In this document: in pieces, positions 1-64,000 of the stretch
Layout: every line of letters begins with the position of its first letter
Numbering within the stretch: position 1 is the first letter of the stretch
NCBI RefSeq assembly: GCF_000425125.1
Contig: NZ_AULE01000023.1
Span: forward strand, 1-64,000
Source of the DNA: Paenibacillus taiwanensis DSM 18679
GTDB lineage: Bacteria; Bacillota; Bacilli; Paenibacillales; Paenibacillaceae
Length of the DNA: 64,000 nucleotides
Reading direction: 5' to 3'
The notes under the pieces: model-generated
What the model was told of the DNA's origin: nothing
Database searches by the model: none
The model's input: only the letters and a program-made list of their open reading frames with translations
Translations under genes and position numbers: made by a program

Positions 1-114
1 CCCGTCCGCCGCTAAGTCTCAGAGGTGCAAGCACCTCATCAACTCCGCTCGACTTGCATGTATTAGGCACGCCGCCAGCGTTCGTCCTGAGCCAGGATCA
101 AACTCTCCATTAAA
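1..114 (-). rRNA. rrs: 16S ribosomal RNA, 5' end only (partial)
   Basis: The minus strand carries the conserved 16S start, including the GAGAGTTTGATCCTGGCTCAG-type block (complement at about 87-107), the GACGAACGCTGGCGGC block and the variable V1 hairpin (about 15-50). The gene runs off the left edge, so only the first roughly 114 nucleotides are present. The V1 loop resembles Paenibacillus 16S genes. It lies downstream of gyrA in the same direction, as the origin-proximal rrn operon does in Bacillus. Confidence 0.97.
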
Positions 115-220
115 GTGTTTGACTTGCTCATTTGTATTGCTGACGAGATAAATCTCGTGATTCTTAACATTCCCGTTAAATGCGCTTCATGACCGAAGTC
201 ATGTCCTTCATTCAACGTTG

Positions 221-338
221 CTCGTTGTTCAGTTTTCAAGGAACAATGTAATGGTTAGTGAAGCACTCTTTCGCTTCATTTTACCGTGTCGCTCAGCGGC
301 GACTTAATTAATATATCATAACGCCTATACAAACGCAA
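221..338 (-). promoter_or_regulatory. rrn promoter and 16S leader
   Basis: On the minus strand a -35 TTGCGT (333-338) and a -10 TATATT (310-315) are separated by 17 bp, a good sigma-A promoter pointing into the 16S gene. Downstream (about 221-243) lies CTTGAAAACTGAACAACGA, a segment typical of Firmicutes rRNA leaders and spacers. The 350-base stretch between the 16S gene and the HD-GYP gene holds this leader and one stem-loop, and no gene. Confidence 0.75.
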
Positions 339-393
339 CCCCTAATTTTAAAAATATAAAACTTTACTATTGTCTAATCTATAGTCATGCAAT

Positions 394-418
394 GATAAAG
401 GCCATTTTGGCCTTTATC
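394..418 (-). terminator. Stem-loop 3' of the HD-GYP gene
   Basis: A near-perfect inverted repeat GATAAAGG...CCTTTATC with a short loop lies just after the HD-GYP stop. It has no strong T-run on the minus strand, so termination is likely but not certain. Confidence 0.5.
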
Positions 419-467
419 GGATGCACATTACACCAGCACGTTCATACTATTTATAGAAATAAAACTT

Positions 468-1601
468 CTATTTTTCCTTATTCGGAACGACCGAAACAAT
501 CCACAATTTCTTATTCGATTCCAAATGAACCATTTCACCGTTAATAGATATGATAGGTCTTGTTGGGTTAAGAGCTTCTATACTTACAATGTGGCCAACT
601 CGACCATCATTAAGCTTAACGATCGTTCCCTGAGTAAGCTGTGACATCTTCTGAATAAAGGTTTGAACCATAGAAGGCTCCAACTTGCCAAATGAAGCTT
701 CATGTAACTGCTCCAGCGCGACATACGGTGACTCTGCTCGCTTATATACACGGTCTTGTGTCATGGCATGGAACATATCGGCGATCGCAACAATTTTGGC
801 ATATGCGTGAATTTTGTCAGCTTTGACACGTAACGGATAACCACTACCATCTAATCGTTCGTGATGTTGTAGTGCCGCTAGCTTAACACCATCGTTAATC
901 GCCGGGACATTTCGCAAAATTTCATATCCATACTGTGGATGGCGCTTCATTTCTGCCTTCTCGGATTCGTTTAGATAAGTTTTGTTATACAATATATCTT
1001 CATCTATTTTAATCATACCGATGTCATGAAGCAGCCCTGCCATTGCAATCTGCATTCCTTCCTTGGAAGGATAATCACACCACTGGCCAATAAGGTAAGA
1101 GGTTAGACACACTGCAATTGATTTGTTAATTAAGTAGTCGGAGGCATCTTCATTTAATAGCTCAACTATTTGTGATTTTACAGACATAGGTCGATAGCTA
1201 GATATATTAGCAAGCAGCTGCTCCAGAACTTGACGGAGTTCCAATATAGGAAGTCGGTTTAGAGCTACCGTAGATAGCATTTTTGACATGTATTGATTAA
1301 GCGCCAACCACGCCTGAACAAACTGTTCTTCATCTTTTGCATTTACTTGATCCAATACTGCGATTTCTGGGGAGTTTGAAGGTTGCCCCACAGAAGCTGC
1401 TATTGGCGCGATTTCAATGGGACTCCCCCCGCCAGATGAACGATCTACATCGATATGCTTAACCATAAAGGCTTGAAGCACTTCCAGATCACGTGGAGAC
1501 AACTGTCTGCCCTTTAGCATCAGCAGCCCACCTAACGAAGTATGGATATCCTGATTGAGACGATCTCCAGGTTTCGTTTGCACAAGAGGAATCATAACCA
1601 T
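468..1601 (-). CDS. HD-GYP domain protein, putative c-di-GMP phosphodiesterase
   Basis: A 377-residue protein with an HD-GYP domain in its second half. The HD pair is at residues 192-193 (GLLHDIGMIKI), followed by paired histidines and the HHERLDGSGYP signature at about 246-256. Such metal-dependent phosphohydrolases usually degrade cyclic di-GMP. The first ~130 residues have no recognised sensor, and there is no signal peptide or clear membrane segment, so it is probably cytoplasmic. An AGGAG lies about 12 nt before the chosen ATG. It sits between gyrA and the rRNA operon, a position not occupied by such a gene in B. subtilis. The catalytic ligands look intact, but substrate is inferred from the family. 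Confidence 0.9.
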   Translation of the reverse strand: MVMIPLVQTKPGDRLNQDIHTSLGGLLMLKGRQLSPRDLEVLQAFMVKHIDVDRSSGGGSPIEIAPIAASVGQPSNSPEIAVLDQVNAKDEEQFVQAWLALNQYMSKMLSTVALNRLPILELRQVLEQLLANISSYRPMSVKSQIVELLNEDASDYLINKSIAVCLTSYLIGQWCDYPSKEGMQIAMAGLLHDIGMIKIDEDILYNKTYLNESEKAEMKRHPQYGYEILRNVPAINDGVKLAALQHHERLDGSGYPLRVKADKIHAYAKIVAIADMFHAMTQDRVYKRAESPYVALEQLHEASFGKLEPSMVQTFIQKMSQLTQGTIVKLNDGRVGHIVSIEALNPTRPIISINGEMVHLESNKKLWIVSVVPNKEK

Positions 1602-1683
1602 GAAAATTACACGCTCCTACCCAATTAGTGTCTAGTGCAGGTGTAAGTATCATTCATTCGGTCTTCTTATACGCGTATGAAGT

Positions 1684-1719
1684 TAAAAATAAGGGCGCAT
1701 CTTATCTATGCGCCCTTAC
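1684..1719 (-). terminator. Intrinsic terminator of gyrA
   Basis: On the minus strand an 11-bp GC-rich stem (TAAGGGCGCAT / ATGCGCCCTTA) with a 7-nt loop is followed by TTTTTAAC. It lies about 65 nt after the gyrA stop and separates gyrA from the HD-GYP gene. Confidence 0.85.
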
Positions 1720-1782
1720 ATCTATTCTTGATGGTGTTGTATAATCTCCGTCGAATGACTAGGCATACACACATTTATCATG

Positions 1783-4254
1783 TTATTCGTTGTCTGGAGG
1801 TGATTCTTCCAATACCTCTTCAGACTCAACATCTTCGTTTTTGCTGCAACGAGTTACTGTTGATACAGCATCCTCATCGCGAATATTAATAATCTTCACG
1901 CCTTGTGCGTAACGGCCCATTTGCGAGATGCCCGCTATGCTCGTACGAATAATCGTTCCTGATTCGGTAATGACCATAAGATCATCATCATCACTGACTA
2001 CTTTTAGGCCCACAACCGCGCCATTTTTGTCGGTAACGTTAATGGTTTTAATTCCTTTACCACCACGCGTCTGCGAACGATATTCTGTAGTTGGAGTACG
2101 TTTGCCGTAACCTTTGGCCGTAACAATGAGCACATCATTGGCTGGATCAATAACATCCATATCAATTACCTTATCGTTCTCATCCAAAGAAATACCCTTA
2201 ACTCCAGTAGCCGAACGACCCATCGATCGCACGTCCTGCTCATTAAATCGAATCGACATACCGGTGCTCGTACCCATTATGATTTGTTGATTACCATCCG
2301 TTAATCGAACACCAATTAAATCATCATCGTCACGCAAATTAATTGCGATCAAACCGCCCTTGCGGATGTTAACATAATCATCCAACGGCGTCTTCTTCAC
2401 AATTCCTTGACGTGTAGCAAAGAATAGATACGTATCTGCATCGAACTCTTCCACTGGAATTACCGCATTAATCGTCTCGCCTTGTTCAATCTGAATCAAA
2501 TTGATAATTGGCGTTCCTCTTGCTGTACGGCTCAAGTCCGGGATCTCGTAAGCTTTGATACGGTATACCTTACCTTTGTCGGTGAAGAACATAAGATAGT
2601 GATGCGAGTTTGTGACAAATAAATGCTCTACAAAGTCATCATCCTTTGTTCCCATGCCGACCACGCCTCGACCACCACGCTTCTGACTACGATAAGTGGT
2701 AGCAGGCAGCCGCTTAATGTACCCACTATGTGTGATGGTAATAATCACATCTTCGCGAGGAATTAAATCCTCGTCCAAAATATCATCACCAAACGTAATT
2801 TCGGTACGACGCTCGTCCCCGTACTTCTCTTTCACTTCTTCAAGCTCGTCGTGAATGATGTTAAGAACAAGCTGCTCACTCGCTAAAATTTCACGGTACT
2901 CCGCAATCTTCTTCATGATCTCGTTGTACTCTTCTTCGATCTTCTCACGTTCCAGACCTGTAAGACGGCGCAAACGCATATCAAGAATGGCTTGTGCTTG
3001 CTCATATGACAAGCTAAAGCGTTCAATCAAGCCATTCCTTGCTGCTTCGTCATTACGCGAAGCACGGATAAGGGCAATGATCTCATCCAGATGGTCAAGC
3101 GCAATGCGCAAGCCTTCCAAAATGTGAGCCCGCGCCTCAGCCTTCTTCAAGTCATACTCTGTACGACGGCGAATGACTTCGATTTGGTGCTGAATATAAT
3201 AATGCAGCACATCGCGCAAGTTCAACACACGCGGCTCTTGATTAACAAGCGCCAGCATATTTACACCAAAGTTAGATTGCATTTGAGTATGACGATACAA
3301 GTTGTTTAATACGACACTTGGTGTAACGTCACGGCGCAGCTCAATAACGATGCGCATTCCGTTACGATCTGATTCATCTCGAAGATCAGTAATGCCGTCA
3401 ATCTTCTTCTCACGAACAAGCTCGGCAATCTTCTCAACAAGACGTGCTTTATTTACCTGATAAGGAAGCTCCTGTACCACGATACGTGCCTTACCGCCAT
3501 TTTCCTCAATCTCGGCTCTTGCACGCATCATCACTGAACCTCGACCCGTCATATAAGCCTGACGAATACCCTCACGACCCAGAATAAGTCCGGAGGTCGG
3601 GAAGTCTGGTCCTTTAATATATTCCATGAGATCTATAGGGGTTAGATCGGGATTATGAATCAACGCTTGAACCCCGTTAATGACCTCAGTCAAATTATGT
3701 GGCGGTATATTGGTCGCCATACCTACGGCAATACCTGACAAACCATTAACGAGTAGGTTCGGGAATCGTGCAGGCAGCACGACCGGCTCCTTCTCTTCCC
3801 CATCATAGTTCGGTGCAAAGTCAACCGTTTCTTTGTTCAAATCACGCAGCATCTCGGTTGCAATCTTGGATAGGCGCGCTTCTGTATATCGCATTGCAGC
3901 TGCCATATCACCGTCGATTGAACCAAAGTTTCCATGTCCATCGATCAACATATACCGCAGTGAGAAATCCTGCGCCATACGTACCATCGTCTCATATACG
4001 GCAGAATCCCCGTGAGGATGATACTTACCGATTACTTCGCCGACGATTCTCGCCGATTTCTTATGTGGCTTGTCCGGCGCCATCCCAAGTTCCGACATCG
4101 CATACAGAATACGGCGATGAACCGGCTTCAAACCATCGCGCACATCTGGCAGCGCACGACTAACGATGATGCTCATCGCATAGTCAAGAAAGGATTCTCG
4201 CATCTCCGTTCCAATATCGCGGTCCTTGACTTGCGAGTGTTTTTCTTCCGCCAT
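1783..4254 (-). CDS. gyrA: DNA gyrase subunit A
   Basis: An 823-residue type IIA topoisomerase breakage-reunion subunit, which with GyrB forms the A2B2 enzyme that introduces negative supercoils using ATP. The catalytic tyrosine is Y123 ([10 protein letters not shown]). The quinolone-determining region reads HGDSAVYE (81-88), with Ser84 and Glu88 as in susceptible enzymes. The GyrA-box (QKRGGRG-type) lies near residue 530, followed by the six-bladed C-terminal DNA-wrapping domain and a short acidic tail. The start is preceded by GGAGG. It is separated from gyrB by about 720 bp, wider than in B. subtilis. Full length, no intein. Confidence 0.99.
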
Positions 4255-4399
4255 GCTGGACCTCCTTCTAATATTTCATTAACAGCGTCCGCATTGGTGT
4301 GGTGATAGCCCTATAATTGCTCAGCAAATGGGACGATATTATCCATTTGGACCCTATTAGGACATATGTCTCTACAAGACAAACGTATGTCATCACACG

Positions 4400-4438
4400 A
4401 AAAAACGGCATGATTCCCTCATAGGAAACAGCACCGTC
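4400..4438 (-). terminator. Terminator-like hairpin upstream of gyrA
   Basis: On the minus strand, ACGGTGC...TTTCC pairs with GGGAA...GCCGT around a short loop and is followed by TTTTTTCG. It sits in the gyrB-gyrA gap, downstream of a TATAAT-like box (about 4485-4490, minus strand) and about 150 nt before gyrA. It could be a leader attenuator of gyrA or end a short RNA. The 66-codon frame across it has no ribosome binding site. Confidence 0.45.
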
Positions 4439-4824
4439 TTCCTCTTGATCATCTGTCGTCTTGCCCATTAATACGCTATTTATATTATATTACTTTCACA
4501 AATGAGAAACAATTAAACGTTCTCATCAACAGCGGTTAGTTCCGAACATTAGGCTAACGCAATTAGGTATTTGTTCCTTTCCCACGCGGATGGGTAATCA
4601 TACTATTGTTTATTATACCATGAATGCGGCTCGATACTGTACTAAAAACATGTTATACAGCTCGATTGTGAAAGGATATTCCTCTAAGTAGACCTTTATT
4701 GTATCCTTCCCGTCCGTTAAACGAAACTATGGTGCAGATAGACATCAGATGTAAAACAACCGTTTAACTTTGCAGGGTTAACGACAACTAGGAAACCTGA
4801 TCACGATAATCTTACTGCTCCTAA

Positions 4825-4840
4825 TGTTTCATGTGAAACA
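4825..4840. other. parS-like site (one mismatch)
   Basis: TGTTTCATGTGAAACA is a perfect 16-bp palindrome differing from the ParB-binding consensus TGTTNCACGTGAAACA by C-to-T in the central CACG. It lies in the gyrB-gyrA gap, within 20 kb of two perfect parS sites. The rest of this 720-bp gap holds only the terminators listed here; no gene is supported. Confidence 0.5.
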
Positions 4841-4929
4841 TTTATAGAGCTTTTATATTATATGTGGCTGTCCTGCCATAAAGAAGATAACGAATAAGGA
4901 GAAATAATGCACTGCTCCTTTAAAATTAT

Positions 4930-4961
4930 TAAAAGTCCCCTATCTGGCTAGACAGGGGACC
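4930..4961 (-). terminator. Intrinsic terminator of gyrB
   Basis: Minus-strand stem GTCCCCTGTCT / AGATAGGGGAC with a 4-nt loop followed by TTTTAATA, 15 nt after the gyrB stop. Confidence 0.9.
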
Positions 4962-4975
4962 AAAGCTTTAATGAA

Positions 4976-6925
<1,950 letters not shown>

Positions 6926-7183
6926 CTAAGCTTCATCCATTCGCGACAAAAGATGCGAACGCTTCTTTAACGTTGTCGATGAGATCGGAGAGTAATAAAC
7001 TTTCCCTTTTGTCACGACAATAGATTTGGCTTCTTCCTCGCCGATCGACTCCACATTTTTCCGTTTATGTGAATGAGCCACAAACTGCTTGGACAGCTTG
7101 GATGATTTCTCGATTGAAATATCGAAAATAGCAACCAACTCCGAAGAGCGGATAACTTTTTCGCCACCTAAGTGAATATACAA
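6926..7183 (-). CDS. remB: Extracellular matrix regulator RemB-like (DUF370)
   Basis: A small protein of about 85 residues of the DUF370/YaaB family, located between recF and gyrB exactly as remB is in B. subtilis. There RemB takes part in activating biofilm matrix genes, and the related RemA is a DNA-binding protein. The characteristic core YIHLGGEKVIRSSELVAIFD is followed by SIVVTKGKVYYSPISSTTLKKR near the C-terminus. The TTG at 7183 is preferred because an AAGGGG lies 8 nt upstream and the protein then begins YIHLGG like its relatives; GTG codons at 7192 and 7186 are alternatives that overlap the binding site. Confidence 0.9.
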   Translation of the reverse strand: MYIHLGGEKVIRSSELVAIFDISIEKSSKLSKQFVAHSHKRKNVESIGEEEAKSIVVTKGKVYYSPISSTTLKKRSHLLSRMDEA

Positions 7184-7195
7184 CACAATCACCCC

Positions 7196-8308
7196 TTAGC
7201 GCTTCACTTGCCCGCTCTCAACATGAAATACATTAGCATCTTGCAGTTTATTCGTATGAATTCCTTCTATGCCGGTTGTCGTAATAAAGGTCTGCACCTT
7301 ATCCTGAAACGTCTCTATCAGTTGTGTCTGCCGATAAGCGTCCAGCTCTGATAAAACATCATCAAGCAGCAGCACCGGATATTCGCCGATTTCTTCATGC
7401 ATCAATTCGATTTCAGCAAGCTTGAGCGATAATGCTGTTGTTCGCTGCTGCCCCTGGGAGCCGTATGTTTGCACTTCTTTACCGTTAATAAAAAAGGTCA
7501 AATCATCCCGATGCGGGCCGACTAACGTTATACCACGCCGCACTTCCTGATCATTCATTTGTGTTAACTTTAACATAAATTGCTCAAATAAGACAGCATC
7601 GTCATCCACCTGCGCCGAGAAGGAGGGCACATACTCTATGTTGAGCTGCTCCTGACCATTCGTAATACCGGCATGAATCTGTTCCGCCCAAATTTGCAAT
7701 TTCTTTAAATATTGTTTCCGTTTCTTTACAATTTTAACACCGTTATCAGCCAATTGCTCGTTCCATATTTCCAACATAGCATGAGAGGTTTTGCCTTTCT
7801 CATTCCACATCTGCTTTAACAAATTATTACGCTGCACAAGCACCTTCTGGTACTGCTGCAAGTGGTATAAGTAGCTGGGCTGCACCTGGCCGATCTCCAT
7901 ATCGAGAAAACGACGACGCACGCTTGGACCACCTTTGACGATTTCCAAGTCCTCTGGTGCAAACATCACAACGTTCAGTGAACCGATAAAACCACTTAAC
8001 TTCCGTTGTTCCAGTCCATTAAGCTTAGCTTTCTTCCCTTGGCGAGATATAGACAGATCCAACGTGCAGGGCCCATATTTGCGCTCGACAACTGCTTTAA
8101 GCTGAGCCGTGCTGTCTTCCCATCCGATAAGCTCTTTATCTTTGGAAGTCCGATGTGATTTGGTCAGAGCAAGTACAAAGATCGCTTCTAAAAGGTTTGT
8201 CTTTCCTTGTGCATTGCGGCCAACAAATATATTAACCTTATGGTTCGTATCAAGCTCCAACGATTCATAATTACGATAGTTTCCAAGAGCTAGTGAACGG
8301 ACAAGCAC
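7196..8308 (-). CDS. recF: DNA replication and repair protein RecF
   Basis: A 370-residue SMC-like ATPase that, with RecO and RecR, loads RecA at single-strand gaps. The Walker A motif is GRNAQGKTNLLEA (about residues 30-42), the ABC-type signature region is GSQGQQRTTALSLKLAE, and the Walker B region is PVLLLDDVLSELD. The start is GTG with GGAGG 8 nt upstream, 3 nt beyond the yaaA stop, so the two genes are translationally close. Part of the conserved dnaA-dnaN-yaaA-recF order. Confidence 0.97.
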   Translation of the reverse strand: MLVRSLALGNYRNYESLELDTNHKVNIFVGRNAQGKTNLLEAIFVLALTKSHRTSKDKELIGWEDSTAQLKAVVERKYGPCTLDLSISRQGKKAKLNGLEQRKLSGFIGSLNVVMFAPEDLEIVKGGPSVRRRFLDMEIGQVQPSYLYHLQQYQKVLVQRNNLLKQMWNEKGKTSHAMLEIWNEQLADNGVKIVKKRKQYLKKLQIWAEQIHAGITNGQEQLNIEYVPSFSAQVDDDAVLFEQFMLKLTQMNDQEVRRGITLVGPHRDDLTFFINGKEVQTYGSQGQQRTTALSLKLAEIELMHEEIGEYPVLLLDDVLSELDAYRQTQLIETFQDKVQTFITTTGIEGIHTNKLQDANVFHVESGQVKR

Positions 8309-8311
8309 CCG

Positions 8312-8536
8312 CTAAGCCTCCTGTGACTTGACAATGCGGAAGGAGCCCTCACTCTTCACTTCAACCTTGTCGCCATCATACAACTTGCGGCCTCTGCGCT
8401 CATCAATCTCACCGTTAACAAGTACAGCCTGCTCTTGAAGTAATACTTTGGCATGTCCACCTGTAGAAGCAATATCTGCGAGCTTCAGCGCCTGCCCTAA
8501 TGTAATGTAATCGGTCCGAATGGACACTTCTTTCAT
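8312..8536 (-). CDS. yaaA: S4 domain RNA-binding protein YaaA
   Basis: A 74-residue S4-like protein (ITLGQALKLADIASTGGHAKVLLQEQ...VNGEIDERRGRKLYDGDKV), the fold that binds structured RNA in ribosomal protein S4 and in pseudouridine synthases. YaaA lies between dnaN and recF throughout Bacillales and has been linked to 50S assembly. The ATG at 8536 is chosen because GGAGGA stands 6-8 nt upstream; the longer frame to 8557 begins before that site. Confidence 0.92.
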   Translation of the reverse strand: MKEVSIRTDYITLGQALKLADIASTGGHAKVLLQEQAVLVNGEIDERRGRKLYDGDKVEVKSEGSFRIVKSQEA

Positions 8537-8583
8537 CGTTATTCCTCCTGGCTTCATTCAACGAGCTGCGTTCAAAGTAAAAA

Positions 8584-9726
8584 TTAGTTGGTCGTCCGGT
8601 ATGGGAGAATTAAATGCAAACTGTTCACACGCTCAGTAGGCTTAATAATAATCGGACTCATCGCCCCAGTAAACCCAATAAAAATATGTTCACACTCGAC
8701 CACCTTAAGTACATCAAGCATATATTTTGAGTTAAAAGCAATACGTAAAGGCTCTCCGTTAAATTGTTTGACTTCAAGTTGTTCCTGCACACGACCGAGC
8801 TCAGAGGAACTCGATGAGATTTCAATGGTTCCGTCCTCTTTTGTTTGCAGGCGTACAATGTTGGTCTTCTCTTCACGAGACAACAAATAGGCGCGATCAA
8901 TTGCTTCTGTTAATTTTTTTGTATCGAGTACAAGTTCTGTTTTGTAGTTAGTCGGAATAATCTTAGAAGTGTCAGGATAAGTTCCGTCTAGTATACGTGA
9001 ATAGAACAATACACGGTCAATTTTGAATAACACTTGATTTTCTGCAACAACAATATCAACCATTGTGTTTTGATCCGGAATAATTTTGCTCAGTTCATTT
9101 AACGTTTTCCCGGAAATGACGATATTTTGAAAACGCAAAGAAGAATCTACCTGTATATCTGCAAGACGACTTGCCAAGCGATGGCGGTCAGTAGCAACAA
9201 ACTTAAGCTCACTGTCCTGCAAATTCCACAATACACCTGTCAAAATAGGTGTCGTTTCATTGGAGGAAATCGCAAATGTCGTCTGTTTAATCATCGTTTT
9301 CAGTAAATCACCATTCACTGTAACCACTTGATTTTCTTCAATGTTTGGCAAGACAGGATATTCCTCAGGATCTAGGCCAACCATTTGGATATCCGTTGCT
9401 CCAGCACGCAAAAAGGTCTGGAACTGTTCTTTGACCTCTATCTCAATGTTTTGTGATGGCAGCTTCTTAATGATCTCCACAAAAAATTTAGCAGGCAATA
9501 CGACACTACCTGGACGTTCTACTTGGGCAATTGTTTGTCGATCATCTTCAACAGGGATAAAGCTTTGAATAGAAATATCCGTGTCGCTTGCTGTAAGTGT
9601 GACGCCTTGAAAGGTAACGTCCATCTTAATGCCTGTCAAAATAGGTATTGTAGTTCGGCTTGAAATAGCTTTAGACACATTTTGTATCGCTTCGTTCAGT
9701 TCATTTTTGAGAATAGTTAACTTCAT
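8584..9726 (-). CDS. dnaN: DNA polymerase III sliding clamp (beta subunit)
   Basis: A 380-residue clamp subunit; the homodimeric ring encircles DNA and tethers PolC/DnaE polymerases, MutS and other partners. It begins MKLTILKNELNEAIQNVSKAISSRTTIPIL and ends LHLILPYRTTN, the standard C-terminus next to the partner-binding pocket. Three repeated clamp domains fill the length. It lies about 200 bp downstream of dnaA; the intervening gap contains the unwinding part of the origin. Confidence 0.98.
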   Translation of the reverse strand: MKLTILKNELNEAIQNVSKAISSRTTIPILTGIKMDVTFQGVTLTASDTDISIQSFIPVEDDRQTIAQVERPGSVVLPAKFFVEIIKKLPSQNIEIEVKEQFQTFLRAGATDIQMVGLDPEEYPVLPNIEENQVVTVNGDLLKTMIKQTTFAISSNETTPILTGVLWNLQDSELKFVATDRHRLASRLADIQVDSSLRFQNIVISGKTLNELSKIIPDQNTMVDIVVAENQVLFKIDRVLFYSRILDGTYPDTSKIIPTNYKTELVLDTKKLTEAIDRAYLLSREEKTNIVRLQTKEDGTIEISSSSSELGRVQEQLEVKQFNGEPLRIAFNSKYMLDVLKVVECEHIFIGFTGAMSPIIIKPTERVNSLHLILPYRTTN

Positions 9727-9739
9727 GCTTTCACTCCTT

Positions 9740-9911
9740 AACGCAAATTAGCGTTGTATCTAATGATGTCGATTATAAGTTTTTCTTATATTTTATAAGA
9801 TGATCTTTATTTAAAAAGATAGTAGTAATAGTAGGGGCCCTGAATATGTGGATAACCCTATTATAACAGCATAAGATAAAGCCTATCCACATGTGTATAG
9901 TTTGTGTATAG
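9740..9911. other. oriC: oriC unwinding region (DnaA boxes, GC block, DnaA-trios, AT-rich DUE)
   Basis: Reading from dnaA toward dnaN: box-like 9-mers at 9903-9911 and 9892-9900 (TGTGTATAG) and 9883-9891 (CTATCCACA), a perfect box at 9847-9855 (TGTGGATAA), a GGGCCC block at 9835-9840, five three-base repeats TAG-TAG-TAA-TAG-TAG at 9820-9834, then an AT-rich stretch to about 9775. Order and spacing match the basal unwinding system described for Bacillus, where DnaA spreads from a box over DnaA-trios to open the strands. Confidence 0.85.
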
Positions 9912-9925
9912 GCTTATCATTTTGT

Positions 9926-11281
9926 TCACAGGGTCGGATTTTTAATTTTATCGATTAAACTTTGAATGACTTTGTACAATTCTTGATCCTGCTCGATATT
10001 ATTGGTGATCTTCTCATGTGCGTGAATGACAGTTGTATGGTCACGCCCTCCGAAGGCTTCACCAATCTTAGGCAAGGAGTAGTCGGTTAACTCACGCGAC
10101 AAATACATCGCAATCTGGCGCGGAAAAGCGACTGCTTTCGTACGTTTCCGTGCTTTAAAATCCTCAAGGCGCAAGCCATAAAATTCACCGACTCGATGCT
10201 GAATGTCTTGAATCGTAATGATCTTAGGACGGCTTGTCGGAATGATATCTTTTAGTGCTTCGGCGGTTAAATGTGTTGTAATATCCTGATTGGTCATCGT
10301 AGAGTACGCAACTACGCGGGTTAGAGCGCCTTCAAGCTCACGAATGTTGGTGTTGATCTGATTCGCGATGTAGACCATAGCTTCATTCGGGATATCCAAA
10401 TTGTCAGCCTTCGCTTTTTTGCGCAAAATTGCGATACGTGTCTCCAGATCAGGCGGTTGTATGTCTGTAATGAGTCCCCATTCAAAGCGCGATCGAAGCC
10501 GCTCTTCCAATGTTTCAATTTCTTTCGGTGGACGATCACTTGAGATGACGATCTGCTTATTCTCGGTATGCAGCGCATTAAACGTATGGAAGAACTCTTC
10601 CTGCGTTGACTCTTTGCCTGCGAGAAACTGAATGTCGTCAATAAGCAAAATATCGATAGTTCGATACTTATTGCGGAAGCTTTCGCCACGATTGTCACGA
10701 ATAGCATTAATAAACTCATTCATAAATTTCTCAGATGTCGTATAGACAACTCGACTATTCGGATTATGCTCCAATATATAGTGCCCGATTGCGTGCATTA
10801 AGTGAGTCTTGCCAAGTCCGACTCCTCCGTACAAGAACAGCGGATTATACGCCTTGGCAGGTGCTTCTGCAACAGCCAATGATGCCGCATGCGCAAATCG
10901 GTTGTTCGAACCGATAACAAACGTGTCAAACGTATACTTTGGATTCAAAATGTTGGAAACGGGCTCTTCTTGCGACACTGCACGAGGAACAGACGTCGGT
11001 GGCTGCATGAGCTCCGGTTCGGCTTGCGCTGCTTCCTCAATGATGAATTTAACGTCCACTTGCTTGCCGGCCATTTCGAATATTGTGGAACTAACGAGCT
11101 TCGTGTAGCGACTCTCCAGCCATTCGACAGCAAATGTGGTCGGTGCTGTAATTATAAGTTGGGTGTCGGTATACTTGACCGCCTTTGTAGCTTTGAACCA
11201 GGTATCATAGCTTGGCTTGCTAAGCTTTGTCTGGATTACGGTAAGTACTTCCTGCCAATGTTCATTTACTTGGCGATCCAC
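9926..11281 (-). CDS. dnaA: Chromosomal replication initiator protein DnaA
   Basis: The AAA+ initiator that binds 9-mer boxes and melts oriC. Domain I (partner binding, about residues 1-80) is followed by a Pro/Gln-rich linker, the ATPase with Walker [10 protein letters not shown] (about 152-160) and Walker B LLIDDIQF, and the C-terminal helix-turn-helix with the DnaA signature [15 protein letters not shown]. The GTG at 11281 is chosen: an AAGGAG lies about 11 nt upstream and the N-terminus then has the usual length (451 residues). A GTG at 11293 overlaps the binding site and would add four residues. Upstream lies a long hairpin and the dnaA-side box cluster, which probably mediates autoregulation. 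Confidence 0.97.
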
Positions 11282-11359
11282 AGATGGTTTCACTCCTTCA
11301 AACCTGTTGCGTCGTCATTAGAACGCGCTTTCCGGCAAAGTCGCCTAAAAGGACAAGTT

Positions 11360-11440
11360 CCCCGACAACGCGCCTTAATTACAGAAGGGGCTCTCCAAAG
11401 GCACAGAAAGCCCTCTGCTTAGTAGGGCGCTTTGTCGGGG
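11360..11440 (-). promoter_or_regulatory. Long nested hairpin in the dnaA leader
   Basis: CCCCGACAACGCGCC (11360-11374) is complementary with few mismatches to GGGCGCTTTGTCGGGG (11425-11440), and inside it CAGAAGGGGCT (11382-11392) pairs with AGCCCTCTG (11409-11417). The structure lies 80-160 nt upstream of the dnaA start and just inside the DnaA-box cluster. No T-run follows on the minus strand, so it looks like a structured 5' leader or protein-binding site rather than a terminator. Confidence 0.5.
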
Positions 11441-11489
11441 TCTATGTTGTGACATGATACGTTCATGTCGAAATATACCGTACATACTG

Positions 11490-11890
11490 ACATTAATTAT
11501 CCACACAAACAACAACGAACGATGTAGGTTAGGCACAGCATAAAATAAGTTGTTCACAACTTTATCCACAGCCTGTGTATAAGATAGGATTGTTAATAAC
11601 TATGCACAACCGAAAAACAATATAATCATAGCAGATGAGCCCTTATATTTCAACGATAGCAGGTATTTTATCCACAAATTCAATAACTTGTGTACAAAAA
11701 TTATATACACCACAAGATATTGTTTATAACTTGTGTCAATTCGACAAAAAGGGGAATTATGGTGTCGAACGTTATACACAGAGATCGAATTAAAGGTGTT
11801 GTTATCTCTCTCACTTTTGCACATGTGAATAACTTCTTATTTAAAATAATAAGGAATGTGTATTCAATGGGGTTGTGGATAGTTTGGCAA
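11490..11890. other. oriC: oriC, upstream DnaA-box cluster
   Basis: The 800-bp dnaA-rpmH gap holds perfect or one-mismatch DnaA boxes: TTATCCACA at 11497-11505, 11562-11570 and 11668-11676; TGTGTATAA at 11574-11582; TTATACACA at 11772-11780; TGTGAATAA at 11824-11832; TGTGGATAG at 11874-11882. Flanking sequence is AT-rich. With the dnaA-dnaN cluster it forms a bipartite origin of the Bacillus type. Gene orientation switches here. No protein gene is supported in the gap. Confidence 0.9.
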
Positions 11891-12081
11891 ACAAAAAGAG
11901 CGGCTATACATGTGAACAAATAAAGAGATCACAAAAAGAGGAAGAGTGAAGGTTGACTTGCGCCATTGACTTTCTATGCTGTTTTTGATTAAATGTATAA
12001 AGGCGTTTTGCGCGAACATATAAACAGTGCAATGAACTGGTTCTACATGAATAATTGTGTTTTAAGGAGGTGCAAGCTGAA

Positions 12082-12216
12082 ATGAGACCTACATTTAAAC
12101 CAAATGTAAGCAAACGTAAAAAGGTTCACGGTTTCCGTACACGTATGAGCACTAAAAATGGCCGCAAGGTATTGGCTGCTCGTCGTCTTAAAGGCCGTAA
12201 AGTATTGAGCGCATAA
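12082..12216 (+). CDS. rpmH: 50S ribosomal protein L34
   Basis: A 44-residue, highly basic protein ([18 protein letters not shown] ... [11 protein letters not shown]), the universal L34 sequence. GGAGG lies 8-13 nt before the ATG. First gene on the plus-strand side of oriC, followed by a strong terminator that partly separates it from rnpA, the usual arrangement. Confidence 0.98.
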
Positions 12217-12228
12217 GAGCGTGAATGC

Positions 12229-12254
12229 AAGACCACCCGCGGTGGTCTTTTTTT
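12229..12254 (+). terminator. Intrinsic terminator after rpmH
   Basis: AAGACCACC-CGC-GGTGGTCTT followed by TTTTT, 12 nt after the rpmH stop. It would set the ratio of the abundant L34 message to rnpA. Confidence 0.92.
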
Positions 12255-12313
12255 CTTTTTGTATATAATCAACACGTTTATTCTCTCGAGCTCACGTACA
12301 TACTTGGGACATA

Positions 12314-12343
12314 TACAAGAGCCTACAAGAGCCTACAAGAGCC
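12314..12343. repeat. Three tandem copies of a 10-bp unit
   Basis: TACAAGAGCC occurs three times in exact tandem between the rpmH terminator and the rnpA ribosome binding site. Confidence 0.85.
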
Positions 12344-12365
12344 GGGATCAGGCAGGAGTTTAATT

Positions 12366-12704
12366 GTGCAAAAACAATACCGTCTAAAGGACCGTGCGGA
12401 TTTCAGCCGAGTCTATCGATATGGACGATCATGGGCGAACCATCAGCTTGTCCTATATGTGTTTCCGCGTCCAGCCGTAGACAGATTTCGTGTCGGGGTC
12501 TCCGCCAGCAAGAAAATAGGGAATGCAGTTGTCCGCAATAGAATGAGACGTGTCATTAAAGAAGTCGTTCGGCTTCATTCTGATCGTGTCATTAGCCATG
12601 TCGATCTTGTATTTATTGTGCGTAAAGGTGCAGTTGATATGGATTATGAGCAGCTTCGTAAGAGTGTGCTTCATGTTTGCCGAAAGGCCTCCGTATTAAA
12701 ATAA
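12366..12704 (+). CDS. rnpA: Ribonuclease P protein component
   Basis: A 112-residue basic protein that binds the catalytic RNase P RNA and assists 5' maturation of tRNAs. The RNR motif region is KKIGNAVVRNRMRRVIKE. The start is GTG at 12366, with AGGAG at 12354-12358 (7-nt spacing); upstream in-frame codons run into the terminator and the 10-bp repeats and are not translated. Follows rpmH as in nearly all bacteria. Confidence 0.96.
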   Translation: MQKQYRLKDRADFSRVYRYGRSWANHQLVLYVFPRPAVDRFRVGVSASKKIGNAVVRNRMRRVIKEVVRLHSDRVISHVDLVFIVRKGAVDMDYEQLRKSVLHVCRKASVLK

Positions 12705-12815
12705 GTTAATCTTGTGAAATACATATTAGCCACAGGGCTTGGACCGTTTCCTTTGAAACCTGAAATGTGATATATTTACTTTGGAATCGGATGGTTTTAG
12801 AGAGGAGTTTTGCTA

Positions 12816-13583
12816 TTGTCGCTTAAGAAGTTGCTTACGAACCGTAAATGGCTCTTGGTGGCGTTATCCCTAGTGCTGATTATGGTGCTTTCCGGATGTA
12901 CCACTAACCATGGAACGATGAAGACCGAAGACCTGCTGCAGGGAAACTTCTGGGAGAAGAATGTTGTTTATTATTTTTCACTAGCGTTGGATACGTTTGC
13001 AGGGTGGTTTAATGGAGCGTACGGAATTGCGATCCTTATGATCACCATTATTGTACGTTCGGCTATCCTGCCGCTTACGATAAAGCAGATGAAGAGCTCG
13101 AAGGCTATGCAAAAGCTACAACCGCAGCTGGCTGAGCTGAAGAAGAAGCATAAAGACAATCCGCAGAAGCAGCAAGAGGAGACGATGAAGCTGTTCCAAC
13201 AGCACAACGTTAATCCACTAGCAGGATGCTTGCCGATGCTAATCCAGATGCCTGTGTTTATTGCGTTGTATAACGCCATCTATATGAATTCCGCCGTCCG
13301 TGACCACCAATTTTTGTGGCTGCAGCTCGGAACGCCGGACCCATACTATGTCTTGCCTGTAGTTGCGGCATTGACGACGTTTATTCAATCGAAGATGATG
13401 TCTGCACAGATGGCCTCTTCGATGCAATTTATGCTGTTAGTATTCCCGGTGCTGATCTTCGTCATGTCGATCAACTTCCCGGCAGCTTTGCCGTTATACT
13501 GGGTATACAGCAATATCTTTACGATTGTGCAGAACTATTTCCTTTATCGAAACAAAGATAAGGAGGTACTACCGGCGAAATGA
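12816..13583 (+). CDS. yidC: Membrane protein insertase YidC/SpoIIIJ, lipoprotein type
   Basis: A 255-residue Oxa1/YidC family insertase. The N-terminus has a lipoprotein signal ending in the lipobox LSGC with Cys at about residue 28. Five membrane segments follow, with the charged cytoplasmic loop KQMKSSKAMQKLQPQLAELKKK after the conserved IIVRSAILPLT segment that carries the hydrophilic-groove arginine. It inserts small membrane proteins and helps SecYEG. The TTG at 12816 is chosen because AGAGGAG lies 8 nt upstream; the TTG at 12810 is too close. It overlaps jag by 4 nt, the spoIIIJ-jag pairing. Confidence 0.95.
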   Translation: MSLKKLLTNRKWLLVALSLVLIMVLSGCTTNHGTMKTEDLLQGNFWEKNVVYYFSLALDTFAGWFNGAYGIAILMITIIVRSAILPLTIKQMKSSKAMQKLQPQLAELKKKHKDNPQKQQEETMKLFQQHNVNPLAGCLPMLIQMPVFIALYNAIYMNSAVRDHQFLWLQLGTPDPYYVLPVVAALTTFIQSKMMSAQMASSMQFMLLVFPVLIFVMSINFPAALPLYWVYSNIFTIVQNYFLYRNKDKEVLPAK

Positions 13584-14362
13584 TCACATTGATTGTATCA
13601 GGGAAGACAATCGAAGATGCCGTTCAGAAAGGATTGGCACAGCTTGAAGCGACGAAGGACCAAGTTACGGTCCGGGTCATTGATCAGCCGTCGCGGGGAT
13701 TGTTTGGACTTATTGGTGTTCGTGCTGCCAAAGTGGAGCTAACGCTTCAAGAGGCACCGGCCACTACTAAAGCACAACCAGCCGTGCGGAAGGCAGATCC
13801 ATCCGCTCATCTGTCCAGCGTGTCTGTAGTGGACTCCGTATCCGCGCATAAGCCGCAGCAGACAGGCAAGCATGCACACGAAGAAGCAGCAAGTAATGGA
13901 GGAAGTCTTCACATCGACGGTATTGAAGAGGCGAAGCAATTCGTGTTGGATGTAGCTCGATCAATGGGACTTGAAGTTGAGATTCATGTGGACAAACGCA
14001 AAGATAACATCATGTTTGATATTGCAGGTTCAGATTTAGGTCTCATTATCGGTCGTCGCGGTCAAACGCTTGACTCCTTGCAGTACTTGACCAATTTGGT
14101 CGCAAATCGATATTCTGATCATCATCTGCGTATTGTACTTGATGCAGAGCAATTCCGTGAACGCCGGAAGCAAACCTTAGAATCTTTATCCGAACGACTG
14201 GCGAACAAGGTAATTCGCACACGTAAGGAGTTAATGCTCGAACCGATGTCCCCGCAAGAGCGCAAGATTATTCATGCGAAGCTGCAGGATCATCCAAAGG
14301 TGAAGACGTACAGTAAGGGTGAAGAACCTAATCGACGTATCGTCATCACTTTGAAATCATAA
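13580..14362 (+). CDS. jag: RNA-binding protein Jag/KhpB (SpoIIIJ-associated)
   Basis: A 260-residue protein with three parts: an N-terminal Jag domain (residues 1-55, ITLIVSGKTIEDAVQKGLAQL), a variable linker, a KH domain with the GRRG loop (LGLIIGRRGQTLDSLQYL, around 150-170), and a C-terminal R3H domain containing RxxxH-type residues (SPQERKIIHAKLQDH). KhpB/Jag proteins bind RNA with KhpA and affect cell division and elongation. The ATG overlaps the yidC stop (ATGA), so it is translationally coupled. Confidence 0.95.
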   Translation: MITLIVSGKTIEDAVQKGLAQLEATKDQVTVRVIDQPSRGLFGLIGVRAAKVELTLQEAPATTKAQPAVRKADPSAHLSSVSVVDSVSAHKPQQTGKHAHEEAASNGGSLHIDGIEEAKQFVLDVARSMGLEVEIHVDKRKDNIMFDIAGSDLGLIIGRRGQTLDSLQYLTNLVANRYSDHHLRIVLDAEQFRERRKQTLESLSERLANKVIRTRKELMLEPMSPQERKIIHAKLQDHPKVKTYSKGEEPNRRIVITLKS

Positions 14363-14409
14363 ATTATGTTCATGTAGAATAGAACGTTGCTCACATAGAC
14401 GAGTATAAC

Positions 14410-14456
14410 GCAATGATTGTCTCTGTATTTTGGAGGCAGTCATTGCTTTTTTTCTA
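14410..14456 (+). terminator. Intrinsic terminator after jag
   Basis: GCAATGATTGTCTC pairs with GGAGGCAGTCATTGC and is followed by seven T residues. It ends the rnpA-yidC-jag transcript about 50 nt after jag. Confidence 0.85.
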
Positions 14457-14560
14457 AAAAGAACCGAATTTCTGATACAATTGAAAAGGCATATGAGCGA
14501 CGATTCACCATCCAAGCGATGAAAATCCGACTTATAGGCGCTTATACGGAGGGAAGAACG

Positions 14561-15937
14561 ATGATAACAGATACGATTGCTGCAATATCGACGCCGCTCG
14601 GTGAAGGCGGGATTGCGATCATCCGGGTGAGTGGGGACGATGCACTAAAGGAAGTAGACCGTATATTCCACTCCAAGACGAAGTTGACGGAGGCGGCATC
14701 GCATACAATTCAATATGGCTACATTGTAGATCCTAAGACGGGTGAGCACGTCGAAGAGGTGCTGGTATCCGTCATGAGAGGTCCACGTTCATATACTACG
14801 GAAGATGTCGTGGAAATAAATACGCATGGTGGCGTCGTATCCATGAAACGGGTAATGGAGTTGCTATTGCAGCAAAATATACGAGTAGCAGAGCCAGGGG
14901 AGTTCACAAAACGTGCATTTTTGAATGGACGAATTGACTTGTCGCAGGCAGAGGCCGTAATGGATCTGATCCGTTCCAAGTCTGATCGTGCGTTTGATGT
15001 TGCAATGAAGCAGGCTCAAGGCCAGCTATCCACACGCATTAAAGCGTTACGACAAACGCTTATTGAGACACTTGCCCATATAGAAGTAAACATTGATTAC
15101 CCGGAGCATGATGTGGAAGAGCTGACGAGTAACTATATCCAAACGCAGTGTGGTACAGTTCTGAAGGACATCGATAAATTACTGAAAACAGCCTCGGAAG
15201 GTAAAATATTAAGAGAAGGCATCGTAACAGCTATAGTTGGACGGCCCAATGTTGGCAAGTCATCCTTGCTGAACGCGTTAGCACAGGACAACAAAGCAAT
15301 AGTAACAGATATTCCAGGCACGACTCGTGATGTCATTGAAGAAATGATTACGATTAATGGAATTCCACTTCGTTTGCTGGACACGGCTGGTATTCGTGAA
15401 ACGTCAGACGTTGTAGAGCGTATTGGGGTAGAGCGTTCACGTACGGCGCTGCAAGATGCCGATCTGATCTTGTTTGTTGTGAACAACAACGAGCCGCTGC
15501 ATGAGGATGAGCGAGCACTGCTTGCCCAAATGCAAGGCAGACAAGTGATTGTAATCGTAAACAAGATGGATTTATCTAATCAATTAGATATGGAAGAACT
15601 GGAAACGTTAAAGGGAACCGTACGAATCGTACAGATGTCAGCCATGCTGCAAGAGGGTATTGATGCGCTTGAAGGAGCAATATCAGACTTATTTTTCACA
15701 GGCAAAATTGAATCCCAGGATGTAACGTATGTCAGCAATGTACGTCACATCGGCTTGCTGCACAAGACGAAGCTTTCCTTGGAAGATGCAATGGCAGCTG
15801 TACATCAAGGAGTTCCTATCGATATTATCCAGATAGATGTGCGTGCTGCATGGGAGCAACTGGGTGAAATTATTGGTGATGCAGTAGGTGAATCACTTAT
15901 TGACCAAATATTCTCGCAATTTTGTTTGGGTAAATAA
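14561..15937 (+). CDS. mnmE: tRNA uridine-5-carboxymethylaminomethyl(34) synthesis GTPase
   Basis: A 458-residue GTPase that with MnmG modifies the wobble uridine of certain tRNAs. The N-terminal tetrahydrofolate-binding domain ([21 protein letters not shown]) is followed by a helical domain interrupted by a G domain with GRPNVGKSS (G1), DIPGTTRD (G2 region), DTAG (G3) and NKMD (G4). The C-terminus is CLGK, carrying the conserved cysteine. The ATG at 14561 has GGAGGG upstream; the longer frame reads through the terminator. Confidence 0.97.
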
Positions 15938-16027
15938 AGCACCAGCATATTGCTTAATTTTTAATTCAAATTGTAATATGATTAGGAATATGCTTTTGGA
16001 ACAGAAGAAAGCAAAGGAGGGAATTAG

Positions 16028-17935
16028 ATGCCATTTGTAGCAGGTGAGTACGAGGTAATCGTCATTGGAGCGGGACATGCTGGCTGTGAAGCAGCACTTG
16101 CTTCAGCACGTATGGGCAGTAATACATTATTGCTGACGATTAATTTAGATATGGTTGCATTTATGCCCTGTAATCCCTCTGTCGGCGGTCCGGCAAAGGG
16201 CCATGTCGTACGTGAAATTGATGCGTTGGGCGGCGAAATGGGACGTAATATAGACAAAACATTTATTCAAATGCGTATGCTGAACACAGGTAAAGGTCCG
16301 GCAGTTCATGCTCTTCGTGCGCAGGCGGATAAGTTTCTATATCAGCAAACGATGAAAGAAACAATAGAAAGTACACCTAACTTAACCCTACGCCAAGGAA
16401 TGGTTGAAGAGTTGCTTGTTGAAGAAGGCAAATGTGTAGGTGTAGAAACAAAAAGTGGCGCGCAGTATCGAGCAAAGGCAGTTGTTGTTACGACAGGCAC
16501 TTACCTTCGTGGCAAAATTATTATGGGTGAATTGCTGTACGAGAGCGGACCGAATAACCAGCAGCCGTCCCTGAAGCTGTCGGATAGTCTAAAACAGCTT
16601 GGCTTGGAGCTAGTACGTTTTAAGACAGGAACACCTCCCCGTGTACATGGGGATACAATTGATTTTACGAAGACGGAGATCCAACCAGGGGACAACAAAC
16701 CGAAATTTTTCTCCTATGAAACAAAGCATTCCGACAATGAGCAGCTGCCTTGTTGGTTAACCTATACATCAGAACATACTCATCGTATTATTAATGACAA
16801 CTTGTATCGTGCACCGATGTTTTCTGGTGTAATTGAAGGAACGGGTCCACGATATTGTCCTTCCATAGAGGACAAAATTGTACGGTTTGCGGATAAGTCC
16901 AAGCATCAAATTTTCCTAGAGCCAGAAGGCAAAAATACGAAGGAATATTATGTCCAAGGTTTGTCAACTAGTATGCCAGAAGACGTACAGTTAAGTATAT
17001 TGCGATCAATCCCTGGTCTGGAAAACGTAGAAATGATGCGAACGGGTTATGCAATCGAGTATGATGCGATCATTCCTACCCAGTTATGGCCCTCTTTGGA
17101 AACTAAAAAGGTGGAAGGGCTATTTACAGCTGGCCAAATAAACGGTACTTCGGGTTATGAGGAAGCAGCGGGCCAAGGTTTGATGGCCGGCATTAACGCT
17201 GCACGCAAAGTACAGGGCAAGGAGCCTGTCATATTGGATCGCTCACAAGGATATATAGGTGTGCTCATTGATGATCTGGTCACAAAGGGGACAAATGAAC
17301 CGTATCGTCTATTAACCTCGCGTGCCGAGTATCGACTGCTGCTGCGTCATGACAATGCGGATCTGCGATTGACGCCGATTGGACATGATATTGGTTTAAT
17401 TACGGATGAGCGATTTGCTACATTTGAACAAAAAGTAGAACTTGTGCGGCAGGAGATGGAGCGTTTAAAGGCAACGAAAGTGCGTCCTGATGAAGCTGTA
17501 CAAGAAATGCTTGCCGACGCTGGCTCAGCGCCATTAACCAATGGTATTGATGCTTTGACGCTGCTCAGACGTCCAGAAATAAGTTATGCACATGTGGAAA
17601 AGTTATTTCCGTCTGACCTTCCTTTAGATGAAGAGATGAAGGAGCAGGTGGAAATTCAAATTAAGTATGCCGGCTATATCGAAAAGCAGTTGATTCAGGT
17701 GGAACGTCTGCAAAAGATGGAGAAGAAGCGGATTCCAGATGACTTGCAATATGAGGATGTGCATGGGTTGGCTATGGAAGCGAAACAGAAACTAGCCAAG
17801 ATTCGCCCACTTTCAATTGGTCAAGCCACTCGTATTTCTGGAGTTACACCGGCAGACATCTCGATTTTGCTTGTTTATTTGGAGCATTATAACCGTGTTA
17901 CTGCACAAAAGCATGCAAACTCTGATGCAGGCTAA
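16028..17935 (+). CDS. mnmG: tRNA uridine-5-carboxymethylaminomethyl(34) synthesis enzyme MnmG
   Basis: A 635-residue FAD enzyme, the partner of MnmE. The Rossmann motif [19 protein letters not shown] is at residues 11-29, the [13 protein letters not shown] motif near 47-59, and the C-terminal helical region ends [22 protein letters not shown] lies before the ATG. It follows mnmE by 90 bp and precedes rsmG by 29 bp, the usual cluster. Confidence 0.98.
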
Positions 17936-17964
17936 CGGAACTTATTTAGTGGGGAACGATATAT

Positions 17965-18687
17965 ATGGATAACGTGCAACAGCAATTTGCAGCTTGGTTG
18001 GAACCGTATGGTTTGTCCGTCTCGGAGAGACAATTTAACCAATTGGATCGTTACGTGGAAGTGCTTGCGGATTGGAACGAAAGAATGAATTTAACTGGCA
18101 TTACCGAGCGATCAGCTGTGTACGAGAAGCATTTTTATGATTCAGTAACACTCTCGTTTCATGTACCGATGGGTAATGTACAAAAGATGGCAGATATCGG
18201 TTCTGGTGCAGGGTTTCCTGGCATTCCGTTAAAAATTTTGTTTCCTCATCTTCAGCTAACGATTATTGACTCTTTAAATAAGCGGATTCAATTTTTGGAG
18301 CATTTAGCAGGTGCGTTAGAACTTGAGGGTGTTACTTGTGTACATGCGCGAGCTGAAGAAGCAGCTCGTAAGCCAGAACACCGTGATACATATGATCTAG
18401 TTACTGCGCGAGCAGTAGCCAGATTAAACGTATTGAATGAGTTCTGCTTGCCGTTTACGCGAAAAGGCGGGTTATTTGCAGCTATGAAGGGGTCTAACCC
18501 TACAGATGAGATCAAGGAAGCTGCACGCAGTATGCAAGTGCTGCAAGCCAAGCTGACGGGAGATTATAAGTTGATGCTGCCAGCTGAGCAGTCTGAACGT
18601 CATATTGTTGTCCTTGAGAAGACAGCTGCTACGCCAAAAGCTTATCCAAGGAAACCGGGAACTCCGATTAGGACGCCTATTATATAA
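17965..18687 (+). CDS. rsmG: 16S rRNA (guanine(527)-N(7))-methyltransferase RsmG
   Basis: A 240-residue SAM-dependent methyltransferase acting on G527 of 16S rRNA in the 530 loop. The SAM motif DIGSGAGFPGIPLKI lies around residues 76-90, and ARAEEA and VTARAVARLNVL follow as in the GidB family. Loss of this gene gives low-level streptomycin resistance in other bacteria. Last gene of the mnmE-mnmG-rsmG group; a terminator follows. Confidence 0.97.
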   Translation: MDNVQQQFAAWLEPYGLSVSERQFNQLDRYVEVLADWNERMNLTGITERSAVYEKHFYDSVTLSFHVPMGNVQKMADIGSGAGFPGIPLKILFPHLQLTIIDSLNKRIQFLEHLAGALELEGVTCVHARAEEAARKPEHRDTYDLVTARAVARLNVLNEFCLPFTRKGGLFAAMKGSNPTDEIKEAARSMQVLQAKLTGDYKLMLPAEQSERHIVVLEKTAATPKAYPRKPGTPIRTPII

Positions 18688-18711
18688 GCAGTACACATGG
18701 TTGTAGACCTG

Positions 18712-18760
18712 AACTTCTGTCCTTTTTTGTGCATGCAAAAGAGGGCAGAAGTTTTTTTTG
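18712..18760 (+). terminator. Intrinsic terminator after rsmG
   Basis: AACTTCTGTCC pairs with GGGCAGAAGTT around a loop that itself contains a GCATGC palindrome; eight T residues follow. Confidence 0.88.
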
Positions 18761-18974
18761 TATGGGCTGCCGCCTATCGAATTCAAATGGGAAGGTAACA
18801 ACTCTTTTTTATGCAATGTAATTATTTGTAATAATAAAATATGAGAAATGTTTGTGCTTATTATAAATTCTTTCCTAATAGCGATATATTTTTGACTTTA
18901 AAGGGATTTTTTCATGTGTAAGCGTCATATTTATGGTACGATAAGAAGATAAGCGCCGACCATAATTGGCGAAT

Positions 18975-18990
18975 TGTTCCACGTGAAACA
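18975..18990. other. parS: parS partition site (perfect)
   Basis: TGTTCCACGTGAAACA matches the ParB/Spo0J recognition consensus TGTTNCACGTGAAACA exactly. It lies between rsmG and noc, about 7 kb from oriC. Confidence 0.97.
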
Positions 18991-19490
18991 AGACGTAAGT
19001 CTACTGTGGTTTGTTTATATTTACCAGTGTAATATCATTTTTTTTGTAATCGTTAAATAAAGCAAATGATAGACATAAGAGAGTAGGATACGATGTTAGT
19101 TGAATACAATTGACTTCGGAATCGAGACCGATTCTATATCCGAAAGCTAATCAACTTAAGTTGATCGGGGCTAAATGAGGACAGGTACATAAGTTTTTAT
19201 GACACTAGTTACCAGAAGGCAGGAAAAAGGCAAGCGACTAGAGAATAATTATGTATCGAGGCATGCTTGCATGAAATCATTCAGCATGATGTTTGCATGG
19301 AGAAGATAGATGTCTCTTTTTAATGAGATAAAAGTTCTTCCTGTCACAACGCAACTTGTGTTGCTTCGTAATGGGTACTCTCCGAGGAAAACTGTCAACG
19401 TCTCGATGTTCACTTAGAATGAAAGGTCATCCTTGACAACTCATTTGACTTGCCTGGCATTACTATGAAGTTAGGTGGTATGACTTACAG
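18991..19490 (+). other. Gene-free, structured leader region upstream of noc
   Basis: About 500 bases without a supported gene. A two-tier hairpin (TTCGGA ... TCCGAA with AATCG/CGATT inside, about 19115-19145), a perfect 16-bp palindrome ATCAACTTAAGTTGAT (19150-19165) and a small GCAAC/GTTGC hairpin (about 19350-19365) suggest a structured untranslated leader. No T-box, known riboswitch core or T-run terminator was recognised. Confidence 0.4.
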
Positions 19491-20306
19491 ATGAAAGAAC
19501 AATTGTCCCGGTTATTTGGTTTTGCGGATCGTCCGGCACAGGATGAGGTCAAGCAGCTCCCTGTTGATGAGATCGTTATGAGTCCCTATCAGCCACGCAC
19601 CGTATTTGATGATGATCGGATTGAGGAATTAGCCCAGACGATAAAGACGCATGGTGTCATTCAACCTATCGTTGTTCGCCAACGTAATGGCAAATATGAA
19701 ATAATAGCAGGTGAGCGCCGATATCGTGCGGTGATGAAGCTTGGTATGGACACTATTCCAGGCATTATCCGTGAAATTAACGATTCGCAGGCGGCATCAA
19801 TTGCGCTTATTGAAAATTTGCAGCGTGAAGGGCTAACGTCTATTGAAGAAGCGATCGCCTACCAAAAGCTAATTGACTTGCATGACCTGACGCAGGAAAG
19901 TTTAGCGCAGCGTCTCGGTAAGAGCCAATCGACGATTGCAAACAAAATTCGTCTGTTGCAACTGCCCGATGAAGTGAAACAGGCGCTGATGGAACGTAAG
20001 GTGACGGAACGGCACGCAAGGGCATTACTCGGGCTGGAAACGCAAGCGCTGCAACTAAAGCTGCTGGAGGAAATTATTTCGAAAGAGCTTAACGTAAAAC
20101 AAACGGAAGCAAGAGTTGCATTTTATAAAGAAGTATCTAAATCCAAAAAATCCAAACGTGTATCCTTTACTAAGGATGTTCGTCTGGCTTTAAACACAAT
20201 TCGCCAATCTATAGATATGGTATCCGGTTCAGGGTTAGCCATTAAGACGGATGAACGGGATCATGAAGATCATTATGAGATTGTTATTCGTATTCCGAAA
20301 CGATAA
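19491..20306 (+). CDS. noc: Nucleoid occlusion protein Noc
   Basis: A 271-residue ParB paralogue that binds its own palindromes and recruits chromosomal DNA to the membrane, blocking division over the nucleoid. The N-terminus [14 protein letters not shown] fits the amphipathic membrane-targeting helix of Noc. The CTP-binding ParB core is marked by [12 protein letters not shown] and [12 protein letters not shown], and the helix-turn-helix by [24 protein letters not shown]. Position between rsmG and parA is diagnostic. AGGTGG lies 12 nt before the ATG. Confidence 0.95.
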
Positions 20307-20364
20307 AGAGGCGAAAGTGCTCAAACAGCTAAGTAAGTCCTCACAGATGTGCTTTGCCGGTGAA

Positions 20365-20398
20365 AGAAGCGGCTTCTTATGCCGCTCTTTTTTTCGAA
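20365..20398 (+). terminator. Intrinsic terminator after noc
   Basis: AAGCGGC-TTCTTAT-GCCGCT followed by seven T residues, about 60 nt after the noc stop; it separates noc from the parAB operon. Confidence 0.88.
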
Positions 20399-20557
20399 CA
20401 GTTTCAAATAGCGTGTATGCGGATACAAAGTGTTACGTCAAAGTGGAAGAAGGTTGCTTGAGGATAAAATAATTCCTTGAAATGTTTAGAATGAGCAAGG
20501 TTAAGCAGCGAAGAGCAGCCAGATGGACAAGTAGAAAGGGCATTGGGGTGAATAGGA

Positions 20558-21319
20558 ATGGCCAAAGTAATTGCCATTACCAACCAAAAAGGCGGAGTAG
20601 GAAAGACAACAACAACCGTCAATTTGGGTGCAGGCTTAGCATTAGTTGGTAAACGAGTACTGCTTGTGGATATCGATCCTCAAGGAAATACAACAAGTGG
20701 CGTTGGTGTAAACAAAGCTGATGTGACAAATTGTATTTATGATGTCATCATTAATGATATTCATCCACAAGAAGCCATTAAGAAAACCGATATCGAAAAT
20801 CTTCATATCATTCCGGCCACCATTCAATTGGCAGGTGCTGAGATTGAGTTGGTGCCAACGATATCACGTGAAGTTAGGTTAAAGAAGTCCCTTCAGCTTG
20901 TTGCGCATCAGTATGACTATATATTGATTGATTGCCCGCCATCGTTAGGTATTTTGACGATTAACTCGTTAACGGCTGCTCATTCGGTCATTATTCCCAT
21001 TCAATGTGAATATTACGCGCTCGAAGGGTTGAGTCAGCTGCTAAATACAGTTCGGTTGGTGCAGAAGCATCTAAATACTGCTTTGCAAATTGAGGGTGTA
21101 TTACTAACGATGTTGGATGCCCGTACGAATTTGGGTATACAGGTGATCGAAGAAGTGAAGAAATACTTTCAACAAAAGGTGTATCAAACCATTATTCCGC
21201 GGAATATTCGGTTGAGTGAAGCACCGTCGCACGGTCAATCGATTATGACTTACGATCCCAAATCGAAAGGTGCAGAGGTGTACCTGGAACTTGCGAAGGA
21301 AGTGGTTTCATATGAGTAA
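20558..21319 (+). CDS. parA: Chromosome partition ATPase ParA (Soj)
   Basis: A 253-residue ParA-type ATPase with deviant Walker A NQKGGVGKTTTTVNLG at the N-terminus, the Walker A' region LLVDIDPQGN and Walker B DYILIDCPPSLG. In Bacillus the ATP-bound dimer/monomer switch of Soj controls DnaA activity as well as origin segregation. The gene overlaps parB by 8 nt, indicating an operon. Confidence 0.97.
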   Translation: MAKVIAITNQKGGVGKTTTTVNLGAGLALVGKRVLLVDIDPQGNTTSGVGVNKADVTNCIYDVIINDIHPQEAIKKTDIENLHIIPATIQLAGAEIELVPTISREVRLKKSLQLVAHQYDYILIDCPPSLGILTINSLTAAHSVIIPIQCEYYALEGLSQLLNTVRLVQKHLNTALQIEGVLLTMLDARTNLGIQVIEEVKKYFQQKVYQTIIPRNIRLSEAPSHGQSIMTYDPKSKGAEVYLELAKEVVSYE

Positions 21320-22163
21320 ACGTTTAGGGCGTGGACTAGATGCACTTATTCCATCGCTAGCTGTTCAAGATGATGATAAGGTCATTGAAATTCCGCTCAA
21401 ACAAATAAGGCCTAATCCATATCAACCGCGCAAACATTTTGACGATACATCTATTCAAGAATTAGCTGAATCCATTAAACAACATGGCGTTATACAGCCC
21501 ATTATTGTACGTAGTGTGTTAAAAGGTCATGAAATTATAGCGGGCGAACGAAGATTTCGTGCCTCTCAATTGCTTGGCTTGGAGCATATCCCTGCTGTTG
21601 TTCGTAACTTTTCAGATGAGCAAGCAATGGAAATTGCTCTTATTGAAAATTTGCAGCGAGAGAACCTGAATGCGATTGAGCTTGCACAGGCATATCAGAA
21701 TTTAATGGATCAGTTGTCGATGACGCAAGAGGAATTATCTGTAAAAGTAGGTAAGTCACGATCACACATTGCGAACTTTTTAAGATTGTTGCAGCTTCCA
21801 GATGAAGTAAAAGATTATGTTTCACGTGGAACACTATCGATGGGACATGCTAGAGCTATTGTTGGAGTGAAAGATACGGTAATCGTAAAACAGTTGGCAA
21901 AATCAACCATAGAGCAAGAGTGGAGTGTCCGGCAGTTAGAAGAAGCAATTCAATTGCTGCACCGAAAAGGCAAAGCAGGAGAGAAGAAGAAATCGATTAG
22001 CAAAGATCCTTATTTGGATCAGCTAGAGGAATCGTTACGGGAACAATTCCGTACAACGGTTAAAATTAAATCCAGCAAAAACAAAGGTAAAATCGAAATT
22101 TCTTATTTCAGTCAGCAGGATTTGGAGCGTTTGTTAGAACTGCTTCAATCGGTAGCTAAATAA
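21312..22163 (+). CDS. parB: Chromosome partition protein ParB (Spo0J)
   Basis: A 283-residue CTP-dependent DNA clamp that loads at parS, spreads and recruits SMC condensin. The CTPase core includes GERRFRASQLLG and [13 protein letters not shown]; the parS-reading helix-turn-helix is MTQEELSVKVGKSRSHIANFLRLL; the C-terminal dimerisation domain follows a lysine-rich linker. The ATG at 21312 starts MSKRLGRGLDALIPSL, the canonical N-terminus. A perfect parS lies inside the gene. Confidence 0.97.
   Translation: MSKRLGRGLDALIPSLAVQDDDKVIEIPLKQIRPNPYQPRKHFDDTSIQELAESIKQHGVIQPIIVRSVLKGHEIIAGERRFRASQLLGLEHIPAVVRNFSDEQAMEIALIENLQRENLNAIELAQAYQNLMDQLSMTQEELSVKVGKSRSHIANFLRLLQLPDEVKDYVSRGTLSMGHARAIVGVKDTVIVKQLAKSTIEQEWSVRQLEEAIQLLHRKGKAGEKKKSISKDPYLDQLEESLREQFRTTVKIKSSKNKGKIEISYFSQQDLERLLELLQSVAK
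21818..21833. other. parS: parS partition site inside parB (perfect)
   Basis: TGTTTCACGTGGAACA is the exact reverse complement of the site at 18975-18990 and matches the consensus. A parS embedded in spo0J is also found in B. subtilis. Confidence 0.97.
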
Positions 22164-22556
22164 CCTAATGTATAAAAGCTTGAAGAGCACTCTAATAAAA
22201 GATTAGCAAGCTTGGTTGTCATCCGTTGTGAGAAGGATTAAACTAAGAATGCTAATCTTTTTCTTGTTTTAAATAATGGAATATTATAGGTGAAATATTG
22301 AAAGAGTCCTGTACTGTACTATGTAAAATTAAGTGCTTAATGTACACAATAAAACGTAATTTTATTACATTGTTTTAACCACGTATGTATACCCTGTAAG
22401 TTAATATATAGTCAAAATAATTAAAATAGTCAAAGCATGACGACCACATTTCTATTCTGACCCGCAAAATGTTCAATTTTGAATGTAGAGTCATGAAACG
22501 TCCATCATTCGTAAACGTTAATCATAAGCATAACGTCATAAGGGGGAAGTATCGCA
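22164..22556. other. Gene-free stretch between parB and the aminotransferase gene
   Basis: AT-rich and without a supported gene. A weak terminator-like inverted repeat AAAGATTAGCA (22198-22208) / TGCTAATCTTT (22250-22260) with a 41-nt loop and TTC-T-rich tail lies after parB. Nothing else was recognised. Confidence 0.5.
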
Positions 22557-23741
22557 ATGGGGCAGCAACGTTCCGTTATATATATGGACCACGCGGCTAC
22601 TTCTTGGCCGAAGCCTGCTGCTGTTCAGGAAGCAATCGTTAAAGCGATGCTGGAGGAAGGTGCTAATCCAGGCCGGGGAGGCCACCAGATGGCCGTACAA
22701 GCCGGAAAACGTCTCATGCGAGCACGAATGGCGTTAGCCAAGTTGTTTGGAGTAGCAAATCCAACTGACATCGCATTTACACTTAATGCAACGATGGCTT
22801 TAAACATGGCTATTCATGGTTATGTAAGAGAGGGAGATCATGTAGTAGCTACAGCTGTTGAGCACAATTCGGTACGTCGGCCGCTCGAATGGTTGAACAT
22901 TCATCGTAATGTTCGTGTTACTTATGTGGATACAGATGCGTATGGTAACTTGAATTTGGACCAATTACAAGCAGCGGTGACGAAGCAAACCAGATTGGTC
23001 GTATGTAATCATAGCTCCAATTTGCTGGGCTCCATATTACCCATTGAGGAGATAGCGATGATTGCACATAAGAAAGGTGCCAAATTGCTTGTTGATGGCG
23101 CACAATCTGCTGGACTGCTCCCTATTGACGTTCGTAAGATGGGAATTGATATGCTGGCTTTCCCAGGACACAAAGGGCTGCTTGGGCCAACAGGAACAGG
23201 GGGATTGTATATCGATCCTGAACTGGACGTACAGCCTATCATTCAAGGGGGTACAGGCAGTCATTCTGAAGAACCGCTACAGCCTACAACTAGACCTGAT
23301 CGATATGAAGCGGGAACACCAAATACGATGGGAATTGCAGGGTTAGAGGCAGGTGTAAACACCGTGCTGCATGAAACAGTTGAGAAACTTTATAATAAAG
23401 AATGGGCACTGGCGCAGCGATTAATGGCAGGCCTTCAATCCATTGATACATTACATGTTTTAGGACCGCAGCTAGGTGAGCCACGTACAGGCATAGTATC
23501 ATTTATTTCATCGACTATGGATAGCGCCGAATTTGCCTTTCGATTGGATCGGGAGTATGGGGTTGCTGTTAGGGCGGGATATCACTGTACGCCGCTAGCA
23601 CATCAAGCAGCAGGGACCATCGCAACTGGTGCCGTACGTGTCAGTCTAGGTTGGAATACGACCGATGACGAGATCGATACGGTGATAGCTGCAATACAGA
23701 ATATAACAGAACACTCGATAAGGCAGGAGAGCGAACATTAA
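22557..23741 (+). CDS. Class V aminotransferase, cysteine desulfurase-like
   Basis: A 394-residue PLP enzyme of the NifS/IscS superfamily. YMDHAATSWPKP opens the protein, LLVDGAQSAG holds the PLP-ring aspartate, the PLP lysine is in FPGHKGLLGPTGTGG (around residue 205), and RAGYHCTPLAH provides the cysteine in the position of the persulfide loop. It most resembles the cysteine desulfurase family of uncertain physiological acceptor rather than SufS or the tRNA-thiolating IscS. The ATG follows GGGGGA. It overlaps the next gene by 1 nt. A nearby DUF3343 (putative Se/S carrier-like) gene is suggestive of sulfur or selenium handling. Confidence 0.9.
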   Translation: MGQQRSVIYMDHAATSWPKPAAVQEAIVKAMLEEGANPGRGGHQMAVQAGKRLMRARMALAKLFGVANPTDIAFTLNATMALNMAIHGYVREGDHVVATAVEHNSVRRPLEWLNIHRNVRVTYVDTDAYGNLNLDQLQAAVTKQTRLVVCNHSSNLLGSILPIEEIAMIAHKKGAKLLVDGAQSAGLLPIDVRKMGIDMLAFPGHKGLLGPTGTGGLYIDPELDVQPIIQGGTGSHSEEPLQPTTRPDRYEAGTPNTMGIAGLEAGVNTVLHETVEKLYNKEWALAQRLMAGLQSIDTLHVLGPQLGEPRTGIVSFISSTMDSAEFAFRLDREYGVAVRAGYHCTPLAHQAAGTIATGAVRVSLGWNTTDDEIDTVIAAIQNITEHSIRQESEH

Positions 23742-24238
23742 TGAATGAAACGTTAAATCAGGGATTGCCGGTGATGGTATTGGCAACGGCAGTGCTATGC
23801 ATCATTTTATTTATTATGGTTATGGTTCAAGGATCTAGGCTGAAGAAGCTGCGCCGCAGTTATGAAGGTGTCATGAACGGCAAAGACGTAAATGATTTGG
23901 AATCCGTATTAACGCAAATACATCTCGATATGGAGAGCATGCAAACACGTACAGAAGAACATTCAGAAAAGCTCCAAATGTTGCAGGCTAAGCTTCGCAA
24001 GCATACAGGGCACGTTGCAATCCATCGATACAATGCATTTGGAGAACATGGAAATGATCTCAGCTTTTCGATTGCGCTTATTGATGATGAGCGAGATGGT
24101 CTTGTATTTACGGGTATTCATGGCCGCGAGCATACGTATGTTTATGCCAAACCTCTTGAAAAAGGCCAATCCGCTTATGCCTTATCACCAGAAGAGAAAC
24201 AGGCGGTTGAAGTTGCAGCTAGTCGTCAACTGAGATAA
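23741..24238 (+). CDS. DUF4446 family membrane-anchored protein
   Basis: 165 residues: one N-terminal membrane segment (about 10-28, VMVLATAVLCIILFIMVMV), a likely coiled-coil (about 35-90) and a small C-terminal domain (HVAIHRYNAFGEHGNDLSFSIALIDDERDGLVFTGI in part). The family is conserved near parB in Bacillales; its function is unknown. The start codon overlaps the stop of the preceding gene, so it is probably co-translated. Confidence 0.85.
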   Translation: MNETLNQGLPVMVLATAVLCIILFIMVMVQGSRLKKLRRSYEGVMNGKDVNDLESVLTQIHLDMESMQTRTEEHSEKLQMLQAKLRKHTGHVAIHRYNAFGEHGNDLSFSIALIDDERDGLVFTGIHGREHTYVYAKPLEKGQSAYALSPEEKQAVEVAASRQLR

Positions 24239-24270
24239 GCAGTAACTAAACAGAGCATTTAACCCTAATC

Positions 24271-24864
24271 CTAATGCGATGCTGATGGATGAGCGCGCAG
24301 CAGGGAGTAGTGTAGAGAGTCAGCAATCATTTCTGCCATACTCATAACAAGATGAAGTCGTGTATTTTGTAGTACAAAGTACTCCATGAAGCCTCCGATG
24401 TTGACGATGCCAGTAATGTGCATGTCACCGACCGGAGGCAATTGTTTATTTACACCGGCGCCAGGGCGAACAGGTCCGGATTGGACTTGAATGTGGCCTA
24501 CGCTGCTGCTTTGGCCAAGACATGCGTCAATAGCAATAATAAAGCTATTCGGATGTTCAAGATGTAACTGATCAAGTGTATCTTGAAGATTCATTGCATG
24601 AACGGGATGGGAAAGTGTACCTAGTGTTGCGTATTGATTGCTGCTATATTTCATCAGTCGACTGCCTACTAATGGACCTAAGCAATCACCCGTAGAACGA
24701 TCGGTGCCTATACATATGACAGTTACAGGTTGATGATGGGCACGAAGGCGAAGATGATCGGTGCACGCTTGCACGATGGATTGCTGTGCGTTTGGCTTGT
24801 CATGTGCAATTTTAGCGGCAACAGGATCTGGATTAGATAGTGGACGAAATAAGGGAAAATTCAT
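24271..24864 (-). CDS. yyaC: Spore protease-like protein YyaC
   Basis: A 197-residue member of the YyaC family, related to the germination protease GPR and to hydrogenase-maturation-type peptidases. The motifs VICIGTDRSTGDCLGPLVG and FIIAIDACLG correspond to the two conserved acidic regions. In Bacillus the gene is sporulation-controlled and lies at the same place near parB. GGAGG stands 9 nt before the ATG. It is on the opposite strand to its neighbours. Confidence 0.92.
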   Translation of the reverse strand: MNFPLFRPLSNPDPVAAKIAHDKPNAQQSIVQACTDHLRLRAHHQPVTVICIGTDRSTGDCLGPLVGSRLMKYSSNQYATLGTLSHPVHAMNLQDTLDQLHLEHPNSFIIAIDACLGQSSSVGHIQVQSGPVRPGAGVNKQLPPVGDMHITGIVNIGGFMEYFVLQNTRLHLVMSMAEMIADSLHYSLLRAHPSASH

Positions 24865-25015
24865 GGGTAGGAGCCTCCGTTTCTATGAATGGTAGTATTT
24901 AGTATATGGATGAGAGGCATGTTTTATACTTGTAGTTGACATGAAATCACGTGATTTCATTGCTGGAAAAGGATTAACTCTACAAATCTTGCAGCAGTGG
25001 GAGGAGGAAGCTAAA

Positions 25016-25294
25016 GTGTCAGCTAAAGAGTGGCTTGTGATGGCATTTGATTCGACACAGCAGGCATTACGTGCAGAAATGCTTATGGAGTTTATGGACA
25101 TGGACGTGGATACTTTTCCGACACCTAAGCAGATCACAGCAGGATGTGCATTATCTATACGTTTTCCAGCTGCAATACTAGCGGATGTTACAAAACTGAT
25201 AACGACAGAAAGTGTGGTCATACGAGGCATATTTGAATCGGCGGGAGAAGAGTATGTTTGCGTATGGCCTGAAGATGGGGGAATAGAAGAATGA
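25016..25294 (+). CDS. DUF3343 protein, putative Se/S carrier-like
   Basis: About 92 residues. The conserved pattern is LVMAFDSTQQALRAEMLM..PTPKQITAGCALSIRFP, with the single GC motif typical of DUF3343, thought by annotation to carry selenium or sulfur; the biochemical role is not established. The GTG at 25016 is chosen because GGAGGA lies about 8 nt upstream. The stop overlaps the mechanosensitive channel start by 4 nt. Confidence 0.85.
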   Translation: MSAKEWLVMAFDSTQQALRAEMLMEFMDMDVDTFPTPKQITAGCALSIRFPAAILADVTKLITTESVVIRGIFESAGEEYVCVWPEDGGIEE

Positions 25295-26232
25295 GATCTT
25301 ATTTACAAGCAGCACCAGGAGAGACTGAGGAAAGTATTAAACAAACCTTAAATGTATTTGAAAAATGGAAGGACACAACATTTAACTGGTTAACGGACAG
25401 TGCGACATGGGAAGTGTTGCTTATCAATACAGTGAAGATATTGCTTATTGTGTTGCTAACACGTATTGCAATCAAAGTTGTGCATCGTATGATTAACCAT
25501 GCGATGTCGGCGAAGGAGCAGAGCCGCGTAACCGTTAACCCGCGACGGTTGGTTACCGTGGGCAAGCTGCTCAAAAATGTAACATCGCTAGCCATGAACT
25601 TTATAATGATTATGTTTATTTTATCTGTGTTCCATATTAATTTGGCTCCTCTATTGGCAGGGGCGGGGGTCATCGGCCTTGCGATTGGTTTTGGCGCACA
25701 AAGCCTTGTCAAAGATGTTATGACAGGATTTTTTATCATTTTTGAAGATCAGTTTGCTGTTGGCGACGTCATTAAAGTAGGTCAGTTCCAAGGTACGGTT
25801 GAGATGATTGGATTGCGATCGACTCGTATTCACAGTTGGACAGGCGAGGTATTTATTATTCCAAATGGAAATATTACCGATGTGACTAATTTCTCTTTAA
25901 ATAATTCGATAGCGGTAGTTGATATTTCGATTGCTTACGAGGAAAATATAGAGAAAGCAACGGAAGTCATGAAAAATACATTGGCGGATATGCCTGAACG
26001 TGATGACAACGTCGTAAACGTACCGCAAGTTCTAGGTGTGCAGCAGCTCGGCGCCTCAGAGATAGTGATCCGAATTATTACGGAATGCCGGCCATCAACT
26101 CAAGCTTCTGTTGCTCGTCATATTAATAAGGAGCTTAAAAAGGCACTGGATGAGCACGGAATTGAAATTCCATATCCACGTGTCGTGACATTACATAGAC
26201 AAGATCAGGGAGGAATCAACTATGGAGCGTAA
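25291..26232 (+). CDS. MscS-type mechanosensitive ion channel
   Basis: 313 residues. After an N-terminal amphipathic stretch come membrane segments at about 45-65 and 95-115, and the pore helix TM3 with the Gly/Ala-rich sequence LLAGAGVIGLAIGFGAQSLVKDVMTGFF. The beta domain follows (DVIKVGQFQGTVEMIGLRSTRI, IPNGNI) and an alpha-beta C-terminal domain. These channels open on hypo-osmotic shock. Overlap with genes on both sides shows a tight operon DUF3343-mscS-DUF951. Confidence 0.93.
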   Translation: MRSYLQAAPGETEESIKQTLNVFEKWKDTTFNWLTDSATWEVLLINTVKILLIVLLTRIAIKVVHRMINHAMSAKEQSRVTVNPRRLVTVGKLLKNVTSLAMNFIMIMFILSVFHINLAPLLAGAGVIGLAIGFGAQSLVKDVMTGFFIIFEDQFAVGDVIKVGQFQGTVEMIGLRSTRIHSWTGEVFIIPNGNITDVTNFSLNNSIAVVDISIAYEENIEKATEVMKNTLADMPERDDNVVNVPQVLGVQQLGASEIVIRIITECRPSTQASVARHINKELKKALDEHGIEIPYPRVVTLHRQDQGGINYGA

Positions 26233-26449
26233 AGAGTTTGGGCTTGGTGATATTGTTCAAATGAAGAAGCCTCATCCATGCGGGACGAATGAAATGGAAA
26301 TTATCCGTATGGGAATGGACATTCGAATTAAATGTGTGGGCTGCAAGCATAGTGTGATGATTCCCCGAGCTAAGTTTGAAAAAAGCATGAAAAAGGTGCT
26401 CCAAGCAGCGCCTCGTGAGTCTATGAAAGACGATACTAATCTTATTTAA
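26222..26449 (+). CDS. DUF951 family protein
   Basis: 75 residues with conserved HPCGTNEMEI and CVGCKHSVMIPRAKFE; the cysteine pattern suggests a small metal-binding fold. It overlaps the channel gene by 11 nt. In Bacillales this family commonly sits directly before ychF and rpsF; here ychF is absent from this position. Function unknown. Confidence 0.9.
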   Translation: MERKEFGLGDIVQMKKPHPCGTNEMEIIRMGMDIRIKCVGCKHSVMIPRAKFEKSMKKVLQAAPRESMKDDTNLI

Positions 26450-26476
26450 TAAATGTAATATTCATACATAAGCGGA

Positions 26477-26576
26477 CAGGATGCAGTAATGATTATTTAT
26501 CTGTTTAAATATTTGGAGGCGGATAAAGAAAATGCCGGTTATTTTCCATAATAAGTGACTAGGCTATTGCATCCTG
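26477..26576. repeat. Spaced inverted repeat before tRNA-Ser
   Basis: CAGGATGCA (26477-26485) and TGCATCCTG (26568-26576) are perfect complements 82 nt apart and extend with a G-U pair. No T-run follows. Possibly a folded 3' end of the DUF951 transcript. Confidence 0.5.
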
Positions 26577-26607
26577 CCTGTTCATATGATACAATCACTT
26601 ATGCTGT

Positions 26608-26698
26608 GGAAAGGTACCCAAGAGGCCCAAGGGGGTTGACTCGAAATCAACTAGGCGTCGCGAGGCGTGCGTGGGTTCGAATCCCACCCTTTCCGCCA
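26608..26698 (+). tRNA. tRNA-Ser (anticodon CGA)
   Basis: The acceptor arms GGAAAGG (26608-26614) and CCTTTCC (26688-26694) pair, with discriminator G and an encoded CCA. The anticodon arm GTTGA-CTCGAAA-TCAAC gives anticodon CGA, reading UCG. The long variable arm (GCGTCGCGAGGCGTGC region) and the GGTTCGAATCC T-arm are typical of serine tRNAs. Confidence 0.97.
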
Positions 26699-26983
26699 CC
26701 ATTAAGTTACGCGCAGTATTCCTGTTAATTGGATGTAGTGCGACACGAAAGCTGTTCGAGATACAGCTTGATAATGACTATATAAGTATTTACGATACTC
26801 CTGACGTTTATATATGCGTTTTGGGGTATTTTTGCATTATTTAGGTTCATGTATTTAAGTTAATGGTAATCACCGTTGACCTCTTAATACATGTACGAAT
26901 GTACGAACGTCACTACAAGCATAATGACGTATACTAAATCAAATAGACGTATAATTTCACGTATGATAAGATATAAATAGAAG

Positions 26984-27091
26984 AGGAGCCGTGCTGGAAA
27001 CACGACTCCTGCAGTAGCCGCTTAAAGAGCGGTCGGCTGCAAACATTCGGCTGAAGAAATAGACCGATCCTTTGCCGGGGGCGGTCTATTT
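26984..27091 (-). repeat. Three consecutive stem-loops at the 3' end of the toxin locus
   Basis: Stems: AGGAG..GTG / CAC..CTCCT (26984-27010), GCAG.AGCCGCT / AGCGGTCGGCTGC (27011-27040) and AAATAGACCG / CGGTCTATTT (27057-27091). The last contains the stop codon of the minus-strand toxin frame and would end its transcript. Upstream, 26699-26980 is AT-rich and holds nothing recognised. Confidence 0.7.
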
Positions 27092-27166
27092 GCGTTTGAA
27101 CGACAGAATCGCAATGATTAACGTTCCGAATGTTAACATCAACGTTAATGCTTCGTATACTGTCAC
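27086..27166 (-). CDS. Putative holin-like toxin (type I toxin, Hol_Tox family)
   Basis: A 26-residue hydrophobic peptide starting at GTG, VYEALTLMLTFGTLIIAILSFKRK after M-T: one membrane helix with a basic tail, the pattern of the short 'putative holin-like toxin' family. GGGAGG lies 8 nt upstream; an ATG two codons earlier (27172) is too close to it. A minus-strand promoter with -10 TATAAT (27229-27234) and a weak -35 TTTACG (27252-27257), 17-bp spacer, lies about 60 nt upstream. Such peptides depolarise the membrane and are usually silenced by an antisense RNA; no clear antisense promoter was found. Confidence 0.75.
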   Translation of the reverse strand: MTVYEALTLMLTFGTLIIAILSFKRK

Positions 27167-27228
27167 GCGCATCACCTCCCTTCCGAGAGGCTAGCTAACC
27201 GCCCTTATAAGCCTTCTACCGTATGGTA

Positions 27229-27257
27229 ATTATATCCTATTTATAAACTTGCGTAAA
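27229..27257 (-). promoter_or_regulatory. Probable sigma-A promoter of the holin-like toxin
   Basis: Minus strand: perfect -10 TATAAT at 27229-27234, weak -35 TTTACG at 27252-27257, exactly 17 bp between them. Confidence 0.6.
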
Positions 27258-27417
27258 CGATTACAATACCAGATATGAATGCGGAACAAAAATTAAATGT
27301 TATTTTGACGGTATTAGTCACTGCAACCGGCTTGTACCACTCGTAACCGCTGCTCCTTCCCGTGCATATTCATAATTATGGGCTGACCTATATGTTATGC
27401 ATGTCGGGAGGATTACA

Positions 27418-27765
27418 ATGATGGCTAACGTTTATTTTCTAATTGCAGGGCTGCTGCTCGCGTTTGTGTCTAATACGGTTGGTGATGGATGGATAGCTCA
27501 TGTACTGATTTATCCGGCTGCTTCGTGCTTGTTGCTGTCACTCTTATTATCGATGCCGGTGTTTAAAGAACTGTTAAATAATAAGGAGACGCATAAGAGG
27601 GCTGTACAGATCGCCGTAACTGCGGTGGCGACCTTGATTAGTTATCAGTTCACCATTATTTGTGCAGTAGATGGTGAGTGGAATTTGGCTGTAGCGGGTA
27701 GTTTGCTATTTCTAGGAGTGGGAGCACAATTGATCCGACTTTTATCGAGACCAAAGTTAAAATGA
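27418..27765 (+). CDS. Small multi-spanning membrane protein, unknown
   Basis: 115 residues with about four hydrophobic segments (VYFLIAGLLLAFVSN, HVLIYPAASCLLLSLLLSM, IAVTAVATLISYQFTIICAV, LAVAGSLLFLGVGAQLIRLL) and short polar loops. No family recognised. GGGAGGA lies 7 nt before the ATG at 27418, and a strong terminator follows, so it appears to be a monocistronic gene. Confidence 0.75.
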   Translation: MMANVYFLIAGLLLAFVSNTVGDGWIAHVLIYPAASCLLLSLLLSMPVFKELLNNKETHKRAVQIAVTAVATLISYQFTIICAVDGEWNLAVAGSLLFLGVGAQLIRLLSRPKLK

Positions 27766-27776
27766 TCATAAATGAA

Positions 27777-27806
27777 GAGACCTTATTTGCATAAGGTCTC
27801 TTCCTG
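27777..27806 (+). terminator. Terminator after the small membrane protein
   Basis: GAGACCTTAT-TTGC-ATAAGGTCTC, a 10-bp perfect stem followed by TTCC. The following stretch to about 28064 contains no recognised feature. Confidence 0.7.
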
Positions 27807-28064
27807 GTGACGGTGCTTTATTTGGACTAATTCGAATACTTCAGTTCTGATTGCTTGGAACATGCATGGTATTTAGCCACACTTGCTTTGTGTTTAGGAC
27901 TTAATAGTCTTTAGCACAACCCCTCGCTTCTCTTCATTGTTGTATAAGACAAGCCTGCTCTGGTTCAACTGCTCCATTGTTCAATGGAACCACACCTCGC
28001 TTCGCACCGTCAGTAATTATTATGACCACCATTCGAATTAATATACATCATCATTTACAAAAAA

Positions 28065-28259
28065 TTAATGAACCAAGGCATGGGACTTCTTTTTCCACTT
28101 GCGATCCTTATTTGTAGTATCCGGAAACTTCTCACCTTTGGCTAACTTGATTTGCTTCGGATTTTGAATCTCCGTATGAAAGCTTGCTTCGCCAACCTCC
28201 ATGTAGATGCCATCGTTAGGAGCTCGATCGCCTGGATTATATTCGGTACGTTCACCCAT
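28065..28259 (-). CDS. YjzC family protein
   Basis: A 64-residue hydrophilic protein beginning MGERTEYNPGDRAPNDGIYMEVGE, the conserved YjzC start, and ending in a Lys/His-rich tail. The family is common in Bacillales and of unknown function. The ATG at 28259 is supported by GGAGGA about 8 nt upstream; the longer reading frame is not. Divergent from rpsF. Confidence 0.85.
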   Translation of the reverse strand: MGERTEYNPGDRAPNDGIYMEVGEASFHTEIQNPKQIKLAKGEKFPDTTNKDRKWKKKSHALVH

Positions 28260-28548
28260 TGTACTTCCTCCATTCATCATTATTGTTGAGGCACTCCGTA
28301 TTATGCGACTGAACAAGAAATTCGATAAGTGGAAATGTAATTTTACAATGGTTAGAACGGTTATAATTAGGGAATTACAGTTCACTTGCATAAAGCAGAT
28401 CAGCTGAGAAACGGTAGTCATGGAAACGAGCTTCCAGTTGCGTTAATCGCCCGTTTTTGTTATATTAATTTAGTGCGAGTTTAACTGACTCGTACTCCTT
28501 GTTCCTGGCGCAAGTCCAGGGGCCAAAGTCCATAAGGAGGTGAAATAT

Positions 28549-28833
28549 ATGCGCAAGTACGAATTGATGTACATCATTCGTCCGGACATCGAGCAAGAAG
28601 CTGTACAAGCTGCTGTCGAAAAATTCCAGGGCGTCATCTCTAACGGCGGTGAAATTACGAAGCACGATGTAATGGGTAAACGCCGTCTTGCGTACGAGAT
28701 CAAGAAATTCCGTGATGGTGTCTATGTGTTGGTTAACTTCACAGCAGAACCTGCAGTTGTAGCGGAATTGGATCGTCAGTTGAAGATTTCTGACGATGTT
28801 ATCCGTCATCTCGTCGTAAACGATGTGGCTTAA
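28549..28833 (+). CDS. rpsF: 30S ribosomal protein S6
   Basis: 94 residues, MRKYELMYIIRPDIEQEAVQ...VMGKRRLAYEIKKFRDGVYVL, the complete S6 fold, which pairs with S18 in the platform of the 30S subunit. AAGGAGG lies 8 nt before the ATG at 28549. First gene of the rpsF-ssb-rpsR operon. A small stem CCTGG/CCAGG lies in its leader (about 28505-28521), where autoregulatory S6:S18 leaders are known in other bacteria, but the characteristic motif was not clearly seen. Confidence 0.98.
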   Translation: MRKYELMYIIRPDIEQEAVQAAVEKFQGVISNGGEITKHDVMGKRRLAYEIKKFRDGVYVLVNFTAEPAVVAELDRQLKISDDVIRHLVVNDVA

Positions 28834-28887
28834 TGCCAACCATGAATCTTGCCTGATTCGTAAACAAGCTGTTGAAGGAGGGATACG

Positions 28888-29397
28888 ATGTTAAATCGCG
28901 TCATTTTGATTGGTCGTCTGACAAGAGACCCTGAATTACGCTACACGCCTGCGGGTGTTGCGGTAACGCAATTTACCATTGCAGTAGATCGACCGTTTTC
29001 TAGTCAAGGCGGCGAACGTGAAGCGGACTTTATTCCTGTCGTCACTTGGCGGCAGTTAGCAGAGACGTGTGCAAATTATTTGCGTAAAGGTCGGCTAACC
29101 GCGGTAGAAGGACGCATTCAAGTACGTAATTATGAGAATAACGAAGGTAAACGTGTATACGTAACGGAAGTTATTGCTGATAATGTACGTTTCTTGGAAT
29201 CCAATCGCGATAGCGGTGGTTCTCGCAGTGATGATATGGGTGGAGGTTATAGCGCACCAGCGCCTAACCAACAGCAACAGCAATACTCCCAGCCACGCAG
29301 CGGTAACAATTCCAGCTATAATCGCGGTCCATCAGCGGATCCATTCTCCGACGACGGCAAACCGATCGACATATCGGATGATGATTTGCCATTCTAA
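28888..29397 (+). CDS. ssb: Single-stranded DNA-binding protein
   Basis: 169 residues: N-terminal OB fold (residues 1-105, [21 protein letters not shown]), a Gly/Gln/Ser-rich disordered linker and the acidic tip DDDLPF that recruits repair and replication proteins. GGAGGG lies before the ATG. Middle gene of the rpsF-ssb-rpsR operon. Confidence 0.98.
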
Positions 29398-29447
29398 GAT
29401 GCTGTTAAGCATCTGGAGCGGAATTTTAAGAAAAGGAGTTGGACAGA

Positions 29448-29723
29448 ATGAGCTTTAAGCAAAATGATGGCGGCGAACGCGGCGAACGTAAATTCGGCGG
29501 ACGTCGTGGCCGTAACAAGCGCCGTAAAGTGTGCTTCTTTACTGCTAACAAGATCAAACACATCGATTATAAAGATATCGACCTGTTGAAGAAATTCATC
29601 AGCGAGCGCGGCAAAATCTTGCCACGTCGTGTAACAGGTACAAGTGCAAAGTACCAACGTGCGTTGACAATCGCAATCAAGCGTTCCCGTCAAGTAGCGT
29701 TGTTGCCATACACTACGGAGTAG
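29448..29723 (+). CDS. rpsR: 30S ribosomal protein S18
   Basis: 91 residues with a Gly/Arg-rich N-terminal extension and the S18 core [23 protein letters not shown]...[19 protein letters not shown]. The ATG at 29448 follows AAAAGGAG. Ends the operon before a strong terminator. Confidence 0.98.
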
Positions 29724-29734
29724 TTTTTACTCCT

Positions 29735-29790
29735 ACACAAGAGACTGTTTTCTCGTCATCTCGTATGACAGAAGGCAGTCTCTTTGTGTT
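29735..29790 (+). terminator. Intrinsic terminator of the rpsF-ssb-rpsR operon
   Basis: ACACAAGAGACTG pairs with CAGTCTCTTTGTGT, with a second small stem in the loop. A gene-free AT-rich stretch (to about 30181) follows in which nothing else was recognised. Confidence 0.85.
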
Positions 29791-30181
29791 ATATTGCCCG
29801 CTATAACAAGTAACCACTCCAATTACCCATTTATTTTATTTGTAGTTAAATTTTAAATATACATCTGGTTAATAAAGCCATAAAGTTGTTATATTTGTCT
29901 TTAATTAAGGATAAATTTGTCAGTTTATTTCAATTTTTCATTCCATTTTCTGAAAATATTAATGTGGAGACAATTTGGTATTTTATTTTTTGCTGTCTAC
30001 CTAGTAAAATAGACATATTGTTCTGCTAGTACATGCATGTATGAAATGTCATATGTGCACATATCTATGCAAAATGAATGTGCTGTATACGCACCTCAAT
30101 AGTCATTCTTTACAATACCGCTCAGACAGATAAAATGCGGCGGGCATGCTCATCCTACACGTTAATGGAGGAGGATGCACC

Positions 30182-30898
30182 ATGTTGGAGGAGTGGCTCG
30201 CGGTTGCAGGACGAACTTGGTTGGCGATGGCCGTGTTATTTATAATGACAAAACTGCTTGGCAAGCGGCAGGTATCGCAGTTGTCCTTATTCGAGTATAT
30301 GACGGGATTAACAATTGGCGGTCTGGTCGTATATATTTCTTTAAACACGGATGGCCAATGGGTTCTAGGGGTTTTATCTTTATTGGTATGGGTATTCACG
30401 TTGCTTGGCATCGAATGGCTACAGCTAAAGAACAAGCGGTTTCGTGACATGGTGCACAGCAGCGGGACAGTATTAATCCAGAATGGTCGTATTCTGGAAC
30501 AAAACATGCGTAAAGAACGTCTGACGATTGATGAAATGATGACGCAGTTACGCAATCGTAATGCTTTTCACTTGGCTGACGTGGAGTTTGCCATTATGGA
30601 ACCAAGTGGTGAAATTAATGTGCTGTTAAAAAGGGAACATCAGCCGATAACGTTAAGGCATTTCCATAAGGAGCTACTAGTCGAGCACGAGCCAGTCATC
30701 GTGCTGATGGACGGATCCATTTTGGAGCAGGAGCTGTATCGTATCGGCAAGGATGCATCGTGGTTGCGGATGGAGTTATATAAACGGGGCTTGCACGAAC
30801 ACGATGTATTTATTGTTGAGGTCAATTCTAACTTTCAATTATTTATTGATTTATTTAATCAACCGAAAAGGCTCAAGCGTACACATCGAATGAAATAA
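30182..30898 (+). CDS. DUF421 (YetF-like) membrane protein
   Basis: 238 residues. Three N-terminal membrane segments (within residues 8-85), then a cytoplasmic DUF421 region with GTVLIQNGRILEQNMRKERLTIDEMMTQLRNRN. YetF-type proteins are widespread in spore formers; the function is unclear. The ATG at 30182 is preceded by GGAGGAGG. It is separated from the LCP gene by less than 100 nt, so they may be co-transcribed. Confidence 0.88.
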   Translation: MLEEWLAVAGRTWLAMAVLFIMTKLLGKRQVSQLSLFEYMTGLTIGGLVVYISLNTDGQWVLGVLSLLVWVFTLLGIEWLQLKNKRFRDMVHSSGTVLIQNGRILEQNMRKERLTIDEMMTQLRNRNAFHLADVEFAIMEPSGEINVLLKREHQPITLRHFHKELLVEHEPVIVLMDGSILEQELYRIGKDASWLRMELYKRGLHEHDVFIVEVNSNFQLFIDLFNQPKRLKRTHRMK

Positions 30899-30976
30899 AC
30901 AGTTGTGATCGACTCAGATCACTCGGTGTGCGAAAGAATTATAAATCGAGCTGAAGTCAATTGGGATAGTAACGGG

Positions 30977-32047
30977 ATGGATTCAATAATCTCAGGGGAA
31001 GAAGTGGAACAAGTGGAAAAAATGGAAAAGCGAAAAAAGAAAAAAGGTAAAAATACGGCAAGAAAATGGTGGATTATATTAGGTGTCGTACTTCTCGTTG
31101 GACTAAGCGGTTTTATTTTCCGGAAGCAACTAGCTATCTTTGCATTTGATGTATTTTTATCCGGATCAGTAGAAGATAAGTTGTCAGATTCTTATAAGCC
31201 AATTAAAGGGAAGCCTGAAATAACTCGAGAAATAACAGAGCCATTTTCTGCTCTTCTTCTTGGTGTCGATCAGCGGGATCATGAAATTGGACGTTCCGAT
31301 ACGATTATTTTCTCGGTTGTGCGTCCGAAGGACAACAAAGTATTGTTAGTCTCTATACCACGTGATACGTATACTGAGATTATAGGACACGGGTCGTCAG
31401 ACAAGATCAACCATGCCTATGCTTTCGGAAGTGCTAATAAGGAAATTGGCGGTCCGAAAATGAGTATGGATACGGTTGGAAATTTGCTAGACCATGAAAT
31501 TAACCATTATGCAACGATTAACTTTGAAGGACTAAAAGACGTAGTTGATGCTGTGGGCGGCGTGAAGCTGCCGATTAAAGAGGATATCGTTAATAAGGCA
31601 GCGGAGCATGAGAAATTCCGTATAGAAGCAAATAAGCCTATCTACAATGGTCAAGAAGCACTTTACTTTGTACGTTATCGAGAGGATTCAGACATGAATC
31701 GAACGGAGCGCCATCGTATTTTCTTGAAGGCGATCATGGATCGGGCTATCGAGATGGATCAGATTACGAAAATTCCAAGCCTAATGGACATTATGGGCAA
31801 AAACTTTACGACAGATATGAGACCACGTTATATGATCGATCTGGCGAAGCAGATGTTCCAAATGGACGGGGCGCCGACTATTAATAGTTATATGCTGCAT
31901 GGAGAAGGCAAGCGTATTGATGGCTTGTGGTACTATCTTCCGAATGAAGAAGATCTAACCTACATTAAAAGTTTAATTACGAATTGGATGGACCCAAAGA
32001 CAGAGTCAACCCAGTTGATGATACCACGCAAGATGAAAGAAGAATAA
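30977..32047 (+). CDS. LytR-CpsA-Psr (LCP) family cell-wall polymer ligase
   Basis: About 356 residues: a Lys-rich cytoplasmic N-terminus, one membrane segment (WWIILGVVLLVGLSGFIF) and an extracellular LCP domain with ALLLGVDQR, RSDTIIFSVV, VSIPRDTY, and RYREDSDMNRTERHR. LCP proteins transfer undecaprenyl-linked anionic polymers to peptidoglycan; the conserved Arg/Asp residues are present. Start is uncertain: ATG at 30977 is used, but GTG at 31004 has a nearer AGGGGA and a longer frame begins at 30905. Confidence 0.92.
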   Translation: MDSIISGEEVEQVEKMEKRKKKKGKNTARKWWIILGVVLLVGLSGFIFRKQLAIFAFDVFLSGSVEDKLSDSYKPIKGKPEITREITEPFSALLLGVDQRDHEIGRSDTIIFSVVRPKDNKVLLVSIPRDTYTEIIGHGSSDKINHAYAFGSANKEIGGPKMSMDTVGNLLDHEINHYATINFEGLKDVVDAVGGVKLPIKEDIVNKAAEHEKFRIEANKPIYNGQEALYFVRYREDSDMNRTERHRIFLKAIMDRAIEMDQITKIPSLMDIMGKNFTTDMRPRYMIDLAKQMFQMDGAPTINSYMLHGEGKRIDGLWYYLPNEEDLTYIKSLITNWMDPKTESTQLMIPRKMKEE

Positions 32048-32062
32048 GGACTAAGTTTACAG

Positions 32063-32097
32063 GTCAGTCGCAGCTATTGCGGCTGACTTTTGTTTTT
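32063..32097 (+). terminator. Intrinsic terminator after the LCP gene
   Basis: GTCAGTCGCA pairs with TGCGGCTGAC around GCTAT; followed by TTTTGTTTTT. Confidence 0.85.
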
Positions 32098-32176
32098 AAA
32101 CCTCAAAATGTGTTAATTTAAGGGTAGGGAAAAGTAAAATAGGTTCGGCTTATGAATTGAGGAGGAGAACGAAGGA

Positions 32177-32599
32177 ATGAACATTGCTTTTTTCTTACTG
32201 CCTAAAGTTGAAGTTGTTTGCGTAAGCGATCAAGCTACACTGCGGCAAACACTTGAGCGTATGGAGTATCATCGTTATACGGCAGTGCCGATCATTAATG
32301 ATCAAGGGGAATACGTAGGTACGGTCACAGAAGGCGATTTGCTCTGGCATATGAAGAACTCTAACGGTGAGATCTCATTTGAAAATGCAGCTAAGTTTAC
32401 GTTAAAGGATGTACAATTAAATATGAGAATTCAATCCGTAAGGATTGATTCCAACATGGAAGATCTGATCAATCTGGCCAAAGTACAGAACTTTGTCCCT
32501 GTAGTTGACGATCGGAACCGTTTTATCGGAATTGTGAGACGAAGCCAAATCATTGAATATTGCGAGCAGTACGTGATGAAGGCTATAGACACGCACTAA
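32177..32599 (+). CDS. CBS-pair protein, DarB/CbpB-like
   Basis: A 140-residue protein consisting of two CBS motifs only (HRYTAVPIINDQGEYVGTVTEGDLL and NFVPVVDDRNRFIGIVRRSQII). This stand-alone architecture is that of B. subtilis DarB (YkuL) and Listeria CbpB, which bind cyclic di-AMP and control the stringent factor Rel and pyruvate carboxylase. The link is strengthened by the c-di-AMP phosphodiesterase gene gdpP 1 kb downstream. GGAGGAG lies upstream of the ATG. Ligand is inferred. Confidence 0.82.
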   Translation: MNIAFFLLPKVEVVCVSDQATLRQTLERMEYHRYTAVPIINDQGEYVGTVTEGDLLWHMKNSNGEISFENAAKFTLKDVQLNMRIQSVRIDSNMEDLINLAKVQNFVPVVDDRNRFIGIVRRSQIIEYCEQYVMKAIDTH

Positions 32600-32704
32600 T
32601 TATGTTATAATGAAGAATAATGCAAGTTCGGAAGAACACCAGCTTGAGGACGCAGATTCTTATTTTTCAGCGCTGGATGAACATTTACGCAAGAGGTGAA
32701 CATA

Positions 32705-33631
32705 TTGAATAAACGTTGGGCATCATTGGCATGGGCGGTTGCTGCGCTTATGCTGCTGCTTTCAATCGGCAACCAGGTACAAATATTGACGATGAGCTTC
32801 ATTGCGGTTCCATTCGTTATTTTGTTTACGACGCTCTCTGTGAGAGCTTTTGTTATGCATGTGGCGCCGCTGCTAGTTATCGCCTTTTTGTTATTTGGCC
32901 AGCTCGGATCGATTGTGGTGCTGACATCGTTCTACTTTATTATTCCTGCTATCGTTATGGGCTACATGTTCAAACGTAAAAGGCCAGGTTGGAACGTATT
33001 TAGCGCAGGAACATTAACATTTCTCGTGGAATCTTTAGTGCTGCTCGCGGTTGCAACACTTGTGATGAAGTTTAATTTGAATGACTTTCTAACGTCACAA
33101 ATGAATGCAAGCTTGCAGACACTTAAAGACACAGCTGTTATTTCGTCTGAGTGGACGGCGGATATGACAGATACGTTTATAAGAACAATTAGTTCTATGA
33201 TACCAGTTATGTTAATTATGAGTGCGTTGTATATGGGGACGATTACATATGCTATCAGTCGGAGATTGTTGACAGCTCAAGGCGTTGAAGTGAACAAGAT
33301 GAAATCGATTAAGCATTGGATGCTTCCGAAATCATTTCTGTTATACTACTTGGTCACTCTTATTCTGGAATTAGTTTTAACGAAGAACACAGGCAGCTTT
33401 ATCAATATCATTCTATTGAATTTATTGCCATTGTTGCAGCTTGCGTTTATTGTGCAAGGCATCTCTTTCCTGTTCTTCTTAAGCGATGCTAAAGGATGGA
33501 ACAAGACAATTCCGGTAATATTGACAATTGTGATGCTTTTTGTGCCATTTCTGCATGTGCTTGTACGTTATGTGGGGCTTTTCGATCTGGCATTTCCACT
33601 GCGAAAAATGGTATTTAAACCAAAACAATAG
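32705..33631 (+). CDS. DUF2232 (YybS-like) membrane protein
   Basis: 308 residues with about seven or eight hydrophobic segments throughout, a member of the YybS/DUF2232 family, which precedes gdpP in Bacillales. Resemblance to the S-component fold of ECF transporters has been suggested for such proteins, but the substrate is unknown. The TTG at 32705 has GAGGTG 6 nt upstream; the GTG at 32696 is part of that site. The gap to gdpP is 11 nt. Confidence 0.88.
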   Translation: MNKRWASLAWAVAALMLLLSIGNQVQILTMSFIAVPFVILFTTLSVRAFVMHVAPLLVIAFLLFGQLGSIVVLTSFYFIIPAIVMGYMFKRKRPGWNVFSAGTLTFLVESLVLLAVATLVMKFNLNDFLTSQMNASLQTLKDTAVISSEWTADMTDTFIRTISSMIPVMLIMSALYMGTITYAISRRLLTAQGVEVNKMKSIKHWMLPKSFLLYYLVTLILELVLTKNTGSFINIILLNLLPLLQLAFIVQGISFLFFLSDAKGWNKTIPVILTIVMLFVPFLHVLVRYVGLFDLAFPLRKMVFKPKQ

Positions 33632-33642
33632 GGTGAGCAGAT

Positions 33643-35604
33643 ATGCCAAAATTGTGGTTCCAGCGATGGTATGCAAGAAATACAAGCTGGGCGCTTGTAT
33701 TTATGCTTGTGCTTACAGTTGTTGTAGCTTTTTACAACTTAATATTAGGCATTTTAGCTATGGTCGGACTCATTGCGCTGTTTGTGACGAGCTTGATGGC
33801 CGAGCGTAATTTCCGTGACGAGGTGGAAGCCTATTTAGCTACGCTTGGGCATCGGATCAAGCATGCGACAGATGACGCGATTATAGAACTGCCTTATGGG
33901 ATTTTGTTATACAATGAACAGAACATCGTCGAATGGACCAACCGATATGTGAGCGGGATGGTCGACAAGGACAGCCTAATTGGGGAGAAGGTCAATGACC
34001 TCTTCCCTCAGTTGCTTACGGGCAAGGAAAAGGACGGCATAATAGAACTTGAACTGGACGAACGGATGATTCAAGCACAAATTATATCGGATGAACGTTT
34101 AATCTATTTTACCGATATTTCGGAGATCGCAGCGTTGCGAAAGCGTTATGATGAAGAGCGGATGGCTGTTGGTATCGTTGTGCTTGATAACCTAGAGGAA
34201 TCCACTCAGGGACTTGACGATCAGCAGCGTTCGGCCCTGTTGTCCCGTGTGACGGGTCATTTAACCGAGTGGGCGGCTGAGAACGGCGTGTTAATGAAAC
34301 GCTTATCATCTGAACGGCAGTTTATGGTGATGGATATGCAGACGTTAAAGCTGCTGGAACAGACCCGATTTGTTATTCTCGACGAAGTCCGAGAGATGAA
34401 GGTTGACAATAAGCTGCCAGTCACGCTAAGCATGGGCTTTGCTGCTGGTGCTGAAACGATTATGGAGCTTGGACAGCTGGCGCAATCGAGTTTGGACATT
34501 GCACTTGGGCGCGGCGGTGATCAAGTAGCCGTCCGTGTCGGTCAACGGTTGTCGTTCTACGGGGGTAAGTCCAATGCTGTTGAGAAGCGTACACGTGTGC
34601 GAGCCCGTGTAATCGCCCATGCACTCCGTGATTTTATTCAGCAAAGCGATTGTGTCATCATTATGGGGCATCGTATACCGGATACGGATGCGATTGGAGC
34701 TGCCATTGGCGTACTTAACGCATGTCGTATGCTAGGTGTAGAGGCGTACATTGTGCTTGAAGAGAGCAATCCATCTATTGACCGCTTAGTGGCGATGTTA
34801 AAGAAGGATGAATTGTTATGGTCCCGATTTATTTCACATAACGAGGCGCTTGAAATGTCAAGTGAAGACAGCCTTGTAGTCGTAGTAGATACCCATAAAG
34901 CATCTATGGTTGAAGAGCCTCGTCTTTTACAAACGACCAATCGGATCGTATTAATCGATCACCATCGTAGGGGCGAGGAATTCATTTCAGATGCGGTACT
35001 AATTTATTTGGAGCCATATGCGTCGTCTGCCTGCGAACTCGTGACGGAGCTGCTGCAATACATTCACAACAAGTTAAGTTTAAGTGTGCTTGAAGCAACT
35101 TGCTTGCTTGCAGGCATGACAGTGGATACGAAGCATTTTACGTTGCGAACAGGCTCGCGAACGTTTGATGCGGCCAGCTTCTTGCGACGTCATGGAGCGG
35201 ATACCTCGTTAATTCAGAAGATGCTTAAAGAAGACTTGAGTGAATATGTTCAGAAAGCAGAAGTTATTCGCCATACGGAAATGGTTTATGAGCACATAGC
35301 GATTGCAGTCACAGAGCCGGAGCGCAAATTTTCACAGTTGCTCATCGCTCAGGTTGCTGATACGCTGTTAAATATGACGGGCGTACTTGCTTCATTTGTC
35401 ATTAGTGAACGGCCAGATGGTTTTATTGGTATTAGTGCGCGTTCGCTCGGCCAGATGAATGTTCAATTGGTTATGGAGCGATTGGGCGGAGGCGGGCATT
35501 TAACAAATGCGGCCGCACAGTTAACCAGCACGCTGAAAGAGGCCGAAGCTAAGCTTAAGCAGGTGCTCGCAGAAATTGATGCAGAAGAGGGGTTGTTCGA
35601 ATGA
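33643..35604 (+). CDS. gdpP: Cyclic-di-AMP phosphodiesterase GdpP
   Basis: 653 residues. Two membrane segments (about 12-55), a PAS-like domain, a degenerate GGDEF domain (about 170-300) and a C-terminal DHH-DHHA1 phosphodiesterase with [22 protein letters not shown], the LIDHHRRG triad and [12 protein letters not shown]. GdpP cleaves c-di-AMP to pApA and so adjusts potassium and osmotic homeostasis; mutations in it alter beta-lactam tolerance in other Firmicutes. Catalytic residues are intact. The stop overlaps the rplI start by 4 nt. Confidence 0.97.
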
Positions 35605-36044
35605 AAGTCATCTTGCTGCAAGATGTCAAAGGACAAGGTAAAAAAGGACAAATAAAAGAAGTTTCTGAAGGGTACGCTTCCAACTTTTTATTTCCACGCA
35701 ACTTGGCGCGTCCAGCGACCGACGGCAATCTGAAAACGCTCGAACAGCAAGATAAAGCTGAATTGAAGCGTAAAGAGCAAGAGAAAGCAGATGCAGAAGC
35801 GTTAGCTGCAACGTTAGGTGAAACGACAATCGAAGTGAAGACCAAAGCAGGCGAAGGTGGACGATTGTTTGGAGCGGTTACGACTAAACAAATTGCAGAG
35901 GCACTGGCTAAAGTCAATTTGAAGCTTGATAAGCGCAAGATTGAGCTGCAAGAGCCTATCCGTTCGCTCGGGTATACGAATGTAAGCATTAAGCTTCATC
36001 CAGAGGTTCGTGCGACGGTTAAGGTCCATGTAACGGAGGAATAA
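35601..36044 (+). CDS. rplI: 50S ribosomal protein L9
   Basis: 147 residues: N-terminal domain [30 protein letters not shown] (family signature, shown in part), a long connecting helix and a C-terminal RNA-binding domain. Translationally coupled to gdpP and directly followed by the helicase gene. Confidence 0.98.
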
Positions 36045-36045
36045 G

Positions 36046-37401
36046 ATGAACGACATGTTTGTCGATCGTGTTCCCCCGCAGAGTACCGATGCTGAGGCTG
36101 CTGTACTCGGCGCGATATTGTTGCAATCTGAGGCATTAATTACAGCGATGGAGCGGGTGCAAGCGGTAGATTTCTACCTGCCCGCTCATCAGTTTATATA
36201 TGAAGCGATGATCGAGCTTGGTGAAGAAGGCCAACCGATTGACATGATTACGCTGACGGCGAAGCTGCAGGTAAAGAAACAGCTGGATGACGTTGGCGGC
36301 GTGTCTTATTTGGCCAAGCTTGCTAATTCAGTCCCGACTGCGGCTAACGTGGACTACTACGCCCAAATTATTGAAGAGAAATCAATGATTAGGCGTTTGA
36401 TCAACACGGCTACACAGATCGTCAGCGAAGGATATGCCGGAGACGATGACGTAGGTGCACTGCTGAGTGACGCGGAGCGTCGTATCCTTGAAATATCAAA
36501 TCGCCGTTCTTCCAGCGGTTTTATTGCGATTAAAGACGTCTTGATGGAAGTTTTTGAGAAGGTTGAGAACTTGCATGAGAATAAGGGTGGAACGACAGGC
36601 ATACCGTCAGGCTTCACGGATTTAGATAAGATGACGGCAGGCTTCCAACGCAGTGACTTAATTATCGTTGCGGCGCGCCCTTCTGTCGGCAAGACGGCTT
36701 TCGCCCTCAACATTGCCCAGAACGTAGGAGTTCGAGCCAAAGAAACGGTTGCCATCTTCAGTTTGGAGATGTCAGCAGCACAACTCGTTCAGCGGATGAT
36801 ATGTGCAGAATCAAACGTCGATGCTACCCGTCTGCGTACGGGTCATTTGGAGGACGACGATTGGGAGAAGCTGACGATGTCGATTGCTTCATTATCGGAA
36901 GCCCAAATCTACATTGATGATACACCAGGGGTTACTGTAGCGGATATTCGAGCGAAATGCCGCCGTCTGAAGAAGGAACGCGGGCTTGGTATGATTTTGA
37001 TCGATTATTTGCAGCTTATTCATGGACGCGGCAAGGCCGGCGAGAACCGGCAACAGGAAGTATCCGAAATATCGCGTACCTTAAAGCAGATTGCGCGTGA
37101 GCTGGAAGTTCCGGTTATTGCGTTGTCACAGCTAAGCCGTGGGGTAGAACAGCGTCAAGATAAAAGACCGATGATGTCTGACCTTCGTGAATCTGGGTCG
37201 ATTGAGCAAGATGCGGATATTGTTGCCTTCCTGTACCGCGATGATTATTATGACAAAGAGTCGGAGAAGAAGAACATTATCGAGATTATTATCGCTAAGC
37301 AGCGTAATGGGCCTGTAGGTACAGTTGAACTTGTCTTTCTCAAAAATTTCAATAAATTCGTCAGCTACGAACGGAATCATGCAGACCCGCATGCGGGATA
37401 A
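36046..37401 (+). CDS. dnaC: Replicative DNA helicase (DnaB-type; dnaC in Bacillus)
   Basis: A 451-residue RecA-fold hexameric helicase. The N-terminal primase-interacting domain (PPQSTDAEAAVLGAILL) is followed by Walker A AARPSVGKTAFALNIA (around residues 205-220), Walker B GMILIDYLQLI and the H4 motif QLSRGVEQR. GGAGG precedes the ATG. No intein, a frequent insertion in this gene elsewhere. Located in the conserved gdpP-rplI-dnaC block. Confidence 0.98.
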   Translation: MNDMFVDRVPPQSTDAEAAVLGAILLQSEALITAMERVQAVDFYLPAHQFIYEAMIELGEEGQPIDMITLTAKLQVKKQLDDVGGVSYLAKLANSVPTAANVDYYAQIIEEKSMIRRLINTATQIVSEGYAGDDDVGALLSDAERRILEISNRRSSSGFIAIKDVLMEVFEKVENLHENKGGTTGIPSGFTDLDKMTAGFQRSDLIIVAARPSVGKTAFALNIAQNVGVRAKETVAIFSLEMSAAQLVQRMICAESNVDATRLRTGHLEDDDWEKLTMSIASLSEAQIYIDDTPGVTVADIRAKCRRLKKERGLGMILIDYLQLIHGRGKAGENRQQEVSEISRTLKQIARELEVPVIALSQLSRGVEQRQDKRPMMSDLRESGSIEQDADIVAFLYRDDYYDKESEKKNIIEIIIAKQRNGPVGTVELVFLKNFNKFVSYERNHADPHAG

Positions 37402-37409
37402 TAGCCTTA

Positions 37410-37490
37410 AAGAGCACAAGCAGCGTGCCCCACATGAAGGTCCATAATTGGACAAATCAAGGGATACACGCTGCTGCTCTACGTTTTAGC
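37410..37490 (+). terminator. Terminator-like inverted repeat after the helicase gene
   Basis: AGAGCACAAGCAGCGTG (37411-37427) is largely complementary to CACGCTGCTGCTCT (37467-37480), followed by ACGTTTTAG. A short CCCGCATGCGGG palindrome overlaps the helicase 3' end just before it. The loop is long, so efficiency is uncertain. Confidence 0.55.
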
Positions 37491-37604
37491 CGCATTTTTG
37501 AGATCGTTTCTGATTAAAGCAAATCGGTGGGACACGAGGTTACGTTTACAAAAAGCTTATACAAAGCTTCTAATTACAGGAAAGTGGCTAAACCTTGAAC
37601 ATGA

Positions 37605-37678
37605 TCCCGAACATTCCATATGGGGCCTTATTTATTGTTCGCCATTTGATTGACTTTGCTAGTTAAGGCTGATAAACT
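37605..37678 (+). promoter_or_regulatory. Probable PurR operator (PurBox pair) and purA promoter
   Basis: CCCGAACATT (about 37606-37615) and the inverted ATTGTTCGCCATTT (37634-37647) resemble the PurBox AWWWCCGAACWWT arranged as an inverted pair with about 18 nt between boxes. Right after lies -35 TTGACT (37650-37655), a 17-bp spacer and -10 TAAACT (37673-37678), about 70 nt before purA. PurR repression released by PRPP is the known control of purA in B. subtilis. Confidence 0.65.
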
Positions 37679-37744
37679 TGGAGTGCTGCCTTTCACCCGG
37701 AGGGCGGCCAATATTGGTGTGTTGAACACCCGATGGGGGTATAA

Positions 37745-39031
<1,287 letters not shown>

Positions 39032-39080
39032 GCGATTGGATTACGTACTAGCATAGGGACTCTTTGTAGTCCCGAACCTT

Positions 39081-39125
39081 AAAGCGTTCTAGCCTGTTTA
39101 TTCAGGTTAGAACGCTTTTTGTTGT
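39081..39125 (+). terminator. Intrinsic terminator of purA
   Basis: AAAGCGTTCTAGCCTG pairs with CAGGTTAGAACGCTTT around TTTATT; T-rich tail. Confidence 0.93.
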
Positions 39126-39210
39126 TCTGGAGGCAAATATGCTGCATGAATCTTTATTTAACCGGAAATACTGAGAAGTAAAAACCTTTGAATAGGGAAA
39201 ATTAGAGTAC

Positions 39211-39270
39211 GTAATGTCACTAAAGATACTCAAAGTTACTCTGAGTTACTCTAAGTCACTCTAAGTTACT
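39211..39270. repeat. Six tandem 10-bp repeats in helical phase
   Basis: Six consecutive 10-mers in exact register: GTAATGTCAC, TAAAGATACT, CAAAGTTACT, CTGAGTTACT, CTAAGTCACT, CTAAGTTACT. Consensus CTAAGTTACT, with identity rising toward the downstream gene. Located 53 bp before the start of the orphan protein at 39323. Confidence 0.85.
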
Positions 39271-39322
39271 AAAAAACGGCCCACTAATCCATTTAATAGA
39301 TGCAAAAGGAGGTAACTTTATT

Positions 39323-40123
39323 ATGCGGTGGTTTCTGCGCTTATTTCAGATGACTGCAATTATGATCATTGTAGGCATCATTTCAAGCTTGTTGACGATA
39401 GGCACAACAGCACTTGTTGTAGACCGGTATATTCAGTCTGCCATTTCACAATATAATATTCCTGTTCAGCGGCAACCTTTGACGGCAATGACGTTATGGT
39501 CTTCCTTATGGGGAGGCGAAAAACATCAAAAGACGGCAAGTTCCAGCAAGGGAGCCGAAGCAGGAGTAGGAACAGGAGCAGGGAATACACCTTCCTCTTC
39601 TACTAGTGAGTCGGCTAAAGATGACGTTAAGGTAGATGACAGTAATGAAAATAAGCCGAACGGGGTAAATACGAGTACGAATCAGGGTCATTCCGATTCT
39701 GCTGCATCCCAGCAAGGGGATACAACGCAGCCAAGCACAGGATCTCGTGGAGGAGATGAACAAAAATCAGCGACCCCGCAGCAACCAGACGGTGCACTTC
39801 CAGTATGGGGTGCAGTATCTACAGAAGAGGCAAACGGGCAATCGTCTCAGCTAGGTCATCAAGAAGAAGTGGTGATGTCACCGGAGGCGTTGACAAAAAA
39901 TAAAGATCAATTGTCGGCGGAAGCCAAAAATAAAGTATTTACCACCTTAATGAAAAAGCTGCCGCAGGAGGAGTGGCAGCGCATATCTACATTGATGGAG
40001 GGGGGATTAACGTCTTCCGAAATGAACGAGGTGGAACAAATATTAGCCAAACATTTAGATGATGATCAATATAAAGAGATGCGGCAGCTGCTGACAGGCG
40101 CTGTTCCTAAGACAGAACCGTGA
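39323..40123 (+). CDS. Membrane-anchored or secreted protein with low-complexity linker, unknown
   Basis: 266 residues: an N-terminal hydrophobic segment (about 8-33, MIIVGIISSLLTIGTTALVV), a disordered Ser/Thr/Gly/Gln/Asp-rich region (about 60-180), and a charged helical C-terminal domain (about 190-262) with repeated helices (SAEAKNKVFTTLMKKLPQ, SSEMNEVEQILAKHL). No family recognised. AGGAGG lies upstream of the ATG. Controlled on its own: repeats upstream, terminator downstream. Possibly envelope or spore related by location and topology, but this is a guess. Confidence 0.8.
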   Translation: MRWFLRLFQMTAIMIIVGIISSLLTIGTTALVVDRYIQSAISQYNIPVQRQPLTAMTLWSSLWGGEKHQKTASSSKGAEAGVGTGAGNTPSSSTSESAKDDVKVDDSNENKPNGVNTSTNQGHSDSAASQQGDTTQPSTGSRGGDEQKSATPQQPDGALPVWGAVSTEEANGQSSQLGHQEEVVMSPEALTKNKDQLSAEAKNKVFTTLMKKLPQEEWQRISTLMEGGLTSSEMNEVEQILAKHLDDDQYKEMRQLLTGAVPKTEP

Positions 40124-40154
40124 TACGAAAATACAATAAACTAAACCGTATGCT

Positions 40155-40197
40155 AATGGCTGCCTTTCATAAAGGGGCCATTTTTCTTGTTTTTGTA
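40155..40197 (+). terminator. Intrinsic terminator after the 266-residue protein
   Basis: ATGGCTGCCTTT pairs with AAAGGGGCCAT around CAT; TTTTTCTTG follows. Confidence 0.8.
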
Positions 40198-40369
40198 GCT
40201 GAATGCGTCAGTTGCATCTTTTCTTCGACTTGTGTTACAGTAAAAAAGGTGACAAAACGTTAACTTTTGTCGTATGCGATGTTGTACTAGGGGTAACTTA
40301 TGTACAGAAATTATAGATGTAACAACAGATAAAGGGACAATTGGGCAAGATCATTATAAGGAGAGTATC

Positions 40370-41899
40370 ATGGAACAATTCGATAAAGACCTTCATGATG
40401 AAGGCTTGAATAAACCTCAATCTCCTGGCCGATGGAGGAAGTTGACGTCTGCATGGCGCAACAAGGCGAATGCCGCCACTATGAAGCAATGGGTGAGCCA
40501 ATCCCGCAAGCAGATCGTTCTGTCGGTAACAGGAGTGGCTGTTATGACCGCCGCGATATGGGGTGGCACAGCTTATGTGGATGCACATACAATAACGTTT
40601 TTGAACGTATATAGAGGCAATGAATTAGTTGGCACTGTATCTACACAAGATGATTTGAAGCGTATGTATGCGGATCGTCTTGAGGAAGTACAAGCGAAAC
40701 ATCCGAATGCTATTATGGAGATTGATACTTCTGCCATTCACACGGTTACAGATGCGAAGTATAAGGCTGAGCCAGCAACAACAGAGACACTTTCCAAGTT
40801 GAAAGGCCAGATTCCAGCGTATGCTGCTGCTATTGAGCTGAAGATTAACGGAGAAGCTGTTGGTTATGTGAAGGACCAGACGACGGCTGATCAGATTTTG
40901 GCGCAAGCGAAGGCCAAGTACGATCCGGATCATGGCAAGAAGGCAGGACAAGTTCGCACTTTGTCAGCGACTCGCTCGACACACGCTATGAAAGCCGTAT
41001 CCCGCGTTGAATCGGTTACTCTTCGTGAACGTGTGGCTACCGTGGACAAGAAGGTTGATCCGAACAAGGTGCTCACGCCGGAAGAGGCGATGGCTATGCT
41101 CACGACGGGCAGTACTAAGCCAGTCAAGTATGAGGTGAAAAAGGGGGATACGGTATCGTCGATTGCTCGTGATAAAGATGTGTCTATCGAGACGATTTAC
41201 CGTAATAACCCGAGTGTAGGCGAAGAGTTTATTCAGATCGGACAAGTCTTGGATTTAACGGAGCCGAAGCCGTTAATTACGGTTAAGACGGTTGAAGCGT
41301 ATAGTGAGTATTTAATTACTGAGCCTCAGAAAGTGATTAAAGAAGATCCGGAGATGAAAGCGGGACAATCCAAAGTAGTTCGTCAAGGTAAGCAAGGATT
41401 AAAGCGTATGTCTTATCGCTTGATCAAGGATAATGGACGCTTGACGAAGGAAGAATGGATCAATCAGGAAGTAATTGAGCCTACGATCCCGGAAATTATT
41501 ATTCGTGGAACTAAGGAAGTTCGTGGGGAAGGCTCGGGCACATTTGCTTATCCCGTGAGCGGCGCACAATTAACGAGTGGTTATGGCAAGCGCTGGGGAC
41601 GTATGCATAAGGGGATCGATCTTGTCTCTTCAGACCGGACCATTATGGCTTCTGATGAAGGCGTAGTGTCTTTTGCGGGTGTGAAGAATGGATACGGCAA
41701 CACTATTATTATTAACCATAGCAATGGCTATGAGACGTTATATGGCCATCTCAGTGAGATTAACATTAATGTGGGCGACATTGTTGAAAAAGGCCAAGCG
41801 ATCGGTGTGATGGGCAGCACAGGGAATTCGACTGGAACGCATCTGCACTTTGAGATCCATAAGGGCGATAACATTGAGAATCCACTTAAATATTTATAA
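40370..41899 (+). CDS. M23 family peptidoglycan endopeptidase with LysM and G5 domains
   Basis: 509 residues. A cytoplasmic basic N-terminus and one membrane segment (about 50-70), a long spacer, LysM (YEVKKGDTVSSIARDKDVSIETIYRNNPS in part, about 265-310), a G5 domain (about 315-390) and a C-terminal lysostaphin-type M23 domain with zinc ligands in GRMHKGIDL and THLHFEIH. It probably cleaves peptide cross-links at the cell surface. The ATG at 40370 follows AAGGAGAG; the upstream extension lacks support. Proximity to walRK fits wall remodelling. Confidence 0.95.
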   Translation: MEQFDKDLHDEGLNKPQSPGRWRKLTSAWRNKANAATMKQWVSQSRKQIVLSVTGVAVMTAAIWGGTAYVDAHTITFLNVYRGNELVGTVSTQDDLKRMYADRLEEVQAKHPNAIMEIDTSAIHTVTDAKYKAEPATTETLSKLKGQIPAYAAAIELKINGEAVGYVKDQTTADQILAQAKAKYDPDHGKKAGQVRTLSATRSTHAMKAVSRVESVTLRERVATVDKKVDPNKVLTPEEAMAMLTTGSTKPVKYEVKKGDTVSSIARDKDVSIETIYRNNPSVGEEFIQIGQVLDLTEPKPLITVKTVEAYSEYLITEPQKVIKEDPEMKAGQSKVVRQGKQGLKRMSYRLIKDNGRLTKEEWINQEVIEPTIPEIIIRGTKEVRGEGSGTFAYPVSGAQLTSGYGKRWGRMHKGIDLVSSDRTIMASDEGVVSFAGVKNGYGNTIIINHSNGYETLYGHLSEININVGDIVEKGQAIGVMGSTGNSTGTHLHFEIHKGDNIENPLKYL

Positions 41900-41906
41900 C
41901 CATTTC

Positions 41907-41940
41907 GGAAGCAGGGCAAACGTTGCCTTGCTTCTTTTTG
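41907..41940 (+). terminator. Intrinsic terminator after the M23 gene
   Basis: GGAAGCAGGGCAA pairs with TTGCCTTGCTTC around ACG; TTTTTG follows. Confidence 0.87.
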
Positions 41941-42171
41941 TGCATAGCTTGTCTAGTTATCTGAATAGGGTCTGAATAGGTGAGTGAGCTGCACATATGG
42001 TGGATTATCTGTATCTTCTGTCACGGGTTCTACCTATTTTCTGTACAACGACCGCCATAAAGTGGACAGTGCACGCTCCAACGTTTACTATCAGGGTATA
42101 GCGACAAGTATGATAAAATAGACAAATGGTATTGGCTTTAGAAGAGAGCGATAAGAAAAGAGGTGGAGTTC

Positions 42172-42885
42172 ATGTACGGCAAAATATTGGTCGTGGACGA
42201 TGAACAGCCGATTGCAGATATTTTGAAGTTCAACTTGGAGAAGGAAGGCTATGAAGTCGTATGTGCATTTGACGGGGGTGCGGCGGTGGAGCTTGCGCTT
42301 CAGGAGAAGCCTGACTTGATGTTACTAGACTTGATGCTGCCAGTAAAGGATGGTATGGATGTATGTCGTGAAGTACGACAGCATTTGCAGATGCCGATTA
42401 TTATGCTTACGGCCAAAGATACGGAGCTGGACAAGGTGCTGGGCCTTGAAATGGGCGCAGATGACTATGTCACGAAACCGTTCAGCACACGTGAACTGCT
42501 TGCCCGTGTCAAAGCACACCTCCGTCGTCAACAGAAGGTAGAATCGACGGCGGCAGCGGAAGAGAAGCAGGGTATTCGCCTGCACGAACTACTTATTGAT
42601 ACGGATATGTATATCGTTTATAAGAATGGCGAGCCGCTAGATCTGACCCATCGCGAGTTTGAGTTGTTGTATTATTTGGTGCGAAGCAGCGGGAAGGTTA
42701 TGACAAGAGAGCATTTGCTACAGGCAGTATGGGGCTATGAATATTTTGGTGACGTGCGTACAGTGGATGTGACGATACGGCGGCTGCGTGAGAAGATTGA
42801 AGACGATCCAAGCAAGCCGGAGTATATTATTACACGGCGTGGACTTGGCTACATGATGCGTAATCCCAAGTCCGGAGGGCTGTGA
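42172..42885 (+). CDS. walR: Response regulator WalR
   Basis: A 237-residue OmpR/PhoB-type regulator of cell-wall metabolism, essential in many Firmicutes. The receiver has the acidic pocket VVDDE near the N-terminus, the phosphorylated Asp in LMLLDLMLP and the KPFS lysine; the winged helix includes [26 protein letters not shown] and [19 protein letters not shown]. The ATG at 42172 has AGAGGTGG upstream. The stop overlaps the walK start. Confidence 0.98.
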
Positions 42886-44765
42886 TGACGTTGTGGATCA
42901 GCCGATTCGTACGAACGATTCAAGCGAAGCTAATCATTATTTATGTACTGTTAATCTTGATTGCGATGCAGCTTATCGGGGTCTATTTTGTCAGTACGAT
43001 GAAGCATACACTTACGAACAATTTCACACAGGAATTGCAAACGACTACCAATTTTGTGCTCATGCAAGTTGGACCGAAGCTGGATATGGTCGAGGGAACG
43101 GATTTTGAGCGTTCGCGGGAAGACTTGAATGCGATCGTTAGAAGTGTATCGAATATGAACGGAATCGAAATTCAAGTGCTGGACGCTACGGGTAAAGTGC
43201 TAACCACCTCCAGTCAGCCTGACGATAATTACGTAGGCCGCAAAAATACGGAGACGGTTGTTAACCGAGCGCTGCAAGGGCTGCGGGACAATGAGGAAGT
43301 CATTATCGGCAAAGATAATGAGCGCAAAAAGGTATTAGCGCAGCCGATTCAGTACGGCGCCAAAAATCTCGGAGCACTCTACGTTGTGGCCTCCATGAAA
43401 GACTTGTACGATACGATCGATAATATTAATCGGATATTTCTGTCGGGTATGGCCATCGCCCTTGGTCTTACTGCTGTGCTTGGTATTATATTGGCACATA
43501 CAATTACGCAGCCGATCAAGGATATTACGAAGCAGGCGACCCGAGTTGCCGAAGGTAACTTTGAGGGACAAGTGCCTGTGCTCGGTAATGATGAGATTGG
43601 CCAACTAAGCGAAGCGTTTAACGATATGACGCGCAGGCTTCAGGAGGCGCTCAGTGTCAACGAGGAAGAGAAGGAGAAGCTGGCCTCCATTTTGACGAAC
43701 ATGAGTGACGGAGTGTTGGCTACAGATGAGCACGGGCGTGTCATCGTGATGAATAAGCGTGCTAGTCTGATGCTCAGAATTCGTCCAACAGCATGTGTAG
43801 GCAAGGAATTGTCGGCCTTGCTTGGCTTAGCAGAGGCGGAGCTTAGGGAGCGGGTAGAAGATAAAATGAACTGGATGCTACTTCCAGTTCATGCAGAGGA
43901 AGAGGGAGAGGCAGATCATGATTCCATTCTGCGGGTTACGTTTACGCCGATTCATCGTAGAGGCGAGGGGATAACGGGTACGATTGTTGTCCTTCAGGAC
44001 GTGACAGAGCAGGAGAAATTAGATCAGTCGCGCCGTGAATTTGTAGCAAATGTGTCGCACGAACTGCGCACACCGTTAACGACGATCAAAAGTTACGTCG
44101 AAGCGTTGGATGATGGTGCTCTGGATGAGCCTCAATTAGCTGGCCGCTTTGTAGGTGTTATTCATAACGAGACGGAACGGATGATTCGGTTGGTGACCGA
44201 TTTGCTCCATCTGTCACGTTTAGATTCGAAGCAGGCGAAAATGCGAATGCAGCCGATCGAAATATGTGAATTGCTGGAGGAAGTCGTTGATCGCTTCTCG
44301 TTCCAATTTCAAAATAAACATATTCAATCTGTCGTTCAAATAGAAGCAAGTATCCCTAAAGTTACGATGGATCGGGATCAAATTGATCAGGTGTTGGATA
44401 ATCTCGTCTCGAATGCGTTTAAGTACACGCCGGAACAAGGAACGATTACATTGTCGGCATCCATTGCAGATGAAGGTAAGTATGTCGCCATAGTTGTGCA
44501 GGATAATGGCATGGGCATACCCGAAAAAGATGTAGAGCGAATATTTGAACGCTTCTACCGCGTAGATAAAGCACGCTCGCGGAATATGGGCGGGACAGGT
44601 CTAGGTTTATCCATTGCCCGGGAAATGGTAATTGCACATGGCGGCACGATTGGCATCGAGTCGGAATGGAATGAGGGCACCTGTGTAACATTCACACTGC
44701 CATTGTCTGCTCCCGTGTCATTGGCACAGCCGGAGGAGACTGAGGGGAGTGAAGCTGAAGTATGA
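42885..44765 (+). CDS. walK: Sensor histidine kinase WalK
   Basis: About 626 residues: two membrane segments (about 15-37 and 185-205) enclosing an extracellular sensor domain, HAMP, PAS (about 270-330), HisKA with the phosphorylated His in VSHELRTPLT, and HATPase with DNLVSNAFKYTPEQG, DNGMGIPEKD and GTGLGLSIA. It phosphorylates WalR. GGAGGG lies close before the ATG at 42885, which overlaps the walR stop. Confidence 0.98.
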   Translation: MTLWISRFVRTIQAKLIIIYVLLILIAMQLIGVYFVSTMKHTLTNNFTQELQTTTNFVLMQVGPKLDMVEGTDFERSREDLNAIVRSVSNMNGIEIQVLDATGKVLTTSSQPDDNYVGRKNTETVVNRALQGLRDNEEVIIGKDNERKKVLAQPIQYGAKNLGALYVVASMKDLYDTIDNINRIFLSGMAIALGLTAVLGIILAHTITQPIKDITKQATRVAEGNFEGQVPVLGNDEIGQLSEAFNDMTRRLQEALSVNEEEKEKLASILTNMSDGVLATDEHGRVIVMNKRASLMLRIRPTACVGKELSALLGLAEAELRERVEDKMNWMLLPVHAEEEGEADHDSILRVTFTPIHRRGEGITGTIVVLQDVTEQEKLDQSRREFVANVSHELRTPLTTIKSYVEALDDGALDEPQLAGRFVGVIHNETERMIRLVTDLLHLSRLDSKQAKMRMQPIEICELLEEVVDRFSFQFQNKHIQSVVQIEASIPKVTMDRDQIDQVLDNLVSNAFKYTPEQGTITLSASIADEGKYVAIVVQDNGMGIPEKDVERIFERFYRVDKARSRNMGGTGLGLSIAREMVIAHGGTIGIESEWNEGTCVTFTLPLSAPVSLAQPEETEGSEAEV

Positions 44766-46075
44766 TGGAGCGGAGTAAATCAATCGTACTGGCGGTGCTT
44801 GTCTTACTGAGCTTGGTGCAAAGCTTCCTTTTGGCTTATAGCATGCCAAACTTTGATGTCGTAAAACGAGTGGGAAGCACGTACATTAAGGCAGATCCCT
44901 TGGGACCAGAAGAGAAAGTGGATAATCTCATTTATCCAGAACATATGATTCTTCACCTGGGCAACAACAAGCATACGATTATGGACCCAGGGACGATCTT
45001 CTTTAACATTATTATGAAACGTTTGCAAGGACGTTCTTATGACGGCTTTCAATTAAAATCAGGGGCGGATTTAGACTGGGCCGCTATACAAGAGAAGAAG
45101 CAAGGCTTGGAGCTGCGCTTTAATTCGCCTGTACCGGCAAAGCTGCTGCAGAAAGTGCTGCCTATTTCAGAAGATGCAGCATTTCAGACGGAAAGTATAA
45201 ATAAAGTATGGCTGTATGCCTCAGAAGAGTTAAACGAGGTTCGCGTCTTCTTCTTTACGGCGGAAGATAATCGGATCTACGAGTCCACTAGAGCAGACTT
45301 GTCTGTGCAGGATGTAAAACAGCTAGTAGAGTTTGGAAGCTCGTGGACACCTTATCGACTCGTAAATGGCACGTTCTATGTGCCGCAGGAGCCAATCGAG
45401 ATGGTGGAGGTTAAGCTGCCGTACACGGTGTTTTCACCGGAGCAGATGCAGCGAAGTTTATTTTTTGACCCGACGCTGACAAAGATCATCCAAGAAAATG
45501 ATGGTTCTAAAATTTATACAGATGGTAAACGGGGACTGCAAGTGCAGCGGAATCAGCTTTGGATTACGTATTCCGATGCTACTGCCCCGACAGAGGAACG
45601 AACGGATATGACTAGCGATGTGATGACCTCCGTTAACTTTATCAATCAGCGCGGCGGTTGGAGTGGTCGCTTCCGTTTGTCGGTGATGGAGAACATGGCG
45701 CAAGGAAGTCCAGGCATCCCTACTTTAAGCGGAACGCACAATCGACTCGTGTTCCAGCAATATTGGGGCTCGTACCCGATTATAAGCACAAAGGATACTC
45801 GCTTTGGCTATGTGCAGGTTACTTTGCAGCAGGGAATGGTTATGAACTATGAGCGCTCCTTGATCCAGCTTGGTGCTCATGCGGACGAGAAGCAGGTCAA
45901 GAAGTTGATTGCAGGTGATCCACTCCTTGCCAGGCTGAAAACATTACCTAAATATGCACAGGTTGCAGAAGTAAACCCTGTATATGAGCCTTTTATGAGT
46001 GAAGAGCAAATTCGACTACATCCTGTATGGCAAGTTAAGTATACAGATGGTACGACGGAGCTGTTGGAACCTTAG
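44762..46075 (+). CDS. walH: WalK regulator WalH (YycH)
   Basis: 437 residues: one N-terminal membrane segment (about 8-25) and a large extracytoplasmic YycH domain. With WalI it interacts with WalK in the membrane and modulates kinase activity. Overlaps walK by 4 nt (ATGATG). Order walR-walK-walH-walI-walJ-htrA matches the Bacillales operon. Confidence 0.95.
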   Translation: MMERSKSIVLAVLVLLSLVQSFLLAYSMPNFDVVKRVGSTYIKADPLGPEEKVDNLIYPEHMILHLGNNKHTIMDPGTIFFNIIMKRLQGRSYDGFQLKSGADLDWAAIQEKKQGLELRFNSPVPAKLLQKVLPISEDAAFQTESINKVWLYASEELNEVRVFFFTAEDNRIYESTRADLSVQDVKQLVEFGSSWTPYRLVNGTFYVPQEPIEMVEVKLPYTVFSPEQMQRSLFFDPTLTKIIQENDGSKIYTDGKRGLQVQRNQLWITYSDATAPTEERTDMTSDVMTSVNFINQRGGWSGRFRLSVMENMAQGSPGIPTLSGTHNRLVFQQYWGSYPIISTKDTRFGYVQVTLQQGMVMNYERSLIQLGAHADEKQVKKLIAGDPLLARLKTLPKYAQVAEVNPVYEPFMSEEQIRLHPVWQVKYTDGTTELLEP

Positions 46076-46152
46076 GACGATGTTGGAGGGTCAGGAGCGC
46101 GGGAGGACCTTCCGATAGTTGTCCCCATTTTAGAGAAAAGGAGGTGTTCAGG

Positions 46153-46893
46153 ATGGATTGGAGCCGTGCCAAAAGTGTACTTATTTATGCGTTTTTGCTG
46201 CTTAATGTGGTGCTAGGCTATCAGTTATGGCAGGATTTGCGCGATAAGATGCATTCTGAGCTTGACTGGACTTCCTTGTCTGCGGAAACACAGCTTATTA
46301 TGAACAAGAAGCAGATTCAGGTGTTGGCGACCATACCGTCCGAAACGCCATCCTTGCATGAGCTTACGTATCGGATTACAACTCGGAAGTACAAGACACC
46401 TTTGCAGCAGCAGGAAGATACGAAAATTATTTTCTCACAAAAGGAACTTGTCCGTGGGTTGGATGATGAAATTGAGCATATGGAAATGTACCATTATGAT
46501 CAATTTTCTGGTGATGATCGTGTATTCGTGCTGCATCAGCAGATGGCTAACGGGCTGCCGCTGTTTGAGGTGAAGCTTGAGCTGTATTACGAAAGTCAGA
46601 AAATTAAAGCTTTCAGCCAGCAATTTGCGGAACCAGAAGATTCGAAGGACGCTCAGGAGCAGAAAATACTTCCTGCTACACAAGCGCTTGGCAGGGTCAT
46701 AGAAATATTGCCGACCAATGCCATCGTAAGAGATGTGCGGCTCGGCTATCACGGGCAGCTGTTTAATACGGATACGCAGGTGGCAGCACCTACTTGGAGA
46801 GTATTGTTGGATAGTGGTGACGCGTATTATATGAATGCAATTAATGGAGCAGTAGAGCATGTGCCCGTAGGAAAGAAGGAGAGCAAGCTATGA
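46153..46893 (+). CDS. walI: WalK regulator WalI (YycI)
   Basis: 246 residues with an N-terminal membrane segment (SRAKSVLIYAFLLLNVVLGYQLW) and an extracytoplasmic YycI domain ending in YxxNAINGAVE. Partner of WalH. The ATG at 46153 has AAAGGAGG about 10 nt upstream; the GTG at 46144 lies within that site. Overlaps walJ by 4 nt. Confidence 0.94.
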   Translation: MDWSRAKSVLIYAFLLLNVVLGYQLWQDLRDKMHSELDWTSLSAETQLIMNKKQIQVLATIPSETPSLHELTYRITTRKYKTPLQQQEDTKIIFSQKELVRGLDDEIEHMEMYHYDQFSGDDRVFVLHQQMANGLPLFEVKLELYYESQKIKAFSQQFAEPEDSKDAQEQKILPATQALGRVIEILPTNAIVRDVRLGYHGQLFNTDTQVAAPTWRVLLDSGDAYYMNAINGAVEHVPVGKKESKL

Positions 46894-47714
46894 GTTTACG
46901 ATTTACCGTGTTGTCGAGCGGTTCTACAGGGAACGCAACCGTTATTCAAAATGACGATGCTACCTTGATGATAGATGTTGGATTAAGCTGCAAGCGGACG
47001 GACGAGCTTTTAAAGGAACAGGGGCTGTCTGGCGCTGCTATTGACGGTATTTTAGTCACGCATGAGCATTCGGATCATATTAAGGGTTTAGGTGCATTTT
47101 CGCGTAAGCACAACGTTCCCGTTTATGCGAATGAGAAGACATGGGAAGCACTAGAAAAGCACATTGGAACCATTGCGGAACAAAATCGGATTGTAATGCA
47201 GACAGGCGAAGCAAAAGATTTTGGTGACTTGCGTGTCGAATCCGTTGGCATCTCACATGACGCTGCTGAGCCGGTAGCTTATACGTTTCACGAGGGTGAT
47301 ACGAAACTAAGCGTGACGACCGATCTCGGTTATATGAGCGACAAGGTACGGGATGCGATTATAGACTCCGATGTGATGGTGTTAGAGTCCAATCATGATG
47401 TGGAGATGCTCCGTATGGGTCGTTACCCCTGGAATATTAAACGCCGCATCCTTGGTGATATGGGGCACTTATCTAACGAAGCGGCTGGAGAGGCGCTCTG
47501 TGACGCCATGACTGGTAATACGCGTCGTGTCTATCTGGCGCATCTCAGCCGCGAGCATAACCAGCAGGATCTGGCCAAAATGACGGTGCAGAATGTAATG
47601 GAGGACCGAGGCCATTTCTACAAAGAGTCAGAATTAAAGCTTCTCGATACGTATTATGATCGTCCTACGTCATGGGATACGGTGCGCGCACAGAAGCTGG
47701 CGCTTCATCCGTAA
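46890..47714 (+). CDS. walJ: MBL-fold metallohydrolase WalJ (YycJ)
   Basis: A 274-residue metallo-beta-lactamase-fold protein with the zinc motif THEHSDHIKG, DLGYMSD and HLSREHNQ. The family has nuclease-type relatives and has been connected with coordinating DNA replication or repair and wall metabolism. Translationally coupled to walI. Its 3' end overlaps a convergent small gene by 50 bp. Confidence 0.95.
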   Translation: MSLRFTVLSSGSTGNATVIQNDDATLMIDVGLSCKRTDELLKEQGLSGAAIDGILVTHEHSDHIKGLGAFSRKHNVPVYANEKTWEALEKHIGTIAEQNRIVMQTGEAKDFGDLRVESVGISHDAAEPVAYTFHEGDTKLSVTTDLGYMSDKVRDAIIDSDVMVLESNHDVEMLRMGRYPWNIKRRILGDMGHLSNEAAGEALCDAMTGNTRRVYLAHLSREHNQQDLAKMTVQNVMEDRGHFYKESELKLLDTYYDRPTSWDTVRAQKLALHP

Positions 47715-47898
47715 CTTGCAGAAAGGCGTCTAGGTCGGCTGCTTTGCGGGAGATATCATCATGTGTTAACAGCCCTTTTTCAACCAATAGATCCATCAAG
47801 GTGGAGACAGCCAAGGTAAGACGATAATTATCATGCTTGAGATCGGCAATTTTACCAATAAGGTCAATGTCTGACCAAGTAGGGGATATTCGTGACAT
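47665..47898 (-). CDS. Conserved-looking 77-residue protein, unknown
   Basis: A short, hydrophilic, helical protein (MSRISPTWSDIDLIGKIADL at the start; VSTLMDLLVEKGLLTHDDI in the middle). The ATG at 47898 has AGAGGAGA 6-8 nt upstream, good evidence of translation. It is convergent with walJ and overlaps its last 50 bp. The middle segment resembles a small dimerising helical hairpin, but no family is recognised. Confidence 0.7.
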   Translation of the reverse strand: MSRISPTWSDIDLIGKIADLKHDNYRLTLAVSTLMDLLVEKGLLTHDDISRKAADLDAFLQVTDEAPASVRAPYPMT

Positions 47899-48220
47899 GC
47901 TCTTTCTCCTCTCGGAAATGGAATGAAATAATAGAGAATACTTTCTCGTAATCAAACCCTCTACTAAGTATCTTGTGATAGAATATGAATCAGACAGACT
48001 GTCTATGACAATTGTTCAGCATTTGTGGGGCGAACCCTATTCTTTTCATTTTAAAGTTCAATTTCATGTTCATTGTAAGCTTGTCATATGCATTAATATA
48101 TATTGTTAACCGTTTGAAGCAGTCGCATTCATGTGTAAATGGAAATAGAGCCAAATGTGGGCTTCGAATTGGGAACAACCGGAGGGGCGAGGGCCCTGGT
48201 TGAGAGGGAGTTGGTTGCGG

Positions 48221-49468
48221 ATGGGCTTGTTTGATGATGATTTCTATTCGCCAAAAGTATCACGCAGGCGCGAACGTGCGTGGCTGGAAGAGGAACGGGC
48301 ACCGCGCACGGGGTGGCGCAAGCTTCGCAGAGCAAGGAGCAGACGGCAGCTATCAACCGTTAAGGTGGCCGTTATTAGCTCTGTGATTAGTGCTTTAATG
48401 GCGGTTATACTATATAGCTGGCTTACCGGAACGGGGACTCCGAGCCAGCAGATTGTATCAGCTAGCGGGGGATATGTAAATGATCCTTATGAGCGGATCG
48501 TGCAGGCCGCAGCGAAAGTTAGTCCAACAGTTGTCAGCATCGTTAACAAGCAGAAGGATCTGACGGAGCAGGAAAGCAAGCCTGAAGAGGCGAGCCTTGG
48601 TTCGGGTGTCATTTTTAAGCAAGAGGATGGCAAAGCTTACGTGATGACCAACGATCATGTTGTGCAGGGCGCTGATCTATTGGAAGTTGTACTGGCGAAT
48701 GGACAGCGCAAGCATGCTGAATTGGTCGGCAAGGATAAAGTGACAGATATCGCCGTTCTGAAGATGGACAGCGCTGGCATTGCGGCGGTAGCGGAGCTTG
48801 GTGATTCCCGCAAGCTGCGTCGAGGCGAGACGGTAATTGCCATCGGCAATCCACTCGGCCTGGGCGACTCCTTGACTGCCGGTATTATCAGCTATACGAA
48901 CCGGGTGATTCCGGTCTCCCTTAATCAAGATGGCGTCTATGACTGGGAGCAAAGTGTCATCCAGACCGATGCTGCCATCAATGAAGGCAACAGTGGCGGT
49001 GCCCTTGTGGACCTGAGCGGACGTGTCATCGGCATCAATACGATGAAGATTTCAACTACGGGTGTAGAAGGCTTGGGATTTGCGATTCCCTCACACGAGG
49101 TAACATCTATTGTGGAGCAGTTGATGGAGAACGGCAAGATTGTGCGGCCATATCTTGGCGTATACACGGTTGATCTTAACAATCCTTATGCACCGATTAC
49201 GAAGGAGCAGCGGGCGGATCTGAAGCTGCCGAATTCGGTGACACAAGGTGTCATCGTGCTCGAAGCAACAGGACCTGCTGAGACAGCGGGCCTGAAGCTT
49301 AACGACGTAATTGTGAAGTTTGACAGTACGGATATCGGCTCTACGCTTGAGCTGCGCAAATATTTGTATGAGAACAAGAAGATTGGCGATTCTATGACTG
49401 TCGCGTTCTATCGTGACGGTGAGATGATGACAGTTGCCATCACACTTACGGATAAGCCAGAATCGTAG
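48221..49468 (+). CDS. htrA: HtrA-like serine protease (S1C, PDZ)
   Basis: 415 residues: a basic cytoplasmic N-terminus, one membrane segment (about 65-88), a trypsin-like domain with catalytic His in VMTNDHVV, Asp in TDIAVLKMD and Ser in NEGNSGGALVD, then one PDZ domain (TQGVIVLEATGPAETAGLKLND in part). It degrades or refolds misfolded exported proteins. The ATG at 48221 follows GAGGGAG; an upstream extension is unlikely. Corresponds to yycK/htrC at the end of the wal operon. Confidence 0.95.
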   Translation: MGLFDDDFYSPKVSRRRERAWLEEERAPRTGWRKLRRARSRRQLSTVKVAVISSVISALMAVILYSWLTGTGTPSQQIVSASGGYVNDPYERIVQAAAKVSPTVVSIVNKQKDLTEQESKPEEASLGSGVIFKQEDGKAYVMTNDHVVQGADLLEVVLANGQRKHAELVGKDKVTDIAVLKMDSAGIAAVAELGDSRKLRRGETVIAIGNPLGLGDSLTAGIISYTNRVIPVSLNQDGVYDWEQSVIQTDAAINEGNSGGALVDLSGRVIGINTMKISTTGVEGLGFAIPSHEVTSIVEQLMENGKIVRPYLGVYTVDLNNPYAPITKEQRADLKLPNSVTQGVIVLEATGPAETAGLKLNDVIVKFDSTDIGSTLELRKYLYENKKIGDSMTVAFYRDGEMMTVAITLTDKPES

Positions 49469-49560
49469 TAGGATGACGCTTCACCCTTGAACAAATCATA
49501 CTGATGGGGTAGAGTTATACGTATACACAGTCAGCAAGAAGGCAAGAAAGAGGGAACATC

Positions 49561-49731
49561 ATGTACGTAGTATGCAAAGAGCACGTAGAGCTCGCCATTG
49601 ATAAGTTTGTGGATGAATTTGAAGATGCACCCGATATCGTCAATCTGGACGATGCACAGTTCAGTGACTGGGAGCGCCCAATCAAGTGCTGCATGAACTG
49701 TGAAGTGGAAGCGCAGTTTCTGGTCGTGTAA
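49561..49731 (+). CDS. CxxH/CxxC small protein
   Basis: 56 residues beginning MYVVCKEHVELAID and ending IKCCMNCEVEAQFLVV. The C-x2-H (residues 5-8) and C-x2-C (residues 44-47) pairs match the small CxxH/CxxC protein family found downstream of htrA in Bacillales; a metal-binding fold is likely, function unknown. AGAGGGA lies upstream of the ATG. Confidence 0.88.
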   Translation: MYVVCKEHVELAIDKFVDEFEDAPDIVNLDDAQFSDWERPIKCCMNCEVEAQFLVV

Positions 49732-49811
49732 GCAGAGAGGGATTCGCAGTAGGAAGTTAAGGCTCTGATTGTACTAGAGCGACTGCTTATCGTTATACGG
49801 ATGAGAGCATG

Positions 49812-49854
49812 AGAACAAGGGTTATGGTGTGAAGACCTAGCCCTTGTTCTTTTA
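49812..49854 (+). terminator. Intrinsic terminator after the CxxH/CxxC gene
   Basis: GAACAAGGGTT pairs with AGCCCTTGTTC; followed by TTTTA. The remaining gap to 50057 holds an isolated DnaA-box palindrome and no gene. Confidence 0.85.
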
Positions 49855-49893
49855 TGTTTCTGGGGATAAGTCGTGTGTCAGTTGGAAATTCGG

Positions 49894-49909
49894 TTATCCA
49901 CATGTGGAT
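49894..49909. other. Isolated DnaA-box palindrome
   Basis: TTATCCACA (49894-49902) is a perfect DnaA box whose continuation gives ATCCACATGTGGAT (49896-49909), a perfect 14-bp palindrome. It lies 38 kb from oriC in an intergenic gap. Confidence 0.45.
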
Positions 49910-50057
49910 GAATAGTTCAGTAGCTTGTCATACTCCTTTATAGTTGTGCATATATCGGTCTAGGGACGGAATTGCTGTCCAGTTACGGCCTGATGACGAA
50001 GTTTATGCAGCTAAAGTACAATAAGGGTACATGAACATAATAGAGCGGGGTGTTAGC

Positions 50058-50603
50058 ATGAAATGGCATCAACAATTCAAACGGATGATGACGGCTGAAT
50101 ATGCAAATGGACACGACAGGGAAATTGATTACCAGTGGCCTTCCCCAAGCTTTCCTGTCATCAGCATTCGGAGCAGCTTATCTTATCGGCAGGGGAAATT
50201 TCATCGCCCCAAAGTGGCGGTAGGCTTGATTGCCATCGGGGACATAGCAATCGGGTTGATCTCCATCGGCGCTATTAGCTTAGGACTTTTTTCGATTGGT
50301 GCGATTACAGCAGCTTTGTGGTTGGCAGCAGGCGCCATTTCTATAAGCAATGGCCTGGCGTTAGGAGCAATAGCGATCGCGCCACTGGCTATAGGAGCTA
50401 TCGCAATTGGTGAAGCGGCGGTTGGAGCTATTGCCATCGGAGAGTGGGGGCTTGGTGCATTAGTCATTGCAGAGAAGGCACTTGGTGTGGGGAGCATTGG
50501 CGAATGGGCCTACGGAGTTGTCGTCATTGGAAAGCATGGTTTCGGACTCGTTCCTATTACGGAGGATTTATTTAATTGGTTTGGGCGTGTGTTAGGTTTT
50601 TAA
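50058..50603 (+). CDS. Protein of G-x-[AI]-x-[IL] pentapeptide-like repeats, unknown
   Basis: 181 residues. After about 55 polar residues (ending RPKVAV) the protein is built of roughly twenty five-residue units with Gly first and Ile/Leu/Val third and fifth: GLIAI, GDIAI, GLISI, GAISL, GLFSI, later GAIAI, GEAAV, GEWGL, GALVI, GVGSI, GVVVI. Units are hydrophobic but periodically broken by charged residues (E, K), which suits a beta-solenoid or a membrane-associated repeat. It is unlike the canonical A(D/N)LxX repeat. ATG at 50058 is favoured (GGGGTG upstream); ATG at 50031 is also possible. Confidence 0.75.
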   Translation: MKWHQQFKRMMTAEYANGHDREIDYQWPSPSFPVISIRSSLSYRQGKFHRPKVAVGLIAIGDIAIGLISIGAISLGLFSIGAITAALWLAAGAISISNGLALGAIAIAPLAIGAIAIGEAAVGAIAIGEWGLGALVIAEKALGVGSIGEWAYGVVVIGKHGFGLVPITEDLFNWFGRVLGF

Positions 50604-50712
50604 TAAAATAATATAAAAAGTTTTGAAACCTGCTGCCGTGTATGTGCGTATTTGTAACGTAGTCATCAAGAGCAACAAGGTGACAAGTCGAATTTCATAG
50701 TGTGTGAACATA

Positions 50713-50831
50713 CTCCAAAGGGGAGTAGCTGCTACAGTAAAGTCGTCAATTCGAGAATGAACTTCTCCGGCTTTATTGGCAACGTAACGTTGTTAGCGAG
50801 ACCTTTGCCTATTTAGGCAAAGGTCTTTTTT
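50713..50831 (+). promoter_or_regulatory. yybP-ykoY manganese riboswitch with terminator
   Basis: CAAAGGGGAGTAGCTG (from 50715) and GTTAGCGAGACCTTTGCC (from 50792) are the two conserved halves of the yybP-ykoY aptamer, with paired arms between. The distal part AGACCTTTGCC-TATTTA-GGCAAAGGTCT followed by T-rich sequence forms the expression-platform terminator. Mn2+ binding is expected to prevent terminator formation and allow expression of the terC gene 95 nt downstream. Confidence 0.92.
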
Positions 50832-50925
50832 GTGTAAGTGCACGCGAACAACCTGTAAAAGCGGCAAACCACTCATCATGTGCAGACAAAATGGGCATTA
50901 ATAAAATAACAATGGAGGGATCAAG

Positions 50926-51726
50926 ATGGATTTTGCATTATTGATGGAGTACGGATGGGTATTATTAGTTTTAATTGCCATCGAGGGTCTCCTGGCCGCA
51001 GACAATGCGCTGGTTTTGGCTATTATGGTGAAGCATCTGCCAGAGAAAGAACGGAAAAGAGCATTATTTTATGGTCTCGCGGGCGCCTTTGTATTCCGCT
51101 TCGGATCGTTGTTTGCGATCTCGTACTTAGTAGATGTATGGCAGGTACAGGCGATCGGTGCCTTATATCTCTTATTTATGTCGCTGAACCACATTTTCAG
51201 AAAAGTAATCTTCAAGAAACAGGGCGATGCGCAAGCTGAGGCCGATGCTGCGGCGAAGAAGGTAAAAGGCGCAGGCTTCTGGACAACGGTTATTAAAGTC
51301 GAAGTAGCAGATATTGCGTTTGCCGTTGATTCGATTTTGGCTGCTGTAGCACTTGCCGTCGCACTTCCTACTACAAAGCTGCCAAATATCGGCGGTATGG
51401 ATGGTGGTCACTTCCTCGTTATCTTTATTGGCGGGTTTATTGGTTTGGTTATTATGCGGTTCGCGGCAACGATGTTTGTCAAGCTGCTGGAACGTAAACC
51501 AGGCCTAGAGGTTGCGGCTTTTGCAATTGTAGGCTGGGTTGGGGTGAAGCTAGCAGTATATACGATGTCTCATCCGGCGTTGGCCATTATTCCAGAATCG
51601 TTTGCTCATTCTACTACGTGGAAAATTACGTTCTATGTTGTGCTTGTATTAATCGCTGTAGGTGGTTGGTTCTTATCAAGTGATAAAGACCAGGGAGGCC
51701 AGAAACCATTGGCTGCTGGTGAGTAA
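50926..51726 (+). CDS. TerC family membrane protein, probable Mn2+ exporter
   Basis: 266 residues, about seven membrane segments. The conserved acidic motifs are EGLLAADNALVLAIM (TM2) and EVADIAFAVDSILA. TerC/MeeF-type proteins controlled by the yybP-ykoY riboswitch export or partition manganese, in part to metallate exported enzymes. GGAGGG precedes the ATG. A terminator follows, so the riboswitch-terC unit is monocistronic. Confidence 0.94.
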   Translation: MDFALLMEYGWVLLVLIAIEGLLAADNALVLAIMVKHLPEKERKRALFYGLAGAFVFRFGSLFAISYLVDVWQVQAIGALYLLFMSLNHIFRKVIFKKQGDAQAEADAAAKKVKGAGFWTTVIKVEVADIAFAVDSILAAVALAVALPTTKLPNIGGMDGGHFLVIFIGGFIGLVIMRFAATMFVKLLERKPGLEVAAFAIVGWVGVKLAVYTMSHPALAIIPESFAHSTTWKITFYVVLVLIAVGGWFLSSDKDQGGQKPLAAGE

Positions 51727-51842
51727 TCAAATAAAGATTGGTACTGTCTAACACGAAATGGTCACCACACGCCATGAAGGAACGAATGAATGACGTGAGG
51801 GAAGTAAGGTAGTAAGGTATAGGCAGTATAAAAAAGCAAGAT

Positions 51843-51882
51843 AAAAGGCGTGTGCTCTTGTAAATGGAGCAGCGCCTTTTTG
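51843..51882 (+). terminator. Intrinsic terminator after terC
   Basis: AAAAGGCGTGTGCTC pairs with GGAGCAGCGCCTTTTT. The gene-free stretch 51727-52104 contains this terminator and nothing else recognised. Confidence 0.85.
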
Positions 51883-52104
51883 CTTTGTGTGCAGGTGTAA
51901 CTCAGTGATCGATGAGGTCAGATTATGGATGGCAACGACGATAATGGGGGTACATTTTCAACGTTTAGAAGCGTTCCATTCATCCTTTTAGATGCTCCAC
52001 TCAACCCTGAAAAGGGCATAATTCAGCGGTATTATAAGGTTTGTAGCTGTGAAGCGGGTTAAGATGAGTACATCAAGAACGACGATACAGAGGAGATGTT
52101 TAAG

Positions 52105-53547
52105 TTGACCAGCATGCACACATTCACAACAAATTGGAAGCGCCGCACGATCCAGATTACGCTCGCATCTGTCCTATCTTTAGGTTCCATACTCTCATTT
52201 GGAACATCTATATATGCTCAAGGGGGAGAAGCAAGCAAGTCTGCCTCTAACACAACGATTCAATTAAAGGATACAACATCTGCCGCTCAGATGGAGCAGT
52301 GGAAGAAGTGGATGAAGACATACGCCTATTCGCTGGATACGATTCAGCCTGCCGTGATGAAGGATGGCAAGTTTGCGAAAGGCAGCTTCACGGACCTTGA
52401 TATGCTGAAGCCGTTATTAATGGACAAGCGTATCGTATACCTCGGTGAGAGCTCTCACGGGGCAGCCGAGTTTAATACGGCGAAGTCACGCCTCATTCAA
52501 TTTTTGCATGAAGAGCTGGGCTTTAATGTGGTTGCCTTTGAAACACCGATGGGTAATGCGGCTACTGGATACGGAAACGTAAAAAGCAAGACGCCAGAAC
52601 AGATGATGAAAAGCTCTGTTTTCCCGCAATGGTGGGCGCAAGAGACGCTGCCTCTATTTCAATATTTAAAAGATACACAAGCAACGGACAAGCCGCTGCA
52701 ATTAACGGGCGTGGACATGCAATCGATGGGTGCTTTTTTGTCCGGCGACTGGATGGGAGATGAGGAGTTAGCGAAGCGGTACATCGAGATGGATAAAAAG
52801 TTGGGTTCTTGGCTCGGTTCTGAAGATTTGGCTGCTTATCAGCAGACGAAGCCTGAATTATTAAAGGTGTACAAAGATGTAAAAAGCAAGGTGTCGACAC
52901 GGGAAAAACAATTAATTCAGCAGTATCCAGACAATCCACATATTGTTGCGCTCGTGAACCGCACATTGGACGATCGCATTCGAGTGGTAGAAACGTATTT
53001 GGAAATGAATATAAACGCTAATATAGCGGTTAAAAATGCTGATTATGCGCCGATGTTAAAGGCGTTTGAATGGCGGGATCAAGCGATGGCGGACAATCTG
53101 CTTTGGTTGGCTACCGAGGTTTATCCGACAGAAAAAATGATCGTGTGGGGACATAACTCCCATATTAGCAAAGCGCAATCGAAGATAGAGCAATCTTTCC
53201 TTCCGGTAAAAGCAATGGGCGAACGGATGCATGAGACGTTATTTGGACCTTACAGCTACTCACTTGGTTTGTATATGGGAAGTGGTCAGACAGCAGACAA
53301 CACGGGCAATCCAATCGATGTTGCGGCATTGCAGCCAAACTCAATCGAAGCGGTAATAAAGTCGGCTAATCGCCCGTATACGTTTGTGGACATGCGTCAT
53401 CAGTTGATGGTGCCGGGCAACTCGTGGATGACTCAGAAGCGTACCGGATACTATTGGGGCATGTACCCGGAAACGTTTGTACCGCGCGATCAATATGACG
53501 GCATTTTGTATATCGATAAAGTGAAGCCCTCGAATTACATCGAGTAG
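52105..53547 (+). CDS. Secreted erythromycin esterase-like protein (copy 1)
   Basis: 480 residues with a signal peptide (hydrophobic core ITLASVLSLGSILSFG, likely cleavage near IYAQG) and an erythromycin-esterase fold: LGESSHGAAEF with the Glu/His motif, VVAFETPMGNA, TGVDMQ, and MIVWGHNSHISKA. This superfamily includes EreA/EreB, which open the macrolide lactone, but many members have unknown substrates. Secretion is unusual for macrolide inactivation. The TTG at 52105 is preferred (AGAGGAG 9 nt upstream); ATG at 52096 abuts that site. A paralogue follows in tandem. Confidence 0.88.
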   Translation: MTSMHTFTTNWKRRTIQITLASVLSLGSILSFGTSIYAQGGEASKSASNTTIQLKDTTSAAQMEQWKKWMKTYAYSLDTIQPAVMKDGKFAKGSFTDLDMLKPLLMDKRIVYLGESSHGAAEFNTAKSRLIQFLHEELGFNVVAFETPMGNAATGYGNVKSKTPEQMMKSSVFPQWWAQETLPLFQYLKDTQATDKPLQLTGVDMQSMGAFLSGDWMGDEELAKRYIEMDKKLGSWLGSEDLAAYQQTKPELLKVYKDVKSKVSTREKQLIQQYPDNPHIVALVNRTLDDRIRVVETYLEMNINANIAVKNADYAPMLKAFEWRDQAMADNLLWLATEVYPTEKMIVWGHNSHISKAQSKIEQSFLPVKAMGERMHETLFGPYSYSLGLYMGSGQTADNTGNPIDVAALQPNSIEAVIKSANRPYTFVDMRHQLMVPGNSWMTQKRTGYYWGMYPETFVPRDQYDGILYIDKVKPSNYIE

Positions 53548-53743
53548 GAGAGTAACGGTCGTTGTGGGAGAGTGACGGATCAGAAGCACAGACGATCTAA
53601 AGAGATGAAAAGAGATAAAATGAGATGGAAAGTATAGTATATCCTACTTCTTTTTTGCAGGGTGGTTACATGATTGCTTGGCTGAATAGATAAACGCGTG
53701 CTTATTAATAAGCCACTACATATATGACTTGGGGGATGTTCGG

Positions 53744-55234
53744 ATGAACACACAATTACTAACTTGGAAAAAGCGAGGCTTGTCTTTATTCCTTGCTTCG
53801 ATTATGACACTGGGATCGTTATTATCCTATACAACGACTGTTTATGGAGCGGCTGTTGAGAGCAAGGAAGCTGTGATAACCGAACATACGGTGAACAATG
53901 GCGCACAAGCACCACAAACAAATGACTTGAAGGTAGCAGATCAGGATGGAGCACGAACCAGCACAGCAACTCGTCAACAATGGAAACAGTGGATGAAGAG
54001 CAATGCTATTGCATTAAAATCTATCAAGCCTGAAGTTACAAAGAATGCAGTCGTCAAGGCAGACCAATTTAAAGACTTGGCGCCATTAAAGACGCTGCTA
54101 AAGGATAAACGTATCGTTTACTTGGGCGAAAGTTCTCACGGTGCAGCCGAGTACAACTCGGTGAAGACGCGACTCATTCAATATATGCATCAAGAATTGG
54201 GCTTTAATGTAGTCGCATTTGAGACGAATCTCGGCAATGCTGCTTCTGCTTACGGGAACGTGAAATCCAAGCAGCCCGTACAAACGATGAAGGATTCGAT
54301 CTTCCGCATCTGGCAGGCGGAAGAGACGGTACCTTTGTTCCAATATATTCAGGACACGCAGAAGACCAAGAAGCCGCTGGCGTTGGCAGGGTTCGATATG
54401 CAGCCGCAAGGGCCATTATTTTCAGGCGAATGGATGGGAGATGCCAACCTGGCCAAGCGTTTCCAGGATGCCGAGCTGGAGTTGGACCGCTGGGAGCAAA
54501 GCGAAGATCTAGCTGCTTATGCGAAAGCAAAGCCGAAGCTATTAAAGGTGTACCAACAAGTGCGCCAGATTGCGCCTAAACGTGCCGATGCGCTGCGCCG
54601 TCAATTTCCGGATAATCCACATATCGTGAAACTGGTCGAGCGTGCACTGGATAACCGTATCCAAGTGGTGAAGGAATACATGGAGACGACGATTGCTTCA
54701 ACTGGATTTATGTTAGGCAAATCGATGGACTATCAATCTGTTATCAAGTCCTCCGAATATCGTGACCGCATGATGGCGGACAACTTGGTCTGGCTGGCAA
54801 CGAATGTGTACCCCAATGAGAAAATGATCGTGTGGGCGCACAACGGTCACATTTCCAAGGCGTATTCCAAGGAGTTAAACGCGCTGCCGCGTGTGCATAT
54901 GGGCGAGCTGATGCAAAAGACAAAGTTCAAAGATCAAAGCTACGTGATGGGTCTGTATATGGGGGGCGGAAAAAATGCCCACGTGACAGGCGAGATTTTC
55001 GACGTGCTGCCGCCAATGGCGCACTCTATCGAAGAAGTGATGAAGGGGGCCGGACACCGCTACTCCTTTGTAGATATGCGATATAAGCCGGAGACAGTAG
55101 GCAACTCGTGGATGAGACAGCAGATGGTTTCTTACTACACTGGTGTGTCTACTGTAAGCAGCATACCATTTGAGCAGTATGACGGTATATTGTATATCGA
55201 TCAGGTGTCGGCGCCCAAGTATTTTAAGAAATAG
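53744..55234 (+). CDS. Secreted erythromycin esterase-like protein (copy 2)
   Basis: 496 residues, a tandem paralogue of the preceding gene with the same architecture: signal peptide (LFLASIMTLGSLLSY core), LGESSHGAAEY, VVAFETNLGNA, AGFDMQ, MIVWAHNGHISKA and a matching C-terminal DGILYIDQ. ATG at 53744 follows GGGGGA. About 190 bp separates the copies and contains no terminator, so co-transcription is possible. Divergence is clear (conserved in the catalytic blocks, variable elsewhere), so the duplication is not recent. Confidence 0.88.
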   Translation: MNTQLLTWKKRGLSLFLASIMTLGSLLSYTTTVYGAAVESKEAVITEHTVNNGAQAPQTNDLKVADQDGARTSTATRQQWKQWMKSNAIALKSIKPEVTKNAVVKADQFKDLAPLKTLLKDKRIVYLGESSHGAAEYNSVKTRLIQYMHQELGFNVVAFETNLGNAASAYGNVKSKQPVQTMKDSIFRIWQAEETVPLFQYIQDTQKTKKPLALAGFDMQPQGPLFSGEWMGDANLAKRFQDAELELDRWEQSEDLAAYAKAKPKLLKVYQQVRQIAPKRADALRRQFPDNPHIVKLVERALDNRIQVVKEYMETTIASTGFMLGKSMDYQSVIKSSEYRDRMMADNLVWLATNVYPNEKMIVWAHNGHISKAYSKELNALPRVHMGELMQKTKFKDQSYVMGLYMGGGKNAHVTGEIFDVLPPMAHSIEEVMKGAGHRYSFVDMRYKPETVGNSWMRQQMVSYYTGVSTVSSIPFEQYDGILYIDQVSAPKYFKK

Positions 55235-55430
55235 GGATATAGGTGTTAAAAGGAATCTCGGGGTTGCTTTGGGTGAATGTATGTGAGGAATAGCGTTCAG
55301 TGGATGATATGTGGACTAGAGTGTAAATGAAGAGCAAGCCATTCATGTTGTTTGTAGAGATGCAAGCAGAAGTGAGAATAGCCATGATGATGGATACTCT
55401 TCATATTTATAGGGAGTGCAAGGACAGGGA

Positions 55431-55460
55431 CAGCTTTCGAAAGAAGGCTGTCTTCTTTAT
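55431..55460 (+). terminator. Terminator after the esterase-like pair
   Basis: GACAGCTTTC pairs with GAAGGCTGTC around GAAA; followed by TTCTTTA. About 200 nt after the second stop. Confidence 0.75.
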
Positions 55461-55462
55461 TG

Positions 55463-55620
55463 TATAATTACCTTCTAGTTCGACTGGGGTGAAATGTGAC
55501 GTCGTTTGTGGTCACTTTGAAAAATGAAGCAGTGGGTGGACATAGACTAGAAGGTTCCCCTTCGGGTACACTAGCTTGTAGCAAGCAGCTCTAGGGGGAT
55601 TAGCTACAGACTATTTTAAA
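55463..55620 (+). other. Structured gene-free region upstream of rlmH
   Basis: A TATAAT box (55463-55468) is followed by CCTTCTAGT (55471-55479), which is perfectly complementary to ACTAGAAGG (55546-55554); inside lies GTGAC/GTCAC (55496-55514). Beyond it, CCCC/GGGG and GCTTG-TAG-CAAGC stems follow (about 55557-55600). The 450-bp gap has no gene. Could be a leader RNA of rlmH or a small RNA; no known family recognised. Confidence 0.4.
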
Positions 55621-55687
55621 TAGGTATGAAGGTTATTTGCCCGTATTATTTTATTTGTGAGTTGTAATCGAAACGGGGATAGTGATT

Positions 55688-56167
55688 ATGTTTATTCAAT
55701 TGATCAGTGTAGGCAAGTTAAAAGAAAAATACTTGGTGCAGGGCATTGCGGAGTATAGCAAACGTCTTGCGCCTTATGTGAAGTTCCAGGTGATCGAAGT
55801 GCCTGACGAGAAGGCACCTGAAAATATGAGCGACGCTGAGCTGTTGCAGGTGCAGGAGCGGGAAGGCGAGCGCATTCTTGCGCACGTGAAGCCGGAGGCG
55901 CATGTGGTGGCGCTGGCGATCGACGGCCAGCTCTGGTCGAGCGAAGACTTGGCGGCGCATATGGACAAGCTCGGCACGTATGGGACGAGCCACGTCGTGT
56001 ATATTATCGGCGGCTCGGTAGGCCTGTCGCCAGCCGTGATGCGCCGCGCGCAGTCGAAGCTCTCGTTCGGGCGCATGACGCTGCCGCACCAATTGATGCG
56101 CTTGGTGCTGGTGGAGCAGATTTATCGCGCGGTGAAGATAAATCGGGGAGAACCATATCATAAGTAG
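55688..56167 (+). CDS. rlmH: 23S rRNA (pseudouridine(1915)-N(3))-methyltransferase RlmH
   Basis: A 159-residue SPOUT methyltransferase acting on pseudouridine 1915 in helix 69 of 23S rRNA. The SAM-binding trefoil knot includes [34 protein letters not shown], shown in part, and the C-terminus [18 protein letters not shown] is canonical. ATG at 55688 gives the normal length. Its last codons are the chromosomal integration site of SCC elements in staphylococci (orfX); the same terminal codons are repeated twice downstream here. Confidence 0.97.
56150..56167. other. att-like site 1: 3' end of rlmH
   Basis: GAACCATATCATAAGTAG encodes E-P-Y-H-K-stop, the last codons of rlmH. It corresponds to the SCC attachment site and would be the left junction of the island. 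Confidence 0.7.
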
Positions 56168-56269
56168 GGCGAAAAATAGGGGGTGCCTGGCACTTCCTTT
56201 TTGCTGATATTGTTCTCTCATTAAAAGAAATCTTCGCGTTTTTTTTAATAAGGCCAACGAACAAAATGC

Positions 56270-57718
56270 TTATTTTCGGTGCGAGGCATTATATCGGTGA
56301 GTGTATACAAACCATGTAATGCTTGCTGTTAATAATGCCGACGAAATCAAAGCTGTAAGAACACTATATGTTTGCCAAATAAGTATCGCTGACCAATCTA
56401 ATGCATAGAACATAATACACTGGACAATCGTAGCAATCAGCAAAATAGCTGTTACGATTATTCGCTTTTTTGTTATTGGCTGCCGCTCATTCGCTTTCCT
56501 TCTGCGTAATCCTAAGAGAAAGAGCAGAACAGCCAATAGGCAGAGAATAATTGTGGTAGATGACAAAATGATGTCCAAAAGCTGTGTGCCGCTTATTCTA
56601 TATGATTGCGTCAGATTGCCGTCTAATATATCTTTAACTTTTAGTACCATGCTTCTATTGATATTTGCGCCGTTGGTCAGCAAGCAGATGGCTGTTCGTT
56701 CATTTAGCAGTATGGCCATTTCGGTCCCGAAATTAGGATTTCCCCCTGGGTGCTCTATAATCGTTTGGTTGGCGTTTACCGACCAGCCCGCCGCATAATA
56801 CATTTCATTGACGGGCGGAACAGACATATCACCCTGATGTGATTTTTCGATAACCGTATGAAATATTTCAGGTATGTCCTGCACAATACCCATCTGTATG
56901 CCCATCCAACGCGCCATATCTTTTGTACAAGAAATGATGTAGCCTGCGGGTTTATTTCCGGAATAATCCGGCGCGTTATATGGAGTTGTCATAAAAAAGG
57001 AAGAACGGTAGCCCTGTGCCAACTGTCCGGTGGCTTGGGCATCTTCTTTGTAAACATACGTCTGGTGAAGACCTAACGGCTGAAATACCTGTTCCCTCAT
57101 AAAGTCTTCATAGCTTTGTCCCGACACAATCTCAATAACCAAACCCAATACGTCATAATTAACGGTTCCATAGTTATACTGTTCACCGGGAGGGAACGCC
57201 AACTCAGCATCTACCAGCATTTCCACAGTCTTTTGCAGCAAATCTGGCGTATTGCCTTGTGGTATATTTTGAGTATGCCTAGCATTTGTTAGGCCGCTAG
57301 TATGGTGAAGAAAGTTATTGAGTGTAATACTTTGCATATCAACGGGTTTCCCCTGATACTTTAATGTAAACCAAGGCAAATATTTCTGGATAGGGTCTGA
57401 CATTGACAGCAGTCCTTGTTCTTCCATCAGCAGAATACCCATGCCGGTAAAAGCTTTACTTACCGAAGCCAACTCATATAGAGTATTTTCACTTGCCGAC
57501 AGTCCCTTTTCACGATCTGCGTACCCGGAAGAAAAGTAGAGCACTTCATTGTTCGCAAGTATTGAGATTGACATACCCGGTATACCTGATATACGGCTTG
57601 CATCATCCAACAATGTTTGTATTGAATCAGATTGCGAATCTGATAATGCATAACTAGGTGTTGCGAATCCGGTGAACAGTATAAGTAATGCAATCATAAA
57701 GACAATAATTTTTTTCAT
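56270..57718 (-). CDS. Serine beta-lactamase-like/penicillin-binding protein with membrane tail
   Basis: 482 residues: signal peptide (IIVFMIALLILFTGFATPSYA), a class C beta-lactamase/D-peptidase fold with SxxK in ELASVSKAFTG (around residue 91), YxN in the YGTVNYD block and HxG in EHPGGNP, then three or four C-terminal membrane segments after about residue 380. This matches the Pbp4/FmtA/EstB-like 'serine hydrolase' family; activity may be on D-alanyl esters, peptides or beta-lactams and cannot be told from sequence. GGAGAG precedes the ATG. Opposite strand to rlmH; first gene in the putative island. Confidence 0.92.
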   Translation of the reverse strand: MKKIIVFMIALLILFTGFATPSYALSDSQSDSIQTLLDDASRISGIPGMSISILANNEVLYFSSGYADREKGLSASENTLYELASVSKAFTGMGILLMEEQGLLSMSDPIQKYLPWFTLKYQGKPVDMQSITLNNFLHHTSGLTNARHTQNIPQGNTPDLLQKTVEMLVDAELAFPPGEQYNYGTVNYDVLGLVIEIVSGQSYEDFMREQVFQPLGLHQTYVYKEDAQATGQLAQGYRSSFFMTTPYNAPDYSGNKPAGYIISCTKDMARWMGIQMGIVQDIPEIFHTVIEKSHQGDMSVPPVNEMYYAAGWSVNANQTIIEHPGGNPNFGTEMAILLNERTAICLLTNGANINRSMVLKVKDILDGNLTQSYRISGTQLLDIILSSTTIILCLLAVLLFLLGLRRRKANERQPITKKRIIVTAILLIATIVQCIMFYALDWSAILIWQTYSVLTALISSALLTASITWFVYTHRYNASHRK

Positions 57719-57916
57719 AGTCTCTCCATTCCGAAAAACTCCCGTACGGGAAAATATAAATAATCCGCAGTACGCCTTATTCCCCTAAAGTGTAATAAGA
57801 TATATATTATGAAGCTTATTAGCAAAATCTTGTTGTATGTGAAGAATCATACAATATAAAAAATTAGATTGCTATGATAATCTTCTACTTACTACGAACT
57901 ATTCTGCTAGGAACAC

Positions 57917-57956
57917 AAAAAGCCCCCTCTGCTTCATTAGCGGAAGGGGCAATAGT
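57917..57956 (-). terminator. Minus-strand terminator without an intact gene upstream
   Basis: On the minus strand, GCCCCTTCCGC-TAATGAA-GCAGAGGGGGC is followed by TTTTTGTG. The only reading frame it could serve is the broken one at 58122-58274, suggesting a lost gene. Confidence 0.75.
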
Positions 57957-58121
57957 TTAGAAGTATTCCTCAATTTTCTCATCAAAGGTTAGCTCGATCT
58001 CTTTGTGATGCACTTATTTACTGCTACAGTCAGATAGAAACACTGCATTTAGTCAAACTTGACAGTTCAGGTAGCAGTGTCATTATCAACAGAACAACCA
58101 GAACACAAGCCATAAGCTGTG

Positions 58122-58274
58122 TTACCTTTTTACACATTCTTTTTCTACTTCATAGGGTCTTTCTCCGATAAAATTCATTCTTGCTTCAAACAATCCCTCT
58201 ACTATTTCATCCAGATGGGCCAATAGAACGTGCTTTTCCTTATGATTGACACAGATAAAGTAAAAGCGGTAAAG
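58122..58274 (-). pseudogene. Remnant of a minus-strand gene, unidentified
   Basis: An open frame of 50 codons between two stops without a credible start, with protein-like composition (HVLLAHLDEIVEGLFEARMN ... ending EKECVKR). It is followed by a strong minus-strand terminator. Likely the 3' end of a truncated gene; family not recognised. The rest of the gap 57719-58311 shows nothing else. Confidence 0.4.
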
Positions 58275-58311
58275 TTATCCTATTCTAGCCATGTTATTGG
58301 AGGATCATTTC

Positions 58312-58638
58312 ATGAAAAAACTAAGTTCTGATTTTGAATATTTAAAAGATATGTATATTGATGGATACTTCCCTAATTTTCTTGTGGATAAAGTCAAAGC
58401 TGAACTAGTTAAAGTTGTTGAATTTTTGGAACAAGGTAATCAAGATATCGAGGAAATTCAATCAAAGCTTAATTCCGCCATCAATGCAATCAATGATCTT
58501 GCAGAAGAGTTTGACGAAAATGACAGCGAAATTGAAACAGTTGGCAGAGAATCAATTGCACAAACTGTTGAAGATATTTTAGCCTTTTTTGGTATCGAAA
58601 TAGATACAGAAGTAGCCATTCGTGAACGTGATTGGTAG
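58312..58638 (+). CDS. DUF5713 family protein
   Basis: A 108-residue, acidic, helical protein: LKDMYIDGYFPNFLVDKVKAE, then alternating helices and DSEIETVGRESIAQTVEDIL at the C-terminus. It fits the DUF5713 family, small cytoplasmic proteins of accessory regions with unknown function; some similar small families serve as immunity proteins, which is only an inference here. ATG at 58312 has GGAGGA upstream. AT-rich compared with the core genes. Confidence 0.75.
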   Translation: MKKLSSDFEYLKDMYIDGYFPNFLVDKVKAELVKVVEFLEQGNQDIEEIQSKLNSAINAINDLAEEFDENDSEIETVGRESIAQTVEDILAFFGIEIDTEVAIRERDW

Positions 58639-58711
58639 TTTGTTAGGGGAATATATTTTTATTTCATCATCATTATACGCCAACATATACCTTAATATTG
58701 GTGAAGAGCGT

Positions 58712-58935
58712 ATGTGAACATGGAGTGCTGAGGTTTTTGGTAATGACACCTCGTGTGAGATCAAGGAATATTTCTATGAGCAGTACAATCGGGGTTCGGA
58801 AGTTACTCAAATTGTAAGTATGTACACCCAACGCTTACTATCTACAGTTGGCATTGGAGTTCAGTACAATCTTGCTTATCCTTAGTTCGCAATCTCTATG
58901 AAATAGGCATTGCTACACTGGAAGCAAAATGAAGG
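58712..58935 (+). pseudogene. Broken MGTWS-type (DUF4259-like) gene
   Basis: The frame ATG-TGA-ACA-TGG-AGT-GCT... translates as M-stop-T-W-S-A-E-V-F-G-N-D-T-S-C-E-I-K-E-Y. Relatives start M-G-T-W-x, so codon 2 appears to have changed from GGA to TGA. The frame then stays open to a stop at 58883-58885, after which the reading continues in another frame (VRNLYEIGIATLEAK, ending about 58935). At least one nonsense change and one frameshift, hence inactive. The family identification is tentative. Confidence 0.6.
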
Positions 58936-59044
58936 CCTATAGAGTGAAGAAGTTTCTAAGGAAACGATTACTAGATTATACGGCTTTTTGTCCTCAACAA
59001 GTAGCTGTATATATTAGTAACTTAAGATATAAAGGGGATATATT

Positions 59045-59533
59045 ATGAATATTGTTGTTGCGGAACATTGGAATCTTGAAAAGCATGAACTGCCCGGCGT
59101 TAATAGCATCATCTTTCCAAATGGCGCTGTAACTATCTTAAGTTGTTACAGCTTATATAACCCCAACACAAATGAAAGTAAACTTTATTGCTCTCCCTTG
59201 TGTGACACAACCATTGAAAGCATATCAAAGTATAATGTTGAATGTTGGACGATCGTTGATGAATGGGTCAGTATTGATTATCAAGACGGGAAAATCTGTG
59301 GCGGTGATGGTCAAATGGGAAATGAAGGATTTATTGCTTGTACGGATGCTGAAGACCGTTTGGTATGGGGAATATTTTTTGAAAATTCAAACCCTATAAA
59401 AAGCTTAGAAATTAAAGATAAAATCTTAATCGCTATTAATGAGCATAACGAATTACAAATTGAAATCAACTTAGAAAACCTCACCCAAATTAAAATGATG
59501 CCCATAAAATCCAAAAACGAGCCAACTAATTGA
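59045..59533 (+). CDS. Hypothetical protein, unknown (possible immunity-type)
   Basis: 162 residues, no signal or membrane segment. The composition (ECWTIVDEWVSIDYQDGKICGGDGQMGNEGF in part, aromatic and acidic residues, several Cys) and a predicted mostly beta structure suggest a compact cytoplasmic domain. No family recognised. GGGGAT lies before the ATG. AT-rich like DUF5713; both flank a broken small gene, a pattern seen in clusters of immunity genes, though no toxin is present. Confidence 0.72.
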   Translation: MNIVVAEHWNLEKHELPGVNSIIFPNGAVTILSCYSLYNPNTNESKLYCSPLCDTTIESISKYNVECWTIVDEWVSIDYQDGKICGGDGQMGNEGFIACTDAEDRLVWGIFFENSNPIKSLEIKDKILIAINEHNELQIEINLENLTQIKMMPIKSKNEPTN

Positions 59534-59640
59534 TGAAACAAATACCAAGCACGAAATTTCCTAATATAGATTACTCACCTGGCTCCTGCGATTTTCTCGA
59601 TCGATGGATGCCCCTCGTTTACCACTTAGTAATACAAGGT

Positions 59641-59658
59641 GAACCGTACCATAAGTAA
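59641..59658. other. att-like site 2 (middle)
   Basis: GAACCGTACCATAAGTAA reads E-P-Y-H-K-stop, identical in coding to the rlmH terminus; the preceding codon GGT also preserves the Gly. It differs from the rlmH site at three bases, all third codon positions. The region 59534-59800 holds this site and no gene. Confidence 0.65.
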
Positions 59659-59800
59659 CGGTAAGTTTTTCGGATAATCCCGCAGCAGGCTTGGAACGGA
59701 GCCTTGAAGGACATAGGTTGAGGCGGGGTCGCGAGTAGCAGCGAAGATGGGGAAAACGGACTTTTGCGCTTTTTGGAATTACAACAATGGAGGGCTATAA

Positions 59801-60124
59801 ATGAAGTACTTTTACGGAGTATTATCTTTTTTGGGACTCGTTTTGCCCTATTCGCAATTCATCCCTTGGGTCGTGCACAACGGCCTCGATTTGACTCTAC
59901 TATTTAAAGCCATAACCAGTTCGCGTATCGGAGCTTTTGCATGGATGGATGTTTTAGTTACCGCGATCGTGCTTATGGGATTCATTCTGTTAGAAGGCAC
60001 CAGAAAGAGAATGAAATATTTATGGCTGCCGATTGCAGGTACGCTACTGGTAGGTCCTTCACTGGGTCTTCCCTTGTTTTTGTTTCTTCGACAATTACAC
60101 TTGGAGAAAAACATTCTAAAATAA
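59801..60124 (+). CDS. DUF2834 family membrane protein
   Basis: A 107-residue protein with three membrane segments (YGVLSFLGLVLPYSQFIPWVV, WMDVLVTAIVLMGFILLEG, YLWLPIAGTLLVGPSLGLPLFLFL), the pattern of DUF2834. Function unknown. GGAGGG lies 6 nt upstream of the ATG. Confidence 0.85.
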   Translation: MKYFYGVLSFLGLVLPYSQFIPWVVHNGLDLTLLFKAITSSRIGAFAWMDVLVTAIVLMGFILLEGTRKRMKYLWLPIAGTLLVGPSLGLPLFLFLRQLHLEKNILK

Positions 60125-60126
60125 CA

Positions 60127-60276
60127 TCAAAGGTGGTTTCTTTCGGCTTGGTCTTTCAGCCATTGTTCGACCTCCTCGTCATGCGCTTTGGCCTGCGTGA
60201 AGAACGTCATCATGTAGTCGTTATCGTACAGCAACGCTATTTTGTACTCATGGAGTCCTTCGTCTATGTCAGTTGT
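60127..60276 (-). pseudogene. C-terminal fragment of an unidentified minus-strand gene
   Basis: A minus-strand frame coding for about 49 residues (DEGLHEYKIALLYDNDYMMT ... HDEEVEQWLKDQAERNHL) whose N-terminal continuation is the antisense of the uridylate kinase sequence. The protein-like part ends where kinase similarity begins, so this looks like a gene cut by a deletion or recombination. Family unknown. Confidence 0.45.
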
Positions 60277-60895
60277 GAATCTAGGTGTTGAGGTATCATT
60301 AGTCATAGGTGGAGGGAATATTTTTCGCGGTAATATGGCGGAAAGCTGGGGAATAGAAAGAGCAGAAGCTGACAACATCGGGACGCTTGCTACTGTTATT
60401 AATAGCTTGATGCTTCGAGGAGTTCTTAAAGCCAAAACAGACAAAGAAGTTCGTGTGATGACAGCAATACCTATTACTTCAGTTGCAGAACCATATATCA
60501 GACTAAGAGCAGTTCACCATCTGGAAAAGGGCTACATAGTAATTTTTGCAGGAGGAAACGGGCAACCCTACGTTACAACGGATTACCCTTCCGTTCAAAG
60601 GGCAATCGAAGTTAATTGTGAAGCTTTGTTAGTAGCAAAACAAGGCGTAGATGGTGTTCTCAATGCAGACCCTAAGTTCGACAAAGAAGCAAGAAAGTTC
60701 AGGTCCCTTCACTACAACGATGTTTTAAAATATAACTTGAAGGTAATGGATCAATCAGCTTTCATCTTAGCTAGAGACTACAATCTGCCAATGCATGTGT
60801 TTAATTTTGACAAGCCGGGCTCGATGAAAGAAATTTGTGAAGGGAAAGTTAATGGTACAATAATTAGTGGTGAGTCAATTTTGGAGTTGGAATGA
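60242..60895 (+). pseudogene. pyrH: Uridylate kinase homologue lacking its N-terminus
   Basis: From about residue 11 it aligns with PyrH: VVNLGVEVSLVIGGGNIFRG, YVTTDYPSVQRAIE (in place of FTTDTAAALRA), AKQGVDGVLNADPK, VMDQSAFILARD. UMP kinases start about 40 residues earlier with the KLSGEAL motif that binds phosphate; this part is absent and the upstream frame is unrelated. It is therefore probably an inactive second copy; the essential pyrH would lie elsewhere near tsf and frr. The TTG start at 60242 has no clear binding site. Confidence 0.7.
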
Positions 60896-60937
60896 GTTGA
60901 AAATTATGAGGGAGTACAACAGCGCTCCCTCTTTTTC

Positions 60938-61240
60938 GTGATACTTGCCGTTACTGACAGCGCGGAGAACCGTATCATTAGTGACATTGTTCATTGTTCC
61001 AGACAGTTCTCTCAATTAACCGGAATACATTGCAGGGGGATATCTGAGGACTCGAAGGATTTGCGGGTTCTGGATGCTGCCATAAAGTATGGACCCTCAT
61101 CACAAGAGGCGTTTACACGAGCATTTAACAAGGCTGTTCAGCTCATCCCTGCAACCTCCTCAAAAGCTTCCCTACCTATTCAGTTGGCTATTCGTCAGGA
61201 GCTAGCAAGGAACTTTGACCCCCAACGGATGGGAATATAA
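60938..61240 (+). pseudogene. AraC-type regulator fragment
   Basis: A 100-codon frame with a recognisable piece of an AraC/XylS helix-turn-helix: RQFSQLTGIH and VLDAAIKYGPSSQEAFTRAFNKA, but the connecting region is scrambled and the domain end is unusual. No ligand domain and no good start. Most likely the decayed remnant of a regulator, possibly of a neighbouring resistance gene. Confidence 0.6.
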
Positions 61241-61355
61241 ATGAATTGAAGTTGGGTGTAAACAGTGTTACTCTAACAACGGTAAACTCAAAAGCTATGC
61301 TCTACGATACGTTCACTAATAGTCACAAATTTAGTTATCAAGAAAGGTAATACTT

Positions 61356-63098
61356 ATGATAAAAGTTGAAAACTTATCCTTCTCATTCCCACAAAAAGAA
61401 CTATATACAAACATTTCATTTACGTTAGAAGAGGCACAGCATTGCGCTTTTATAGGAACAAGTGGCAGTGGTAAAAGTACACTGATCGATATACTGATGG
61501 ATCCAGAAAAATATTTGTTCGAGGGCAAGTTAGAGATAGATCCAACCTGCACAATTGGGTATGTAAGTCAGTTCTCCCAACTAGACAGAACAAAAGAAAC
61601 AACCGTTTTTGAATATATTGGAGAACAATTTATTGAAATACAAAATGAAATACAATCTCTTTGTACTGAAATGGAAACATCATCGGATATTGAGCCGTTA
61701 CTCGAAAAGTACCAATTAGCTTTAGACGCGTTTAATGCAATTGGCGGCGATAATTTTGAAAGCAACATTAATAAAAAACTAAATCTAGCAAACCTCATGA
61801 AGCTAAAAGATGTTAGGGTATCCGAGCTGAGTGGTGGAGAGTTCAAGCTTATTCAAGTGATGAAGGAGATGCTTAGTAGTCCCGACTTGATGATTATGGA
61901 TGAGCCCGATGTATTTTTAGATTTTGAAAACCTAAATGCGCTTAAAAATCTTATTAATTCTCACAAAGGCATCCTGCTAGTTGTTACCCACAACCGATAT
62001 TTATTAAATCATTGTTTCAACAAAATTATTCACCTTGAAAACATGGAGATCCAGGAGTTTGATGGGCGATATATGGAATATAATTTCTCATTACTTCAGA
62101 CAAAGATTGAGTTGCAAGAAATCGCAGTCGCTGAACAAGAAGAAATTGAGAGATACGATAACATTATTGATAATCTTAGAGCGATCGCAACTATTAATTC
62201 AGAAGCATCTAGGGGGAGAGCGTTAAAAGCTAGAGTTAGATTTCAAGAGAGATTGGAAGCGCGTAGAATTAAAGCACCATTTGTTGATATTAAGCAACCG
62301 AATATTCGTTTTGATATGGATCATGAGATTGAAGAAGACACGATTGTTGTAAATGTTAGAAATTATAGTGTTGCCTTTGATGAGCTGCTGTTACACAATG
62401 TTAGCTTTGAGATAAAATCTACGGATAAAGTAGCCATTATCGGTCCAAACGGTACGGGAAAAACGACTTTACTCCGAGATATCTTTAACAATAATCATGA
62501 TTCAATTGAAATAAATGCTGAAGTGAAAATGGCTTATCTATCTCAGCTTCAAGGCGAAGTGTTAAAGGATTCTAATACAATACTAGAAGAATTCATTGAT
62601 GCTGGGTTTAGCACTTATGATGAGGTTAGATCGTATATATCACACTATGGCTTTGAAGGAGAAATCGTTAATCAGAAGATAGCATCTTTATCTGGTGGAG
62701 AAAAAAATATACTCCAATTAGCTAAAGTTTCTGCTAGTAAGGCAAACGTGTTGCTTCTTGACGAACCTACAAGCCATTTAGACACCTATACACAAATTGC
62801 GCTGGAAAAAGCCATTGAAGCTTATAAAGGTGCGATTCTCATGATATCTCATGATTTCTATTCTGTTGTAAATGGTATGGATTATGTATTAATCATTGAC
62901 GATAAGACGATTAGAAAAATGAGCATGCGAAAATTTAGACAAATGATTTATGCTAACCATTTTGATAAAGATTATTTAGAAGCGGAACAAAACAAAAAAG
63001 CAGTTGAAATGAAAATAGAATTGGCTTTAAAAAATACTGATTTTGAACTTGCAAAAGTATTAGTTGATGAGCTAGAAGAACTGATTAAGTTGCTTTAA
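61356..63098 (+). CDS. ABC-F family ATPase, probable ribosome protection protein
   Basis: 580 residues with two ABC ATPase domains and no membrane part. Domain 1: Walker A GTSGSGKSTL, signature LSGGEFKL, Walker B LMIMDEPD. An interdomain linker follows (about 225-300). Domain 2: GPNGTGKTTL, LSGGEKNIL, VLLLDEPTSHLD. This is the ABC-F layout; members that protect ribosomes from lincosamides, pleuromutilins, streptogramins or macrolides have long linkers, whereas housekeeping EttA/Uup types differ. The exact class is not determined. AAAGG lies before the ATG. AT-rich, in the second putative cassette. Confidence 0.88.
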   Translation: MIKVENLSFSFPQKELYTNISFTLEEAQHCAFIGTSGSGKSTLIDILMDPEKYLFEGKLEIDPTCTIGYVSQFSQLDRTKETTVFEYIGEQFIEIQNEIQSLCTEMETSSDIEPLLEKYQLALDAFNAIGGDNFESNINKKLNLANLMKLKDVRVSELSGGEFKLIQVMKEMLSSPDLMIMDEPDVFLDFENLNALKNLINSHKGILLVVTHNRYLLNHCFNKIIHLENMEIQEFDGRYMEYNFSLLQTKIELQEIAVAEQEEIERYDNIIDNLRAIATINSEASRGRALKARVRFQERLEARRIKAPFVDIKQPNIRFDMDHEIEEDTIVVNVRNYSVAFDELLLHNVSFEIKSTDKVAIIGPNGTGKTTLLRDIFNNNHDSIEINAEVKMAYLSQLQGEVLKDSNTILEEFIDAGFSTYDEVRSYISHYGFEGEIVNQKIASLSGGEKNILQLAKVSASKANVLLLDEPTSHLDTYTQIALEKAIEAYKGAILMISHDFYSVVNGMDYVLIIDDKTIRKMSMRKFRQMIYANHFDKDYLEAEQNKKAVEMKIELALKNTDFELAKVLVDELEELIKLL

Positions 63099-63140
63099 AT
63101 TACGATCCTCTGATTTAAGGAAGTCCCCACAGCAATTAAA

Positions 63141-63175
63141 AGAGAGGGCACCCGATCCGGGTGCCTTCTCTTTCA
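63141..63175 (+). terminator. Intrinsic terminator after the ABC-F gene
   Basis: AGAGGGCACCCG-ATC-CGGGTGCCTTCT followed by CTTTC, about 45 nt after the stop. Confidence 0.85.
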
Positions 63176-63193
63176 CTCAATAGATGATATGCT

Positions 63194-63211
63194 GAACGGT
63201 ATCACAAGTAG
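63194..63211. other. att-like site 3 (right end)
   Basis: GAACGGTATCACAAGTAG reads E-R-Y-H-K-stop. It differs from rlmH's site at three of 18 bases. The following AGCGGCAAGTTTTT-type stretch also resembles that after site 2 (25 of 30 bases alike over 59641-59670 and 63194-63223). Confidence 0.6.
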
Positions 63212-63269
63212 CGGCAAGTTTTTGTGGTTTCCTTGTAGGGGTTGGACTTCGTGAAACTCCCGTGCCTGT

Positions 63270-63566
63270 TCAAGTTGATTTTTCACTTTTTTGACCTCTG
63301 ATTTTCTCATGATTCAGCAGCCATTCTTTGCGTGCGACTCCTCCGCCGTACCCGCCGAGTTTGCCAGAGGTGTTAATTACGCGATGACAGGGAATGACGA
63401 TCGCTAGTTGATTGGCACCATTCGCTTGTGCTACCGCACGATATGCGGTGGGCTTACCAAGCGCCAGTGCGATATCGGCGTAAGAACGGGTTTCGCCCGG
63501 TACCCCTTGGTAACGACGTCGGTAGCCGAAAATCAGGCACCTATTTTGTAATAACACCATGCACAC
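63270..63566 (-). pseudogene. Truncated methylated-DNA-protein-cysteine methyltransferase
   Basis: A 98-codon frame whose C-terminal 80 residues match the Ogt/MGMT catalytic domain: GETRSYADIALALGKPTAYRAVA, active-site cysteine in IPCHRVI, and GGYGGGVARKEWLLNHE. The first 18 residues do not match and the usual N-terminal domain is missing, so it is truncated at about 63510 near the right end of the putative island. Possibly still folded but unlikely to be a normal gene. Confidence 0.7.
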
Positions 63567-63582
63567 CGTAGGAGCTGGCGGG

Positions 63583-64000
63583 TCACACTCCAGCCGGATA
63601 ATGCATAAAAGGATTGTACTCGTCTTTTTTTGATTCTATTGGAGAAGGGTGAGGATCAAACGCCCCTAAGAAATCGCAACCATGCTTCTGGGTAGTGCGA
63701 TGCAGGCTGCTGCCTTTGCGTCCCTTTTCAGACTACCCAAATTGCGTTTCACTGCATTCAATAATGCCGTTGAGTTGATGATACATTGACCCCATAAAAG
63801 CAATAATTTATATGAAAAAGTATTTTATTTACAGGAATTTTCCACCTAATTGCCGAATTATGACTCTACATCATTCAGATTGCAACGGATAGCAAAGTCA
63901 ATTAGGAAAGGAGCGTAACTTGACCATATAAAAGTTGAAGTATCGATCAACAGACATTGTTTCGCGTATTTTGAATAACATAATGATTGGTGCAACAGCC
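63583..64000 (-). other. Right-end region with a short unidentified reading-frame remnant
   Basis: On the minus strand a frame of 50 codons (63583-63735) ends DEYNPFMHYPAGV-stop just upstream of the Ogt fragment; it has no start and may be a gene remnant. From 63741 to the window end no gene, RNA or repeat was recognised. Confidence 0.35.

Follow-up and report, generated by a model that had tools for sequence, protein, structure and literature searches.

The window analysed here, a stretch of 64,000 nucleotides from Paenibacillus taiwanensis DSM 18679, carries the gene rlmH followed by short, gene-bearing segments of DNA that lie between copies of an 18-bp motif found at the 3′ end of that gene. 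The features of this region are the following.

55682..56167, plus strand: rlmH, 23S rRNA pseudouridine-1915 methyltransferase, the insertion target; possible starts GTG at 55682 and ATG at 55688
56150..56167, plus strand: site 1, rlmH-end attachment site GAACCATATCATAAGTAG; its left arm is rlmH coding DNA
56168..58061: module A, the cassette next to rlmH, which has lost its right end
56270..57718, minus strand: serine beta-lactamase-family protein, 482 aa (PF00144, 210 bits)
58056..58066: junction between module A and module B, at which no site is present
58062..59640: module B
58291..58638, plus strand: DUF5713 protein (PF18977, 126.6 bits)
59045..59533, plus strand: 162-aa protein with no Pfam/NCBIfam match at E≤0.001
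59641..59658, plus strand: site 2 GAACCGTACCATAAGTAA, right arm CGGTAAGTTTTT
59641..60966: cassette X, between sites 2 and 3
59801..60124, plus strand: DUF2834 protein (PF11196, 96 bits)
60142..60291, minus strand: remnant of a small ORF that, in intact elements, sits just upstream of a gene presumed to encode a helicase
60263..60895, plus strand: pyrH-like (UMP kinase) gene without its first ~32 residues (TIGR02075 positions 33–233)
60938..61240, plus strand: ORF weakly matching the AraC family (RobA/RamA) over ~35 residues (E 2e-4)
60967..60984, plus strand: site 3, degenerate, GAACCGTATCATTAGTGA
60967..63193: cassette C, between sites 3 and 4
61356..63098, plus strand: ABC-F ATPase, 580 aa (NF000355, 300 bits; cut-off 380)
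63194..63211, plus strand: site 4 GAACGGTATCACAAGTAG, right arm CGGCAAGTTTTT
63270..63566, minus strand: ogt fragment (O6-methylguanine-DNA methyltransferase), right of site 4 (PF01035, 95.5 bits, 98 aa)

The rlmH gene was recognized by two profiles, both over their cut-offs (PF02590, 189.6 bits; NF000985, 240.7 bits). The ABC-F ATPase resembles ribosome-protecting ABC-F proteins in sequence, yet scores under the NCBIfam cut-off. The ORF at 60938..61240 is probably a gene fragment, and a tblastn comparison with the other 104 loci gave no match that reached E≤1e-15 and covered half of it. A preliminary description of this DNA had spoken of accessory and decayed genes. Decay is evident in the fragments of pyrH and ogt, whereas several other genes look full-length (those for the 482-aa beta-lactamase-family protein, the DUF5713 protein and the 580-aa ABC-F ATPase). 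Between 54 and 64 kb, no Rfam family matched at gathering scores.

The preliminary description had reported three rlmH-end 18-mers, at 56150, 59641 and 63194. All three are present, on the plus strand and within 7 kb, and a fourth, degenerate copy (site 3) had been overlooked. Zero-mismatch matches to the motif GARCNNTAYCAYAARTRR occur only at sites 1, 2 and 4 in the 5,247,653-base genome (both strands), and none occurred in 100 dinucleotide-shuffled windows, which argues against the widespread chance occurrence that had been named as an objection. When two mismatches are allowed the rarity is gone, with 161 matches in the genome versus 112 for the reversed pattern. A weight matrix built from 40 inner sites of relatives and run over 55.7–95.6 kb gave the four sites scores of 47.1, 43.7, 31.2 and 24.5, the last being that of site 3; the next best candidate, at 74712, scored 2.8 and was judged to be noise. 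In Paenibacillus sp. ACRRX (G003), the site at 4796 lies in the same place as site 3, before the same cassette. All four sites are directly repeated on the plus strand, and module A lacks its right-hand site. In cassette X, the sequence that follows site 2, CGGTAAGT, and the one that precedes site 3, ACTTGCCG, are complementary at 7 of 8 positions. The suggestion that each copy was once an rlmH terminus fails for the inner copies as a whole, whose left arm is unlike rlmH coding DNA, and could apply to their right half only.

Among relatives the motif was surveyed with at most one mismatch. Across 80 rlmH loci, nearly all from Paenibacillus, it occurred downstream of the gene 91 times in forward and once in reverse orientation, and upstream it occurred in neither; a further 39 loci, including that of the genome under study, gave 58 forward and no reverse matches. 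Fourteen of the 39 are the same records as loci of the first set, from which these duplicated contigs were dropped to give a combined set of 105 loci. An inner site was absent from 26 of the 80 loci within the DNA examined (usually 10 kb; less than 3.4 kb in two of the 26), and the published composite L166 is among these. As a set, the 92 inner sites have palindromic arms, which are missing from the 104 rlmH sites, indicating that the inner copies are attachment sites and not duplicated gene ends. The palindrome is a property of the consensus; within single sites, matches between the two arms are not more frequent than expected from the composition of the columns. Most closed intervals in the 105 loci (116 of 131) showed no homology to a large serine recombinase (LSR), and the median length was 2.9 kb. 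LSR-containing intervals were counted from start positions, and because the survey covered 10–20 kb per locus with one LSR query, large or divergent elements escape it.

Module A shows 94–95% DNA identity to the DNA directly behind rlmH in genomes G001 and G011, whose rlmH DNA is only 81–82% identical (95% versus 82% for G011). In Paenibacillus lacisoli (locus L143, 2353) and P. ihumii (L181, 3641), the same module starts at inner sites. Its beta-lactamase-family protein has a match at E≤1e-120 in 19 of 196 relatives. Module A extends ~183 bp further in G011, up to its site, and module B begins ~151 bp past a site in ACRRX; to judge from these alignments, the A/B junction is probably a deletion that took out one site. 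Positions 58061–59609, in module B, are 96.8% identical to ACRRX 3088–4638, between the ACRRX sites at 2937 and 4796. Part of the module is also present in G016 (96.2%) and G002 (93.9%), and copies of the 162-aa protein (94–95%) are found behind rlmH in all three genomes.

Cassette X probably derives from a ccr-like element by internal rearrangement and loss of the recombinase. Two overlapping stretches match interior DNA of intact elements, 60138–60270 that of P. chibensis (L187, 85%) and 60138–60246 that of P. timonensis (L159, 90%), and the small-ORF remnant matches the P. chibensis small ORF at 71% over 52 aa (E 1.6e-20). Short matches to this interior remnant occur in G002 and G029 too. 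The ends of the cassette match those of the P. chibensis element (91% and 94%), and the same arms match sites in ~15–20 other loci. Because these arm types are so widely shared, the ends could not be kept as proof that cassette X stems from the element of P. chibensis, and the interior remnant alone is specific. The DUF2834 region shows 93.6% DNA identity over 346 bp to a genome of another family (G041), in which rlmH DNA is 71% identical. The pyrH copies behind rlmH in L201 and L141 have a longer N-terminus.

Positions 60943–63114, spanning most of cassette C, are 94.5% identical to ACRRX 4772–6932, between the ACRRX sites at 4796 and 6967, and in G025 the cassette reaches 95.5% identity where rlmH DNA shows 76%. 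Like module A, cassette C is found in relatives between such sites but at different places in the array. The ABC-F gene lies within 60 kb downstream of rlmH, in identical orientation, in 46 of the 92 relatives that could be placed, and elsewhere or on another contig in the remaining 46. This count leaves out 20 of 112 matching relatives, namely 19 without a listed rlmH position and G211, which has a partial match at a contig end and rlmH on another contig. Some shared genes, the ABC-F gene among them, may have stood next to rlmH for a long time in some members of the family. To the right of site 4 the DNA was probably once a cassette as well, since the right arm of this site is of the cassette type. 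A right end of the island at 63211, as set in the preliminary description, is not supported; no recognized site marks a right end from site 4 up to 95.6 kb. The genes right of 63.2 kb mostly match ACRRX only or have no match in the other 104 loci, and a gene at 83.0–84.2 kb is found behind rlmH in G018, G008 and G011.

ACRRX is the closest relative found, with 96.6% identity in rlmH DNA and 99% in the protein. Its stack has another first cassette and an additional interval after the ABC-F cassette, and the cargo of 59641–60967 gave no blastn match in the 19.7 kb of ACRRX examined. These differences contradict an ancestral gene order across 56–63 kb, which had been put forward as an argument against an island. 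A single clean insertion at 59641–60967 distinguishing the two genomes was also rejected, as the site arms do not fit one event: the ACRRX site matches the left arm of site 3 and not that of site 2. For modules B and C, similarity to ACRRX does not exceed that of rlmH, so that these two may have been inherited there. Across species, there are shared segments with 90–97% identity where rlmH DNA is 70–82% identical. Orientation was the same in 304 of 304 shared segments (42 families), a mix of horizontal and possibly vertical cases. It was also the same in all 77 segments (15 families) of a stricter set with identity at least 15 points above rlmH; the genomes in it are related and so do not count as independent cases, and rlmH gives a rough standard of comparison. 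Shared segments ended at a site in both loci in 25 of 1092 cases (redrawn sites: mean 0.45, maximum 5), and 50 of 1216 ends lay within 30 bp of a recognized site (random: mean 11.3, maximum 23); most ends were not near one. Twenty-five segments have their start at rlmH in one genome and at an internal position of the stack in another; 12 of them start more than 60 bp from any site, and for 13 the distance from the start to an inner site is at most 8 bp. The latter, counted with no random control, comprise four cassette groups, and 8 of them are module A.

The window's contig has no match to PF07508, in agreement with the earlier statement that the segment is free of ccr genes. Among the eight ORFs scanned between 56.2 and 63.6 kb, no Pol-SSB pair, helicase or recombinase was recognized, the small-ORF remnant being the only trace. 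An LSR of the L159 type was found at E≤1e-70 neither in this genome nor in 18 sampled genus-mates; of the genome's two other LSRs, one scored 83.6 bits with the CcrB model and the other had no listed match. In ACRRX, a broken LSR lies immediately behind rlmH. The intact cassettes that the preliminary description had envisaged in relatives do lie beside rlmH in L159, L187, L134 and L166, and their LSRs, including those of the P. timonensis and P. chibensis elements, are CcrB/CcrC-like. With the CcrB model, L159 scored 398 bits, L134 382 bits and the two LSRs of L166 438 and 319 bits, whereas none of ten comparison LSRs from elsewhere exceeded 182 bits. This LSR type (E≤1e-70) occurs in 31 of 197 family genomes. 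It lies within 25 kb downstream of rlmH in 20 of the 22 LSR-positive genomes with a listed rlmH position, as compared by eye; the other 9 of the 31 have no such listing. A family-wide PF07508 search, taken as a lead only, gave at least 145 of 197 genomes among the matches listed. In P. timonensis, a 510-aa protein encoded between the recombinase and the small ORF is presumed to be a helicase, judged by eye from its place and P-loop-like sequence; it matched no Pfam/NCBIfam family (E≤0.01) and no PDB sequence (E≤0.001).

The best explanation, to which we assign a probability of about 0.9, is that the segment is a composite, recombinase-less stack of SCC-like cassettes inserted successively at the 3′ end of rlmH. 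The preliminary description had read it in the same way, and the objections it raised against itself were pursued and failed. The sites with their orientation and shape, the shared cassettes with several of their boundaries, and the related recombinase-bearing elements are observed; we infer the crossover point, the circular form, the order of events and the present mobility as follows. A CcrB/CcrC-like LSR from intact elements would join the end of rlmH to the palindromic site of a circular cassette, with the crossover probably at the GA dinucleotide in the centre of the palindrome. Each insertion would replace the last rlmH codons by synonymous, cassette-borne ones and leave a second, directly repeated site at the far end, where further cassettes could stack. 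The four remaining sites would then bound cassette A+B (two modules fused by deletion), cassette X, probably the remainder of an element that formerly had a recombinase, and cassette C with the ABC-F gene. With the recombinase gone, the stack would now be movable only by a recombinase brought in or by homologous recombination. Neither a circular form nor an empty site from the strain itself appeared among the sequences examined.

Two views of the present state of such a stack deserve consideration. According to the first, to which we give even odds, the stack is a relic whose cassettes arrived long ago and are at present simply decaying. The degenerate site 3, the fused A/B modules, the truncated pyrH and ogt genes and the broken recombinase of the sister species all fit it, but ACRRX differs by whole intervals despite its closely similar rlmH, and module A is far more similar to its copies in other species than rlmH is. 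The other view is that visiting elements, through their Ccr-like recombinases, still carry cargo-only cassettes in trans from one species to another, the stack working like an orientation-fixed and recombinase-less array; it is credible and falls somewhat short of even odds. In its favour are the preponderance of short closed intervals without LSR homology, the segments that are far more alike between species than rlmH is, the element-type ends of the recombinase-less cassette X and the presence of full-length LSRs next to rlmH in other members of the family. On the other hand, no circle, excision or transfer appears among the sequence data examined, no strong LSR match was obtained in 19 genomes of the genus, the window itself contains a decayed site and fused modules, and the reach of the survey, through which large or divergent elements slip, limits the interval count.

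Cassettes might instead spread by homologous recombination between stacks, the sites being old scars. Most segment ends lie away from sites and shared cassettes are possible anchors; nevertheless, we consider this improbable, because identity jumps from the rlmH level to that of module A inside the 18-mer, about half of the position changes begin at a site, and rlmH itself is not carried along. The order of genes next to rlmH might also be ancestral, the motif being kept for another reason such as a transcription or replication signal. This would agree with the ABC-F gene lying downstream of rlmH in one orientation in half of the relatives placed. That gene is elsewhere in the other half, however, and order, spacing and cargo vary among near relatives, inner sites with palindromic arms bound several cassettes, and no one conserved gene order was seen in the loci compared; this explanation is very unlikely. 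The motif is short and not rare at two mismatches, and resemblance of the three 18-mers by chance was still rejected as practically negligible on the genome count, the shuffles and the strong forward bias, confined to the downstream side, in the locus survey.

SCC elements are defined by insertion at the rlmH 3′ end, direct-repeat sites, inverted repeats at the ends, ccr genes, a staphylococcal or macrococcal host, and precise Ccr-mediated excision and integration. The stack shares with them the target, directly repeated 18-bp sites at both ends that keep the rlmH codons, degenerate inverted repeats, stacking and variable cargo. It differs in its Paenibacillus-type host, its E-P-Y-H-K-stop in place of E-A-Y-H-K-stop, its short cassettes (by the median given above) and the lack of any mec or ccr gene found in it. 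It acts like SCC, yet is not SCC by definition, being without ccr and in another host. The staphylococcal site sequences quoted in PMC8407400 likewise keep the rlmH codons, and a composite SCCmec without described ccr genes, SCCmecC2865, is known. Novelty of such islands outside staphylococci, as the preliminary description implied, is not borne out: PMC10061031 already presents SCC-like islands at rlmH that carry Pol-SSB pairs in other Bacillota, one of them a composite in P. pinistramenti. Those islands were selected for a polymerase-SSB-helicase core, and they too lie downstream of rlmH with rlmH-end repeats, one or two LSRs and tandem arrangement; of these traits, the repeats, the tandem islands and related intact LSR elements in the same host group are found here. 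Ccr homologues outside staphylococci are exemplified by the ccrAB genes of enterococci (PMC3068701). What is new is how widespread, small and often recombinase-free such stacks are; in a search of open-licence papers, none of those listed was a survey of the cassette stacks behind rlmH in this genus, Paenibacillus.

Integron cassette arrays also consist of many small, recombinase-less cassettes in a single orientation behind one anchor site, and are defined by a resident tyrosine integrase with attI and by cassettes with attC hairpins. The stacks described here resemble them in the size, orientation and anchoring of their cassettes, and differ in that the sites are of the serine-recombinase type, a gene for an rRNA methylase provides the anchor with its end, and no resident recombinase was found. 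We tentatively propose, at somewhat less than even odds, that the rlmH end in Paenibacillaceae anchors a shared pool of small, mostly recombinase-less cargo cassettes with fixed orientation and with ends of the type used by Ccr-like elements, which would be inserted, stacked and reshuffled in trans between species during visits of complete elements. Such a pool would be integron-like and serine-recombinase-run, and SCC elements may have arisen from a reservoir of this sort. Methicillin resistance spreads by SCC elements, and to our knowledge the origin of the Ccr recombinases and their cassettes, and the mode of cargo capture, are open questions. One genus here offers, at the same gene, a natural series from a complete element with a Ccr-like recombinase to bare cargo between two sites, and trans-mobilization and cargo capture become directly testable in laboratory hosts. 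For annotation, it should be borne in mind that Paenibacillus genes behind rlmH are often foreign.

The 18-mers that the preliminary description had placed at 56150, 59641 and 63194, copies of the end of rlmH, are present on the forward strand. They are the only three matches without a mismatch to GARCNNTAYCAYAARTRR in the whole genome (5,247,653 bases), and none arose by chance in shuffled windows. Allowing one mismatch gave 14 further genome matches, including a fourth, degenerate site at 60967, while at two mismatches the signal was drowned (161 matches versus 112 for the reversed pattern). A weight matrix built from 40 inner sites of relatives (motif copies behind rlmH other than its own end) ranked the four window sites at the top between 55.7 and 95.6 kb, with scores of 47.1, 43.7, 31.2 and 24.5; the next score was 2.8. 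The DNA between the sites is referred to here as modules A and B and cassettes X and C.

The motif was surveyed at up to one mismatch in 39 rlmH loci of this genome and its relatives (3.8-20 kb each) and in 80 named loci (10 kb on each side where the contig allows), with 14 loci common to both sets. In the first set, 58 copies lay behind rlmH in its orientation and none was reversed, and 26 of the 39 loci had at least one inner copy. In the second, there were 91 forward copies and one reversed copy downstream and none in 792 kb upstream, with an inner copy in 54 of the 80. Only one of the combined 105 loci (G036) had no site even at rlmH.

Large serine recombinases (LSRs) are known to join a chromosomal half-site to the palindromic site of an element. 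As a set, 92 inner sites have a left arm of approximately taaAatTTgcCgtTA.AgacgtTAcGGT, which mirrors the right arm about GA at the centre (CGGT-GA-ACCG); in 104 rlmH sites, coding sequence takes the place of this arm. The symmetry exists at the level of the consensus, arm-by-arm matching within sites being no higher than column make-up predicts, and the constancy of the central GA counts as no result because the search pattern fixes it. We infer that the inner sites have the shape expected from such joining. The right half of an inner site may therefore once have ended rlmH, whereas the left half did not. The proposal, drawn from third-position differences, that each copy was once an rlmH terminus may thus hold for the right half; it fails for the left, which does not resemble rlmH coding DNA.

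A local LSR profile built from 12 seeds detected homology behind rlmH in 13 of the 80 named loci, in 12 of them on the strand opposite to rlmH, and in 5 of the 39 own and related loci, all on the opposite strand; two loci are counted both in the 13 and in the five. A query with the P. timonensis LSR found homology in 21 of the 105 loci, 29 of the 30 pieces lying opposite to rlmH; in 15 of these loci, every piece was shorter than 300 residues. Four full-length rlmH-linked LSRs scored 319-438 bits with the NCBIfam CcrB model and 256-356 with CcrC, below the 900-bit cut-off for staphylococcal Ccr; ten LSRs located elsewhere in genomes of this kind, including one fragment of 243 aa, reached at most 182 bits with CcrB. 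Of 197 family genomes, 31 have the rlmH-linked type at E ≤ 1e-70; the window's genus, represented by 19 genomes, has none. This type lies within 25 kb downstream of rlmH in 20 of the 22 genomes with a place for rlmH among the matches listed. In Paenibacillus sp. ACRRX, the closest relative found, the LSR immediately following rlmH is broken; one of its pieces matches CcrB (57.5 bits). Several family genomes (e.g., G169, G120, G127, G153, G180 and G157) have two adjacent LSR genes no more than a few kb from rlmH, reminiscent of the ccrA-ccrB pair.

Insertion of a Ccr-like element at the end of rlmH, with stacking, is well supported by the anatomy of the locus and by comparison. An element bringing a Ccr-like recombinase would insert there and leave a direct repeat, and further cassettes would stack. 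Deletions would then remove recombinase genes and sometimes sites, and the cargo left between sites could still be movable by a later recombinase. LSR homology was lacking in 116 of 131 closed intervals, a count that misses large or divergent elements because it rests on a 10-20 kb view and a single query. Such cargo-only cassettes could continue to move.

Two relatives (G011 and G001) have DNA 94-95% identical to module A (56168-58061) immediately after rlmH, their rlmH DNA being 81-82% identical. These two share the module up to the far site and diverge, by eye, right after the 18-mer; in P. lacisoli and P. ihumii it begins at an inner site. In ACRRX, a relative of the module A gene (88%) lies on another contig, so the copy here was probably not simply inherited. 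In G006 (L083), a 1.6-kb insert (approximately 500-2150, oriented from rlmH) separates module A from its site, indicating that other insertions also happen inside cassettes. Between two of its sites, ACRRX has DNA 96.8% identical to module B (58062-59640). The joint between A and B has no site; A lacks about 183 bp and B about 151 bp of DNA that in relatives adjoins a site, so a deletion likely formed the joint.

Both here and in ACRRX, cassette C (60967-63193) lies between sites (94.5% identity). Because the rlmH DNA of ACRRX is 96.6% identical, modules B and C may be common to the two genomes by inheritance. Cassette C also matches G025 and P. selenitireducens at 95.5-95.7%, the right end of the match being just past a site and the left end not at one. 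The ABC-F gene has a strong match in 112 of 196 relatives. For the 92 placed relative to rlmH from the matches listed, the gene is downstream at a distance of 0.2-48 kb in 46, with one and the same orientation throughout; in the other 46 it is elsewhere or on another contig, and in none is it within 60 kb upstream. Part of this linkage may be old synteny, but in G025 and G065, for example, the ABC-F protein is 96% identical versus 83-84% for rlmH, and these copies look too similar for that.

All 77 shared segments (15 families) at least 15 identity points above rlmH keep their orientation, and 7 of their 154 ends lie at a site in both genomes (mean 0.145, maximum 3 in 200 redraws of inner sites). 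For all shared segments, the figure is 25 of 1092 ends (redraws: mean 0.45, maximum 5). Within 30 bp of a recognised site lie 50 of 1216 ends (random mean 11.3, maximum 23), most ends being away from sites. There are also 25 segments whose start is at rlmH in one genome but within the stack of another. An inner site is no more than 8 bp from the start of 13 of them, which represent four cassette groups (module A in eight cases), and 61-62 bp from the start of two others. The mosaic is thus explained by the sites in part and not in full.

Judged from its matches, cassette X (59641-60967) is DNA with element-type ends and an element remnant, and is likely an internally deleted element. At its two ends it matches those of the element in P. 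chibensis (33 bp at 91% and 35 bp at 94%), and at the right end also that of the P. timonensis element, but arms of these types match the sites of roughly 15-20 further loci as well. Internally, it matches the interiors of the intact P. chibensis element (60138-60270, 85%) and of the P. timonensis element (60138-60246, 90%). The DNA matched is, in both, the last part of a small ORF located upstream of the presumed helicase gene. Where intact elements have the recombinase and presumed helicase, cassette X holds a DUF2834 gene (93.6% identity over 346 bp to a copy in another family) and the following gene:

60263-60895, + strand: 5'-truncated pyrH-like gene (UMP kinase paralogue), second in the genome, in cassette X

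The genome has a full-length pyrH match on contig C1 (530613), outside the cassette, and the cassette gene itself exists in longer form behind rlmH in L201 and L141. The latter locus is titled Neobacillus mesonae; its rlmH (84% to that of the window's genome) and cassettes are Paenibacillus-like, and the label may be wrong. The reading of the locus as an SCC-like stack is independent of cassette X.

PMC10061031 reports that several Bacillota carry islands behind rlmH, with LSRs and repeats of the rlmH end. One of them, in P. pinistramenti, is composite; our motif gave no inner site within 10 kb there. Other reports describe a composite SCCmec of Staphylococcus sciuri with degenerate sites and no described ccr genes (PMC8407400), an SCC element carrying drc genes (PMC12033364) and a ccrDE island outside rlmH (PMC10581047). 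Given the published rlmH islands and composite or ccr-less SCC, the window stack is a variation on a kind already known. It would work like SCC but, when tested for ccr genes and host, differed from SCC in both, and we therefore do not class it as SCC.

In Paenibacillus sp. TCA20, an island starts behind rlmH (10594-20477) with a Ccr-like LSR, a RadC-like protein and, judged by eye, a long protein resembling SNF2 helicases; it may be a defence island. Five genomes (G178, G216, G130, G181 and G187) have three to six rlmH matches each instead of one among the matches listed, and the extra copies might be carried by elements. To the right of cassette C, 63712-64000 and the contig on to approximately 70185 are common almost only to ACRRX (77-91%), where this DNA lies between two sites; no far site was recognised here. 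Its genes, by eye, encode an AraC protein with a binding-protein part, a binding lipoprotein and a reductase. Just upstream of rlmH are tandem erythromycin-esterase-like genes (52096-53547 and 53729-55234, both +); PF05139 matched the second, and the first is alike by eye.
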